NCBI GenBank assembly: GCA_963971425.1
Contig: OZ020517.1
Location: 312,501 to 376,500 of the forward strand
Origin: Bryoerythrophyllum caledonicum
Taxonomy: Eukaryota > Streptophyta > Bryopsida > Pottiales > Pottiaceae
DNA: 64,000 bases
Direction of reading: 5' to 3'
Positions within the stretch are counted from its first letter, which is position 1; each line of letters opens with the position of its first letter. The notes beneath the pieces were generated by a model that was given only the letters and a program-made list of their open reading frames with translations, did no database searches and was not told where the DNA came from. A program made the translations under genes and the position numbers. Shown here one piece after another: positions 1 to 64,000 of this stretch.

Positions 1-1
1 G

Positions 2-1211
2 GTGAAGCGAAGGCCTAGGGCGAAGGTCAGGCTGGCGGCTCGGGTTAAATCCGCACACCCCAATATTGAAGTCAAGGCAGTACAAATCGAGGTCTCAATC
101 GTGGACAAGGTGGTGCCCAATGTACTAGTGGACGGTGGTAGTGGTTTAAACATCATGCCCCTCTCAACCATGGAGAAGCTAGGCCTTGACATCACAGAAC
201 CTTCACCCTACATCATCAACATGGCTAATCAAAGCTCGGAGGCCCCGTTAGGTCAGATTAGTGGTTGTAAAGTTACCACGGGGGGTAGAGTATTCCCTCA
301 CCTTCCAAGTCATCCGAATGCACTCCAACAAGGAGGCATACCCCTTGCTACTAGGTAGGCCTTGGTTGCGAATTGCCAATGCCACGGTGGAATGGGGAGG
401 GCCGAAACCAAACATCACCTATGGTCCACCGGAGAACCCTACGACGGTCCATATCCAACCAAGTAGGCTAGGATTATGCCACAGTTGCATGGGCTCGTCG
501 GAAGATGAATCACAAGAGGTTCTAACAAAGGAGCCTCCCAAAAAAGTGAGGTTTGCGCCTCACAAGGCGGTGGATTGCGTCCAACCCTTGAAGGCTCACG
601 TGATGCCCTTCCAGAGCATGGGACCGGGTCTATATGAGTGGGTTCCTAGTGGTGAGTTTGTAGAGTGGTTGAGAGAACATCCTACCTCAAGCGCGGATGA
701 AGATATGTCCGTGCATTTCATGGATAATGAGTTGATTGAAGTGGAACCCAAGATGGAAGTGGGCCTGGTTCCTCTCCTGGATGACCTGGAACCTGCAGCA
801 GTGTTCGGAGTGGATATAGATGGCACCCAAGGGGTGGAGTTGGAGGTGTTAATCGATGAGGGCCCTCTCAACCCATCTCTCCACTTTAGGAGGACATCCA
901 CCGGTATTCTAGCTAGTGGTTCGGGGGCAACGTACCCCCAAGTTCCGAATGATTGGTACAAGGGCCCTACTCAACAACCACACGTACACCACGATGATTG
1001 GAAGTTGATGGTGGTCTCTCATGAGGATGAAGAAGTCCGTAGTATAAAGGTAGGAGTTGGATTGACCGAGGAGGAGATGGTGAACTACAAGTCACTAGTG
1101 GTCGAGTTTCGGGACATCTTTGCATGGTTGTACAAGGACCTCAAGGGCATTCCCCCGGCGGTGACACAACACCGCATCCCCCTTCTCCTAGGCACTACTC
1201 CCATTAGATAA
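2..1211 (+). pseudogene. Family A retropepsin-like protease and linker (frameshifted)
   Basis: Aspartic protease of a Ty3/gypsy polyprotein, which would cleave Gag-Pol in the virus-like particle. Residues around 40-60 of the first frame show the active-site stretch LVDGGSGLNIMPLSTMEKLG; DGGS replaces the usual D-S/T-G, as often in plant Ty3 elements. The C-terminal protease strand LLGRPWL is in another frame, so the gene shifts frame at a six-G run (280-285). Downstream is a long acidic linker that leads into the RT. An in-frame TAA at 1209-1211 interrupts the connection to RT. The upstream part is missing because the window starts here. Not functional as read. Confidence 0.8.
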
Positions 1212-2078
1212 AAGGAGCAGCGTATAAATCCTAACCTACAGTTCATTGTCAAGGCCGAATTGGAGAAGCTACTCCAGGCGGGGTTCATTAAACCCGTGGA
1301 GATATCCGATTGGCTCTCCCCCATGGTGTTGGTTAAAAAGAAAAATGGGAAGCTACGGGTGTGCATTGACTATAGTAAACTCAACCACCACATCCAAAAA
1401 GACCACTTCCCCTTGGCATTTATCAACACCATCTTAGAGGAGGTAGGTGGTCATGAGCTTTACACGTTTATGGATGGCTACTCGGGCTACAATCAAATCT
1501 CCATTGCCCCCAAGGACTACCACAAGACCGCCTTCACTACCCCGTGGGGCACATTCATTTACTTGGTCATGCCTTTTGGGCTTTGTAATGCCCCCTCCGC
1601 GTTTCAGAGGGCCATGACCTATGCCTTCTCAGACCTCTTGCACAAATCAATGACGGTGTTCATTGATGATTTTAGCACCCAGTCCACGAAGGACAAGCAC
1701 CTAGCATGTGCGAGACAAAGCTTTGAGCAATGTAGGCGCACCGGCATCGCTCTCAACCCCGAGAAGATCTTCCTCGCCGTAGAAAAGGGGGTCTTATTAG
1801 GGTTCGTGGTCTCCAAGGATGGTCGAGAGCCGGATCCCGATAAGGTGAAGGTTATCGTGGAGTTACACCCCCCCACGAATGTCAAAGAGATACAAAAAAC
1901 CCTAGGACACATAGGGTGGTACTGGGAGGTTATCCATGACTATGCCACAAAGGCCATGCCCATCACTAGGCTCATCCAAAAGAGCGTAAGGTTTGAGTGG
2001 ACCCCAAGTTGCCAAGAAGCCTTCGAAGTTTTGAAGAAGGAATTAACCTCCTACCCGGTTTTTAGGCCCCCAAATTAG
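1212..2078 (+). pseudogene. Family A reverse transcriptase
   Basis: RT domain of the Ty3/gypsy polyprotein, which copies element RNA into DNA. Visible motifs in order: LEKLLQAGFIKP, SPMVLVKKKNGKLRVCIDY (palm), YSGYNQISI, TPWGTFIYLVMPFGLCNAPS, then the catalytic box as FIDD (usual F/Y-V/I-D-D, both aspartates kept), followed by the LGFVVS thumb start. It shares the frame of the protease linker and of the RNase H region; only a TAA (1209-1211) before it and a TAG (2076-2078) after it break the reading. The TAA sits where many relatives have Gln (CAA to TAA) and the TAG could derive from TGG; both would be C:G to T:A changes, inferred from family consensus. Confidence 0.9.
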
Positions 2079-2417
2079 AACTTGCCTTTCCACGTCTTTT
2101 GCAATGCCTCGGCGGTGGCTGTAGGAAGCACCTTGTGCCAACCAGTGGGCCTTAATGGCAAGGACCACCCCATTGCCTTTGCAAGTAGGCAATTAAACCC
2201 CGCCGAAAAGAATTACACCACCACCGAACGTGAGTATTTGGCAATGGTCTTTTCGGTCAAAAAATTCCGCCACTACTTGTTACTCAATCCTGTGGTGTTC
2301 TACGTGGATCATATGGCCATCAAGTACCTTGTTAACAAGGCGGACTTGAGTGGTCGGTTAGCGAGGTGGGTCTTACTTTTAAAGGAGGTTGACTACACGG
2401 TTGAATACCGCCCATGA
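2079..2417 (+). pseudogene. Family A RNase H domain
   Basis: RNase H of the Ty3/gypsy polyprotein, which would degrade the RNA strand of the RNA-DNA hybrid. The opening motif reads PFHVFCNAS where the family has FxVxCDAS, so the first catalytic Asp is Asn here, another G-to-A type change. TTEREYLAMVFSVKKFRHYL carries the second acidic residue and FYVDHMAIKYL the third. It lies in the frame of the RT, bounded by TAG at 2076 and TGA at 2415; the TGA is consistent with a CGA Arg codon that mutated. Inactive both by stop codons and by loss of the catalytic Asp. Confidence 0.85.
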
Positions 2418-3161
2418 AGGATGCACCTTCAAGCGGATCACCTCTCCCGCCTCTCAGAGGAAACCGGTGTAGTCCCCATTGATGAGGCCTTGGTAGATGA
2501 GGACTTGTTTAAAGTATCCTCTGTTCCCACATGGTACAATTTGGTGGCCGAATTCTTCACCACCCACCTTCTACCGGACTCATTGTCTAAAAACGAGCGT
2601 AGGAAGGTTTGCCTTCATAGCCGCCACTTTACCATAGTGGGAGGCAAATTGTACCGCCGTGAGGTTGACGGCATGCTACGCCAATGTGTGACGTCCGTGG
2701 AAATCCCCACAATCCTCTTGGCCTGCCACGACAGCGCGTGTGGGGGGCACTTCTTTGGGACCTTGACGGCCCAAAAGATCCTTCGCGCGGGTTACTATTG
2801 GCTCACATTGTTCCAAGACGCCCACGAGTACACCAAGCGATGCGACGCTTGTCAACGGTATGCCCGAAATGACCTTCGAATGAACATGCCACTTCGCGTG
2901 TCCCTGCCCTTGGTCCCATTCGAGAAGTGGGGTATTGACTACGTAGGGGAGGTGCACCCTAGTTCTTCTAGTGGAATGAAGCACATTGTGGTGGCAACCG
3001 AGTACCTCACCAAGTGGGCCGAAGCTCAAGCCCTGAAGATAAATGATGCTAATCATGCGGCCAAGTTTTTGTTCGAGCAAATCATTACCCGGTTTGGTTG
3101 TCCCAAAATCCTCATTAGTGGTAGAGGGAAATATTCTTTGAACGAGATGATCGAAGCCATG
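2418..3161 (+). pseudogene. Family A integrase, N-terminal and first half of catalytic core
   Basis: Integrase joins element cDNA to host DNA. The HHCC zinc-binding domain is visible (HDSACGGHF ... CDACQRY) in the middle of the piece, followed by the core start WGIDYVGEV, which carries the first catalytic Asp. The second catalytic site reads ILISGRG where relatives have ISDRG, so the second Asp is lost. Coding identity stops abruptly after NEMIEAM at 3161, where a solo LTR is inserted. The core resumes at 5710. Frame is the same as RT and RNase H. Confidence 0.9.
3157..3161. repeat. Target-site duplication CCATG (left; partner 5705-5709)
   Basis: CCATG flanks the 3162-5704 insertion on both sides; removing the insertion and one copy restores the integrase reading NEMIEAMTTRIKI. 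Confidence 0.9.
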
Positions 3162-5704
3162 TGTGAGTGGCCAAAGTGGGCCCTCACTCTTTTTCTTCAT
3201 TTTTTTGAGTTTTTTGATAGTATTAACCAGATTTTAGTTAAATTGGTGGACAACCCATCTATTAGAGCCAAATTCCTAGGTTAATAGGCCTAGAGCCATG
3301 ATGTGACACTAAACTTCCCATTCTTCCTCCTTTCTACTAATATGCTTGAAAGTGTAGTGGAAGTGGAATGGAAATGAAGAGAAAGATAAAAAATGGAAAG
3401 AAAAGTCCTTGGAAAATGACTAAAATTCGAGGAATGGGTCAAAAAATATGGGAAAAATCGGAAGAGTGCCTTCTAGCAGGTAGAAGTAGTGGTAAAATTT
3501 CGAGTTGAATTGCTATTTATTTCTAGGGGTTGATTAGTTGATCGCCGGTTTGACCACTCGGGAAAAATACTTAAGGAACTCCAAAAATGCTAGGAAAATT
3601 TAGGTAGACTAATTAGGGTGCTGGGAGTCCAGCTGTGTGGTTAGTTTTTGAAGTTATAAGTAAATTGCAAATCATCAGTAGATAGTATTAGATCTAGTGT
3701 AATAGTCTTTAAAAGATCAAAAGAAAAGAAAAAGGAAGAAGAAAAGAAAAGAAAAAGGAAGAAGAAAAGAAAAGAAGGTGGTTGGATGTACTTCCCCATG
3801 CACATGCCACATGACAATTCTTGCCACCATGGATTTAATTTTAGAGCGGCTGGTCAGGAGCAAAGCGGCGAGTTAATGCTCGTGATAAACTAAAAACATG
3901 CAAAAACGGCTGTAACTAGCCAATCCTGCACTTCTGTGAGAGGTCATGGGCTGCCTCATTAAAATTAAGCCAGTCTCCTCGGGGAAGGAAAAGAGAAAGA
4001 CAGAGAAGAAAAAAAAAAAAAAAAAAAAAAAAGGACCCGACCAGGCCGAATCCCTGGAGGATCGGAGGCTGTAGTCTCGGTTTTTTGAGGAGCTGTTGGG
4101 AGAGGTGCGCACCTGGGCGCGCGAAGGAGGATCGGGTTTTTGTGTGCGGCGTTGGGTGCGCACCCGTGTGCGTGGGGAAGAGAGCGCAGCAAGCTGCGCG
4201 AGTTACAAGGATCCGGAGCTGGGAGCTCGGCGAGGTCCGTCTGTGGGAAGACTCTGTGTTTTTTTTTCTGTTATTTGCGAGTGCGCCGCAAGTGTGCAGC
4301 GAGGGGTTCCTGTGTGTGTGCGAGAGCTGGAGGATCGGGAGCTGGAGCTCTCGTTTTTGTGTGTTGTGTGCTTTTTGGTTGGGAGTGTGTGTGCGCCGCG
4401 ATGGCGTGGGAGAGGAGCTCCTACGAGTGTACGAGAGCTGGAGATTCGGAGGCAGGGAGCTCGGTGAGGCTCTGGTGGAGAAGTGCCGGCGTTTGAAGGA
4501 GTGCGTGAGGCTCCTGCGAGTGTGTGTGCGAAGGGAGCTCACACGGCTGGGAGACTCTGTTTTTTTTTCTTATTGGGAGAGGGCGGCCCAGGAGGGGCTG
4601 CGCTGCGATCGGCGTGTGCGAGAGAGTCTCCTGCGAGCTGGAGGATCGGCGGGTGAGAGAGGAGCTCGCATGAGCTGGGAGACTCTATTGTGTTTGTTTT
4701 TTTTTGGATTGATCGTGTGTGTGTGTGCGCGGTTTTCTCCCCTGTGTGGATTGATCGTGTGTGTGTGCGCGCGGTGGTGTGAATGTGCCGCGAGCTGGGA
4801 AGACTCGAGGAGGAGGATCGATCTGGAAGGGTGCCGGCATTTGTAAACGCCTCTGACGATAGGTGGTGTGTTTGAAGTGTGAGTCTGGTGTGAATTGCTG
4901 GAGGTCGTCACCCGGCTTGTCGCGGAGCGGCGCGCGAGGGCTGTGGAGCTGGAGGTGCTGGAGAGCTGCGAGGAGCAAGGTGTTAAAATTCCGGTGGCCG
5001 AATCTCATGCGGAAGCGCTGGTAAATATTTGCCAGAATTAGGTATTGGCCACAAGTTCCATCAGAGCTGAACCGGTCCACAGCCCATGGATTCTATTTTG
5101 AATGCATAAGTTCGTCTTTGGGATCATAATGATGTGTTGAGATCGTTGGTGCATGAAAATTGCTTGTGATGGTGGTTTCTATGTCCTCGGCCTGCTGATT
5201 TTGGTTCTAAGTGGTCTATCCAAGTTGGAATTGAGTTGCTGGTCATTTTAAGAGGAAATGTTTTTGAATTCGGAGTCCCGAATCAAAAGGTAGAGGCTGC
5301 CGAAGTTGCTGCTCCAAAACAGGATCTGGATCAGGCCTGATCAACCGACCTAAACTCGAAAAAAATATATAATTAAAAAATAAATAAAACAAAAAATAAA
5401 TAAATAATCATAATAAATAATAACCATAATAATTAGATAACAAATAATTAAATAATTACTTATACCTAATTAATTTATCCACAGTTAAGTGTTTAAGTTC
5501 CAAGAAAAGGTTAATCGAGTCTACTTAACTGGGTTAAAATAATAGTATTATTAAATTCTAAATATATAAATAGATATGCCAAAGATCCAACTCCAGTAAA
5601 ATTAGAATCTACAGTTAAGCATAAGGAATGGTTAAGTGGTGTAACAATAGGACCTTGTAGGTTTAAAAATTGATTCTCTTAGGGGGTCTATTTTTGGGCT
5701 TACA
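3162..5704. mobile_element. Solo LTR (2543 bp) inserted in the family A integrase
   Basis: The integrase reading breaks at 3161 and resumes exactly after 5709. The five bases CCATG occur at 3157-3161 and again at 5705-5709, a perfect 5-bp target-site duplication. The inserted piece starts TGTGAG and ends CTTACA, a short TG...CA inverted repeat as in LTRs. No coding domain is visible inside. It holds an A/G-rich tract (3700-3780), poly-T/A stretches, a GT-rich segment at 4080-4900 and an AT-rich segment at 5350-5680. A stretch near 4990 (GCGGAAGCGCTGG, then an AATTAGG-type sequence) is shared with the family A LTRs near 15712 and 34440, so this LTR is a relative of family A. Most likely left by LTR-LTR recombination. 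Confidence 0.85.
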
Positions 5705-6327
5705 CCATGACCACCCGGATCAAGATCAATCATCGTAAGACCACTCCTTATCACCCTCAAACCAATGGACACACCGAACGGGTCAACCAAACCCTCGTAA
5801 ACATCTTGAGGAAGACGGTCACCGATTCCAAGAGGGATTGGGACACAAAACTCCCCGCCGCATTATGGGCCTACCGAACCACTTTCAAGGTGACCATCCA
5901 TGCTTCTCCCTTCTCATTGGTGTATGGCATTGAAGCCATTTTGCCCATAGAATTCGAAATCCCCTCCTTGCGAGTGGCCGTGACCAAACGATGGTCCATG
6001 GCCACGTCCTTAGCCGATCGGTTAGAACGGTTGGAGGAGCTCGATGAGATGCGCCGATGGAGCGCCCAACACATGGAAGCCATCCAACGTTGACCGAAGA
6101 TCGCCTTCGACAAACGAAACAAGGCCCGGTCGTTACAACCGGGCATGCTAGTCTTCCTCCAAGATGCGGGGAGACTGGATTTCCCTGGCAAGTTCGATGC
6201 CCTGTGGATGGACCCGTATCTCGTGAAAGAGGTCTTCCCAAACAACTCCGTTCAACTCCAAACCCTTAACGGCGAGGATTTTCCCGCGCGAACATCGGGC
6301 AACCGATGCAAAGAGTACAAGGTGTAA
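5705..6327 (+). pseudogene. Family A integrase, C-terminal half
   Basis: Continuation of the integrase after the solo LTR. TPYHPQTNGHTERVNQTL carries the last catalytic Glu of the D,D-35-E core; LWAYRTT and SPFSLVYGIEAILP are standard Ty3 integrase core-end motifs. An in-frame TGA at 6091-6093 (consistent with CGA) interrupts it. The same frame then continues to 6327 (GMLVFLQDAGRLDFPGKFDA ... CKEYKV) and resembles the C-terminal DNA-binding end of gypsy integrases. No chromodomain is recognised. The polyprotein ends at TAA 6325-6327, after which the sequence becomes non-coding. Confidence 0.88.
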
Positions 6328-6539
6328 TTTGCTCACAACCTTCACTATGGAACCTCCAAATCTTGGTTACAACCATGGGTCATTCAAACACAAAAAGGAG
6401 ATTTGACCATGTGCCCATGAGCAAGACTTGGGTTCTCTGCCTCTTCGAGATGTCCCAGATGGCCGCCATGTGTGAGCCACAGAAACGGCTCACGGTGACA
6501 AAGGGGCCACGCATCGTACCCATTAACTTTAACAAGTAG

Positions 6540-7384
6540 TGGAATGGGGTTATCCCTTGGGTTAACTCATGGTTTTTTTACTAAAATGACTAAGTAGCCT
6601 TTCCATTCACTAATTCCTTAAAATAGGAGCCATTTATTGGCAATCGTGGAATTTATGTAGTTAACCAAAAAAGAAATAAAGAAAAGGGAAAAAAAAAATA
6701 AAAAATAAAAAAGGCAAACAAGACAAAAACAATAGAAAAGAATTAAAACTAGTAGTGGTGGAGAAGAACTTACCTCCTACCGAGTCGTGAACCGCAATTG
6801 GTCACGATGAAGAAATCACGAAAGGAAAAAAATTAGGAGAAGAAAAGAAACGATGGTGAGGGGAAGGAAAAAAAGGGAGGTTCAAAAGCCCTTAAAAAAA
6901 TAGTGGAAAGGGTCCAAAAGGCTTGGACAACCCCCTCATCACCCACTAGGTAAAATTAGGAATTACCTCAAACAAGGGGAATTCAATTTAGGTAGATTAA
7001 ATTAGATTTAACAGCCTTGGAATTTAGCTAATAGCTCACTTATTGAGATTATGCACACCCATGTGGCATGGGGTCAAAGCTTGGATTTAGATATTCCTTG
7101 GTTAGTGGGACACCCACTCTTGTTCAATGCAAGGGTGGCACGGAATTAGTAGTCATAGGGTTAATAGGTTTTGTAAGAAAGAAGTCATTGATGAAGGAAG
7201 GCCAAAGGCGGCAGGGAACGTCCTTGGGAACGCAAGGAGAACAAAGGTCGAGGAGTTACCCCCCTGGAGAGGTCTCATTCGGAAGGTGTGCGAGGAATGG
7301 AGAGGAGAAAGAACATGGAAAGGAACTAAATTGTGGTTGGAGAGAGCCAGAAGCCCCAGCCCCGAACTCGCAAACAAGATTAGG
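6540..7384 (+). repeat. Family A 3' LTR, first part
   Basis: No coding is supported. The stretch contains purine-rich tracts (6665-6760, 6820-6900) and has a clear inverted relative at about 34980-35790: the CTACCGAGTC region, AGGAGAAGAAAAGAAACGATG-like sequence, and TTTCCATTCACTAATTC are shared in reverse orientation. This is the basis for calling it LTR (possibly with a little 3' internal sequence). A GTGGAATGGGG tract at 6539-6549 may be the polypurine tract, but the first LTR base was not fixed. Confidence 0.65.
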
Positions 7385-9865
7385 ACAAACAGGAGGAAGA
7401 AGATCACGAGAGCTGGAGCAAGCACAAGCACGACGAACAGGAGGAAGAAGATCACGAGAGTTGGAGCAAGCACAAGCACGACGAACAAGAGGAAGAAGAT
7501 CGCGGGAGCAAGCACAAGCACAACGAACAGGAGGAAGAAGATCGCGAGAGCTGGAGTGAGCAAGCACGACGAACAGGAGGAAGAAGATCGCGAGAGCTGG
7601 AGTGAGCAAGTACGACGAACAGGAGGAAGAAGATCACGAGAGCTGGAGCAAGCGCAAGCACGACAAACAGGAGGAAGAAGATCACGAGAGCTGGAGCAAG
7701 CACAAGCACGACGAACACGAGGAAGAAGATCGCGAGAGCTGGAGTGAGCAAGCACGATGAATAGGAGGAAGAAGATCACACGAGCTAGATTGAGCAATCA
7801 CGACGAACTAGAGGAAGAAGAGTACACGAGCTGGACCAAGATCGCGAGAGCTGAAGCAAGACCAAGCACGACAAACAAGTGGAAGAAGATCACACGAGCT
7901 CAACCAAGATCACGAGAGTTGGAGCAAGCCCAAGCACAACGAACAGGAGGAAGAAGATCGCGAGAGCTGGAGTGAGTAAGCACGACGAACAGAAGGAAGA
8001 AGATCATACGAGCTGGATTGAGCAAGCACGACGAACAGAAGGAAGAAAATCACACGAGTTGGACCAAGATCACGAGAGCTGGAGCAAGCACAAGCACGAC
8101 GAAGAGGAGGAAGAAGATCACGAGAAGCTGGAGCAAGCACAAGCACGACGAACAAGAGGAAGAAGATCACGAAAGCTGGAGCAAGCACAAGCACGACGAA
8201 CATGAGAAAGAAGATCAGGAGAGCTGGAGCAAGCACAAGCACGACGAACAGAAGGAAGAAGATCCCGAGAGCTGGAGTGAGCAAGTACGACGAACATGAG
8301 GAAGAAGATCACGAGAGCTAGAGCAAGCACAAGCACGACGAACAGGAGGAAGAAGATCACGAGAGCTAGAGTGACCAAGCACGACGAATAGGAGGAAGAA
8401 GATCACACGAGCTGGATTGAGCAAGCACGACGAACTGGCCCAAGATCACGAGAGCTGAAGCAAGAGCAAGCACAACAAACAAGTGGAAGAAGATCACACG
8501 AGCTGGAACAAGATCACGAGAGTTAGAGCAAGCGCAAGCACGACGAACAAGAGGAAGAAGATCACACGAGCTGGAGTGAGCTAGCACGAGGAACAGGAGG
8601 AAGAAGATCACACGAGCTGGATTGAGCAAGCACGACAAACAGGAGGACGAAGATCACACGAGCTGGACCAAGATCACGAGAGCTGAAATAAGAGCAAGCA
8701 CGACGAACAAGAGGAAGAAGATCACGAGAGCTGGAGCAAGCACAAGCACGACGAAGAGGAGGAAGAAGATCACGAGAAGCTGGAGCAAGCACTAGCACGA
8801 CGAACAAGAGGAAGAAGATCACGAGAGCTCGAGCAAGCACAAACACGACGAAGAAGAGGAAGAAGATCACGAGAGCTGGAGCAAGCACAAGCACAACGAA
8901 CAGAAGGAAGAACATCGCGAGAGCTAGAGTGAGTAAGTACAACGAACTGGAGGAAGAAGATCACGAGAGCTGGAGCAAGCGCAAGCACGACGAACAAGAG
9001 GAAGAAGATCACGAGAGCTGGAGCAAGCACAAGCACGACGAACATGAGGAAGAAGATCGCGAGAGCTGGAGTGAGCAAGCACGATGAATAGGAGGAAGAA
9101 GGTCACACGAGCTGGATTGAGCAATCACGACGAATTAGAGGAAGAAGAGTACACGAGCTGGACCAAGATCACGAGAGTTGAAGCAAAAGCAAGCACGACA
9201 AACAAGTGGAAGAAGATCACACGAGCTGGACCAAGATCACGAGAGTTGGAGCAAGCCCAAGCACGACGAACAGGAGGAAGAAGATCACGAGAGCTAGAGC
9301 AAGCACAAGCACAACGAACAGGAGGAAGAAGATCACACGAGCTGGATTGAGCAAGCACGACGAACAGGAGGAAGAAGATCACACGAGCTGGACCAAGATC
9401 ACGAGAGCTGAAGTAAGAGCAAGCACGACGATCAAGCGGAAGAAGATCATACGAGCTGGACCAAGATCACGAGAGCTGGAGCAAGCACAAGCACGACGAA
9501 GAGGAGGAAGAAGATCACGAGAAGCTGGAGCTAGCACAAGCACGACGAACAGGAGGAAGAAGATCACGAGAGCTAGAGCATGCACAAGCACGACGAACAG
9601 AAGGAAGAAGATCGCCAGAGTTGGAGTGAGTAATCACGACGAACAGGAGGAAGAAGATCACACGAGCTGGATTGAGCAAGTACGACGAACAGGAGGAAGA
9701 AGATCCTACGAGCTGGACCAAGTTCACGAGAGCTGAAGTAAGAGCAAGCACGACGATCAAGAGGAAGAAGATCACACCAGCTGGACCAAGATCACGAGAG
9801 CTGGAGCAAGCACAAGCACGACCAAGAGGAGGAAGAAGATCACGAGAAGCTGGAGCAAGCACAAG
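7385..9865 (+). repeat. 48-bp tandem array inside the family A LTR, block 1
   Basis: About fifty tandem units with a 48-bp consensus, GAGGAAGAAGATCACGAGAG then CTGGAGCAAGCACAAGCACG then ACGAACAG, with shorter variants (for example CACACGAGCTGGATTGAG, CTGGACCAAGATCACGAGAG). Because 48 is 16 codons and the unit has few stops, long open frames appear on both strands; their products are pure low-complexity repeats (RRKKITRA..., EEEDHESWS...) and I do not call them genes. A short version of the same array (about 0.4 kb) is in the inverted family A LTR at 34560-34960, showing that the array belongs to the LTR and has expanded here. Confidence 0.9.
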
Positions 9866-10179
9866 TGTGGGAATCCCTTCCCACACGGTTCCGGAAGTTA
9901 ACCTTTAAATCCTCCAAACAAAAAAAATATTTAGTATTAGAATGGTAGAGAGATAAGTTTAGACCATAGAATAGAGAAATAGGAAATAAGCCCAATAAGA
10001 AATTTCTAAGATCCCTAAAAGCTCTTAGGAATTTACGGAAACTTAAGAGATCCGGAACCAGAAGTGACTCTTACCTCCGGATTAATCCGGAAATCTCCGG
10101 AACCGGAGGACGAGCTCCGGAAATCCCCGGAACCGGAAGGTACCGAAACCAAAAGTCACCCGGACCCGGAACCGGTCAG

Positions 10180-10404
10180 GAGCCGGAACCACCATCATGA
10201 GCATAACGGCCGTCCCTACACCGCCGCAAGTATTAAAGCAAGAAGTTAGGTTTCACTCCCCACTTCTTGGCTTACTGTTCTCTCTTCCTCCTTGCGTCCT
10301 ACCTTCTTGAATTCCTTAGAACAGAAGAGTTCCGAGAAAGAGAGTGTGTGGTGAGGTCAGTGCGTGCAGGTGGTACCGGAGGGACGGTGAGAGATTCTAC
10401 AGAA
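10180..10404 (+). promoter_or_regulatory. Possible LTR promoter upstream of the 616-aa ORF
   Basis: A TATTAAAG box-like sequence at about 10231-10238 lies about 170 bp upstream of ATG 10405 and is followed by a pyrimidine-rich stretch (TTCTCTCTTCCTCCTTGCGTCC). This fits a U3/R promoter, but no experimental or comparative support is available here. Confidence 0.3.
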
Positions 10405-12255
10405 ATGGCGGAAGGAGAGCCTTCCCGAACTACTCGGGGGACGACGACGCAGCCGGCGGTTCAACGGGTAGTACCGATCATACCGACAGACCCGGAGGAG
10501 AAGGCCGTCCTCGAGCACTACCTCACCAACATGGGTTGCCGTGGACTTCTCGACGTGGCGTGGGGTGCGAAGGATCCGAAACTGGTGATGGAGCTGCTCG
10601 GGACGCCGGACAACCAGTACGATGGCACAATCCGCGCTCATCCCGAAACTTGGGGTATTCCGGAGTGGCGGCGTACCTACTCCTTCAGCAGCGCAACCGT
10701 CAAGACGGCGGAACGGAGCGAAGCTATACTCGGGGACGAATTCACAAGGCAAGCCGACCCCAAGGAAGGCTACAGCACCGACGACCTCCGTCATCAAGAC
10801 GCACAAATCGTGGTGAGATTCTTGAACCCAATCTTTCACCCGGAGAAACCTAAAAGGGTGGTGTCTAAATGGGCCACCACCATACTAGGTTCAATGAGGG
10901 AAAAGTTTAGTGTAGATTGGGCCTCGCTTATGAGCGAGATGATCAACCGGATGGTTAAGGGACTTCAGAAGTCGAAGAGGGCCGGAACTCCACTCCCCTC
11001 GTACCTCACTCATCTCTACGCACAATATGATGTGCTCACCCCGGAGGAACAAGACGCGTACGAGTTGCTGCTGGAGTTTCATAACTACGGAGGTCCGGAA
11101 CCAGTGGATGACACCGAGGTTGTGGAGGACGCGGAGACTTCATTGCCCGAGACGGTTCCCCAAAACCGGAAGAGGAGCAGGTCCGTACCCAGAGAGTCGA
11201 CACCGGGACCACCCACGTCGATTCAGCCAACGGGTGGGCAACCTTCGCAAGACCCTAGGCAAACTCCACATGAAGGTCGCATTCCTCCGGCGGAGCCCCC
11301 ACACCTCGTCGGACTTGACGGATCCGACCTTCTCGAACTCATTCAACATGTTGGTTGGCGTGCGGTGCTCGTGTGCCAATCTGAATCAAGGTTGAGAGAC
11401 GTCCTGGACGGCATCCGGAGGGAGCTGAAGGTGGAGCGGGTCGTGGAGATACCGACAGCAATCCAAGAGCTACAGAAGAATGAGCTCCGACTTCAGGCCT
11501 TGGAGATCCAGCAGGCTGCTATCATCCGGAGCCGAGACAAGTTTGCCGCCACGTGTGACGAAACATTTATAGCGTTAACTGAGTCCAGGAAGAAGCTGAA
11601 GGAGGCGGAAGATCGAGCAGACGCTTCAGCGCAGGCCCTGACGGAGGTACGCGCAGCATTAGCCTTTCCGGTTGACACTGTCAACCGCAGTCTTCTCTTC
11701 ACGGAGCAGCTGGAGAAGGAAGGCAACACGAACCGGATCCAGATCACAAGATTCTTGCACGACCACGACAAGAAGATGGAGAAGACATGGATTTGCATGC
11801 AGGAACTCGTGGCCAACATGACCACTGAAGGGCCGGAGAACCGGAGCATTCAAGCTCCGGAAGACCTCACAGCTCCGGTCCGTATCCGGACCTCTCCGGA
11901 CGAACCCGGACCCTCAAGCATACAGCCGGAGACTTCCGGAAAGCAGAAGGAGGTCTTGACTCAACCGGAGCCGACTGCACATGTAAGCAGCAGCCCTCCC
12001 GGAAACCCGAAAACAGGTACCGGAACACACTGGACGGAGTTACTAGCAGAGGTGAGTCCGGACGTAACCCCTTCCCCCATCCGGTCTGCACCTACTCCTC
12101 CGTCGTCAGGACGACGGAAGTCCACTCCACCACTTGCTAGGCGATTGGCGACGGATCTTCCCACTCCCGAAGACAAATTCCAAGGCTTTGCGGAAGCTCC
12201 GAAGACCATTGTGTTGGATTCCACCTCCGATCCCGCTCCACCGGCAGCATCATAG
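10405..12255 (+). CDS. LTR-encoded ORF, 616 aa, resembles plant retroelement accessory ORFs
   Basis: Start chosen at ATG 10405 (MAEGEPSRTTRG); the frame is open from 10267 but without an ATG. The first 250 residues form a folded-looking domain with LLDVAWGAKDPKLVMELLGT, HPETWGIPEWRRTYSFSSAT, ILGDEFTRQADPKEGYSTDD and FLNPIFHPEKPKRVVSKWA. This layout resembles the additional ORF-1-type proteins of plant Athila/Tat-like retroelements; the match is by eye only. Residues about 270-330 are a Pro/Ser-rich linker, 370-510 are helical and charged (coiled-coil-like), and 520-616 are Pro/Ser/Thr-rich. It ends with TAG 12253; the same frame then continues to another TAG near 12391 with a basic tail (PQRRAGKAKAETSTRR). 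Function unknown; perhaps a nucleic-acid-binding structural protein. Confidence 0.6.
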   Translation: MAEGEPSRTTRGTTTQPAVQRVVPIIPTDPEEKAVLEHYLTNMGCRGLLDVAWGAKDPKLVMELLGTPDNQYDGTIRAHPETWGIPEWRRTYSFSSATVKTAERSEAILGDEFTRQADPKEGYSTDDLRHQDAQIVVRFLNPIFHPEKPKRVVSKWATTILGSMREKFSVDWASLMSEMINRMVKGLQKSKRAGTPLPSYLTHLYAQYDVLTPEEQDAYELLLEFHNYGGPEPVDDTEVVEDAETSLPETVPQNRKRSRSVPRESTPGPPTSIQPTGGQPSQDPRQTPHEGRIPPAEPPHLVGLDGSDLLELIQHVGWRAVLVCQSESRLRDVLDGIRRELKVERVVEIPTAIQELQKNELRLQALEIQQAAIIRSRDKFAATCDETFIALTESRKKLKEAEDRADASAQALTEVRAALAFPVDTVNRSLLFTEQLEKEGNTNRIQITRFLHDHDKKMEKTWICMQELVANMTTEGPENRSIQAPEDLTAPVRIRTSPDEPGPSSIQPETSGKQKEVLTQPEPTAHVSSSPPGNPKTGTGTHWTELLAEVSPDVTPSPIRSAPTPPSSGRRKSTPPLARRLATDLPTPEDKFQGFAEAPKTIVLDSTSDPAPPAAS

Positions 12256-13704
12256 GTACCTACTTCCGGAGCCGGATCACAAGACATTCCGCCAGCCACT
12301 ACACCCCCGCAAAGGAGGGCCGGCAAAGCCAAGGCAGAGACTTCCACGAGGCGAACCAGTCCTCGATTCAAGAATGTTGGATCACCCCCATAGGTAGGTT
12401 AGATTTTTTAGTATTAGTAGCTTAGTGATGGACCTAAGTAGCGATTAACGATGGGGCCCAAAGTTGCACCCGGCTACTTAATCCGGAAACTAGGACTTCC
12501 GGAAACTTGTACCTTTCCGGAATTTTGCGTACTTTTCGGAAGTCCGGAATCCGGACCCGGGAAAATAGGATCTGAGATTCTCTTTTCCGGATTTTTCGGG
12601 ATAAGATCCTCCGGATTTCTTGTAGATAGGATAAGCCTTAATTTAGGAACCGTTTTTTTGTACTTAGTTGATGAGTTTTGGATAACTCATCACCTTGTTT
12701 ATTTTCCTCTACGTCGAATATATTTCAGAGCTTTTCTGGATTTGCTACCTAGTATTTGTGAAGAGAGTTATTTTACGTGTGAGGTTCAAGGTCCGTTGTT
12801 GTAGTACGTTTTGTGCAAGTTCTTCGAAGCAAAGGATGTTGTGTTGTGTCAAGGAGTGAACCGACTTGGATAGACAGCAGGGGAGTGTCCGGAATAACTG
12901 GAGGAGATTGCAGAGGTGTTCCTGGTCACCTTCAGAGTCCGGAAGAACCAGGAGGGGAAGAGATATATTGCAGCGGTGTTCCTGGTAGTCTCTAGGGTAC
13001 GGAATAGCCCGTATGAACCCGGATTCCGGTCCAAACCGGAGTTCACCCCCCACGATAGGAAGAACCTGCTATGTGAGTCTAAGAAGGAGTCCTCCCAAGC
13101 GAAACTATATCCCTATCTTTGTAGGGCTACAAAAGTACTACCGGAACGTCGTTGTAGTCCGGTCGTCCCTTTGTGTGACCGCATCCGGAAGGCCTTCCGG
13201 ATGTCGTGAGAGTTACGTCTAGGACCAACACCCTATCACCGGTTAGTTAATTAGAAAAGGAGTGATTGTCCGGTCACTATAAACCCCGGGACAGTGGGTG
13301 TCTAGCCACTTAAAGTTACAAGGCAGTGGGGAATCCGGCCACTTACACAAAATAGGATCAGTGGTCTTCCGGTCACTCGTTTAAACCTTCCGGAAGCCAC
13401 TCTGAGGAGGAACAGAGGTAAATTAAACTACCCTCCACGTTTCCGGAAACCATTTCCGGAAACAACTGTATATACCTTCCGGAAACTAGATTTGGAAGAT
13501 TTGCTTGGGTTTTTGATCCGGAGAGTTCCGGACTATTGCTGACTGGATTAACTAACCTTGGCGATGAATAGATTAGTGATTTTTGGGTAATTTGAAAGGA
13601 TAACTAGATCTCTGTGGAAACGAAATCGGAGTGGTTTACTTTGGAGAGCATTTAGTGGCACTTAAGTGCATTCCGGAGGAATACTGACTCTGCAAACTAC
13701 GACA
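12256..13704 (+). repeat. Family B LTR 3' portion, TCCGGA-rich and non-coding
   Basis: No gene is supported. The sequence is packed with TCCGGA/TTCCGGAA. It contains short near-repeats, for example the GTCACTATAAACCCCGGGAC, GGGAATCCGGCCACTTAC and TCTTCCGGTCACTCG blocks at 13255-13395. It is the reference copy for the inverted fragment at 59490-60310. Confidence 0.75.
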
Positions 13705-15595
13705 ACAAGCACGACGAACAGCAGGAAGAAGATCACGAGAGCTAGAGCAAGCACAAGCACGACGAACAGAAGGAAGAAGATCGCGAGAGCTGGAGTGAGT
13801 AAGCACGACAAACAGGAGGAAGAAGATCACACGAGCTGGACCAAAATCACGAGAGCTGAAGTAAGAGCAAGCACGACGATCAAGAGGAAGAAGATCACAC
13901 GAGCAAGACCAAGATCACGACAGCTGGAGCAAGCACAAGCACGACGAAGAGGAGGAAGAAGATTACGAAAGCTGGAGCAAGCACAAGCACGACGAACATG
14001 AGGAAGAAGATCAGGAGAGCTGGAGCAAGCACAAGCACGACGAACAGAAGGAAGAAGATCCCGAGAGCTGGAGTGAGCAAGTACGACGAACAGGAGGAAG
14101 AAGATCACGAGAGCTAGAGCAAGCTCAAGCACGACGAACAGGAGGAAGAAGATCACACGAGCTAGAGTGACCAAGCACGACGAATAGGACAAAGAAGATC
14201 ACACGAGCTCGATTGAGCAAGCACGACGAACTGGACCAAGATCACGTCGAGAGCTCAAACAAGAGCAAGCACGACAAACAAGTGGAAGAAGATCACACGA
14301 GCTCAACCAAGATCACGAGAGCTGGAGCAAGCACAAGCACGACGAACAGGAGGATGAAGATTGCGAGAGCTGGAGTGAGCAAGCACGACGAACATGAGGA
14401 AGAAGATTACACGAGCTGGATTGAGCAAGCACGACAAACAAGAGGAAGAAGATCACACGAGTTGGACCAAGATCACGAGAGCTGAAGTAAGAGCAAGCAG
14501 GACGAACAAGAGGAAGAAGATCACACGAGCTGGACCAAGATCATGAGAGCTGGAGCAAGCACAAGCACGACGAAGAGGAGGAAGAAGATCACAAGAAGCT
14601 GGAGTAAGCACAAGCACGACGAACAGGAGGAAGAAGATCACGAGAGCTGGAGCAAGCACAAGCACGACGAACAGAAGGAAGAAGATCGCGACAGCTGGAG
14701 TGAGCAATTACGACGAACAGGAGGAAGAAAATCACGAGAGCTGAAGCAAGCACAAGCACGACGAACAGAAGGAAGAAGATCGCGACAGCTGGAGTGAGCA
14801 ATTACGACGAACAGGAGGAAGAAAATCACGAGAGCTGAAGCAAGCACAAGCACGACGAACAGGAGGGAGAAGATCACGAGAGCTAGAGTGACCAAGCACG
14901 ACGAATAGGAGGAAGAAGATCACAGGAGCTGGATTGAGCAAGCATGACGAAGTGGACCAAGATCACGAGAGCTGAAGCAAGAGCAAGCACGACAAACAAG
15001 TGGAAGAAGATCACACGAGCTGGACCAAGATCACAAGAGCTGGAGCAAGCACAAGCACGACGAAGAGGAGGAAGAAGATCACGAGAAGCTAGAACTAGCA
15101 CAAGCACGACGAACAGGAGGAAGAAGATCACGAGAGCTGGAGCAAGCACAAGCACGACAAACAGGAGGAAGAAGATTACAAGAGCTCGAGCAAGCACAAG
15201 CACGACGAAGAGGAGGAAGAAGATCACGAGAGTTGGAGCAAGCACAAGCACGACGAACAGGAGGAAGAAGATCACACGAGCTGGACCGAGATCACGAGAG
15301 CAGGAGCAAGCACAAGCACGACGAACAAGAGGAAGAAGATTACAGGTGCTGGAGTGAGTAAGCACGACGAACAAGAGGAAGAAGATTACATGAGCTGGAC
15401 CAAGATCACGAGAGCTGGAGCATCCACAAGCACGACGAACAAGAGGAAGAAGATCACACGAGCTGGAGTGAGCAAGCACGAGGAACAAGAGGAAGAAGAT
15501 CACACGAGCTGGAGTGAGCAAGCACGAGGAACAGGAGGAAGAAGATCACACGAGCTGGAGTGAGCAAGCACGACGAGATCTGGAGCAAGCAGTTC
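13705..15595 (+). repeat. 48-bp tandem array inside the family A LTR, block 2
   Basis: Continuation of the 48-bp array after the 9866-13704 insertion, with the same consensus and variants. A local duplication is visible: the segment GAAGATCGCGACAGCTGGAG followed by TGAGCAATTACGACGAACAG occurs twice, near 14680 and 14776. The long open frames on both strands are products of the repeat, not genes. Confidence 0.9.
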
Positions 15596-16060
15596 GAAGG
15601 CTAAGGATGGAGGGTGAACTGAATTTAAAACAGGGAGCCCTTTCTCTCCCTCGAACTGTTTAAATTCCTTGTAGATGAAGTGAAACCTAATTTTCTAAAT
15701 ACAAAAAACCACGCGGAAGCGCTGCCAATTTTTTGGTAGAATTAGGGTTTGCTATATATTCGACTAAACAATCGGTTAAATGGTCAATAGTAAGTGAACG
15801 CAGCTGGAGGCTCATTCTTAGTAAGGTTGGAGTGGATTCTTGTATGAATGCATGGAGTATAACATGTAAGTGTGATGCACAATCTTGGTTAAACTTATAT
15901 GTTGAGTGTGCACTGCTGGTCGTTGGTTATGAGTTCATGATTGAGTCGCATGGTTAATTGAAGGCTGCCATCGTGTTAAGCAAGAAAAACTAAATAGAAT
16001 ACAAAAAACAAACGTAAAAAACGGAGTCATAATCACAAAGATAATGAAGAATTAAACTTT
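15596..16060 (+). repeat. Family A LTR, distal part
   Basis: Matches, in reverse orientation, 34100-34560: the GGAGGGTGAACTGAATT block, CGCGGAAGCGCTG with a following AATTAGGGTTTGCTAT, the AACTTATATGTTGAGTGTGC region, GAAGGCTGCCATCGTGTTAA, and CGGAGTCATAA. No coding is supported; a 74-codon open stretch at 15733-15957 is not a gene. Confidence 0.7.
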
Positions 16061-16418
16061 TGATATAAAAAGAGGAGCCTGTCTGCTGGTCGCTGCTGTC
16101 AGGGTCGGACTTGGGCCTGGAATGGTTGGTTAAGGTGTTAATCAAGTTCACAAGGCGAAACTGAACCTAATAGAGCTTTAAAACATTGGAAACGGAGCTT
16201 TGAGGCGGAATTTACGGTTGACTAAAGGTTGGATTCAACCTAGGGCTGAATTCAGCCATCACATCACTAATTATTAATGAACCCCCTTAAGTGACCACGC
16301 CTTGGGTCTTCATGCTTGTATGAATGGTCAAAGTATGTTTGCACAAGGGGCTGCATCCCATATGTAGGGTCTTGTGTTCAAGATAAGCCACCCCATTAGG
16401 GGGCGGTTTATTTGGCTC
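16061..16418. other. Non-coding junction between family A and the hAT element
   Basis: No gene, RNA or clear repeat boundary is seen. The hAT left terminus should lie in this stretch or close by, but I could not identify a terminal inverted repeat or an 8-bp target duplication. Confidence 0.5.
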
Positions 16419-18726
16419 TCAACAACAAAGGATATTATTGCTATTGACCATACCGTCTCCATTCAAGTACCGCGCCATGGGCAACAAGTCATCTTCTTTC
16501 TCTGCAAGAACGTCGTCATCGACAAAATCATACTCGGTGATTGGGGCGTCGTGAGTATGATCCATATGTTGAGAAGGGCTGATGTCGATGTCATCGTCTT
16601 GATGCTCTGCATCGTAATTGGCAAGGGCACCGGTGCTTGAATCGTCAAAGTAGTCCGGGTCATCCGATTCACGTGGTTGTGGATCCTCTAAATCCAAGTT
16701 CTCCGCGTACCACCTCTTTTCATCCGTCAACTTTACATTCACAAGCAACTTCGAGTTCGTATACACAAAGACGAAGTCATCAGCCCTTCCCGGTAATAAC
16801 CGATTCCGTTTCTTGTCGTGGACAAAACAGTAGCTTCTCCAATTGCATTCGCAAGAAGAAGATGACATTGTTTGCGCTAGTATTCTCTTTGCAATTGGTG
16901 CAAGGAGCTTTCCACAAGCACCTTCAAAATCCCACCAAGCATACGGAGAACATTTTTGGTCCTTAGGATCCAACATGTCATGGAATGGTACATCCTTGTT
17001 TCGAAATACGAGGAACTCGTTCACCACGTCCGGGTAAATCTTAGGATCACATAGCTTTTGTAGTACTCGTTTGCATGCCGTGATGACATCCGGATCATCG
17101 GCCAACTCTTCGTCATGGAGTAAATAAGGATTGAGAAGTGCACCGGCGGAATGTAAATCCGTGGTCATCATCCGTTTCCGTGCGTAGAACTCCTCCTCAG
17201 CAATGAACGCTAAATCGCTATCGAGACAGAATGGTTCATTACACAACGCTAGGACATACTTCTCGAGGTCGCGAAGGATGTGCAAAACCTTGGGCATGCA
17301 AGGTTCCTTGGCATCCAATTCCCAAAGCGCATACACTACAGGGGCTACCATCTCGTGGAAGTTCTTGCACCGCTCCCAGAAACGCTCATCTAGAACCACT
17401 CTTTTGATGGCTCGAGAAATGACTACTTTATCTCTAGCCGAGAGTGACTTCTTGGAGGCGTATGCCCGCCATTCAAGATCAATGACGGTTTGCTCCAATG
17501 ATTCCTTGACCTTCAGCAGACAATCTATCATTATGAAATTACATGCAAATCTTGTTTGCCCGGGGAGCAATAGGCTGAACTTCGCCTCGTGTTTACGAAA
17601 CAGGGCGAGGGGCATTTGCCGATTCTTGACAAATTTAACCAAGAACTTGGCCTTCTCGAGAGTTTCTTTTATCCATGTAGCCTTCCCCCAGTCCTCCAAC
17701 AATAAGTTCATGGTATGCGCGGCACATCCTTGAATGTATATGTGTGGATATTTCTTGACGACCAATTCTGAGGCATTGAGCATCGCTGGAGCATTGTCAG
17801 TACACACCTGAACAATGTTGTGGGGGCCAACTTCTTCAATGAACTTGAACATGATGGATGCCAGGTACGCGGTGTTCTTTTCATTGCCCGTAGTATCTAC
17901 AGCTCCCAAGAAGAGCTCTCCAGCGGGAGACACGAGCATTGCATTGCACAAAGGGCGACTAGTCACAGATGTCCACCCATCTATAGCTAGAGTTCCTCCA
18001 AACTTCCGAACACTCTCGAACAGTCTTTTATTGAGTTGTGCTTTCAAATCAGCCTTCGCTTGTCCCAACAACCTTGTTCAAATGTCATGGTAAGAGGGTG
18101 GGACATATGGTTTTTTAAAAGAGGCAGTCTTCATCACGGCTTCCTTGAATGCAGCATTCCGTGCTATAGCAAATGGCACGTTTGCTTCGTAGAAAAACTT
18201 CGCCCACACTTTGTCTAGCTCCTGCCGCTCCACTTCTTGAAAGCCCTCTTCGAGCACGGATTGCCTCACCAATCTGGGGAACGTGGCACCTACACTCCCT
18301 TGTTCGGTGAAGTCGTGGAAGGTGGGGGTCGGTCCAACCATGGTTGATGGTAAAATCACGGGGGGGGGCTTGAGTGGACCCTACACAAGAATCTTCACCG
18401 GTGGACTTGGGCGTGCTATATCCTGAGGCAGGCGCAGATTTCAATAGTGGGGTGGGGCAATGTTTGGAGAAAAGTTCTCCATTGTGTTTCGGGTAGTGGC
18501 CACGACAGTTTTTAAACAAAGTCTGTACGCGGGGTGTCAATTTGGTGCAGAGGCCAACACCGCTATTGCGCTTGCTAGGGAGTTCTTCGTAGCCGAGATG
18601 ACTTAACTGTCGTTCTAGCCTTCTTGCAAAAATGCGGTGACAAAGATTGCATCGGACGGAGTCGGTCTTCCTGCCTTGTACTTCAGTGAGTTTGATATAC
18701 CAAGGAGACCAAGGTTTGGTGGCCAT
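16419..18726 (-). pseudogene. hAT-superfamily transposase (DUF659 type), broken
   Basis: DNA transposase for cut-and-paste movement. Reading from 18726: an N-terminal BED-like zinc finger (CNLCHRIF ... QLSHLGYEELP), then from 18359 a helical linker, then the DUF659/RNase H-like core from 18071 (IDGWTSVTSRPLCNAMLVSP, TDNAPAMLNASELV, GCAAHTMNLLLEDWGK), then the hAT C-terminal dimerisation motif (SSSSCECNWRSYCFVHDKKR, DDFVFVYTN) and an acidic tail. Two breaks: a nine-C/G homopolymer at 18360-18368 shifts the frame, and a TGA at 18078-18080 interrupts PPSYHDI-(stop)-TRLLGQ, where CGA (Arg) is the likely ancestor. Everything from 18071 to 16419 (550 codons) is open. It needs only two small lesions repaired to be full length, so it is a young pseudogene. 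Confidence 0.9.
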
Positions 18727-19054
18727 TCTGATGGATGTAGTATGGAGAATTGAACAAATGTGATAGGTAGTATGTGGAAGAAATATCAGGAGTTCTGAAA
18801 GAAACTTTGATATTCAAGGCTTCCGAACTCGATGATTACCAAGCAATGGATACATAATGCAGCTCAAAGCTCTTGGGAAACAAATGTTCAGAAGTGAAGT
18901 GAGGCTCCATGTGCTGTTTTCTTTATACTCACGGTGATTCTGACCGTTGGGAGACGATTCATTGTCAATCTAATAGGGGACGGGGGAGCTGTCATGAGAA
19001 GGCCGTCCGCACGCAGCGGTCGGCCTTAGGCGGTCGGCCATGGCGGACGGCCTA
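18727..19054. other. hAT 5' flank with a GC-rich inverted repeat next to the gap
   Basis: No coding. At 19000-19054 a GC-rich segment contains GGCCGTCCGC and its partner GCGGACGGCC about 40 bp apart, with further GGTCGGCC copies, so it can fold on itself. The assembly gap starts immediately after, which suggests that a strong hairpin or a repeat blocked assembly. Confidence 0.6.
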
Positions 19055-19254
19055 NNNNNNNNNNNNNNNNNNNNNNNNNNNNNNNNNNNNNNNNNNNNNN
19101 NNNNNNNNNNNNNNNNNNNNNNNNNNNNNNNNNNNNNNNNNNNNNNNNNNNNNNNNNNNNNNNNNNNNNNNNNNNNNNNNNNNNNNNNNNNNNNNNNNNN
19201 NNNNNNNNNNNNNNNNNNNNNNNNNNNNNNNNNNNNNNNNNNNNNNNNNNNNNN
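19055..19254. other. Assembly gap (200 N)
   Basis: The bases are unknown. The round size suggests a scaffold gap of arbitrary length. Confidence 0.99.
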
Positions 19255-19375
19255 AATCCGCGCAGTGAACCACGCAGTGATCAATCGTGCAGTCAACCGT
19301 GCACTGAACTATAGGAATGGTGCAGTCAACTGCGCAGTTAATTGCGCAACCAACCACGCAGTGAATCATGTTACC
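19255..19375. repeat. Degenerate GCAGTSAAC-type short tandem repeat
   Basis: Units of about 14-20 bp built on CGCAGTGAACCACGCAGTGA / GTGCAGTCAACCGTGCACTG recur about eight times directly after the gap. It probably continues into the gap. Confidence 0.7.
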
Positions 19376-20100
19376 TTTTTTTTAATATAGTTTGTAATAT
19401 AAAAACTACATTAAAATGGTTGGACTAATGCGTTGCAAAGCATTAGCTTGAATTTTTGGGTGTGACAAATATGCATTTGTGTGTTGCAATTTGTGCTTTT
19501 GATTACAAATTGGACGTTCGAAATATTTTTTGAGTTAAGCACTAAAAGATTGAATTGTAAATTATGAGTTGTAAACTTGGAGTGAGAAAGTTGTGAAAAT
19601 GGAGTTGTGATCTTGGAGGTTGGCATACAAAGTTGAAGTTGCAAAATTGCATATTCGAGTTGTGGAGATTGAAATTACAAGTTTTGAGGTGAGATTGCAA
19701 GTTTTGAGATTGTAATTGCAAATTAATTTTGTGGGTGTGTGAATTTGAGATTGTAATTGCAAGTTGAGTTTGTGGGTGTGTGAAATTTGCATTTGTGCTT
19801 ATCCAAAATAAATTTGAAACTCTTGATTACAAATTTGACGTTCATATCATTTTTGAAATTCCATGTTAAAATGCAAAAAACCTAAAACCTAATTTATTTA
19901 TTTCTATTCTATTCTGTTCTATTACATTATTAAAATTCATACATAGGTTTCAAAGACATATTTGTATTTTATGTAGATTGTTGTTACCATTCTTTTTTTA
20001 TATTTTGTGATATAAAAAATACATTAAAATGGTTGAACTAATGCGTTGCAAAGCAAGAGCCAACTGCTAGTATATATATAAATATATATAAATATATTTG
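19376..20100. repeat. Direct repeats of about 65 bp flanking an AT-rich segment
   Basis: A segment at about 19380-19450 (ATATAAAAACTACATTAAAA, TGGTTGGACTAATGCGTTGC, AAAGCA) recurs at about 20005-20065 with few changes. A second shared pair (ATTTGCATTTGTG ... CTTGATTACAAATTTGACGT) sits at 19470-19520 and 19780-19840. This looks like an imperfect tandem duplication of about 0.3-0.6 kb, or the ends of a small element. No coding. Confidence 0.6.
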
Positions 20101-20341
20101 TCTTGGAGGAATTCTAGCGAGATGAATCGGGTTGCATTGAAATTTCTACCTCCCGGCGTTACCGACGAGAAACTTGACTTGTGGTTAGTGAAGGCTGTTT
20201 TCTAGGCTGAGATAATTTTCTTTTCAGTACTCCGTATATATCCTCATCAATGAAGTTGTTTGATATTAGTTTCATACAATCTAAGGAGTAACGGAATGCC
20301 AAAATTTGAACACATCTTTATACTTTTGCAGTTGGATTTTG

Positions 20342-20564
20342 CTGTCATCAATGCAGTCAACAGTACTATTGCTTCCAAGAAGTTGTCTATTGATTGGAAG
20401 ACTAACGACTTGGATGAGATTGAGGATTATATTGAGAAGCACCGCATCATTGTGTGGGACCACGCATATTACTTCCTCTTTTGCAAACAGGGGGGGTACT
20501 CACGGATAAATGCATTCTTGGGCCAAGAGAGCGCTCACATGGCTATGCAATGGCTTGTCTACCG
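20342..20564 (+). pseudogene. ParB-like domain exon (second copy of the ParB/methyltransferase gene)
   Basis: Exon bounded by a pyrimidine-rich acceptor (TACTTTTGCAG, ends 20341) and a GT donor after 20564. Its product starts LDFAVINAVNSTIASKKL and continues to IIVWDHAYYFLFCKQGGYSR. It aligns by eye with the large minus-strand gene at 42110-42300: DFYIINGQHSGAASKKM there versus DFAVINAVNSTIASKKL here, followed in both by an IVW motif. In that gene this is the ParB-like nucleotide-binding/nuclease fold motif (usual form IDGQHR). Here the GQH core is changed to AVN, so activity is doubtful. The rest of the ParB domain should lie upstream, but 20066-20341 shows no other exon that I can support. 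Confidence 0.6.
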
Positions 20565-20849
20565 GTATATCTCTTTCCCTTCACCGTTATTACATCATCT
20601 CTATTGCGACATTCTTTATTCGCTTCCTAGTCTTGATTTCTCCACTCCCTATTATAAATCCATCTCACTTGTTTTAGACTTACTCTATACTATTTATTGT
20701 AGGTTCTTCTAGAGAGAGCTCCTCGGCTAGAATGGTATTGAGAAGCGCTTAATGCCTAAGGTTTTTGGGGCATGGCATGAGAAGTCACTGAAATCGTATA
20801 TGTTCACTCCAGGCCAAGATCGGGCATTTACTTCTGTAGAACGCATATC

Positions 20850-21413
20850 ATGTCCTACTACATTGAGTGCTCAAAGAAGTTTTGTCCAGCTAGTGAGGAA
20901 GAGGAGAAGGCTTTGCACGTCCCGGCTTCTCAAGCAGTGGAGCAGATCCTTGACGATGCAGACGTTGCAGAAACCCCATTAGTAGTTGTTGACACCGCCA
21001 CAAAGATGGCTTCTAAAAAGTCCACAGGTGCAACTGTGACTAAGGGAACAAAGTCCTTGAAGGAGTCGAGGAAGGCAAATGACACTAAGACCACCGTCGG
21101 CAGCAGTTCCAAGGACAAAGGTACGGTTGGATCTCCCCCCTATATCTGTGGCCCCCCTCCGAGCAGTGTCAATGTGTTGCCCGGTAGTAATCCCTCTTCT
21201 TGCCCACGTGAGGTACAATCTGTTTCAATGAATATGTATGCTCCCTCTAAACTCTATGCAAAATATGCTCTGAAGAATGATACTCATGGCATTCAACCGG
21301 AGTTACTAACTCTTTGCACCTCCATATCTGCAATTCTTCATTATATGGAGGTAAATCATCAACTTTCTCCAGAGCTTTATGAAGTGCAAACGTTTTGCTC
21401 AGAAGGTATGTAG
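20850..21413 (+). pseudogene. Linker exon(s) of the ParB/methyltransferase homologue
   Basis: Open stretch of 187 codons between the ParB-like exon and the methyltransferase-like exon. It has an acidic start (ASEEEEKALHVP), then a Lys/Ser/Thr-rich basic segment (KMASKKSTGATVTKGTKSLK) that looks like a disordered linker or nuclear localisation region, then YAPSKLYAKYALKNDTHGIQ and a helical end. A GTATG donor-like site follows at about 21404. The exact exon starts are not fixed. In the large gene at 37.7-43.4 kb a comparable basic Ser/Lys linker exists, but on the N-terminal side of the ParB-like domain, so domain order may differ or this may be a diverged relative. Confidence 0.45.
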
Positions 21414-21515
21414 CTATCTATGTCTTTAATTTTTCCCTTGCTTATTGTTCACCATCCTCATTTGATTCAAACACTTTGGTCCACTAAATTCCTCTTTTTC
21501 TCCGCTTATAACAGG

Positions 21516-21811
21516 CTGGTTGCGGTAGACAAAGACATCTTGGCGGTGTTCTGAAGAGGGAAGCATGTCTGGATTTGATAATTGCAGATATGCCAGATGG
21601 GCTTCCAGTGCCTGATTTATCCACTCCTCGAGACAAAATCCCACCGTGGAATGAATTTGAAGATGACTTGGCGGAAGGGATCTTTGAAATGGCTAGGGAA
21701 TCCCTCCAAGACGATGGTGCCATCCTCATTTTCCACCCCAATGTTCAAGCGGTCCGTGTAGCCACTGATGCCCTAGCGGAGGCATATGGTTTTACATCCG
21801 TGCACGATTGG
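21516..21811 (+). pseudogene. Amino-DNA-methyltransferase-like exon (motif IV region), cut off by transposon a
   Basis: Exon after acceptor TTATAACAG (ends 21515). Its product includes CLDLIIADMPDGLPVPD, which resembles the motif IV strand of N6-adenine/N4-cytosine methyltransferases (usual DLIIADPPYG), then EFEDDLAEGIFEMARESLQD, DGAILIFHPNVQAV and AEAYGFTSVHDW. This strand-helix-strand layout (catalytic strand, helix, (L/I)-x-(F/H)-H strand) matches the methyltransferase fold and parallels the domain in the large gene at 40.9-41.2 kb. After the Trp codon comes GTAAGA, a good donor. Only 45 bp further the TIR of transposon a begins (21858), so the 3' exons are separated or lost. DMPDG replaces DPPYG, so catalysis is doubtful. 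Confidence 0.5.
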
Positions 21812-21857
21812 TAAGATGTGAACGAAATGCCCCTCACTTCCGCCAAAAAGCACTAGT

Positions 21858-22620
21858 AACACCATATTCATTATATTGGGAGATTAGGAGCCTTCCAAAA
21901 TAATACAAAAAGCTTGAGCTAACCTAAATATGCAAATGTTTAGTGATTTGCATAGTAACCTTTGAATACTATCTTCGAGTTTGGTGTCTATTAAAATGGG
22001 AGGTGCGGAATTATTTTCAATTTAAAATCAGGCTAGAAAGAAATTGAAGTACATTTTTAGCTTCAGTCAAGCTGAAAGCAAGCAACACTTACAACTCCAA
22101 ATATCATTAAAAAACGAAAGATCAAATGTCAAGGCACAAAAATGCATTTCTCGAATCGAAACACACTGTCAGCTTGATTTGAGCTGAATGTGCTCCAACA
22201 ATTCCTATGCAATAAAACATTCAGAATAGCAAATATCAAAGGGCAAATCATCAAGCCTAGAATTCACTTTTCTCCAAAAAGAAAGCCATACACATTCAGC
22301 TCGAGTCAAACTGAATGTGCCCAAGCAATTCCTATGCGATGAACCATTTAACATAGCAAAAAACAAAATATCAAAACTCTGAAATGTATTAATCTCCACA
22401 AGAAATGGTGTACACTTTCAGCTCGATTTGAGCTTAAATCATGCCAACATATTTCGATCTTATGCACACATTTTTGGATACTAGTATAAGAGCAACATTT
22501 TTGTACAAAAAAATTATTGCGAAGAAGACGGCTCGGTATCCCTGATCAAACTATCTTGAATGATTTGAACTTGATTTCTAGGTATCTTCACAACAGGAAA
22601 TTTACTCCTACTTCTAGACT
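21858..22620. repeat. Subterminal region of copy a with CACATTCAGCTCGA-type palindromes
   Basis: Non-coding. Four imperfect palindromes spaced about 115-125 bp: near 22055-22080, 22165-22192, 22291-22319 and 22411-22440. The arms read CACATTCAGCTCGA and (T)CAAACTGAATGTG. They parallel the TTTAGCTCGA/TCGAGCTAAA sites of the other copies, but carry CAG/CTG in place of TAG/CTA. Confidence 0.7.
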
Positions 22621-22621
22621 T

Positions 22622-24050
22622 CTATGCAGTCAACAAAGATCCGGTGTCCTCCCATTGCGGAAGTTGCTCGTCATCAATTGTCCATTGTAGACCGTTGGAA
22701 GAGGCCCATCCATCATAGCATCTTTGGACATTTGCATCGCGCGAAGTGGGGCGGAAGTACTGTATTTTGATAGAATTAGGTCTCTCTAGATCCGAATAAG
22801 GGTCCGAGAGCGCTTGTGTAATCCAAACAGGGCGTTCATCTCCATCACAGGGTTTTAATGCAACAAAATAGCCTGAGTAAACGTCTCGATTAATCCGAAC
22901 AGAAGGGGCTGGCCTATCTCGACTCTGCCCACCAAAGTGGTCATCCTCATCATGATCCTCACGAACAGCGCCCACACTAGTGAATTGGTCCTCGATTGTC
23001 TGACCAATCCGACTAGAAGGCCAAAAACCATCCTATAGAGAGGTGGGCAAGTTCATTGGTTGACTAAGTGACTCTCTAACTACCCGCCAATAGTAGCTCA
23101 AAGGCTCATATCGCCTTCGATATTCACCTGTACGATCCTCACGTGCTTGACGCTCCCAATATGAAATGAATCCAAAAAGACCTTTAATCACTTCAGGAAG
23201 ATTGCGCATTGCTTGTGGCTGCAATGAAGGTGGTTCTCCACGTGGCCACAAAGACCTCCCATTTGAATCCTCCTTCCACAATTTGATGCCAACCCCTTCT
23301 CTTGAAAGCCAATCATCTTGATGACAAAGAATCATGTATTTCATCATGAGACATCCATTGGAGTCAACAAAGAATTTGAATTGGTGAGCCATTGTGTGGC
23401 CCTGCAATGCTTCGTCTCCACCTGCAATACCTTCACCAATAAAGGACTTGAAGTCCGGGACTTCTTCAATCAAGTGGGGGATTGTTGGCACACTTTTGTT
23501 CTCCTTAAATGATCTCATAAGCAAAGGGATCGTGGGGAAACTTCCCTTCTTCAAAGCCAAACTCCATCGACCAAATAATGCATCAATGTCATCATGTGTG
23601 TGGCCAACAAGCATGAAATTAACATAAACCTCTTGGAAGATACCCTTTGCAACAAGAAGAGACCAAAAGCAAAACACACATCTATTTTTGTTGTCACTCA
23701 CCGCATTGTCCAGTTGCACATGCAAAATAGGGGGCAGAGGTTTTTTTGTAGCTAGAGACTCAGGTGCGGCGCGGAGGAATGGGACACAAGTATCTGAAGC
23801 TCCTTGCAAAACAGCTCGAAACAATGTAGTTCTCCCCGAACCCTGAAATAATTGTCGGGACAATGTCTTCGGAGGTTGTTCTAAATCTCGCAACAATCTA
23901 GCAAAAGATTCCACTGTATAGTTGACATCATGTGGGTAAATGTCCAAGCCATAATGAGCATAACGAACATCGCCATGACCATGTGCAAGCATTCCAGTAA
24001 CAGAGATGGGCAACTTCATCAGACCATCCAAAAGTGTTTCGTCTTATGAG
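22622..24050 (-). pseudogene. DDE-like transposase of copy a, C-terminal part
   Basis: Homologous to the intact protein at 61195-64000. Reading from 24050: DGLMKLPISVTGMLAHGHGD, then LDNAVSDNKNRCVFCFWSLL and VGHTHDDIDALFGRWS, the family's signature acidic motifs, then the C-terminal module GYFVALKPCDGDERPVWITQ. An in-frame TAG at 23033-23035 interrupts the position where copy c has SLEDGFW. The N-terminal half, including the helix-turn-helix-like segment, is missing because copy b is inserted at 24050/24051. Inactive. Confidence 0.85.
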
Positions 24051-25026
24051 AACACCATATTCGTTATATTGGGAGATTTAGCGACTTCCAAATTAACACA
24101 TGTAGATCATAAGACCTAAAATGCACATCTAAACTCTACAATATGGAGGGATATGAGTTTCCATTAAATTGGGAGGTAATGTTCACTACAAAAATCCCTA
24201 GAAAAATAAGTACTACGGATAACATTACATTACGAATCAAACTATAATATTGAAAAGAAGAACACATTAGTCCTCACTTCTTTTATACCACATGTATTCA
24301 TTGAATATGAATAGCTAAATATGCACACTCGATCTTACTAACCTCGATTAACCCCATGCTCCAAGTTAGCTAAAAATAATCTAAATGACGGACAAATATC
24401 CACTTGTAAGAGAATTAGCTAAACACATTCTGATGAGCCTTTTTTTATTCAAAAGAATTTCAGATTACCTTGTGGAATACACATTGGCTAAAAAAATATG
24501 TAACGAGTTTCAAATGATGGTGTTCAGAAGTGGAAAAAAAGTTGCACACACATTGGCTCTCTTCAAACTAAAGTGTCATCACTTAAAGGTGCAATGAACT
24601 CAAAAAAGCAATTCCACACACTTTAGCTCTACTTGACCTAAAGTGCGCACCATTACTAAGTGCAATGAACTAAAAAGAAGACTTGCTCACACTTTAGCTC
24701 CACTAGAGCTAAAGTGTGAACCAGCATTTACTTTCAACCATTCACCATGAAGGCAATTACTGGCGTTATTGATTTCAAGATTAGAAGTAATTTACCACAT
24801 TGTTATTTTAAAAAAGAAACAAAAACATACTCCAATTATCACCGATACGCAAAAACAATGGAGAGAATATATCATAGCAATCACTGGCATTAGATATAGT
24901 CATACAGAGTGTAATAGAATACAAATATCTATAATCTCAGCACCAATGGATCTAACCATACTATATGAAGTATCACGCATCAGAATCCAAAATCTAGGAA
25001 AAAGAAAGTCCATTTATCTAACTCTA
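24051..25026. repeat. Subterminal region of copy b with TTTAGCTC palindromes
   Basis: Non-coding. Palindrome-like sites CACACTTTAGCTCTACTTGA / CCTAAAGTGCG (about 24617) and CACACTTTAGCTCCACTAGA / GCTAAAGTGTG (about 24684), plus a weaker one near 24550. The same sites occur at 54945-55050 in the 19.3-kb element, at matching distance from the end. Apparent open frames here are not genes. Confidence 0.75.
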
Positions 25027-27625
25027 TTACGATTCGGCCCTTGCAAGTGCTTCCAAGGAAGCCTTGATAATCGCTACTTGACCCTTTGGAATTTTTGTAG
25101 TTGAATCTTGTACATGACCTCCATCCCTCTTCGAAGACCTAGGCTTCCATGCTGTCAAGATTGAATCGGTACTCTCCCACGTTATGGCTACCCCCTTTTC
25201 AACTGTCCAACGAAGGTTGCAATCCGTATTCCAATCTGTATAGAACTTCAGAACATCCCGATCGCGCGATATAGGGCATAAAAATTGAATACGGATGGTG
25301 TTTGGCATATCCGGGTATGAGTTAGGATCTGAAACTGCTTGAGCAATCCAAAATGGACGCTCGTCTCCATCACAAGGCCGCAATGCAACAAAATAGCCAG
25401 CATAAAGATCACGACCAACTCTAAAAGAAAGAGGTGGACGATCGAGTCTCTCGCCAACAAAATGCTCATCTTCACGGTACTCCTCGCGAACCTCACCCTT
25501 CGCTGAGAACTCATCTTGAATAGCATGGGCAATTCGCGTTGTTGGCCAGAGGTCGTCTTCCAATGATATTGGCGTATCCATTGGAAGAATCAGAGCATCT
25601 CTAACGTCGCGCCAATAGTACGATAGCGGTTCAAAACGTGATCTGGCTTCAACAGACTCCCGCGATGATTGCTCCCAGTGATCGATGAATCCTGAAAGTG
25701 CCTTCACAATCTCAGGGAGATGCCGCATTTTAGAAGGCTTCAATGCGTCAGGTTCTCCACGAGGCCATAAACTTCTCCCTTCAGTATCCTCCTTCCACAA
25801 TTTGATGCCACTACCTTCTCCACCCTTAGGAAGCGAATCCTTATCATGACAAAGGATTTTATACTTCATTACCGAACAACCACTTGGGTCCACAAAAAAC
25901 TTGAACTAATGAGCCTTCGTATGACCTTGCAAAGCTTCATCACCGTCCGCAATCATATCTCCAATGAACTTCTTAAAGTCAGGAACCTCTTGGATGAGAT
26001 GCGGGATTGTGGAAACACCCTCATTTCTCATGAACGACCTCATGAGCAAAGGAATGGTTGGAAAACTCTCCTTCCTCAGTGTCATACTCCAACGTCCAAA
26101 TAATGCATCTATATCATCATGTGTATGACCAACTAGCATGAAATTAACATATACCTCGCGGAAGATGCGTTTTGCAACAAGGAGAGACCAAAAACAGAAA
26201 ACAAATCTATTTTTGTTATCACCAACTGCATTGTCCATTTGCACGTTCAATATTGGAGGCAAAGGCCTCCCTGGAACTGAAATATCTGGAATCGGCCCTA
26301 ATGGATCCAAACACATCTCTGCACCCCGTAATACCGCCGCATACAATGGATGAGAACTAGATTCAAGAAAGAGTTGCCTCAATGATGACTTCGGAGGCGC
26401 CTCCAGGTCACGCAATAGTTTTGCGAAGGACCCGACCGTGTAATTGGCATCATGGGAGTATAAATCAAGGCCGTAATGGGCGTAACACTGGTCCACATGA
26501 CCATGAGCAAGCATGCCTCTGACTGCAAGAGGCAACTTCAGAAGCCCATCTAAGTGCTTTGTTTTATGTGAAAAAACTGGGGAGGCGGTCTTCGAGTGAT
26601 TCATCTTATCATGCATGATGGTTAGACCCTCCTGGGACGACGACTTTGATCGAAATCGGTTCAGGTAGTACAAGTCCCGATGTGCGAAAGCAGAATTGAA
26701 GTGAACCTGCATCTTCTTCTGCCATAGCAATGATGCTTGGGTCCCAAGTTGAGTAAGCTTCTTCTGATCCTGGTATTTGTCACCCGTAGAACAACGGGCA
26801 AAGTTGTCTCCACCTTTCTTGGCATAGTACTCAGGGAAGCTCACTCGCCAAATCTTACTCAAGCTTGAAGCTGAGATTGGCGGCAATCCACAATCAGCAA
26901 GGTGATCATCAAGAAGCGGTATCTGATCCTTCCACTTAAAACTCGCAGGGAGGACCCTTGCCACAGCCTTCTCGCCAGATGGGAGAACACGAGACTTGTG
27001 AGGCATGTGGTCCGCATGTCTATCGAGGATGGCTCCAAGAGCGGCAGTAGCTACAACCGTATGACCTCTAGGCTTACGCAAACCGGTATTCCCGTGGTGT
27101 TGAGCGGCATGACCAGCGACAACGTCCTTCGCATTCCGAAAGAAGGTACTCGAACTTACACCCATTATTTTCATCCAGGCATGAGCACAAACGTCCACAC
27201 CCTCTAGAGTCACAACCTTCCTACCTGCAGCGTTTCTATGAAACTGCCTGTGAAGGTCGAGTTTGATATGATTCATGAACTGCACGATGGTCTCACTGTA
27301 CAAGCGCGTACGGAGGACTTTTATTTTATCTCTAGGGTAGTGCTGAACACAGTTTTGAATGCAACAACTGTTGCTCGCAACTGCGTTAATGGAATGAGGG
27401 GTCATGAGGAAATCAACATTCCTAGACATTGTTGGACGTGCATTCCTTGAGGAATTGTCGTACGAACGGGAGCTCCTACTTAGAAGTCTGTTACGCTCAA
27501 CCAACCAGAGATTGTAAACGTCCCTAAGGCAATGATGGAAGAGACTCACACCGTTTAAAAAAACTTGTTGAATCGGCCACGACTTAAAAGAGTACCTCCA
27601 TTCATCAGGAGCTTCTTCCTCAACC
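25027..27625 (-). pseudogene. DDE-like transposase of copy b (one TAG, N-terminus lost)
   Basis: Nearly full-length relative of the 51819-54651 gene. Reading from 27625: EEAPDEWRYSF, conserved Cys cluster (SNSCCIQNCVQHYPRD), helix-turn-helix-like MKIMGVSSSTFFRNAKD, HDKMNHSKTASPVFSHKTKH, MDNAVGDNKNRFVFCFWSLL, VGHTHDDIDALFGRWS, and the C-terminal GYFVALRPCDGDERPFWIAQ module. In-frame TAG at 25904-25906: the sequence reads AH-stop-FKFFV, while the 19.3-kb element has AHQFKFYV with CAG at the same place, so the lesion is a direct C-to-T change. The first about 100 codons are lost at the minisatellite border. Note KMNHSK here instead of KMDHSK: the first acidic residue of the core is also changed. 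Confidence 0.9.
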
Positions 27626-27628
27626 CTA

Positions 27629-28740
27629 TATATTCATACATGTATTCATACATATATTCATACATGTATAAGTACATATATTCATACATGTATTTATACA
27701 TGTATAAATACATATAGACATATATGTACAAATGCATATAGACATATATGTATAAATACATATAGACATATATGTACAAATACATATAGACATATATGTA
27801 CAAATACATATAGACATATATGTACAAATACATATAGACATATATGTACAAATACATATAGACATATATGTACAAATACATACAGACATATATGTATCAA
27901 TACATATAGACATATATGTATCAATACATATAGACATATATGTATCAATACATATAGACATATATGTATCAATACATATAGACATATATGTATAAATACA
28001 GATAGAGATATATATGTATAAATATATGTAGAGATATATGTATAAATACACGTAGATATATATGTATAAATATAGATAGTTGTATATGTATAAATACAGA
28101 TAGACGTATATGTATATATACAGATAGACATATATGTATATATACAAATAGACATATATGTGCAAATACATATAGACATATATGTAGAAATTCAAATAGA
28201 CATATATGTAGAAATACATATAGACATATATGTACAAATATATATAGACATATATGTATAAATACACATAGAGATATATGTATAAATACATATAGACATA
28301 TATGTATAAATACATATAGACATATATGTATAAATACACAAAGCCATATATGTATAAATACAGATAGACATATATGTATAAATACATATAGACATATATG
28401 TATAGATACAGATAGACATATATGTATAGATACAGATAGACACATATGTATAGATACAGATAGACATATATGTATAGATACAGATAGACATATATGTATA
28501 GATACAGATAGACATATATGTATATATACAGATAGACATATATGTATATATACAGATAGACATATATGTATAAATACATATAGACATATATGTATAAATA
28601 CATATAGACATATATGTATAAATACATATAGACATATATGTATAAATACATATAGACATATGTGTATAAATACATATATTCATATATGTATATATATATT
28701 TGTATATACATATGTATAGACACACATATATATTTATATA
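27629..28740. repeat. 24-bp A/T-rich minisatellite, about 45 units
   Basis: Unit ATATAGACATATATGTATAA ATAC (24 bp), with sub-blocks of variants: GTACAAATAC units at about 27720-27890, GTATCAATAC units at 27890-27980, GTATAGATACAGATAGAC units at 28400-28530. Each unit contains the palindrome ACATATATGT. A 24-bp unit gives long open minus-strand frames with (Y/I/L-Y-x-V-Y-M) products; these are artefacts. The array starts where the transposase homology of copy b ends. Confidence 0.95.
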
Positions 28741-29740
28741 CGTGTGTGTTTTTAGTGCCCTATTTCTTTTTCAACCGACTCTTTGTTTCAATAGGGGTAC
28801 ATGGCAACTTGCCTTAATTGCTAAGCATCAAGAGCTACCACTATAATGCGACAAGCACAATTTTTTACATACATAATACAGTATTCAAACGTGATAAAAT
28901 TCAAAGTTGTAATTTACCTCCAATAAAAGATGCTAGTTTAAGAAATTTCAATTATAAGGTGTACATCTTCTTAAGTTTTAATACAATTTTTGCATTATAC
29001 AAAGTGAAATACGGTCATGTGTATACGGTTCCCTTGTGACATTCAAGGATTAAGTATGTCATTACTATGATTGTGTTTATAATTGTTACTTAAATCAACC
29101 TGTTTCAAAAATAAAGTTTGAAAATAAAAGATTTAAATCTTCTAAGTATGGAGAATCTATATCGGATTGATGGGAGGACGAATGGTAATCTTTTATTAAA
29201 ATAAATAAATGTTGGATTGGTGTTAATGTGGTTAAGCTAATCTATGGTCTTCGACAATTGTATACTTGATGATTCATTTTTTTCATATTTCTAGAATATA
29301 TATGCATGTAATAGTATAGTATAATATTTGTTTTTTGTAATTTTTTTTTTAAAGTGTTTAATTATTCATTCATATATATATATATATATATACATCTCCA
29401 CGTAATCATAGTTATTGTAAAAGTATTTTAGTTTAATCTAATTTTTAAATATATAAACTCAAATTTGTGTTTAAATCAATGTCGTCTTATTAGTTCAAAG
29501 AAAAAATCATAGGAAAATATTCTTTAATACAAACTGGAGTAGAGAAAATGGTAAAATAGGGTATAGTAGTTTTAATTATATAATAAATATATATATGCTC
29601 ACAATAAAAAAATGAAATAATATTGCCCAATGAAAATAAAATAGTATTCGACGACCGGTTCAAGAGGGTAGCATAAAGCTTAGGTCTCGGCACTAGCGCC
29701 GCGGAGACTGCCACGACATCTTCCAAGTTGACTTTGAGCA
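28741..29740. other. AT-rich sequence, no feature seen
   Basis: About 1 kb of AT-rich DNA with poly-T tracts and a short (TA)n run near 29370-29392. No coding, RNA or element ends could be supported. Confidence 0.6.
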
Positions 29741-29989
29741 GTACAAACTATACCTATAGTACAAATTGTACCAAAGACAAATTGTTCCTGGCAATACATG
29801 GGATGTTTCTGGCAATACATGCAACACAATATAGGTGATAAAATCAATATATGCAAGCCTCGGCAGTTAAGTAAATAGAAAGTTCATGAATTATGAAACA
29901 CTATGTCCCCATCTACACAACAGATGTGACAAACAACACAAAGTATTCCACTCCGTACCATCTAAACTCCATGCACCACAAAAAGTATC

Positions 29990-30850
29990 CTATCCACGCC
30001 GATTCTTCTTGGATCTTTTGTTTTTCTTCTTAGCTTCCTCTGCCTCCTTAGCTTCAGCGGCAATGTCACTTCTAGTCTTTCGTTTTGGTGGATATGTAGC
30101 ATCATTCAGAGGTAGAAGAGATGGAGGTGGCACTTTCATCATTGCCCTGAACAACTCTATTTGTTTTGATGCCTCAATTTTGAATTCCAACTCAACAGCT
30201 TCTTCTCTCAATTTTTTGAGGCGCTCTAATACCGCAGCTTCTTGCCTCAACTTCCGAAGTCTTTCAAACTCCGCAGCTTCTTCTTTTAACTTTTGTATAT
30301 GTTCTTCAAGCTCCATTTCTACAGTACGATTCATGGACGGTTCCTCAGGGTCAACCTCGGTAGCCTCTACGACAGTAGTTGGTATTCCATCATTGCCAAC
30401 ACCCGCATTTGTCTTGAACATGCCAACATCTAGGTCTGTTTTGTTGCCAATATCCACCTCTGTTTTGTTGCCAACATCCACTTTTGTCCTTTCGCGATAA
30501 TCCTCCTTTATTTTGTCAGGGGAGTCTACTTCGTCTATAGATGGAAGACCCGAATGTGATTGTGCTCGCAATGGGTGCCTTGAAACTTGAACCTTGGGTT
30601 CCTGACTCCCAACAGTGCTATTATTTCCTAGGCTTTGTGTTCCACCGCTCCCACTACAACTAATCTCAAAACCAACATTGTCCATGATAGCTGTTTCATT
30701 TGCGCTTTGAGTCCATGTGCATACTGTGGATTGGGCCATTTGATCTTGATAAATCTTTTCAGGATCTGCACTAATGTAAGACAAGGCAATTAGTTCTTTA
30801 TGCCTCAAAAATAGACAATTGCATATAAATATATACAATATATACATCAC
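29990..30850 (-). CDS. Unidentified ORF with C-terminal coiled coil and basic tail
   Basis: Probably the last exon of a longer gene; the first residues (MMYILYIFICNCLF) look intronic and the true exon likely starts near DPEKIYQDQMAQ, after an AG near 30770. The middle is polar with small direct repeats (KTEVDIGNKTDLDVG). Residues about 175-250 form a heptad-rich coiled coil (EEHIQKLKEEAAEFERLRKL, with LRKLRQEAAVLERLKKL repeated). The C-terminus is strongly basic (KKKNKRSKKNRRG), a likely nuclear signal. No enzyme domain is recognised. It may belong with the RING-like ORF upstream (30972-31781): the same strand and only about 120-200 bp apart. Confidence 0.5.
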   Translation of the reverse strand: MMYILYIFICNCLFLRHKELIALSYISADPEKIYQDQMAQSTVCTWTQSANETAIMDNVGFEISCSGSGGTQSLGNNSTVGSQEPKVQVSRHPLRAQSHSGLPSIDEVDSPDKIKEDYRERTKVDVGNKTEVDIGNKTDLDVGMFKTNAGVGNDGIPTTVVEATEVDPEEPSMNRTVEMELEEHIQKLKEEAAEFERLRKLRQEAAVLERLKKLREEAVELEFKIEASKQIELFRAMMKVPPPSLLPLNDATYPPKRKTRSDIAAEAKEAEEAKKKNKRSKKNRRG

Positions 30851-30971
30851 AGTAGACTCATTTTAAATCTTTTGTAAAAATGATGTACACGGAACATACG
30901 TTAAGTACCATATTAGTACAATTTGTACTCTTTATACAAATCGTGTATAGAAAACATGTGTAAACATTCAA

Positions 30972-31781
30972 CTATCTCAAACAAGTAAAGAGCAGTAGGA
31001 TAAAGAACATACCGATGTCTAGATGTGAGTTCAATAAACTTAATGTCAAGCTGGCTAGGAGACTGTGTTGTTCCTTCTCCAAATCTAAAGTTTCTGCAAG
31101 TTGTTGAAGAGGTGTAGGCAGTTGTCCAAATCCAAAACTACGAAACCAAGACGGATGCACTGATGTGCCACAACTTACATCTGCACATGTGCTAGCCATC
31201 CTAAACCAAACAGCTGCGCACCAGGGATGATATAAATGCCCACAAGTACTAACTACAATGTCGTTTAAAGGGAAATGGTTGAAGCAAAGCGCATAAGGCT
31301 GCATCAATATTGAGTAAGACTTTGATGTTGCCTTCGAATCAAGTAGGGAGCAATAGGGAGTAGGTCTCATAGCAATACCATCTTCTCCTCTCTTCGTATG
31401 AGTAAGTTGGAGCAACAAAGCATCAAATTGCCTCCTCAAACAAGTTTGTCTAGCTAGAAGTTCTTCGTACCTTACATTACATCCCTTCAACTCTAACACA
31501 ACACCTTCGTAGTCCATCCTGGCATCATTGAGCATCTCTTGGTACGCCTCTTCCTTCTTAGATAGGTTTTGTTCATCTGCTCCAATTTGTACATCATGCA
31601 CACCATGTACATTGCGTACACAATGAATCTTTTGCATCCTGGCAATTTTTTCCTCAGTTCGGCGGAGGATCCCTTCTTCATGGGACACAATATTCAACAA
31701 ATCAGCTTTCTTTCTGTTGATAGAGATGTAGTCCATCGTCACAATGTGAAGTTGCAATCCCACGAACTTAATCAACTTCAA
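30972..31781 (-). CDS. RING-like zinc-binding ORF with N-terminal coiled coil
   Basis: The N-terminal half is helical and charged (EGILRRTEEKIARMQ, KKEEAYQEMLNDARMDYEG). The C-terminal half has a Cys/His arrangement ALCFNHFPLNDIVVSTCGHL, YHPWCAAVWF, STCADVSC, VHPSWFRSFGFG. CGH-x2-H-x2-C followed by C-x4-C is the pattern of RING/PHD-type zinc fingers, although the first pair of ligands is incomplete. RING domains usually act as ubiquitin ligases, but substrate and role are unknown here. It may be an exon of one gene with 29990-30850. ATG starts inside (MDYISINRKK) are possible; no start is favoured. Confidence 0.5.
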   Translation of the reverse strand: MKLIKFVGLQLHIVTMDYISINRKKADLLNIVSHEEGILRRTEEKIARMQKIHCVRNVHGVHDVQIGADEQNLSKKEEAYQEMLNDARMDYEGVVLELKGCNVRYEELLARQTCLRRQFDALLLQLTHTKRGEDGIAMRPTPYCSLLDSKATSKSYSILMQPYALCFNHFPLNDIVVSTCGHLYHPWCAAVWFRMASTCADVSCGTSVHPSWFRSFGFGQLPTPLQQLAETLDLEKEQHSLLASLTLSLLNSHLDIGMFFILLLFTCLR

Positions 31782-31817
31782 CAGGTCTTATAAATTCTTA
31801 TCAGTTTCTGGGCTACA

Positions 31818-32624
31818 CTATTGGACATGAACCTCCTCTTCCTTCACTACCTTCAGAACTTTTGGAACTACAAAAGCCCTAACAGTAGGATCATGAAACA
31901 ACCCTTCATGCAGAAAGAGTTCATCCTCCGTTTTGCCTGTCAGTTGTCCTAAAACCCTCAAAGATATCTTCACCTTCTTTAACCATTTGCTTCATTGGTT
32001 TTTGTTAGAGGCCGCAGCAAATTCCGCCCAACTCACAAGTTTCTTCTTTTTCACCTCCATGACAATCCCCCTAGCAAATTGTTTAGCTATAACCTTGAAC
32101 TTAGGCAGATCTCTCAAATAAACCAAGGGAAAAACCTCATTAATGCGGGTTAAGACTTTTTGGTCCTTACAATCTCCGTAACTATAGCCAGCTCTCCCCT
32201 TCCTTTCCTTAGGTGGCCCAAAAACATCAGTTACCTCTTTGTCCTGGATGTCAACTGGAGGTCGCAACTTGTGTTGATTTTTTCCTTTGTTAGGGAGCCC
32301 GTATTTTGTCTCAAAATCTTCTTCGGTGACAGCTCATGGAGGAAGATGGGTCTTTAGAGACGTCAACTTCTCAACTTCCTTTTCCAAAGCACTCTTCTTC
32401 ACCTTGTGATCAGCAAGGCCTTCTTCGTGTGATCTAGCAAGCGGAGATCCAGGGAGATCGTCATCGTAGTCATAGTCACTTATAGGTTCATCTTCTCTAG
32501 AGAAGAAATTGGAAGGGTCATCTTCTCTAGAGAAAGTCCTTGCAGGGTCATCTTCTCTGGAGAAGGTCCTGCTCTGAATCAACCAATCGTCTGCTTCAAA
32601 TTCGAACCCATACGCAAAATCCAT
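31818..32624 (-). pseudogene. Unidentified ORF with SREDDP repeats, two TGA stops
   Basis: Starts at ATG 32624 (MDFAYGFEFEADDWL). Three tandem copies of (R)TFSREDDPA/SNFFSREDEP occur at residues about 18-48, then an acidic stretch and a charged helix. The frame stays open to TAG 31818 except for two TGA codons, at 32334-32336 and 31992-31994, both consistent with CGA (Arg). After them the reading continues with GPPKERKGRAGYSYGDCKDQ, VSWAEFAAASNKNQ and TEDELFLHEGLFHDPTVRAF. No family recognised. It is the first piece of the minus-strand block and may be upstream of the RING-like ORF in one transcript. Confidence 0.5.
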
Positions 32625-33600
32625 GGTTGAGGCTGCAATACAATGACAAAAAATTATGGATAATAAGGGATGATGGGTACTTTAGCACGTCGCAGATAGT
32701 ACACTTTGTATTAAACAGTTCTTTTTGTACTAAACTTTATTTCGTCGAGTACAATTAGCAATCTAGGTTTATTAAACTCTATCTACCTAAACCCTAAATT
32801 TCAATAAGTTTGAAATAAAACAGTATGCTTGGTCAAGTAAACATACACAAAAAATACCCGAAAACCACATAAAAAAAACATACAATATATCCTAAATCCA
32901 ACTCACCTGCGAAGGTTGTATTGACACTCCCAATTCAAGCTCCAAATGCACGAAGTTTGCTTCAAAATTAGAAAAGATGGGCAATTCAGCACGTCGAAAT
33001 TTATCAGGGACTTCGCAAATAGTACAGTTTGTCTTGAATACTACGTTCTGTACTAGACTTTGGTACATCATGTACAACTAGCAAAGGGTTTTAAAAAACT
33101 CTAGCTACCTAAACCTAAACCTCTATAAGTTAGAAACAGAATCATGTGCTTCGTCAAGTAAATATACATGGACACATATAAGGAACCGTTCAAAGAAAAT
33201 ACAACAAAACCCTAAACCCAACTCACTTGCAAAGGTTGTTGTGACACGCCCAATTCAAGCTCCAAAGCAGAGCAACTCCAAGAAGGTTGCTTCAAAATTT
33301 TGAGAAGGTACTCAGAGAAGGATGACAGCGTCATTGTGTGTGGATAACTTGCAAGCGACAAAAGAATTTTGCCGCCTTTCAAATTTTGGTAATTCAAGAG
33401 AGATTCCTGCTGAAAAGGCAACAGCTGACAACGTGGAGATGTCAGATAAATCCGAAATTGGAAGACAAAAGGGGCTCCCCTGATTGGTCCATACAGTACA
33501 ACAAGTACGCACTGTACAAACTGAGTACAAAGTGTTATAGAGAGGAATATATGAGAATTCTAGAAAAACGAAGGCAATATGGAGACCTACATCTCCAATA

Positions 33601-34100
33601 CAGAAAATGAAGAAGGAGATTTTGTTATTTTCAAAATTCGTTTGATGGCCGTCCTAGAAATATAGTCCCTAAACGCCAATTTAAAAAAAATTGGAAAAAA
33701 AAGACTTTAAACTCATGTTTTGGATCCCTAAAAAAAAAGCCACATTTGTTACATTTATTATTTATTGGCTATCATTTATCTATACAAATAGCAAGGCGTG
33801 ATAGCCAAAGAATAGGCGATCATATATAGCTATTTAAAATGTAAAAATGATAACTAAAAACCATCATAATGAGTACAAACATGTGAAACTTGAAACCGTG
33901 ACAGTACCAACGTTTTATGTTTGTACTCATTTTAAGGGTTTAATTTTATGCAATGACTATTTTGATTTCTATTCTTCAATGTATGCAAGACTTAGAACTA
34001 TGCCTACTAAAAATTTTCTCCAAAATATAAAAAAATCTAGTCTAAAATTGAGTCCAAACTTGGACCTGGCCCTGAAACTGTGCCGTGACTACAAATTCGT
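33601..34100. other. AT-rich sequence, no gene seen
   Basis: A short internal palindrome is present: GAGTACAAACATGTGAAACT near 33870 has an inverted counterpart CATTTTATGTTTGTACTC-like near 33912-33934. Nothing else is supported. Confidence 0.5.
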
Positions 34101-35790
34101 ACAACCGTAGTGTGCGTTCACCCTTATCTTCGTGGTTATGACTCCGTTTTCTATGTTTGTTTTTCGTATTCTTATTAGTTTTTCTTGTTTAACACGATGG
34201 CAGCCTTCAATTAACCGTTTGACTCAATCCTGGACTCACAGCCAACGACCAACAGTGCACACTTAACTTACACGTTTATTCAAAATCGTGCACCACACAT
34301 TCACGTGTATACCACATGCGTTCACACAAGTAGTCCTATTCAAACACTATACCATGCATGAGCCTCCAGCTGCGTTCACTTACTATTGTAGATTAAATTG
34401 ATTGTTTGGTTGAGTTGATAGCAAACCCTAATCCTATTGCAATTTGGACAGCGCTTCCGCGCGATTGTTATAACTAGTGAAGTTAGGGTTCCCTTCATGC
34501 ACAAGGAATTGATTACTAGTCCGAGGAAGAGGAGAGGCTTCCTAATTCAGCTCGATTCACCCTCTGTCCTTGGTCTTCGTGCTTGTGATCCTCAGCTCGT
34601 GCTCGCCCTCTTGTGATCTTCAACTCGTGCTCGCCCTCTTGTGATCCAGCTCGTACTCGCCCTCTTGTGGTCTTCGTGCTTGTGATCTAGCTCGTGCTCG
34701 CCCTCTTGTGATCTTCAGCTCCTGCTCGTCCTCTTGTGATCCAGCTCGTGCTCGCCTTCTTGTGGTCTTCGTGCTTGTGATCCAACTCGTGCTCGCCCTC
34801 TTGTGATCTTCAGCTTGTGCTCGCCTTCTTGTGATCCAGCTTGTGCTCGCCCTCTTGTGGTCTTCGTGCTTGTGATCTTCAGCTCGTGCTCGCCCTCTTG
34901 TGGTCTTCGTGCTTGTGATCTTCAGCTCGTGCTCGCCCCCTTGTGATCTTTGTCTTCTAATCTAATTCACTTCATGTTCGTGGCCGGTTTATCCGGCTCT
35001 CTCTTCCATTCATTAGTCTCTCTCCTTTTCCCATTCCCTCGACTTGCACACACACAAATGAGCTCCTCCAGGGGGTAACCTCCAAGCCCTTGCTTTCCTT
35101 GCGTTCCCAAGGATGTTCCCAGCCGTTTTTTCCTTCCTCCATAAATGACCTTTTTAATAAAAAACTATCAACCTATATCTACTTAAGTCCGTGCCACCGT
35201 TGCATTAACAAAAGTGGGTGTCCCACTAACCAAGGAATATCTAAATCTCATACTTTAACCCCATGCCACATGTGTGTGCATGATCTCCAATAAGTGAGCT
35301 ATTTTAGCTAATTCAAGTTGCAAAAAACTAAAACTCTACCTAGCTTGAACTTCCCTTGCTTGGAGGAAGTCCTAATTTTACTTAGTGATTGGTGAGGGGT
35401 TTGCCCAAGTCTTCTGGATCCTATAGCTATTTTTTAAGGGCTTTTTAAGCCTCCTTCTTTTTTCCTTCTCCTCACCATCATTCTTCCTCTTCTCCTAATT
35501 TTTCCCGTGGTTTCTTCACCGTGGCCAATTTTGGTCCCGACTCGGTAGGAGGTAATTTCTTCTCCACCAATTCTATTTCTTCTTCTTTTCTATTGTTTTT
35601 GTTTTTCCTAATCTTTTCTTTATTTCATTTTATTTTTTCTTCCTAATTATTTTTTGGTTAACTTAATAAAATCCGTGGTTGCCATAGAGTGGCTCTTATT
35701 TAAAGAATTAGTGAATGGAAAGGCTATTTAGCCATCTTGATCAAAAATCATGGACTAATCCAATTGAATTACCCATTCAACTACTAGTTG
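34100..35790 (-). mobile_element. Inverted family A LTR (short-array version)
   Basis: Reverse-complement relative of 6540-16060. From left to right it shows the counterparts of 16.05 kb down to 6.54 kb: CGGAGTCATAA, GAAGGCTGCCATCG, GCGCGGAAGCGCTG, a roughly 400-bp version of the tandem array (34560-34960), the CCGAGTC/GAGGTAA region (35540) and TTCCATTCACTAATTC (35710). Its array has only about 10-15 units, against about 90 in the copy at 7.4-15.6 kb. The right border, near 35790, abuts a truncated family B LTR. Confidence 0.8.
34560..34960 (-). repeat. Short tandem array (GCTCGCCCTCTTGTGATC type) in the inverted LTR
   Basis: Units such as AGCTCGTGCTCGCCCTCTTG followed by TGATC and GGTCTTCGTGCTTGTGATC, spaced about 30-50 bp. 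This is the reverse-complement homologue of the 48-bp array. Confidence 0.85.
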
Positions 35791-36142
35791 AATCTAACAC
35801 GCTTGATGTGCAGTCCATTCATCATCGGAAGCCGTTTTGGCGGCTCAAAGACTCTCTGAGGAGGAACAAAGACAAATCAAACTACCCTCTAGATTTCTGA
35901 AAACTACTTTCCGGAAATCGTTGCACATAATCTGGACTCCGGAAGGATTCGGATTTGCCCTATGTAAGTGAAGAGTATAGCTAACTTATAAACGGATTGC
36001 TGGGATAAAAATTAGTAATCCGGAGTATTGGAAAGAAGAACATTAGGTCTCTGTGGGAACGAAACTGGAGCCGTTACTCTGGGAAGCACTTAGTGACGAT
36101 TGGGTGCATTCCGGAGGGATACTGTCTCTACGAACTGCAACA
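35790..36142 (+). mobile_element. Family B 5' LTR, truncated to its last about 350 bp
   Basis: Matches the end of 9866-13704: CTCTGAGGAGGAACA, CAAACTACCCTC, CTGTGGGAACGAAACTGGAG, GCATTCCGGAGGGATACTGT, ending in GAACTGCAACA at 36142 (CA end). Immediately downstream lies a tRNA-Asp-like primer-binding site, which fixes this as a 5' LTR. Confidence 0.8.
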
Positions 36143-36149
36143 TGATTTT

Positions 36150-36167
36150 TAGCGCCGCTGCCGGGGA
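36150..36167 (+). promoter_or_regulatory. Primer-binding site, tRNA-Asp type
   Basis: TAGCGCCGCTGCCGGGGA, 8 bp after the LTR end. Plant Athila/Tat-type elements use TGGCGCCGTTGCCGGGGA, complementary to the 3' end of tRNA-Asp; two mismatches here. Confidence 0.75.
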
Positions 36168-36282
36168 CCTATCTCCTTTTTCCCAGTATTCCTAGACCAT
36201 TAACACTAGTGATAGTACTATGGAATATATCTATTCCGACTAGACGATCTGTGAAGATAAAACTGTAAGAGTCAAAGTGCGC

Positions 36283-36286
36283 ATTG
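36283..36286. repeat. Target-site duplication ATTG (left; partner 55616-55619)
   Basis: ATTG lies directly outside both terminal inverted repeats of the 19.3-kb element, and family B sequence continues beyond each copy. Four bases can match by chance, but the location inside one retroelement supports a single insertion. Confidence 0.75.
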
Positions 36287-36578
36287 AACACCATATTCGT
36301 TATAATGGGAGATTTCCATGATTTTGAAGATATATGATCTTTAAAGTATCAATATATATAGACAATTGTAGGTGCAAAGCATATCAACAATGCACCAAGA
36401 ATACTATATACCATTACATGGATGGACCAAATTAGCCGAATGTCCCAAAAAATGGTAACGCTAAAAGAAGCATGTACCAATATTCCAAGCTTTATTTAAA
36501 ACTTCATGAAAAAAAATCACAAACAACACTCATTCACCCCGAGGCAAAACACAATCATCCTATCACTAATCAAATGGT

Positions 36579-36825
36579 CTACGGAGTTCCACCATAAGCT
36601 TCTATACGCGTCTTCAAAAAAGCCCTTTGACGTTGCCTTGTCCATGTTGCACCATTCTCTTGCATTAATGGACTCTCTAGAAGACGCTGCAAACCCCGCC
36701 TACGCACCTCGTCACTGTTTGATTTGGGCAGCGAGTGCCGGCGGGTGGGGGAAGGAGAGCATTTGCCTCTAGTAGCATCCCCAGACAAAGTTCGAGGACG
36801 GAGACATTTACCGAATGGTCCCTGC
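36579..36825 (-). CDS. Basic terminal exon of unknown function
   Basis: Open stretch after acceptor TTGTGCAG (exon would start near 36820): GPFGKCLRPRTLSGDATRGK, SPSPTRRHSLPKSNSDEVRR, TRQRQRAFLKTRIEAYGGTP. Arg/Lys-rich, ending at a stop at 36579. It may be the last exon of a small gene with 37057-37461 or an alternative 3' end of the large gene. No family recognised. Confidence 0.35.
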
Positions 36826-37056
36826 ACAATAGGCGCCACACACAATCCAAAGAAACACACTTTAGGTCGAATACTGCTACACAACACAGATGAAAATTTA
36901 ATCATTGAAATCCATCCTAGCGCACATTAGGTCGGATGGAGCTAAAATGCAGAAGGAAAGATCCACAGAGCACATTTAACCCCCAACAAAAAAAACAAGC
37001 TTAAATGAACCAAAACTACATTAGTGCAATGTAGCTCAACAACAAACCAAAATTGT

Positions 37057-37461
37057 CTAGGCCAAAACATCGCAATAGTGCAATAAATTGGAGGTCATCA
37101 TAACACGCACCGCAAGCGAGCGTTGGGAAGTACCATCCCTTAAACCGTCGTAGAGAATACGCTTTGCTGGAGTACAATTATCCGGATTTAAAGGCGGGGA
37201 CCCAGGAACTAAACGAGGCCACTGCGGCGAAGGCGAGTTGTTCCTATCATGAATTGGCTCCCGCGCAATAGGGCTTTCAACAACTCCGTCGTCCACTGCC
37301 ATGGTCGAATAATCCATGGTTGATTGTGCGGTTGCAGCAGAGTGCAACAAAAGCCCTTTACTCCGAAGAGAAAGGACGAACTCCTCTGGCCCTAGCAAGG
37401 AATCCACGGACGCCCGACAGTCACAGTCCTGTAGAAATTTCAACCACAGTGACACTGACAT
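37057..37461 (-). CDS. Small unidentified ORF, 134 aa
   Basis: Open stretch MSVSLWLKFLQDCDCRASVD ... RVMMTSNLLHYCDVLA on the minus strand, 240 bp downstream of the phosphatase-like exon stop. It contains a Pro/Ser-rich middle (NNSPSPQWPRLVPGSPPLN). A weak TTTAGCTC-type site (37643) lies between it and the phosphatase-like exon. No domain recognised; it may be a separate gene or an exon joined to 36579-36825. Confidence 0.35.
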   Translation of the reverse strand: MSVSLWLKFLQDCDCRASVDSLLGPEEFVLSLRSKGLLLHSAATAQSTMDYSTMAVDDGVVESPIAREPIHDRNNSPSPQWPRLVPGSPPLNPDNCTPAKRILYDGLRDGTSQRSLAVRVMMTSNLLHYCDVLA

Positions 37462-37697
37462 ACCTTAGAACAATAGATGAAAATTTCAATCATTCAGAAT
37501 AGCACGACATTCCATCAGCAGCAGATATCCAATTCCCACAACAAACAAAGCGGTGAAACATCTCAGTTTCATTTATAAAAAAATATATAGACAGAAAATG
37601 GTCCAACAAAATTTACAACATCGAGCTGCAGTCAATCGATACAGTTTAGCTCTATGCGACCTAAAGTGTAAAAGGAATCTAAGCGTTTCCAACGGCA

Positions 37698-38489
37698 TTA
37701 AGAGCGGAGATTTCGAAACGCTTGGATTGCGTTCCAGATACTCGCAGACTGACCACACGTCTTCTGATCATTATAAAACATCTCCCGGCCAGAGGGATGT
37801 TCGGCCCGGTACCGCGCTAGACCACCCGGAAACCGATGAAGGTCAGAGAGATATGGCAGCAATTCCTCCAACAATACAGAGTCGTCTCTCGCGCCAACAT
37901 GTTTGTGCGACCATGATGGAAGAAGGACGTTCTCCGGCAAATTGAGCATGTGCTTAATCGGGCTGTCGTCAATGACAAGCGTATTTGCCGGAGTATACTC
38001 ACGACCCAACCTATTGAAGAGATGGCTCGATAAGGTCTTCAAGAAGATGTCCTTCTGAGTGCCAGATTCCTTCATGTAGAATGTTCTGCTACCGACTCTA
38101 CGCTCGGGAACCCTATCGCAACTCTCTTGACCAAAGATCCTGAGAGGGTACGAAGAACTATGCTGAAAAAGATAATTACATATCTGACGCGTTGTAGATT
38201 CCATCATCGAACTCCAGATCGTGATGGTGGCAATCTTAGACAACTTCGTAAGAAATTCAGCACAACCAGGGCATACTTGAACTAGTTTAGGGCCTACTTC
38301 GGCCGGCAGCGAAGCCGAGTGAATGGACGGGATAGAGTCCCTGGATCCTCTGGCCTGCCAAGACGGCTCACACGTGCATAGAATCCGATTGAGGTCCAGC
38401 ACAATGTTCAACCACCTGCCCTCGATATCTGAATGGACTCTAGGTATTTCTTCTAGATTATTGGCATCACTTATTGATGCCTCGCCGAC
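37698..38489 (-). CDS. FCP1/NIF-type phosphatase-like domain (exon 5 of the large gene)
   Basis: HAD-superfamily phosphatase-like domain of the FCP1/SCP (NLI-interacting factor) type; family members dephosphorylate proteins such as the RNA polymerase II tail. Motif I reads NIVLDLNRILC where active members have D-x-D-x-T, so the second Asp is Asn, as in many plant DLN-type relatives; catalysis is doubtful. Then VCPGCAEFLTKLSKIATITI, WSSMMESTTRQICNYLF (motif II region) and TLVIDDSPIKHMLNLPENVL (motif III DDSP) follow. Acceptor AACCAG at 38490-38491 gives phase 0, matching the phase-0 donor at the end of 38633-38895, so it can be spliced to the methyltransferase gene. A separate gene starting at an ATG in this region cannot be excluded. 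Stop TAA at 37698. Confidence 0.65.
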   Translation of the reverse strand, partial: VGEASISDANNLEEIPRVHSDIEGRWLNIVLDLNRILCTCEPSWQARGSRDSIPSIHSASLPAEVGPKLVQVCPGCAEFLTKLSKIATITIWSSMMESTTRQICNYLFQHSSSYPLRIFGQESCDRVPERRVGSRTFYMKESGTQKDIFLKTLSSHLFNRLGREYTPANTLVIDDSPIKHMLNLPENVLLPSWSHKHVGARDDSVLLEELLPYLSDLHRFPGGLARYRAEHPSGREMFYNDQKTCGQSASIWNAIQAFRNLRS

Positions 38490-38632
38490 CTGGTTCGCAA
38501 ATGCCAGGAGAACGACCAATATTACTACAGATTCATTAACAACGACGATTCAACAATACGTAGAACGAAAGAGATAAATGGGGGAGGAGTGATGGGGGAA
38601 TGAGTGGAGTTCGAAAAGAGTTAGAAGAATAC

Positions 38633-38895
38633 CTCGAGAACTTCATCGTCCTGCAACATTTCGTCTCGGGCACCCATCGATCCCAACGAACCCTGCATGC
38701 TGTCAAGGGGCCCGGAGTGCCCGACATCCATTTGGGGGCACGGTTCTGGGACAAGAAGAGGTGGCTCAGAATCATGATTGATCTCGTCTACGAGCACGGC
38801 AAAAACTTGGACGATCTCTTCTATGACTGGGACTGCAGTTTGGACGACCTCTTCTATGACTGGTTGAGCAATCGCGTCATCACCGAAACTTAGAT
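38633..38895 (-). CDS. Acidic exon 4 of the large ParB/methyltransferase gene
   Basis: Exon without its own ATG. Acceptor TTTTTCCAG before 38895, donor GTATTC after 38633. Upstream exon 3 ends with one extra base (phase 1) and this exon supplies two, giving an Asp codon at the junction, then LSFGDDAIAQ; 263 bp = 2 + 87 codons, ending in phase 0. It holds a near-tandem repeat, PVIEEVVQTA / PVIEEIVQVF, and a strongly acidic end (ARDEMLQDDEVLE). No domain recognised. Confidence 0.6.
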
Positions 38896-39106
38896 CTGGA
38901 AAAATTCAACAACTTCACACCTATCAGCGGATGGGCACAGAGGACACGGATACAAGTCACAGTGGTTAGATGTCAAGCAGTTTAGCTCGACTCGAGCTGA
39001 AGTGCTCGCCGTGCACTGTAATATTAACAAAAAAAATACTGGAGTACAAAATTGGACATTTACAAAATGTTCTGCCTCTATACACTCGCAACTACGTTAC
39101 ACTAAC

Positions 39107-40064
39107 CTGACGATGACATGGGGACATCTGCGATAGATTCGTCCCGATCGGGCGACTTCGGAGGGGAAGAGGGGCGGGCCGACGCGGAAGGGAGAACAGG
39201 AAGCAATTGAGCCCCACTGGAGACGGGGGAGGTAACCGACGGATATGGAAGCTGCAAATCGCGAGACGGACTCGTAGACCCGCCGTCCGGCGATGCGGGA
39301 GGCTGGGGGATTGCAGCAATAATTACGGGCGGTGATGTGGCGGAAGTAGGCAAATTAGCCGACATGAATCTCTGCATCATGAGCATCATCTCGACATGCC
39401 TCTGATCTTGGTCTCTCTTCATTTCATCGTCACGCCTCCGCTGCAGATCCCTGAGCTCCTCGTCGTGCTCCGCAAGTCGCTGCTCCATCAACCTCATCCG
39501 GGTGGCCTCCTCTTTGAGCTTCTTCTCAAGGGAGATCAACCTGCTGTCATCCTGAGCGCTGCTCGCGATAGCCAAAGGAGAGCGCGTGCTCGCGCTAGCA
39601 ACCTTCCTCTTCTTGGCCGCGGGACGAGCGGTTGAAGCGCCCAAGGTGGGAGCTGAATGAGGCCTGTCGGAAATCTCCAACGAATCCAACTCCGGGAAGT
39701 CCAGTCGTTGTCGCGAGGAAGCGATTGTGTCCCCTGCTTCAGATTGAGATGCACTCTGAAACTCAGGCGGAGTAGCGTCAACGAAGTCGTCCTGGGACTC
39801 ATTATCCGGAGTGACGGTGCTCGAGATCGGACACGCAACCACAGCGCTCGGCTCCGCATCTTCCTCCTCATCGCCGAGGTCAATAATGGCTTTCCCCTTC
39901 CCCTTCCCAACGGCATCTCCAAGCTCGGGGAAGATCTCCGAGTTGACGTGATACGCAGAAATATCGAAATCGGCCCGATCCAACGTCAAGCCGACCTCAA
40001 AGGCGTCGTCGAGATCCTGCTCATCGGTGTCGTGAGAAATGCAGAACGCTTCCAGGTCCAGCAT
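39107..40064 (-). CDS. Exon 3: methyltransferase end, nuclear-type linker and coiled coil
   Basis: Acceptor GTGCAG directly before ATGCTGG (40064); in phase 0 with exon 2. The first residues (MLDLEAFCISHDTDEQDLDD) continue the motif I region of the methyltransferase where families have (A..LGR..IG.E.D), so the junction makes biochemical sense. Then a polar linker with a basic stretch (RPAAKKRKVASASTRS), a likely nuclear signal, and a charged coiled coil (LKEEATRMRLMEQRLAEHDE, LRDLQRRRDDEMKRDQDQRH), then a Pro/Ser-rich end. Donor CAG/GTTAGT at 39107. A palindrome site (about 38975-39005) lies in the next intron. Confidence 0.65.
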
Positions 40065-40343
40065 CTGCACACCAATGGATTGAACAAGATACAATTTAGG
40101 TCGAGTCGAGCTAAACTCAATACAAACAATTGCTGGTACAAAAACTTGGCTATTATAACTTCAAATGATACGAACGAAGTTAATGACATCCATAAAATCA
40201 TACAAGAAAAAGCCGACACTTTAGGTCGAGTTGAGCTAAAGTTTCACCAAACAGCATAGGCATGACCACATTGAAACTATGCACGAGTCAGAAAGGGAAT
40301 AAACAGTTTAGCTCGACTCGAGCTAAACTGCAGGGATGCTTAC

Positions 40344-41711
40344 CACACTTGCTGTCAGTAATTTCGTCCCGCCAAACAGCTGGACAACAAAATCCCCCCT
40401 CTTGCAGAACAGCTCCAGGAGCTTGACGAAGAACTCCATCCTCATCTCGTTCATGTTCATGAAGTACGCCAACTCGTTGTACTTGCGCAGCTTCGTGTAC
40501 AACACATGCTCTGGAGCTGCGTAGATCTTCTTTACGGCTGGGATCACCGTAAGCTCCTTCTTGAAGAGAAAGAGGAGCCGAACCGGGTCTAGAGCGTTGT
40601 TGGTCTTCGGCGCGAATCCTCCGAGGCGCTCGTTCTCGGAGGGAAGATACTTCGACTACAGTACATCGTATGCATGGCACAACGACGGGCCCTCAGCAAA
40701 CGCTGTCACTTGAAGGTGTGACTGCTCGTTGCCGCAAATGAAGAGCCAGGCTGGAAGATCGGTGAGGGGAGGCTGCCCTTTCGATGCGAACATCGTCATG
40801 AACTCGTCAAAGAAGGGCCTCTCCAACGACGATGACGACGTCCCAGAGAACCCAGGGATGTTCCGGAAGTCGATGATGCCGAGCTTCACATTGCAGCCCA
40901 GGTTGCGCCATGAATCCGAAGGCCACGTCCCGAGCGAATTCGTTGCCGCCTTGTAAGAATGGAAGTGCAGGGCTCCCACTGGTGAAACGAACCGCGACCG
41001 CACATCGATGAAGACTCTGAAGAACTCCTTCGCGTACGGAGAGAGATCTTCACATTTGCAGTTGCGAAACTACGTCTGCCTCGAGTTGGCGTAGTACGAA
41101 TCCGGTGGACCCCAATCCAAGAGGGCACGCTTTGAGGCCTTGCTGATGTTGTAGTTCTTCTTGAACGTCTGCCAGTTTGAACGTCTGTACGCTCCAGTGC
41201 TGTTGAAGAAGGCCAACTCCGGCCTGATCAGTTGAAGCTCCATCCGAGCGACCTCCTTCCTCTTCCTCCGATCCACCCAATCCCGGGCTGTATAGCAATC
41301 CTCCAGCGCAGAATTTGGCAGCTTGATGACCACCTTAGGGTAGGGCAGTTTCCGAGATGGCCCTGATCGATTGAAAATGTGCTTGCACATTTTCGCGTGA
41401 TCGGCTTCGGTCATATTGCCGAGAAACTTGAAGAACTCGCGCGTCAGAACCCCATCCTTCTCAGGAACCCAAGACTTCGCGTCCTTGAACTTTGCCAAGG
41501 GCGTCGAAGTTGAATCGACGTTGATGAGGTCGCCATGCGTCGCAGAAGAGATGACATCGGACCACAGCTCGAAGGTCTCATCTGTCGCGGTGATTATCTT
41601 CACCTCGTTCGTAATTGAAAGCTCCTTCGCCTTCCCGGCTTTCTTGAGCGCAGCCTGGCTCTTCGCAACGTCGATCATTGCGAAGCGCTCACGAACCGCG
41701 TTGAGAAATGG
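40344..41711 (-). pseudogene. Exon 2: amino-DNA-methyltransferase-like domain with two TAG codons
   Basis: 456 codons, acceptor TCTGCCCAG before 41711 and donor GTG/GTAAGC after 40344, phase 0 at both ends. KRALLDWGPPDSYYANSRQT resembles motif IV of N6-adenine/N4-cytosine methyltransferases (usual DPPY). Next SPYAKEFFRVFIDVRSRFVS, VGALHFHSYKAA matches the helix and strand after motif IV. Near the end FFVKLLELFCKRGDFVVQLF, GGTKLLTASV resembles motif I (usual GDxVxDPFxGSGTT). Motif IV before motif I is the beta-class order. Two in-frame TAG codons, at 41070-41072 and 40656-40658, break it; otherwise the exon is open. It would methylate DNA, but the changed residues (DWGPPD; LFGGT) leave activity open. 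Confidence 0.6.
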
Positions 41712-41939
41712 CTGGGCAGAACGTAAAAGGGTCGTTTAAGTATACAATAAAGCAGGAATATTATCATGTCTAGTAGGGTCCAAAACACTGCAAGTTAGCT
41801 CGAGTCGAGCTAACTTGCAATGCAAAAGCAGACAATGAAAGCGATTTCAATCAATACACATGACTATACAGATACAGAGCAAACTTGCACTTTAGCTCGA
41901 GTCGAGCTAAAGTGCATGACCTTGGTTAAGATATATTAC

Positions 41940-43387
41940 CTCAAACCTCTTATCATTGGCCATTTCAACTGCAGTTCTCCGACCTGACTTGTGAGACCCG
42001 CGAACGCCTGTGGCAGAGTGCTTCGGCATTGGTCTCCCAGCTTGGATCCACAAAGCACGGGAGCCGAGGATATTTGTTGCCCACGTCGGCTTGAACTGGA
42101 CCAAATGATTCACGCGAGTATAATACGCGGAAATCTTCCTCAGCTTCTCCGGAGCTTGCGTCCAGACAATGTAACATTGCCATGTTCGAAAGTGCCTTCT
42201 CATCACCTCCGGAACGTTGCCGTTAATCATCTTCTTTGAGGCAGCACCGCTGTGCTGGCCGTTGATGATGTAGAAGTCGCAGTCGCTGAGCTCCTCCACA
42301 GTCGTCGGCATAGTGTCGAGCTTCGGCATGACGCAGAGAGTCTGCTTCTGCGTCTTGTCTGGCATTTGGAGGTAGTAATGCTTCAACTCCTCCATGCCCC
42401 GAGGCTCGAACGCACGGATCGTCCACTCCGGCGGTGCATTATGCAACCTCATCACGTCAAGCTCGATCTTCATCTCTCTGTCGCCTTTGAAAAAACAGCT
42501 CTGACACTCCGTCCAGAATTTCTGGAAAATCTGTTGGACGTTGTTGTAGTCGATTGTCTCTCCGTATCCGAGCGCCTTGGGGAGCTCCGAGAGTGCAGAG
42601 GCCATCGAATTGGCTTGCTCCTCCTCCGATACGAGCTTCGACTTCTTTCTTGAAGAGGTCTCCGGCTTCTTGGCAGCTGAGCGCTTCTTGACGGGGGAAG
42701 CAGACAGCGTGTTGCGCAGAGTGCTTCGACTTGTTCTTGCACCTGGAGTTCTAACCGGTACCGATGCCTGACTCATGTCCTGGCTACCGGTCACGGCCCC
42801 CGAAACCGTTGAAAGTTCTATCGGCCGTCTTGCCGCAATATTCTTCGCCTTATCTAGAGCGGCAAAGGTACTCATTCTAGAGAGAATGACGCGCAATTTA
42901 TTAGCTATAGCCTTTGCTTTCAGTGGCTGTCCGCTACTAGTCTCCCATTTCTTAAGGGAGATCTCATGCTCGACCTGAGTCACTATTTCCTCAAATTTGG
43001 ATGACCTAAGAGAATCGACCAAATCCAAGATACAGAAGGGAGATGAACTATTGTTTACTATAATAGTAAAGAAATACGGATCTAAGGACTCAGAGGTCGT
43101 CTCACACGACAATTTAACGTGATCGTTATCTTCGTGGACTACATCAGTAACTTTGGTCTTGAAGTCGATGTGCTGGGGATCGACGATAGCACCAGCGAAG
43201 GTCTGACCAAACACTAAATGATCCGTATAGGTCGCCCACAGAAGCGTCCACTTCAGTGTCATCGATGGGTCCTTGAGCTCCCAGCAGTCCAAGTGGTTGT
43301 TGTCGTCTCCATCGTCATCGTCAAGGTCGACAGGCTTTGGCTGGAAGAAGTGCTGCAGCTGCGACACCATCCTGTCCCTCTCAGATC
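41940..43387 (-). CDS. Exon 1: N-terminal domain, basic linker and ParB-like domain
   Basis: A possible start is ATG 43370 (MVSQLQHFFQPKP); an acceptor GTTTGTGCAG-like sequence before 43387 suggests that an earlier exon may exist. The N-terminal 150 residues (DCWELKDPSMTLKWTLLWAT, VFGQTFAGAIVDPQHIDFKT) form an unidentified domain, perhaps BAH-like. A Lys/Arg linker follows (SPVKKRSAAKKPETSSRKKS), a likely nuclear signal. The ParB-like domain: IELDVMRLHNAPPEWTIRAF, then QTLCVMPKLDTMP, then DFYIINGQHSGAASKKM (usual IDGQHR), then CYIVWTQAPEKLRKISAYYT. Bacterial and phage proteins often fuse ParB-like domains to DNA methyltransferases, and exon 2 provides one. Donor GAG/GTAATA after 41940, phase 0. 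Confidence 0.65.
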
Positions 43388-43574
43388 TGCACAAACACAA
43401 AATAGAGCAAAGATATTAGATTGCTCTAATGATCAACCGATTAGGACGGCGAGGTCACACATTAGCTCGACTCGAGCTAAAGTGTACCGTTATTCAAGTA
43501 TGTGAGTAATACTCTGCAAGAAAATCTAGTCAATTTGACCGTTCGCTTAGACGCTTACAATCAACTCATGCCTG

Positions 43575-44360
43575 CTTCTCGTTCAACTCTCAGAACTGTG
43601 AAAGAGCTTCAGGTCACACTCAAATCACTCACAAACCTCACTCTTTGAGGTTCTCAAGTGGTTGAAGCGGGACTGAAGCTCTTGCACGATTTATGAGAGG
43701 TGAACGAAAAGTAGACGTGAGTTGAGTTAGGAGACTGCAATTACACCAATGTATCAATGTTGTATTCAAGTTTTAGCTGCATCTTTAGCTCGACTCGAGC
43801 TAAAGTGCTCATGCATGGAATGCATAGCTGAACAATTCTGACACTTACAATATTCATTCAAACGACTTTCCTATACATTTTAATTCAAATCATGGCTACT
43901 TCTCGTTCAACTCTCAGAACTGTGAAAGAGCTTCAGGTCACACTCAAATCACTCACAAACCTCACTCTTTGAGGTTCTCAAGTGGTTGAAGCGGGACTGA
44001 AGCTCTTGCACGATTTATGAGAGGTGAACGAAAAGTAGACGTGAGTTGAGTTAGGAGACTGCAATTACACCAATGTATCAATGTTGTATTCAAGTTTTAG
44101 CTGCATCTTTAGCTCGACTCGAGCTAAAGTGCTCATGCATGGAATGCATAGCTGAACAATTCTGACACTTACAATATTCATTCAAACGACTTTCCTATAC
44201 ATTTTAATTCAAATCATGGCTACTTCTCGTTTAACTCTCAGAACTGTGAAAGAGCTTCAGTTCACCCTTAAATCACTCACGAACCTCACTCTTTGAGGTT
44301 CTCAAGTGGTTGAAGCGTGACTGAAGTTCTTGCACGCATTTGAGAATTTTACGAGAAGTG
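43575..44360. repeat. 324-bp tandem duplication upstream of the large gene
   Basis: Two near-identical 324-bp units (43575-43898 and 43899-44222) and a third, partial diverged one. Each full unit contains one palindrome site (ATCTTTAGCTCGACTCGAGC, TAAAGTGC at about 43790 and 44105). The near identity of the first two units marks a recent duplication, or an assembly duplication. Confidence 0.9.
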
Positions 44361-44454
44361 GACATGAGTTGGGTCATCGGTATCATTGGATTACTATACA
44401 TTTGGAATGTTTAAAGTCCGAATAGTGTTGTGTTCGGGTTGTTGTTTATGTTCA

Positions 44455-45115
44455 TTCTCTCACACTTTAGCTCGATTCGAGGTAAAGTGTGTAGGCTTTA
44501 CAGAGAGGCCATGTTTTATTTTAAACCCTGTGTTTAAGAGTTGATATTAAGACTTTATTTCGAGTAGTCTCTTTTAGCGCAACCGAAGACGTACGAAGTC
44601 GTACATTTTATCTCGAGTCGAGATATTATGTGACCTCGATAGTGTATTATCGTCCACAATTTAGCTCGAGTCGAGCTAAATTGGGACTTTTCTGTGCACA
44701 TTTGGCACACTTACGCTCTTGTTGCGCCAAAGTGCAACTTTGTGTTTGCTTCATTGATCAAACTTTACCTCGAGTCGAGTTAAAGTGTGGCCAAATGTTC
44801 ACAGAAAAGGTCCACTTTAGCTCGACTTGAGCTAAAGTATGGCCAAAGATGCACAGAAAAGGTCCACTTTAGCTCGACTCGAGCTAAAGTGTGGCCAAAG
44901 ATGCACAGAAAAGGTCCACTTTAGCTCGACTCGAGCTAAAGTGTGGCCTTATGTGCACAGAAAAGGCCCACTTTAGCTCGAGTCGAGCAAATGTGTGGAT
45001 ATTAGTGCACAGTGGGGGCACACTTTAGCTCGACTCGAGCTAAAGTGTGGACAATAGTGCAAATATGGATTTCCCACATTAGCTCGACTCGAGCTAAACT
45101 GTGTTCAATGAATAG
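44455..45115. repeat. Palindrome array 1 (about ten sites, 52-bp spacing)
   Basis: Ten sites of type CCACTTTAGCTCGA-(C/G)-TCGAGCTAAAGTGTGG at about 44463, 44606, 44658, 44760, 44812, 44864, 44916, 44968, 45018 and 45074. From 44760 onward spacing is close to 52 bp, with a shared spacer (CCAAAGATGCACAGAAAAGG). It lies in the divergent region upstream of the minus-strand gene, so it may be a promoter/operator region. Confidence 0.9.
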
Positions 45116-46110
45116 CGTATTTATCGCAGATTGTACAGATTCGTCATTCGTTATATGATACTGAAGGCGTAGGGTTCAGGGCTCCTGGGTGAGAGTATGG
45201 ATTTTACCTTTCAGCCATTGCTAATGAACCTTAATCCCAGACAAATTCTGCTGGAACTAGACTTCCTGCAACAACAATTACAAACCCACACACAAAATCA
45301 ATCAAAGTAGCACATGGAAACCAAAACATTGAAATCTTTCACATTGAAATCAACACTTTGAAATGGGCAAATTGAAATTCAGCACTTTGAAATAAACACA
45401 TTGAATTCAGCACATTGAAACAATGACATTGAAACAATGACATTGAAACAATGACATTGAAACAATGACATTGAAACCAGCACATTCAAACTAGCAGAAA
45501 GTAGCACACTTACACCAGTTCAAACCAACACATTTAAACTAGCACAGACCACCACAAATATCCACAAACCACCACAAAACCACCACATTCAAATCACCAC
45601 ATTCAAACCAGCACATTGAAACCAATATACACTCTCATCTACGTGCTGACACATACATCAAAAGCAATGCTACACATATATTATGTTTCAACACATCATA
45701 TTAAAAGCAAAACTACACAAATATCAAAACAAATGCAAGACTGAATGAGTGCACTTACCTTTAGAACTGAGAAATCCGACTGGAAAAGCTGGAAGTCTTG
45801 TTACTTGATCACGTCAATCCTCCACGCACGGCCGTTTCAGACTCTACGTGCTCACAGAAACTCACAGAAACTCACACACACTCACAGAAACTCACACACG
45901 CTCATAGAAACTCACACACACTCACAGAAATTCACACACACTCACACAAACTCACACACGCTCACAGAAACTCACACACTCGCAGAAACTCACACAAACT
46001 CCCACAAACTCTCACAAACTCACCCAAACTCACCCAAACTCTCACAAACTCACACAAACTCTCACAAACTCACACAATCTCACGCAAACAGCCCTAAACT
46101 CTGGCGCTGC
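45116..46110. repeat. Simple-sequence region: CATTGAAACAATGA and ACTCACAGAAACTCACACAC repeats
   Basis: At 45340-45480 CATTGAAACAATGA-type units of 14-15 bp repeat; at 45500-45620 CACCACA and CACATTCAAACCAG motifs repeat; at 45845-46085 a (ACTCACA(G/C)AA)n array of about 25 units. Open frames here are artefacts of composition. Confidence 0.85.
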
Positions 46111-49100
46111 AGTGTACACGAAGTCACACAACAACAAATCGCACGTCCTACAAACCCTATGCGCATGAAACCCTAGACTCCAATAAATTGCACACGGAAG
46201 CCTATACGCAGCGCTACAGTGTACACAAACATAACAATCCTTGTAGATAACGAAACTAACACAAACCAACGCATCAACTCACAAAACTCAGAAAACAACA
46301 ACGCCTGGAAGTACACGGAAAACCTGGACTGCAACGAAAAGAATAGAAAAATGGCTCGCGCCACGACTTCGTGGGGAAGTTTCTGGGCCACCTATAGCCG
46401 TGAGGGTCGAAACCCTGTGGCCGTTTGGTGGTCCCGAGATACCCTCGGGATACCCTTTGCGATATTGGGGTGTAACTCCCGGGTATTATGCCGGATGCTC
46501 CACAAATCCTAAACCTTCGTTACTGATACCCGGACTTTTAAGAAGCCAATTTAATTTTACCAGAATAAGTTCAAGATATTACGCGCCTGTAGTATTTGTG
46601 TACTCGTAAATTTCCAACACAATTTTTCGGAGCCACTAACACTACAGGTTGGATATTTTGGGGCAACGAACAGGTAGCAAAAGGAAAGTTATTATTTCCA
46701 ATCTCTTTCGTATGATCTCAATTAAAACTTCTAAATTGACATTTTCTCAATAATACACAAATTTAAATTGGACGAAAGTGAACGTTTACAGTATTTAGTG
46801 TTTAGTTTTCTTTCATGGTTTTAGTGGATCAACTGGCTTTCACTTCACTTGATTTCAATTTTTTCATTACACAAGGAGTAAATTCATTACCATCGATATA
46901 TATAAGTTCCTCCTACACCAATTATTAGGTCAAGCACACTTAAGAGAGTTTTAAAGCTACAATTTTAAGATTCTATTACTTTGAATTCAAGTTTTGCTTT
47001 TTTATGAGTTTGATATTATTTTCTATGACAATCGAATAGACAATAAGTATGTTAAGACCACATCTTGCAATTGTATAATTATAAAATAAATGCCAGTGGA
47101 CACTTTAGCTCTAATGGAGCTAAAGTGTGCGTATTAGCTTTATAGTTCCCTACATTTACTGATGGTGTACACTTTAGCTTTAATAGAGCTAAATTGTGAA
47201 TTTTTTCTGTACTTTTCACTTCATTTTGCTTTTACTGTAACGGTACAAATACAGTTGTTAGAGCATCTCCCCCACTGACGGAGAATTTTCCACGCCAGCG
47301 GGAAGGTGCCCAAGTTTGAGATGAAGTGGGGGGGGTCACCCTTTTCCCCCCGCACCGTCCCCGAATTGGCCACTATGAGGGAACGCCAACGCCCAGCACT
47401 AACTCTGTAGTAGGCTAATTTTTTTGGAGGTTTTTATTGATTTCTTTTAATTCCCTCGTGTAATTTCATGCTTGAACACATGCTCTCGGGGAATTTTGGT
47501 GTCCCCTGTACTTTTTGTTAATTTACTATTTAGAGGAACCGGCGCCGCCACTGCAGTGGGCCGGTACACCGGCCTAGGCCTCACGGAGTCGGCTTTACCG
47601 TGTTTATTCTTGCATTCCGGTCACTCGGTCCCGGTGGAGATTATCTTTTTCTAGTACACTATTTGTCAACAAGTTGGCAACTAGTTTTAGCCACCATTGT
47701 CCTGAATATTATCCCTCATTCGTTCACCTACTACAGTTCATTTCGTAATAGCCCTCTATCAAAACTCTTCCCTAGCACACAATTTTGATACTTGATAAAT
47801 AGTATAAGCTCAAAGTCTTTAGCCTACCGGTCGCCATGCATTCATTCTTCGTCTCATCTTCAACCTCAATTTCTTATCCTCTTATCCACAACTATTCTCA
47901 TTCCCATCTCTTGCATTTTCTTTACATTATTTAATATTATCTAATGAATATTTAATGTGTAATCAAATATTTAGCCAATAACTAATGACTTTGTAATGAT
48001 TTTTTAGAGGATAATTCATGTATATTGGTATATCTGTAACTTTTATGCACAATTAAAGAATATTGGAATTTTATTTATTGAATGTTGGAAGTTTTAAAAG
48101 TATATTTATGATAGTTTATTAATATTTATATATTTAATGATTATTTAAAGAGTATTTAATGCACTGTTAATGAATAGTTAATGAATAGTGCATAAATTTC
48201 TAATGTAAAATTAATGTGTATTTGAATATTTAATGAGTATTTAATTAATATTTACTGAATATGTAATGCACATTGAATGCGTATTATGTGATGGATATCT
48301 AATGAGTATTTTACTTGTATTCCTATATTTATTGTATGTTTAAGTTTTTTCCTTTTCCAATATTCCATTCTTTTCTCATTTTCGTTTCCAAAAGAATGTT
48401 CTTATATTTCCAGTCTTCTACTTGTAGTTTCATTTTCCCTCCATATTTTACATTCTACTTTGTCCAAATTTTTATATTTTCCTTTTGCTCCATACCTACG
48501 TCCGCTTATTTCCAAGCTCTTTCTTGCAAATTCTTCCTTTTCTACATGCACTCAACCCTTCTTTACTATGATGCTCAAGATGTAATCAAATCATGATTAA
48601 GGTTCCCTACAGTAATTGTCGACAAGTAAAAACTTTATGTTCTACTATTTACTAGGATTGACATTTAGTGTAGTAGTTGGCATTTAGTGTAATATAGTTT
48701 TGTCACTACACTTATTGTAAATTTTACAATTACTGTGTGCATTCCTATTTAGTTTCCACTTCTCTAGAAGCCATCTTCTGTATACTGGAGCTACATAGTG
48801 CATTTTTGCTTTCTAATCCACTCCATTTAGTGATGGTGCACAATTTAGCTCTAGGAGAGCTAATCTGTGCATATTATCTTTTTAGTTCACTGCACCTAGT
48901 GATGAGGCACACGTTAGCACCAGTGGAGCTAAAGTGTGTGCGCACACTCCTTTTAGTTCACTGCATGTAGTGATGGTGCACACCTCTGCTAAAAACCGAT
49001 CTGATGTATGTGCAATGTGTATTTCCACTTCTACAAACAATCATTTTGAACTCCGTACTTCTCCTTATGGATAAGTATTTCACAAGTGGAATAGTTATCT

Positions 49101-50390
49101 TTTGAATTTTAAAAGGATTTTCATAATATGTGGATCTAAATCTCCAATAGTAATATTAAAAAACAAAAAAATATGACGATCCCCTAGTTTTTAGTGGATA
49201 TGAAGTCTAAGTATTCTTGGTACCCTAAATCAATAATATGTGACAATGTGAAAAATAGATGAATGAATATGTAATCTTATTTTTCACTAGAAAAATAACA
49301 TATTTTTTCACAATATCATTTGTTCTAATATTACTTCTATGTATTGAAAATACCACATTCCATACTGTGTCATAGCAAAAGGTTTTTTAGGTTGCTCGAT
49401 GTGCCGGCAATCGAGAAGTTTCTCTTTTGGCTCGCATAACTTTTAATGAAGACGTTCATTGAGAAAATAAATTACTTATAAATATGCCTCTCATTGAGAA
49501 AATACATTACTTATAAATATGCCTCATTACTTTTATCATCCTTCTACAAGATTTTGAGAATTTTAAATATAATTTGCGACCACTAGAACGTGCTCAAAAA
49601 CTAATTATTCCATCTTTGCATGTATAAATAAATTCAAAATTACTTATATTACGAACATTAAATTATGCCTGATGCACTAAGTGATACACTTTGTATTAGT
49701 TATATTTTATATTTTGATTATCCTTTTTTTGTCATGAGGAGGTCTCTCCGTTTCTTATTTAAATCTTTTAATATTGTTCCACTCTCTATGTTTTACAAAT
49801 GACAAAGTCTTCAATTTCACGTCAAAACATGAAATAAATTGTATATGGTCAAGAATTCTTCCATCTTTTATGTCATGCTTAGATTGCCACACCCTAAAGT
49901 CATGAAAATACAATGTGAACTCAAATATAAGATATTTCAATCCAAAATTAATATTACTTTGCGCATATTTCAAGTCTTTGAGTACCTCTAAGTGGAAAGT
50001 AACCAATTTCAATTGCAAATCCAGACCATGGGGACATTGGGATTCTTGCCAAAGAATGCACATTCTAAATTGATGACGAAATAGTTACATGACGAACATT
50101 TTTAAAACCCCAAAGAAATGATGTCCAAAGCATGTTTGAATACATTTGTTTTGGCTAAAAATACACGTGCACATATAATATGTTTTTTTGTTTTTTAAAA
50201 TGCTACTCGTCTGTTAAGGTCTTTGATTTAAACATAATAGATAAGTCCTATTTGGATTGTAATAAAAACTATTTCTAATCATCTCAATATCTTCTCTACA
50301 TTTCCCTATACCTTAGTTGAATTGTCAATATCATGAATCTTCAAAGTATTATTATATTGAAATGAATTGACATCAAAAGATATCACCTAA
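46111..50390. other. AT-rich middle of the 19.3-kb element, few features
   Basis: No gene is supported. Seen: a GC-richer segment at 46350-46500 (near-palindrome CCCGAGATACCCTCGGGATA); palindrome-like TTTAGCTC sites at 47101-47128, 47167-47195, 48839-48866 and 48909-48937; and a GC-rich insertion-like block at 47270-47420 starting GAGCATCTCCCCCAC, a start often seen in plant MITEs, with no boundary proven. 47900-48330 has many TTTAATGAGTATTTAATG-type units. Confidence 0.5.
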
Positions 50391-50399
50391 ATCAAGGAT

Positions 50400-50515
50400 T
50401 CTAAACCGTGAACCCTAAACCTGAACCTAAATTCCAAACCCTAAACCCGAAACTCCAAACCCTAAACCCGAAACTCCAAACCCTAAACCCTAACCCTAAA
50501 CCCAAAACCTAAACC
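50400..50515. repeat. Degenerate plant telomere-type repeats (CCCTAAA)
   Basis: About 15 units of (A)CCCTAAACC and variants (AACTCCAAACCCTAAACCCG repeated). This is an interstitial, decayed telomere-like tract and the main hint for a plant-type telomere. Confidence 0.8.
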
Positions 50516-51149
50516 TATCCAAAACCTTGAGCGTTACCCTAAAACCGTGTATATAACTCGCATGTGCGAGTATATTCGAGGTATTGACCTTTCCTTATTT
50601 TAGTCAACCGGGAAATAGTTGATTCAGTTTCCCGCTAAGATTTCGAATTTGCACTTTTTAGGGGCTGTGAAAAAGTCCCCCCCCCGCCAATTCTGAAGTT
50701 TCATCCCGCCAATTCTGAAACGGTCGTGTGTCCGTGAGTGACCTCGCCGATACTCGAAAACTTTCTTCATTTGTTTCCTTCTCACTTTGGTTGTTGTGCA
50801 AGGTTGTTGTGGAGAGGCTTGGAGGTAGTACGACTGTCGGAGCTTGAAGAGGGCTACACCTATAGGTTGCGCACGGTTGAGCAGGTAAGGCAACAACGTA
50901 CCGGTTGTCTTCTTCATAAGGTACACAATGTATACTTCTTGGATTCTCCGTGCATAGTCTCTAGCAATTAGGATGTGACAGTGTGTAGGGTTATTGCACT
51001 GGTTCCAGCTGCTACTGTGATTTTGAAGCATCAGTGAGAGTTTCTTGACGACTAACGGAAAGATTTGGGTTGTAGTATATAGAGAGTCAGATTCATAGGC
51101 GGAAGAGTTTTCCCATACGAATCCCGACAAAGGCGCCGAGAATCACGGA
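50516..51149. other. Upstream region of the transposase with a possible 5' exon
   Basis: A minus-strand open stretch (50624-51130, 168 codons) is not recognised. On the + strand ELEEGYTYRLRTVEQ followed by GTAAGG (about 50845-50890) and RTGCLLHKVHNVYFLDSP (about 50899-50955) look like short exon pieces with a good donor; they could be 5' exons of the transposase gene. Neither reading can be proven from sequence alone. Confidence 0.3.
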
Positions 51150-51660
51150 AGGACAGTTTAGCTCGACTCGAGCTAATCTGTCTTACGTTCTTTTGAAGGA
51201 CAGTTTAGCTCGAGTCGAGCTAAACTGTCGGTCAATATCATTATTGTCAGTTTAGCTCGAGTCGGGCTAAACTGTCCTTCGATCGAAGGTAAGGCAGTTT
51301 AGCTCGAGTCGAGCTAAACTGTCGATTCAATATTGTAGGACAGTGCAGCTCGTATGTAGCTAAACTGTCCTACTATAATGTTTCGACAGTTTAGCTCGAC
51401 TCGAGCTAAACTGTCTTACCTTCTTTCGAAGGACAGTTTATCTCGACTCGAGCTAAACTGATCTACCCTATTTTCTATGCCTTTTTATCTCCACTCGGGA
51501 TAAAATTAGATTACGTCTTATAGTCATTAAATCAGGTCGGATCGGGCCAAATTGTCACTGTCGAGGGTGAGATTATTTCATATTCGGATTAAAACTAATC
51601 GCATGAAATTTTCCACTTGTCATATAATACCGCATCAGATTACCTCGAGTCGAGCTAAAT
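51150..51660. repeat. Palindrome array 2 (about seven sites, 45-bp spacing) upstream of the transposase
   Basis: Sites of type GACAGTTTAGCTCGA-(G/C)-TCGAGCTAAACTGTC at about 51152, 51199-51229 (perfect 31-bp palindrome), 51247, 51293, 51340 (degenerate), 51386 and 51430, with weaker ones up to 51655. Spacing is about 45-48 bp. The outer arm is CAG/CTG here, against CAC/GTG in array 1, and both arms carry the matching change. Confidence 0.9.
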
Positions 51661-51818
51661 TTTCCTGTTCTTCAATGTCAATTCACTTGTATCAAATGTA
51701 TTTTCAAGCGCCAGACTTTACCTCTTCATATGCTTCTTCATTGATGTCTATTCCTACAAGATATTCACCTATTATTATTTGGCAGGGTTATTTAATGTTT
51801 ACCTCATTGGAATGCAGA

Positions 51819-54651
51819 ATGTGGTCTTCGGAGGGCGACGATGTTCATGTTGACGCTCCCGTGAACCCTGACCTTCCTGAGTTTGATGTTATTCCTCGCC
51901 GTCTCTGGGTCGGGATGACTGTTTCGCTTCACAATGGTTCGAGTGTTCGCGTTGCGGAGGGGTTGGTTCGCAATGTCCGGTCCAGTGCAATTCTAGGTTC
52001 CTCTGGTCCTCTTGGGGATTCGAATGTTGTAGTACAGGTGTCCAGTACTTTTGTTCTGGAGGAAGCTCCTGATGAGTGGAGGTACTCGTTTAAGTCCTGG
52101 CCTATTCAACAAGTTTTCTTAAACGGTGTGAGTCTCTTCCATCATTGCCTTAGGGACGTTTACAATGTCTGGTTGGTTGAGCGTAACAGACCTCTAGGTG
52201 GAAGCTCCCGTTCTTACGACAATTCCTCAAGGAATACTCGTCCAACAGTGTCCAGGAATGCTGAATTTCTCATGACCCCTCTTTCCATTAACGCAGTTGC
52301 GAGCAATAGTTGTTGCAGTGAGAACTGTGTACAACACTATCCTAGAGATAAAATAAAAGTCCTTCGGATGCGCTTGTACTGTGAGACCATTGTGCAGTTT
52401 AGAAATCATATCAAACTCGACGTTCATAGACAGTTTCATAGAAACTCTTCGGGTAGGAAGGTTGTGACCCTAGAGGGTGTAGACGTTTGTGCCCATGCTT
52501 GGATGAAAATCATGGGTGTAAGTTCGAGTACTTTCTATCGGAATGCGAAGGACGCTGCCGCTGGTCATGCGGCTCAACACCATGGGAATACCGGTTTGCG
52601 TAAGCCTAGAGGTCATACGGTTGTGGCTACTGCCGCTCTTGGAGCCATTCTCGATAGACATGTGGACCACATGCCTCACAAGTCCCGTGTTCTCCCATCT
52701 GGTGAGAAGGCTGTGGCAAAGGTCCTTCCTGCAAGTTTTAAGTGGAAGGATCAGATACCGCTTCTTGATGATCATCTCGCTGATTGTGGATTGCTGCCAA
52801 TCTCAACCTCAAGCTTGAGTAAGATTCGGCGAGTGAGCTTTCCTGAGTACTATGCCAAGAGAGGTGGGGACAACTTCGCCCGTTGTTCTACATGTGACAA
52901 ATACCAGGATCAGAAGAAGCTTACTCAACCTGGAACACAAGCATGGCTGCTATGGCAAAAGAAGATGCAGGTTCACATCGATTCTGCGTTCTCACATCGG
53001 GACTTGTACTACGTGAACCGATTTCGATCAAAGTCGTCGCCCCAGGAGGTTCTTACCATCATGCATGATAAGATGGATCACTCAAAGACCGCGTCCCCGG
53101 TTTTTTCACATAAAACAAAGCACTTAGATGGGCTTATGAAGTTGCCTCTTGCAATCACAGGCATGCTTGCCCATGGTCATGTGGACCAGCGTTACGCCCA
53201 TTACGACCTTGATTTATATTCCCATGATGCCAATTACACGGTTGGGTCGTTCGCAAAACTATTGCGTGACTTGGAGGCGCCTCCGAAGTCATCGTCCCGG
53301 CAACTCTTTCCTGAATCTTGCTCTCATCCATTGTATGCGGCCGTGCTACGGGGTGCAGAGATGTGTTTGGATCCATTAGGGCAGATTCCTGATATCCCAG
53401 TTCCTGGGAGGCCTTTGCCACCAATATTGAACGTGCAAATGGACAATGCTGTTGGTGATAACAAAAATAGATTTGTTTTCTGTTTTTGGTCTCTTCTTGT
53501 TGCAAAACGCATCTTCCGCGAGGTATATGTTAACTTTATGCTAGTTGGTCATACACATGATGATATAGATGCATTATTTGGACGTTTGAGTATGACACTG
53601 AGGAAGGAGAGTTTTCCAACCATTCCTTTGCTCATGAAGTCATTCATGAAAAATGAGAGTGTTCCCACAATCCCGCATGTCATTCAAGAGGTTCCTGACT
53701 TTAAGAAGTTCATTGGGGATATGATTGCGGACGGTGATGAAGCTTTGCAGGGTCATACAAAGGCTCATCAGTTCAAGTTTTATGTGGACTCAAGTGGTTG
53801 TCCGGTAATGAAGTATAAAATCCTTTGCCATGATGAGGATTGGCTTCCTAAGGGAGGAGAAGGTAGTGGCATCAAATTGTGGAAGGAGGATTGTGAAGGG
53901 AGGTCTTTATGGCCTCGCGGAGAACCTGATACATTTGAAGCCTTCTACGATGCGGCATCTCCATGAGGTGGTGAAGGGACTTTCAGGATTCATCGATCAC
54001 TGGGAGCAATCATCGCGGGAGTCTGTTGAAGCCCGTTCGCGTTTTGAGCCGCTATCGTATTATTGGCGCGATGTTAGAGATGCTCTGATACTTCCAATGG
54101 ATACACCGATATCATTGGAAGACGGCTTTTGGCCAACGACGCGAATTGCCCATGCCATTGAAGATGAGTTCTCAGCGGAAGGTGAGGTTCGTGAGGAGTA
54201 CCGTGAAGATGAGCATTTTGTTGGCCAGAGACGCGATCGTCCACCTCCTTCTTTTAGAGTTGGGCGTGATCTTTTTGCTGGCTATTTTGTTGCATTGCGG
54301 CCTTGTGATGGGGACGAGCGCCCATTTTGGATTGCTCAAGCGATTTCAGATCCTAATTCTAATCCGGATATGCCAAACACCGTGCGTATCCAATTCTACC
54401 GCCCTATATCGCGCAATCGGGATGTTGTGAAGTTCTACAAAGATTGGGATACTGATAGCAACCTTCGTTGGACAATTGAAAAGGGGATAGCCATAACGTG
54501 GGAGAGTACCGATTCAATCTTGACAGCATGGAAACCTAGGTCTTCAAAGAGGGATGGACGTCATGTGCAAGATTCAACTACAAAAATTCCGAAGGGGCAA
54601 GTATCGATTATCAAGGCCTCTTTAGAAGCACTTGCCAGGTCCGAGTCGTAG
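51819..54651 (+). pseudogene. DDE-like transposase of the 19.3-kb element (one frameshift)
   Basis: Start chosen at ATG 51819 (MWSSEGDDVHVDAPVNPDLP); upstream residues look intronic, with an acceptor TTTGGCAG near 51785. Domains in order: N-terminal region ending EEAPDEWRYSFKSWP; Cys cluster SNSCCSENCVQHYPRD; helix-turn-helix-like MKIMGVSSSTFYRNAKD; core with HDKMDHSKTASPVFSHKTKH, MDNAVGDNKNRFVFCFWSLL and VGHTHDDIDALFGR; C-terminal module GYFVALRPCDGDERPFWIAQ. The conserved D, D and D/E fit an RNase H-fold transposase; I believe the core is of the DUF7869 kind. The length 2833 is 944 codons plus one base: an extra base near 53930-53935 (GATACATTTGAAG versus GACGCATTGAAG in copy b) shifts the frame. 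Nucleus; would bind the element ends. Confidence 0.85.
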
Positions 54652-55615
54652 TGGACTTAGATCAATGGACTTTCCTTTTCCAAGATTTTGGATTCTGATG
54701 CGTAATACTTCATGTAGTATGGTTAGATCCATTGGTGCTGAGATTATAGACATTTGTATGACTATTATATGTGATGCCAATGATTGCTATGAAATATTCT
54801 CTCCATTATTTTTGCGTTTCGGTGATATTTTGCAGTATGTTTTATTTTCTTTTTAAAATAACAATATGAGAAATTGCTTCTAATCTTGAATCCAATAATA
54901 CCAGTAATTGTCTTCATGGTGAATGATAGAAAGTAGATGTTGAGTCGCACTTTAGCTCTAGTGGAGCTAAAGTGTGAGCAAATCTTCTTATTTAGTTCAT
55001 TGTACTTAGTAATGGTGCGCACTTTAGGTCAAGTGGAGCTAAAGTGTGTGGAATTGCCTTTTTGAGTTCATTGCACCTCTAAGTGATGGGGACACTTTAG
55101 TTCGAAGAGAGGTAGTGTGTATGCAATTTTTTTCCCACTTCTGAGCACCATCATTTGAAACTCGTTATATATTTTTAGCCAATGTGTATTCCACAAGGAG
55201 AATTGAAATTCTTTTAAATAAAAAAAGGCTCATCAAAATGTGTTTAGCTAATTCTCTTACAAGTGGATATTTGTCCGTCATGTAGCTCACTTTTAGCTAA
55301 ATTGGAGCATGGTGTTAATCCGGGTTAATAGGATCGAGTGTGAATATTTAGCTATTCATATTCAATGAACACATGTGGTATAAAAGAAGTGTCGACTAAT
55401 GTGTTCTTCTTTTCAATATTATAGTTAGATTCGTAATGCAATGTTATCCGTAGTACTTATTTTACTAGGGGTTTTTGTAGAAAACATGACCTCCCAATTT
55501 AATGGAAACTCATATCCCTCCATATTGTAGAAATTAGATGTGCACTTTAGCTCTTATGATCTACATGTGTTAATTTGGGAGTTGCTAAATCTCCCAATAT
55601 AACGAATATGGTGTT
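54652..55615 (+). repeat. Right subterminal region and right TIR of the 19.3-kb element
   Basis: Non-coding. Palindrome sites CGCACTTTAGCTCTAGTGGA / GCTAAAGTGTGAG (about 54948), GCACTTTAGGTCAAGTGGAG (about 55018) and a weaker one at 55088. It matches 24051-24760 of copy b in reverse. Ends in the TIR at about 55587-55615. Confidence 0.85.
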
Positions 55616-55904
55616 ATTGGAGTGAAGGCGTTTGCAGATCGGCCCGGAAAAGGACCACTGCCGATCGGTCAGGAAGCCAATCACTTACTCCACGAAGGTC
55701 GCTAAGTGGAACCGGATCTGAGGCAGAAGAACCCACGGTGACTGCATCTGTTGGGATGGCACTGCCACGGCCTACCTTTCCCCTAAAGTACCGGAAGTTT
55801 AAGGGGGACGGACGGGAGGGTGTAGACGATTCGCTATGTGAGTTCAACGCAACAACCACAGCAAACCAAGAGGAGAATGCCACCAAACTCCGGTTGTTCC
55901 AGAG
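55616..55904 (+). pseudogene. Family B gag, N-terminal fragment
   Basis: Resumes directly after the 19.3-kb element. TASVGMALPRPTFPLKYRKF, KGDGREGVDDSLCEFNATTT, and KLRLFQRT are typical of the start of a Ty3 capsid domain (PPLEFSG..F..W..., then KL..F...L). The reading is cut at 55904 by the MITE. Confidence 0.7.
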
Positions 55905-56308
55905 AACACCATATTCGTTACTTTGGGAGATTTTCAACCTCCCAATTTAATGACAGTTTAGGTCGAGTCCACCTAAATTGTACCCACAGATTAGGTACTT
56001 CACCGAAACTGGACAAAACAACCAATCGCTGAAATATTCAAATGGCCATAACTTACTTAGATTTCGTTCAAATTGGGCATATGAGGTGTTTTTTGACATC
56101 TACAGAAAAATTAGATGTCAAAAAACACCTCATATGCCCAATTTGGACAAAATTTGAGTAAGTTATGGCCATTTGAAAATTTCGACGATTGGTTGTTTTG
56201 TCCAGTTTCAGTGATGTACTCAATCTGTGGGTACAGTTTAGGTCGACTCGACCTAAATTGTATTTTCCCAAAATCATGGAATTTTCCCATTATAACGAAT
56301 ATGGTGTT
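55905..56308. mobile_element. Foldback MITE (404 bp) of the same TIR family, inserted in gag
   Basis: Ends AACACCATATTCGTTACTTT and, inverted, AATATGGTGTT, the family TIR. The interior is almost entirely an inverted repeat: CAGTTTAGGTCGAGTC near 55964 and its partner near 56233; AACTGGACAAAACAACCAAT at 56007 with partner near 56190; GGGCATATGAGGTGTTTTTT at 56077 with partner near 56117. The whole piece can fold into a hairpin of about 190 bp per arm. It carries the palindrome site as well. No ORF. The 4-bp flanks (AGAG, AAGG) do not match, so the TSD is eroded or imprecise. Confidence 0.85.
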
Positions 56309-57455
56309 AAGGACTTCTGAAGGTCGAGGCGTTGCAATGGTATCAAGACGTTTCGGAACCGACCCGGATCGATTGGAACTTGCTTACAGCAGCCTTTCTC
56401 CGTACCTTCCGGGAGGTTGGTGGAGAAGCATGGACGTTGGGCAAGCTCAGCAAGATGAAGATGAAGACAAACGAATCCGTCCGGAGGTATGGCCAGAGAG
56501 TCGGAGTCTTATTCACAAACTAACTTCGAACATTGCACAAAGTGTGCAAATCGAGTGCTATGTGGCAGGCTTTCTGGAGAAGATGGGGTTCTACGTTCGC
56601 CAAGCTCGACCTCAGTCTTTGCAAGAAGCAATGGAGGCTGCACAAAACTATGAAAATTCCAAGCAGTCCCTCCGACAATCTCGCTCCAGATGGGCATCCG
56701 TTAGTTCCAAGCGGGGCAAGCAGATCCGGAAGAACAGAAAAAACTCAAGTTCCGGATCCGGATCCAGTAGCTCTAGCAGTACGGAGAGTCAGTCTAGTGA
56801 AGACGAAGACTCCGAGGAACTTAGCCCTCCTCGGAGATCCTCCAGTTCTAAGGGACACCGGAAGGAACGGGATCGAGTCGCGATAAAAGTCAAGGAGGAA
56901 ACGCCCAACGACCGGCGGATGATCAAAGACATCCAGACCAGCCTGGCCGCCATCAAAGTGCACTTGGCGGATAGTCACAATCCGAGATGAGCAGTTCCGG
57001 TGGTCCGGAACAACGTCTGGTGCACCCCCTGTGGACAACCCGGTCATTACCTGAATGAGTGTCCCCTTCTTCCCCCCAAAAGAGTACAGTTTGTGGACAA
57101 AGAGGGGACCGTATTCTACGCTACTGCAGAGTATGAGGAGGAAGAGCCGGACATGGTGCTCGTGTATCAGATCGCACCGAACTACGGAAGGGGGAGAGGG
57201 TTACAAGCAATGGTGAGACCCAAGAACCCAACTGGAAGACCAGGGATCCCCGGACAATCTTCCGGAGATCCGCAAGGAACGACCGGACATCCAAGACGCC
57301 CGGTGACGGAGGAGCGTCAATATGGATTATGCTTTACCTGTGGCAAACCAGGACACTATTCGCCGGATTGCCCATTGAATGGAGGCCAGGGAGCCCCATT
57401 ACAGCTGCCTTGCCAGAATTATGGGTATTATGGACACATCGCACCGGACTGTTAG
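56309..57455 (+). pseudogene. Family B gag: capsid rest and zinc knuckles
   Basis: Capsid motif EALQWYQDVSEPTRIDWNLL, TAAFLRTF, then a frameshift near 56510-56520 and VQIECYVAGFLEKMGFYVRQ (usual YxxGL motif region), then Ser-rich linker with SSGSGSSSSSSTESQSSEDE. TGA at 56988 is in frame. Zinc knuckles: CTPCGQPGHYLNEC (about 57021) and CFTCGKPGHYSPDC (about 57332), both intact CCHC; a third, CQNYGYYGHIAPDC, has Tyr instead of the second Cys. Ends at TAG 57453-57455. Gag packages the RNA. Confidence 0.85.
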
Positions 57456-58019
57456 CATCCGCCGCGACCCAAGCCGATGTACAAGCAGGTCGATGTACCG
57501 CCCAGAGATCAGACCGCTCTGAACTACGGTCACAAGGAAGGGGTGGAGAATCCGAATACCTGATGGTGTCCGGTGGAGCAGCCAGACCAACCGGAGGCTA
57601 ATATTCATCAGGTCAGTACGCGTAGCTCCACCAAGGGCCGGACAGGAAGGAAGAAAGCCCAGATGGCTAAACGGGCAAAGGCAGTTGAGAGACGGAACAG
57701 AGGTCCGGAACCATTGGAGAGTTCCAGAAGTTCAGACGTGGAGATTCTCCAAGGAGTAGCAGAATTAGAAAAAGGGGTAGAAGATCCAATTCTAGACCCG
57801 GACATTACTGCAGAAGTCCGAGAAGAGCTGAACCGGAATCAAGATAAGACGAGACGAACCGTTAGATTCCAAAAATCCCTTACTCTTGTGCAACCGGAAC
57901 TTAAAATGAAGGTTGACGAGTACGATATCTTGCAAGATATCCAGGAGCAGAAGGCCAACGTTACTATTGGCCAACTTCTGCATGATAATGCGAATTATCA
58001 AAAGTAGCTAAAGGCTGCT
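57456..58019 (+). pseudogene. Family B Gag-Pol linker
   Basis: Same frame as the zinc knuckles and the protease, with a TGA near 57560 and a TAG at 58005-58007. Basic stretch (GRTGRKKAQMAKRAKAVERR) followed by an acidic one (DVEILQGVAELEKGVEDPIL). No enzyme domain. Confidence 0.6.
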
Positions 58020-58418
58020 TTGGTCAAACCCCGGAGGAGGACGGTCCGTCTCCCCCCGGTGGCGGTTAACTTTGCAGAGATGGAAGACTTTGGAGCTCCG
58101 GAAATATCCGTAGAAATCGATGGATGTACCATCCGGAACGTTCCAGTAGACGGAGGATCCACAGTCAACCTCCTCCTGGAGAATACCGCAACTGACCTAG
58201 GTTACACCGTCTTCGAATCCACCAACCAAACGCTATGGATGGCAGACCAGTCGAGAGTAGAGTTGGTAGGGAAGTTGTCCGGGATCCCAACTAGGATTTC
58301 CGGAATAACCTACCGCTTGAACTATCTCGTCATTCGGGTGGAAGAAGGACGGCCCTTCCCTATGCTCTTGGGTCGACCATGGCTCTACTTATCCGAAGTC
58401 AAGGTGAACTGGGCGTAG
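58020..58418 (+). pseudogene. Family B retropepsin-like protease
   Basis: EISVEIDGCTIRNVPVDGGS shows the active-site DGGS, followed by TVNLLLENTATDLGY; the C-terminal FPMLLGRPWLYLSEVKVNWA strand is typical for plant Ty3 protease. TAG at 58416-58418 ends the open part; the same frame continues beyond it (KAFCFGDPAVVLSWQPEKHQ) with another TAG near 58515, so the original polyprotein was longer. Confidence 0.85.
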
Positions 58419-58875
58419 AAGGCCTTTTGCTTTGGAGACCCGGCGGTAGTCCTGTCATGGCAACCGGAGAAGCATCAAGGCGAGACAGGTGGCTCGGACG
58501 GGTACACCACTGACTAGACGGATCCGGAATCCTCAGACTCGGTACAGGCGTACCAAGTTCAGGCATTCCGGGAGGTCAGGGAGGAAGATCTTGGCTTTCC
58601 GAAACCAATTCCGGAACTAGGTACTTCACACTTTCCGAAGGAGGACTCGGGTTCTCCAGTGACCCCACCGGATGACCGATCTCTAGGCGAGTCAAGCATG
58701 GAGTTTTCGGCCGAATGGATCCGAAAACAGATCGCGGAAGGCTCACTCCCAACAGTCTCATCCGGATCGTCCACGACCCCCACTTTCTTGGGCTGAATTT
58801 CGGTCCACACCATCATCCGGAGAGACCGATCAAATCAATACGGTTGTATCTCCGAACGATTACGAGTCAATTAAG
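58419..58875 (+). pseudogene. Family B protease-RT linker
   Basis: Acidic, Pro/Ser-rich stretch interrupted by several stops and a frameshift before the RT frame at 58876. A minus-strand open stretch here is a shadow. Confidence 0.5.
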
Positions 58876-59489
58876 GTGACGGAGACTAAAAGTTTTTTCT
58901 TAGGAAAACAACTTTCTCCAGAAGACCAAGAGGAGTACATCAAACTACTCATAGAGTATGACGATGTCTTCACATGGACGCCCTCTCACTTCATTGGAAT
59001 ACCACCGGAGCTGGGAGAGCATCACATCAAACTGATCAACGGAGTTATCCCCAACCGACAACGCCAATATCGGCTGAATCCCAAGTATTCGCTAATGGTA
59101 AAGGAGGAACTGGAAAAATTCCTAGAGGCCGGCTTCATCTATCCGGTGAACAACTCAGAATGGGTATCCTCCATCGTGGTTGTGCCTAAGAAGGCTGGTC
59201 CGGACGGAAAAGTAAAAATCCGGGTGTGTCAAGACTTTTGGAAGCTCAACGCGGCAACCGGGAAGGACCACTTCCCTCTGCCCTTCATCGACATGGTCTT
59301 GGATCATGAAGCCGGTCAGGAGTGCTTCAGTTTCCTAGACAAATTCTCCGGATACAATCAAGTATCCATCCGGAAGGAAGATCAGCTGAAGACTACGTTC
59401 ACCACAGATTGGGAAACGTATGCATTCAACCGGATGCCATTTGGACTCTGCAACGGTCCTGGGACATTTTAGCGCCTCATGATGGATAT
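58876..59489 (+). pseudogene. Family B reverse transcriptase, N-terminal half
   Basis: Starts in the frame TETKSFFLGKQLSPEDQEEY, then IKLLIEYDDVFTWTPSHFIG, the LEKFLEAGFIYPV motif, VVVPKKAGPDGKVKIRVCQD, FSGYNQVSI, FNRMPFGLCNGPGTF. The next codon is TAG (59470-59472), where relatives have Gln (CAG), then RLMMDI. It stops at 59489, before the catalytic YVDD/FIDD box, where an inverted LTR is inserted. Confidence 0.88.
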
Positions 59490-60310
59490 TGTCATAGTTT
59501 GCAGAGTCAGTAATCCTCCGGAATGCACTCAATCGTCATTAAACGCTTCCAAAGTGAACCACTCCGGTTTCGTTCCCATTGAGATCTTTTTATCCTTTCA
59601 GATTGTCCAAAACCTCTAAGCTATTGATCACCCAGGTTAGTTATTCTAATTCGTAAAGGAACCGGTTCCTTCCGGTTTCCGGAACTTATCCAGAATGGAC
59701 GGGAACTAGTTTCCGGAAAGTATATACAGTTGCTTCCGGAAATGATTATTGGAAAACATGAGGGTAGTTTGATTTACCTCTGCTCCTCCTTAGAGCGGCT
59801 TCCGGAAGGTTTAAGCGAGTGACCGGAAGGCCACTGATCCTATTTTGTGTAAGTGGCCAGATTTCCCACTGCCTTGTGACTTTAAGTGGCTAGACACCCA
59901 CTGCCCCGAAATTTATAGTGACCGGACAATCACTCTCCCTACTCTACTAACCGGTGGTATGGTGTTGCTACTGGAATTCAACTCTCACGACATCCGGAAG
60001 GCCTTCCTGATGCGGTCACACAGAGGCAAGTCCAGACTTCCAACGACGTTCCGATAATACTTTTGTAGTCCTTCGGAGATTTGGATATAGTTTACTTGGG
60101 AGGACTCCTTCTAGACTCGCATAGCAGGCTATTGTGGGGGTCAACTCCGGTTTTTGACTGGAATCCGGGTTCATACGGATTCTTCCGTGCCCTAGAGACT
60201 ACCAGGAACACCTCTGCAATATGTCTCTGCCCCTCCTGGATTCTTCCGTACTAAGTAGGTGACCAAGAACACCTCTGCAATCTCCTCCTGCTATTCCGGA
60301 TGCTCCCCTG
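59490..60310 (-). mobile_element. Inverted family B LTR (last about 820 bp)
   Basis: Starts TGTCATAGTTTGCAGAGTCA, the reverse complement of the LTR end at 13680-13704, and follows that LTR backwards: CCTCCGGAATGCACTCAATC, GTTTCGTTCCCA, the CCACTGCC blocks, to CAGAGGT-type sequence near 60290 (13.7 to about 12.89 kb). It is cut at 60310 by transposon d. It inserted inside RT, so a retroelement in minus orientation landed in family B before d arrived. Confidence 0.8.
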
Positions 60311-61194
60311 AACACCATATTCATTAAAATGAGACATTTCGGAGTCTCAATTTATCATGGTGTCTTTTTTTAGTCAATTTATAATTTCATTAATTTGAGA
60401 CTATGTATTAAATTGAGACTTAATCTCCATTGAAAATGCTAAATAAGCTAGTTGTATCATGGATTGTTGAATTCATCTTGTATGAAATTGAATATCATAT
60501 TCAATTGTATGTGTAAAGGTAATAGATTATAAAAAATGTACCAAGATATGGAGGATATTACCTAAGAAAAACTAATACATCCAAAAAAAATCATTGCGAA
60601 AATAAAATTACTGTGGAAAATAGAAGCAGCAATAAATGTGATAACCCCTCTAAGTAGGGTTTAAAATTGGACTAAAATACACATATACACTCATTTAAAT
60701 TCCACCTAGAATGCATACCTTTTCATTTGAAACAGAATTAATTACCAATTTCAAGAGATTCTACTATTTCCAAACAATAAGGTCGTTGAAATACCTAGCG
60801 TTGAAAAGTTAGCATGTATTGTAGCAATCCATTCAATAATTGCTATCAATAGAAAGTATCGATGCATCAAAGATAAATGTACAATTTATGACACTCACAA
60901 TGTGAACCGCCATTATACATCAATGATGAAACACAATTCCCGCCTCTGTTGTATAATATTGAAAGCAACACAATACATCACTACATGTAACTACAAATAC
61001 TAATCTAATTCTATCTACAAATATGCTATGCGCACATTTAAAGAGTACAAATCCATTCTACAGATACAAATTCACTACATACTTAATAGAATATCCAGCA
61101 CGAAAGAACAAAAAATCAAAAAAGAACATGCACCCCCCTATTTTATATTGGTAAAATAACTCTAGTCCCCAAAAACCACAAATTCCGATGGAAT
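60311..61194. other. 3' subterminal region of copy d
   Basis: AT-rich, non-coding. Near the end TTTCGGAGTCTCAATTTATC and TAATTTGAGACTATGTATTA show a short inverted arrangement (GAGACATTTCGGAGTCTC). Unlike copies a-c, no TTTAGCTC or TTCAGCTC palindrome was found here. Confidence 0.6.
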
Positions 61195-64000
61195 CTATAA
61201 TTCAGCTACAGATGCCTTGATTATGTCCACTTGTGATTTTGGAATTCTTAACCTAGAGGAGCTTGTGTTTCCACGCAACCTAGGCTTCCAAGCCGTTAAA
61301 ATACAATCTGTATACACCCAGATTGGTTCAGATTCAGTCTCTTCAACCCAATTATTCCCATGATTAGAATCCCACCCTTGGTACGTTTCCAAGTCCACAT
61401 GACGTTGGGATGCAGGTTTGAAGTATTGCACTTTAATCTCATGAGAATGTTCACGATCCGGATGTGGATTAGTCAACGCTAAGGCAATCCAAAATGGGCG
61501 CAAATCCCCATCAGCAGAACGCACCGCAAGTATGTAGCCCTCGTACACATCTCTACCAACCCGAAACGATGGAGGAGGACAATGACGACGTTGTCCAATG
61601 AATGGAGGGTCCTCTGCATACTCCTCCCGCAACGACCCATCAATCTCATATTCATCCACCATAGATGGAGCATATCTAGATAGAGGCCAGAATCCCTCTC
61701 GTAGAAGAGACGATTCTTCCAAAGGCCCTTCGAGGGCATCGTTAACACCTCTCCAATAATACATAATATGCTCGTTCTTCCTCCTATATTCACCCGAGAG
61801 ATCCTCGTTAGCCATTGATTCCCAAAGACTTAGAAACCCAGAGAGACCCTTCAAAACCTCATCATAATTCTCATGACGTGGCGGAATGAGAGGAAGCGGC
61901 TGACCACGAGGCAAAATTGGCATACCATCTGCCGTCACTTTCCACAGCTGGATTCCTCCCTCCTCCTCGGGCAACCAATCCCTATCTGTACAAAGAATTT
62001 TGTACTGCATCTTTGGCAATCCATCTGAGCCCTTGTAGAACTTGAATTGTTGGCCCTTTGTGTGACCTGTAAGGGCCTCTTTGCCAATGCACAAATATCC
62101 TTCTAAAAAGCCCTTGAAATCGGGAACCTCTTCAATGAGGTGTGGAATAACTGGCATTTTCTCAGCATCCATGAATGATTTCATCAAGAGTGGAATCGTT
62201 GGATAGCTATTTGACTTTAGTTTGGAACTCCATCTCCCAAACATTGCATCAATATCCTCGTGAGTATGACCAACAAGTAAGAAGTTGACATACACTTCAC
62301 GGAAAATACCCATATGGACGAGGAGGGAAAAGAAAGCAAACACAAATCTATTTTTATTGTCCCCTGTGGCATTATCCAACTGCATCTGGAGAATTGGTGG
62401 TAACTGTTTTGCAGGAACAGGCTCAACTGGTGAAGCAGCAAGGGATCCAAGACACACGTTAGCATCCGCAAGCACAGCCTGAGAGAGAGGAGAAGCTCTT
62501 CCTCCGGTAAATAATTCACGAGAAGAATACGCCGGTGGACTCTCTAAGTCCCGAAGTAACTTCGCAATCGATCCAACAGTGTGGTTCGAGTCGGTGGGGA
62601 AGATATCAAGACTATAATGGGCATAACGAACATCTCCATGTCCATGCGCAATCATTCCAGTTACGGCCACAGGCAATTTCATGAAGGACTCCGTCGCTTT
62701 ATTCTTGTGAGAAAAATGAGGAGATGCGGTTTTGCTATGATCCATTTTATCATGGATGATGCACACAACCTCATTCGGTTTTTCTTCCGAGTTCTTCCGG
62801 TTCCCATAATATAAAATTCGATGAGTCTGTTGAGAGGCCTGGTGTAACTGCAGCTTGACTTCCCACATTTTGTATGCGGAAGACCCCCTTGTACAAGCCT
62901 TCTTTAGTTGCTTAAGTTGGTCGCATCTTCCGCAGCGAGCAAAGTTGTCACCAGGCTTCTTGGTAGAGTATTGTTCAAATTCGGAGCTCCGAATTCGACT
63001 CAGACCAGACAAAGATATTGGTTTGAGGCCAAATCTTGAATTCACCTCATTCACTTTGGGCAACACTCCACTCCATTGAAAAGAGGCAGGCAGGTGTTTG
63101 GAGACCACCTTCTCCCCAGTGCCAAGTGTAGTAGTCTTATTAGGACTGTGATCAGCAGCATCATCAAGTATATCATGCAGAGTAGCAATTGCCTGTAGAG
63201 TATGAGTCCGGGGTTTCTTTGTACCAGTATTGCCGTGTGCCCCCGCCCGCATCCCATCCTTTGCCTCTCGTTTGTACCGGTAGAATGTGGCTCGGCTAAC
63301 CCCCATGATAGTACACCATGCATTTTGACATACATCAATTCCATCCAGCGTCACCACATTGTTGCCATTGGAATCCATGTGGATCTGCCTGTGTACATCA
63401 AGCCAGACATGTTTCTGAAAGAAAACACCTCCAATGTCACGATAAACTTGGGAGCGAAGCACAGAAATTGAACACCGTGGAAATCGTTGAGTACAATTTC
63501 TTGGACAACAGACGGTGCTCGCAACAGAGTTGATCGATTGTGAAGTAAGAAGTACTTCTTTCTTTCGTGGGGAAGGACCCTCTACTCTCAGACGAGTGGT
63601 TTCGTACTGTCGAACGCCTACCCTAGGACCGCGACGAAATACTTTTAGAGCTGCATTGTAAATGCTAGTTTGCTCTTGGTCGTACAAATTGACGTTGCAA
63701 GGAAAGACTTGTCGAGTTGGCCACGCTCGAAGGGCAAACATCCAATTCAATGGAATTTCAGTCTCGTCTAAGCATTCAGCAATTAGAATCGCAACATGAT
63801 CATCTCCAAGTGGCCGACCACCAGTTTCAGGAACAAATCCAGAATCAACACTCTGGCAAAGTCCAATTCCAACATCAGCCCCAGATGTGTTTCTAAGGAT
63901 CACGCGCTTTGAGAACCACGACGCGCGAGGAATTCCATCACATGCAGCAACACCTGGAGGCAAGGTAGGTGGAACTCGGACAACACCATCGAATGAGCGA
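61195..64000 (-). CDS. DDE-like transposase of copy d, uninterrupted, 5' end outside the window
   Basis: Open from the window end to TAA 61195, at least 922 residues. From 63963: PLNWMFALRAWPTRQVFPCN; a Cys cluster STVCCPRNCTQRFPRC (about 150-165); helix-turn-helix-like WCTIMGVSRATFYRYKRE (about 215-232); CxxC-type ARCGRCDQLKQLKKAC (about 342-357); core with IIHDKMDHSKTASPHFSHKN (about 402), LQLDNATGDNKNRFVFAFFS (about 528, no first L in the motif proper) and VGHTHEDIDAMFGRWS (about 563); C-terminal GYILAVRSADGDLRPFWIAL (about 770), possibly a small chromatin- or DNA-binding module. The three acidic motifs fit an RNase H-fold transposase; a DUF7869-type core is my best family guess. Clearly diverged from copies a-c, yet without a single stop, so this copy could still be functional. 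Confidence 0.85.
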   Translation of the reverse strand, partial: RSFDGVVRVPPTLPPGVAACDGIPRASWFSKRVILRNTSGADVGIGLCQSVDSGFVPETGGRPLGDDHVAILIAECLDETEIPLNWMFALRAWPTRQVFPCNVNLYDQEQTSIYNAALKVFRRGPRVGVRQYETTRLRVEGPSPRKKEVLLTSQSINSVASTVCCPRNCTQRFPRCSISVLRSQVYRDIGGVFFQKHVWLDVHRQIHMDSNGNNVVTLDGIDVCQNAWCTIMGVSRATFYRYKREAKDGMRAGAHGNTGTKKPRTHTLQAIATLHDILDDAADHSPNKTTTLGTGEKVVSKHLPASFQWSGVLPKVNEVNSRFGLKPISLSGLSRIRSSEFEQYSTKKPGDNFARCGRCDQLKQLKKACTRGSSAYKMWEVKLQLHQASQQTHRILYYGNRKNSEEKPNEVVCIIHDKMDHSKTASPHFSHKNKATESFMKLPVAVTGMIAHGHGDVRYAHYSLDIFPTDSNHTVGSIAKLLRDLESPPAYSSRELFTGGRASPLSQAVLADANVCLGSLAASPVEPVPAKQLPPILQMQLDNATGDNKNRFVFAFFSLLVHMGIFREVYVNFLLVGHTHEDIDAMFGRWSSKLKSNSYPTIPLLMKSFMDAEKMPVIPHLIEEVPDFKGFLEGYLCIGKEALTGHTKGQQFKFYKGSDGLPKMQYKILCTDRDWLPEEEGGIQLWKVTADGMPILPRGQPLPLIPPRHENYDEVLKGLSGFLSLWESMANEDLSGEYRRKNEHIMYYWRGVNDALEGPLEESSLLREGFWPLSRYAPSMVDEYEIDGSLREEYAEDPPFIGQRRHCPPPSFRVGRDVYEGYILAVRSADGDLRPFWIALALTNPHPDREHSHEIKVQYFKPASQRHVDLETYQGWDSNHGNNWVEETESEPIWVYTDCILTAWKPRLRGNTSSSRLRIPKSQVDIIKASVAEL

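Follow-up and report, generated by a model that had tools for sequence, protein, structure and literature searches.

A plant TIR transposon family with two genes, whose second protein may read the family's own palindromes

Comparable systems

VANDAL transposons of Arabidopsis carry short, family-specific motifs, often in tandem, in introns and in intergenic and terminal non-coding parts but not in coding sequence; related families carry different motifs, and binding and demethylation by VANC have been demonstrated for these elements (PMC5735166, PMC10398659). The word "palindrome" is absent from the former paper. VANDALs are Mutator-type, and some fungal DNA transposons encode TET/JBP dioxygenases (PMC12730594); in maize, En/Spm encodes TnpA as a second protein, which activates the element in correlation with DNA demethylation (PMC10398659).

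The element described here (family E1, positions 36287–55615 of the window, i.e., the whole 64-kb stretch of DNA that was analysed) resembles the VANDALs in having a second element-encoded protein and family-specific non-coding motifs that differ between most of the families compared. Unlike them, it has a DUF7869 transposase, 4-bp target-site duplications, palindromic sites and a ParB/methyltransferase-fold/NIF protein, for which binding is only proposed. The VANDAL-like feature is present without membership in Mutator/VANDAL: in this copy and five relatives, Pfam named only DUF7869 and NIF above cut-offs, and neither a MULE transposase nor VANC (DUF1985). En/Spm is similar in its second element-encoded protein, here a proposed activator, but TnpA is unrelated, and the TIR of E1 starts with AACACC, in place of the CACTA termini of En/Spm. 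The fungal elements are also DNA transposons with an additional epigenetics-related gene, but their transposases, the added protein and the host group are different.

Among bacterial proteins, the beta-class N6A/N4C DNA methyltransferases (CcrM, M.BceJIV, RsrI) have the fold predicted for part of the second protein, in which motif IV likewise precedes motif I, but the DPPY and FxGxG places read otherwise here. Fusions of ParB with methylases exist in bacteria, and the parS sites of ParB are palindromic. The predicted ParB/Srx fold and the palindromic sites are shared with the CTP-dependent DNA clamps ParB, Noc and KorB and with VirB; unlike these, the protein is eukaryotic, is fused to other domains and, in this copy, has NGQHS at the place resembling the ParB motif GERR. 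VirB, a ParB-family regulator, is said to offset transcriptional silencing and to require CTP.

The element, its copies and its relatives

E1 is a TIR transposon family with two genes and 4-bp target-site duplications, and its host is a plant, probably a moss. The preliminary description had claimed matching TIRs 19.3 kb apart with ATTG on either side, and both were recovered: the TIRs match over 27 bp, whereas 0 of 100 shuffles gave a match, and ATTG directly abuts each end. The duplications have a constant length in 5/5 complete elements (ATTG, ATAT, ATAA and ACAT in four copies of E1, CCTG in the second family, E2), which, together with the TIRs, assigns the element to the TIR (class II) transposons. 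Dispersed near-identical copies, as expected of this class, were found as well, the host genome of 437 Mb holding many of them: in a comparison of the left 300 bp of E1, all 40 scored matches (its own copy included, out of 976 first-look candidates) showed 98–100% identity. As to the flanks, which the preliminary description took for family B retroelement sequence and which may be such, stretches of the left one occur again at other places in the window, and no empty site corresponding to the joined flanks was found among the sequences compared.

Three of the six fetched copies are complete, each with 4-bp duplications and both genes, and the methyltransferase exon lies at the expected distance and orientation in at least 24 of the 40 scored left-end copies (22 from 89 exon matches and two from another exon listing); the true number may be higher, since the listing was confined to the best-scoring matches of that exon. 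Recurrence of both genes between the TIRs, which the preliminary description had named as its check, was observed, in 3/3 complete fetched copies and also in the diverged E2, which lies beside E1. Its view that a plant transposon of large size carries a ParB-like/methyltransferase-type gene is borne out. Both genes are broken in the copy that the window contains (Table 1).

The transposase gene expected on one arm was identified on the right arm as DUF7869 (PF25273, E 7.5e-45), and its product is, judging from context, probably the transposase of the element. With regard to the DDE-type transposase expected of class II elements, the Asp residues of its HDKMD, QMDN and GHTHDDID blocks are invariant or at least 90% conserved among 14 sequences.

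E2 is about 30% identical to E1 in the methyltransferase exon, with similar TIRs, an identical layout and both genes. In addition, there are short gene-less copies, one of 237 bp (in L020) with one palindrome and one of 404 bp (55905–56308) with two; one of the two is flanked by GTTTT (5 bp) on either side, and the other has no clear duplication. The retention of palindromes in both short non-autonomous copies examined is also compatible with a role in transposition.

Table 1. Features of the element and its surroundings (positions in the window)
Feature	Coordinates	Strand	Basis
Target-site duplication ATTG, left	36283..36286	.	sequence
Left terminal inverted repeat, 27 bp	36287..36313	+	shuffle-tested match to right end
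Three weak palindromes (36861, 36926, 37645; 5, 4, 3 mismatches), 37645 in possible last intron	36861..37665	.	
Possible sixth, last exon of ParB/MTase gene	37057..37464	-	Ceratodon P0071 C-terminus, 51/98 aligned residues identical
Exon 5: NIF/FCP1-type phosphatase domain, DLN at catalytic DxD place	37698..38489	-	PF03031 E 7.3e-16; splice model
Exon 4	38633..38895	-	GT-AG splice model, in frame
One palindrome, intron 3 of ParB/MTase gene	38981..39001	.	
Exon 3: start probably completing MTase fold, then low-complexity region	39107..40064	-	splice model; tblastn match of Ceratodon P0056
Three palindromes, intron 2 of ParB/MTase gene (40095, 40220, 40307)	40095..40327	.	
Exon 2: helical part and predicted amino-methyltransferase fold with DFR and FxGxK; reading frame interrupted by two TAG codons in this copy	40344..41711	-	
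Two palindromes, intron 1 of ParB/MTase gene (41794, 41891)	41794..41911	.	
Exon 1: possible PH-like domain at the N-terminus (weak), then predicted ParB/Srx domain, residues about 298-427	41940..43370	-	
Leader of ParB/MTase gene: 13 palindromes, some within 52-bp tandem array	43461..45098	.	
Four weaker palindromes (2-4 mismatches), intergenic	47104..48933	.	
Nine palindromes 5' of transposase ATG, seven with <=2 mismatches, some within 47-bp tandem array	51157..51659	.	
Transposase gene with DUF7869 (PF25273); in this copy the frame changes near 53,940	51819..54651	+	Pfam
Three palindromes by right end (54951, 55023, 55281; 55281 with 5 mismatches)	54951..55301	.	
Right terminal inverted repeat, 27 bp	55589..55615	-	shuffle-tested match to left end
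Target-site duplication ATTG, right	55616..55619	.	sequence
E2, second diverged family, part in window: TIR at 60311, transposase on minus strand	60311..64000	.	runs 20,073 bases beyond window end

The second gene and its protein

The second gene lies on the left arm, divergent to the transposase gene, and its five exons, joined in frame, extend from 43370 to 37698. It is larger than the ParB/methyltransferase-type gene of the preliminary description, whose assignment of folds agrees with predicted structures and their structural alignments for both the ParB/Srx and the beta-class amino-methyltransferase domain; Pfam named neither of these domains in this copy, and the PDB contained no credible sequence match for the methyltransferase part. 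In the protein, a ParB/sulfiredoxin domain is followed by the amino-methyltransferase fold, then by a low-complexity stretch and finally by a NIF/FCP1 domain.

The residues at the catalytic places are replaced. Beta-class amino-methyltransferases have a catalytic motif [DNS]PP[YFW] (motif IV) and a SAM-binding motif FxGxG (motif I). At the place of motif IV, located by strand and motif order, 48 of 50 sequences read DFR, and E2 reads DLR; at the place of motif I, GxK is read in 45 of the 46 sequences with letters there. Moreover, NIF/FCP1 phosphatases have the catalytic motif DxD, and DLN stands at this place in this copy and in P0056 and P0057. The claim of the preliminary description that the element modifies DNA is left unsupported by these motifs. 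A DNA-binding, non-enzymatic role fits better than DNA modification, and the methyltransferase-fold domain may have an altered chemistry. A methylase fold encoded by a eukaryotic gene does not necessarily imply a methylase, a point relevant to reports of 4mC and 6mA in plants.

Palindromic sites and their proposed reader

The element contains 38 palindromic sites, against 0.4 in shuffles; they lie mainly in leaders and introns, and the mapped exons overlap none of them. The sites have the architecture arm-CTCG-NNN-CGAG-arm, with a core common to four arm types (TTTAG, TTATC, TTCAA and TTCAG), and some are contained in tandem arrays with units of 47, 52 and about 70 bp. The symmetric arms differ between most families, and the placement of the sites matches in diverged families and in the DNA of another organism. 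In E1, the two arms of one site agree better than arms across sites (0/2000 permutations), and in E2 they are no more alike within a site than across sites (1642/2000 permutations at least as high), the search for palindromes itself selecting part of the dyad symmetry. The peptide patterns were fixed after some of the tails had already been seen.

The arms, different in most families, suggest that the protein targets elements of its own kind and controls them. On balance, we consider it somewhat more likely than not that the second protein is an element-encoded, sequence-specific, non-methylating regulator which binds the palindromes of its own family, keeping the genes open and/or licensing transposition. 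As a dimer, the protein would bind the palindromes in the leaders and introns of its own element through its ParB domain and its pseudo-methyltransferase fold, whereby the genes there would stay open against host silencing and/or the element would be licensed for transposition. A contact with the transcription machinery, instead of phosphatase activity, would be the task of the NIF domain. The best reading is that this control, by de-repression or in another way, would resemble, by analogy, that of VANC in VANDALs, from unrelated parts. If so, self-control of transposons by their own sequence-specific protein would have arisen again, a further system beside VANDAL/VANC would be available for reading protein families against motif families, and new DNA readers might be obtained from it. 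A more specific version, in which the transposon lineage recruited a bacterial ParB-type clamp with a dead methylase as reader to act as a self-specific anti-silencer (loading at its own palindromes in leaders and introns, spreading along the element and co-evolving with the arms, with the effect that a family opens chiefly its own elements), is tentative and doubtful. The family F5 (L031) has the TTTAG arms of E1 despite exons only 31–42% identical to the comparison proteins, so that the divergence of the arms does not strictly parallel that of the protein; its intron 1 contains no palindrome of this kind at the threshold used.

That excision requires the palindromes as binding sites of the DUF7869 transposase, or of a cofactor of transposition, with the ParB/methyltransferase protein as an accessory in another role, is unlikely. 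They are indeed kept in cis in the gene-less 237-bp and 404-bp copies, where nothing is left to express, but in full elements they cluster in gene leaders and introns away from the ends (on the transposase side of E2, the first site is 3.8 kb in from the end), and introns 1 and 2 of the ParB/methyltransferase gene hold sites that recur across families. It is rather improbable that the protein works as an N6-adenine or N4-cytosine methyltransferase and marks its own element at the palindromes: the predicted fold matches active beta-class enzymes including CcrM, and GANTC, the CcrM target, forms the middle of the E1 consensus palindrome, but DFR replaces DPPY and K is the third residue of motif I, and a GANTC centre occurs in only 1 of 10 sites of the family E3 and 5 of 11 sites of E2 (hand count, alignment A5), so it is no general requirement.

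It is very improbable that the palindromes are functionless insertions or tandem-repeat debris spread by gene conversion, since positions correspond and arms differ across families at about 30–50% protein identity and the mapped exons are free of them, even if the tandem arrays speak for debris and conversion through cruciforms could produce the agreement of arms within E1 sites. The abundance of palindromes in leaders and introns could also reflect hairpins in RNA that steer splicing or feed small RNAs, but this is hardly credible, because palindromes occur between genes and in gene-less copies too, the 5-bp arm changes round a fixed CTCG/CGAG core resemble half-site recognition, and a palindrome with a 1-base centre makes a poor RNA hairpin.

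Annotated moss genes can belong to transposons: Ceratodon proteins make up 16 of the 19 clusters listed, and 12 of these 16 carry U or V locus tags.

Structure, genomic copies and relatives of the element

The main element (E1) is bounded by the 27-bp terminal inverted repeat (TIR) AACACCATATTCGTTATAWTGGGAGAT at both ends, with a spacing of 19.3 kb and ATTG directly outside each, and this bears out the preliminary description; a TIR match was found in 0/100 shuffled windows. The transposase gene placed there on one arm and the ParB/methyltransferase-type gene placed on the other were also found, namely a DUF7869 gene (PF25273) on the right arm and a single ParB/MTase gene on the left, in the opposite strand. 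The latter has five exons, in-phase GT-AG introns and 1604 codons including the stop; exon 2 of the window copy contains two more TAG codons.

Copies were searched for in the 437-Mb assembly (894 contigs) that contains the window, where the left 300 bp of E1 gave 976 first-look candidates, 40 of which were scored (the window's own included) at 98–100% identity. Six further copies were retrieved for whole-copy comparison, and both genes do recur between the TIRs, the point that the preliminary description had left for checking: three of the six are complete, all three with both TIRs and both genes, with the duplications ATAT, ATAA and ACAT and 96–99% identity over long matches. One copy has about 19 kb of other DNA in place of element positions 2433–6510 and extends beyond the fetched stretch; in the remaining two the match is confined to the left 6.9 and 4.7 kb, and no right TIR was found within the 30 kb fetched. 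The exons of the retrieved copies contain scattered stops, as expected of an ageing burst.

Exon 2 gave 1621 candidates in the genome, of which 89 were scored, all below 1e-199, and by our own count of the table 51 of these have no internal stop. At least 24 of the 40 left ends have, 2.5–12 kb away and on the strand expected, an exon-2 match; 22 of these are among the 89 scored matches, and two were picked from a further search. The figure is a lower bound because most exon-2 candidates are unlisted; the 16 left ends without a listed match include the three incomplete retrieved copies. A TAG is present in 34 of the 38 scored matches with an internal stop (own count); such stops could arise if methylated plant DNA decays by C-to-T change.

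The second, diverged family (E2) has the TIRs AACACCATATTCATTAAAATGAGACA, which differ by one base between the ends, and the target-site duplication CCTG. Its transposase, on one arm, is 48% identical to the compared protein P0001, while the ParB/MTase/NIF gene on the other arm, which has a stop in exon 1 in this copy, reaches about 30% identity to the compared protein P0077 in the MTase exon. The genes are divergent, as in E1, so the pair appears to be a lasting trait of this lineage rather than a chance capture.

Coordinates of the elements and repeats (window numbering, continued past the window end for E2)
Feature	Position	Remarks
E1	36287–55615	
Tandem duplication in the ParB/MTase gene leader	43561–44341	324 bp, 97%; palindromes at 43784 and 44108, one unit apart
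E2	60311–84073	runs past the window end
Older relative of E1	21858–24052	TIR at 21858; transposase 62% identical to P0001; interrupted by the nested copy
Nested partial copy	24051–27624	TIR at 24051; 91% DNA identity to E1 right arm; ends at a 24-bp-period satellite
Short element	55905–56308	404 bp; same TIR type; 290 bp from E1 right end; retains two GTCG/CGAC-type palindromes, one imperfect
Tandem repeats	7384–9865	units ~46–48 bp (AAGATCACGAGAGCTGG..., as in the next row)
Related tandem repeats	13705–15577	units ~46–48 bp
Repeats on the other strand	34571–34950	partly similar to the two preceding

Palindromes in the non-coding DNA

A palindrome search of E1 without a preset word gave 26 sites, 25 of which are, in our own reading, variants of one word. 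Within five mismatches of TTTAGCTCGANTCGAGCTAAA, E1 has 38 sites (eight of them with four or five mismatches), the mean in five single-base shuffles being 0.4. These lie in both gene leaders, partly within tandem arrays of period 47 and 52 bp, in introns 1, 2 and 3, in the intergenic part and towards both ends, and none of the 38 overlaps the mapped exons, which make up 40% of the element. E2 has 21 copies of its own word TTATCCTCGANTCGAGGATAA (shuffles 0.0), and with up to three mismatches allowed it has no site for either the E1 word or the E3 word. E3, located elsewhere in the genome, carries 15 sites of TTCAACTCGNNNCGAGTTGAA (shuffles 0.2); one site of the E1 word occurs in E3 and two of the E3 word in E1. 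No E2 or E3 site overlaps the tblastn-mapped exons, the later exons being only partly mapped there. The naive chance of such avoidance is 5e-9 for E1, 3e-3 for E2 and 3e-3 for E3, values that overstate the effect because tandem copies are non-independent.

The element F5 has TTTAG arms, like E1, with two leader sites and one GTCG/CGAC-core site directly after exon 2; no palindrome was found in its intron 1. Two further stretches (L032 and L033) carry TTCAGCTCGASTCGAGCTGAA in intron 1, in intron 2 and at places beyond these, and L032, the one whose leader was covered, has it there too. Palindromes of the TTCAG class, to which these sites belong, occur elsewhere, once in the old element at 21858 and once in a 237-bp short copy.

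In 55 sites (46 distinct) picked across all groups, 93.7% of cells are paired, a figure inflated because the sites were partly chosen for symmetry, and 65 cells are altered on both sides. Re-dealing the 3′ letters gave 78.6% and 16.2 both-side changes, and sliding the partners gave 18.6–43.9% and 1–13. The non-circular part of the symmetry argument is the palindromes of E3, F5, L032 and L033, which were detected without a preset word and, with three arm types among them, have the CTCG-NNN-CGAG core in common with few exceptions. Within-site arm match exceeds the match to other sites' arms in E1 (0/2000 permutations reach the observed value); it is weakly better in E3 (31/2000) and no better in E2 (1642/2000).

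A putative reader encoded by the element

Both the anatomy of the element and known precedents suggest that it encodes a reader of its own non-coding DNA. Apart from the assignment of the sites and the protein to the element, the steps are our inference: the ParB and pseudo-methyltransferase domains would, as a dimer, read the palindrome arms and core, and spreading or partner recruitment by the protein may then maintain transcription of the element. As for precedents, VirB, a ParB-family protein, is described as offsetting silencing. VANC proteins bind motifs that are specific to their family and lie in introns and in intergenic or terminal non-coding DNA, and they cause DNA methylation to be lost (PMC5735166). 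TnpA is described as activating Spm, in correlation with demethylation (PMC10398659).

Homologous proteins and annotation

In 165 homologous proteins, peptides of the kind that an E1-type palindrome would encode occur 16 times in 14 proteins versus 0.1 in shuffled proteins, the patterns having been defined after some C-terminal tails were already known and the tails of two proteins (P0084 and P0158) being identical. Twelve of the 16 are near the C-terminus, where the reading frame apparently continues from exon 1 or 2 into intron sequence; among the other four, one lies inside the body of a protein (P0119) and may be a chance occurrence.

L032 and L033 are contigs CADCWO010000269.1 and CADCWO010000243.1 of a 'Synechococcales' MAG and encode an apparently intron-bearing ParB/MTase transposon gene; therefore, this MAG probably includes plant DNA.

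Among 7993 candidates scored, 55 DUF7869 homologues are listed, and all that are assigned to a named organism come from two mosses, Ceratodon purpureus and Physcomitrium patens. The closest named proteins thus indicate that the host is probably a moss. For exons 1 and 2 of the ParB/MTase gene 19 relatives are listed, one cluster among them representing 139 sequences; 16 are annotated Ceratodon proteins of 1291–1587 residues, 12 of which have U or V locus tags. The annotated Ceratodon genes of P0056–P0069, P0071 and P0073 are members of this transposon gene family, and may raise Ceratodon gene counts falsely.
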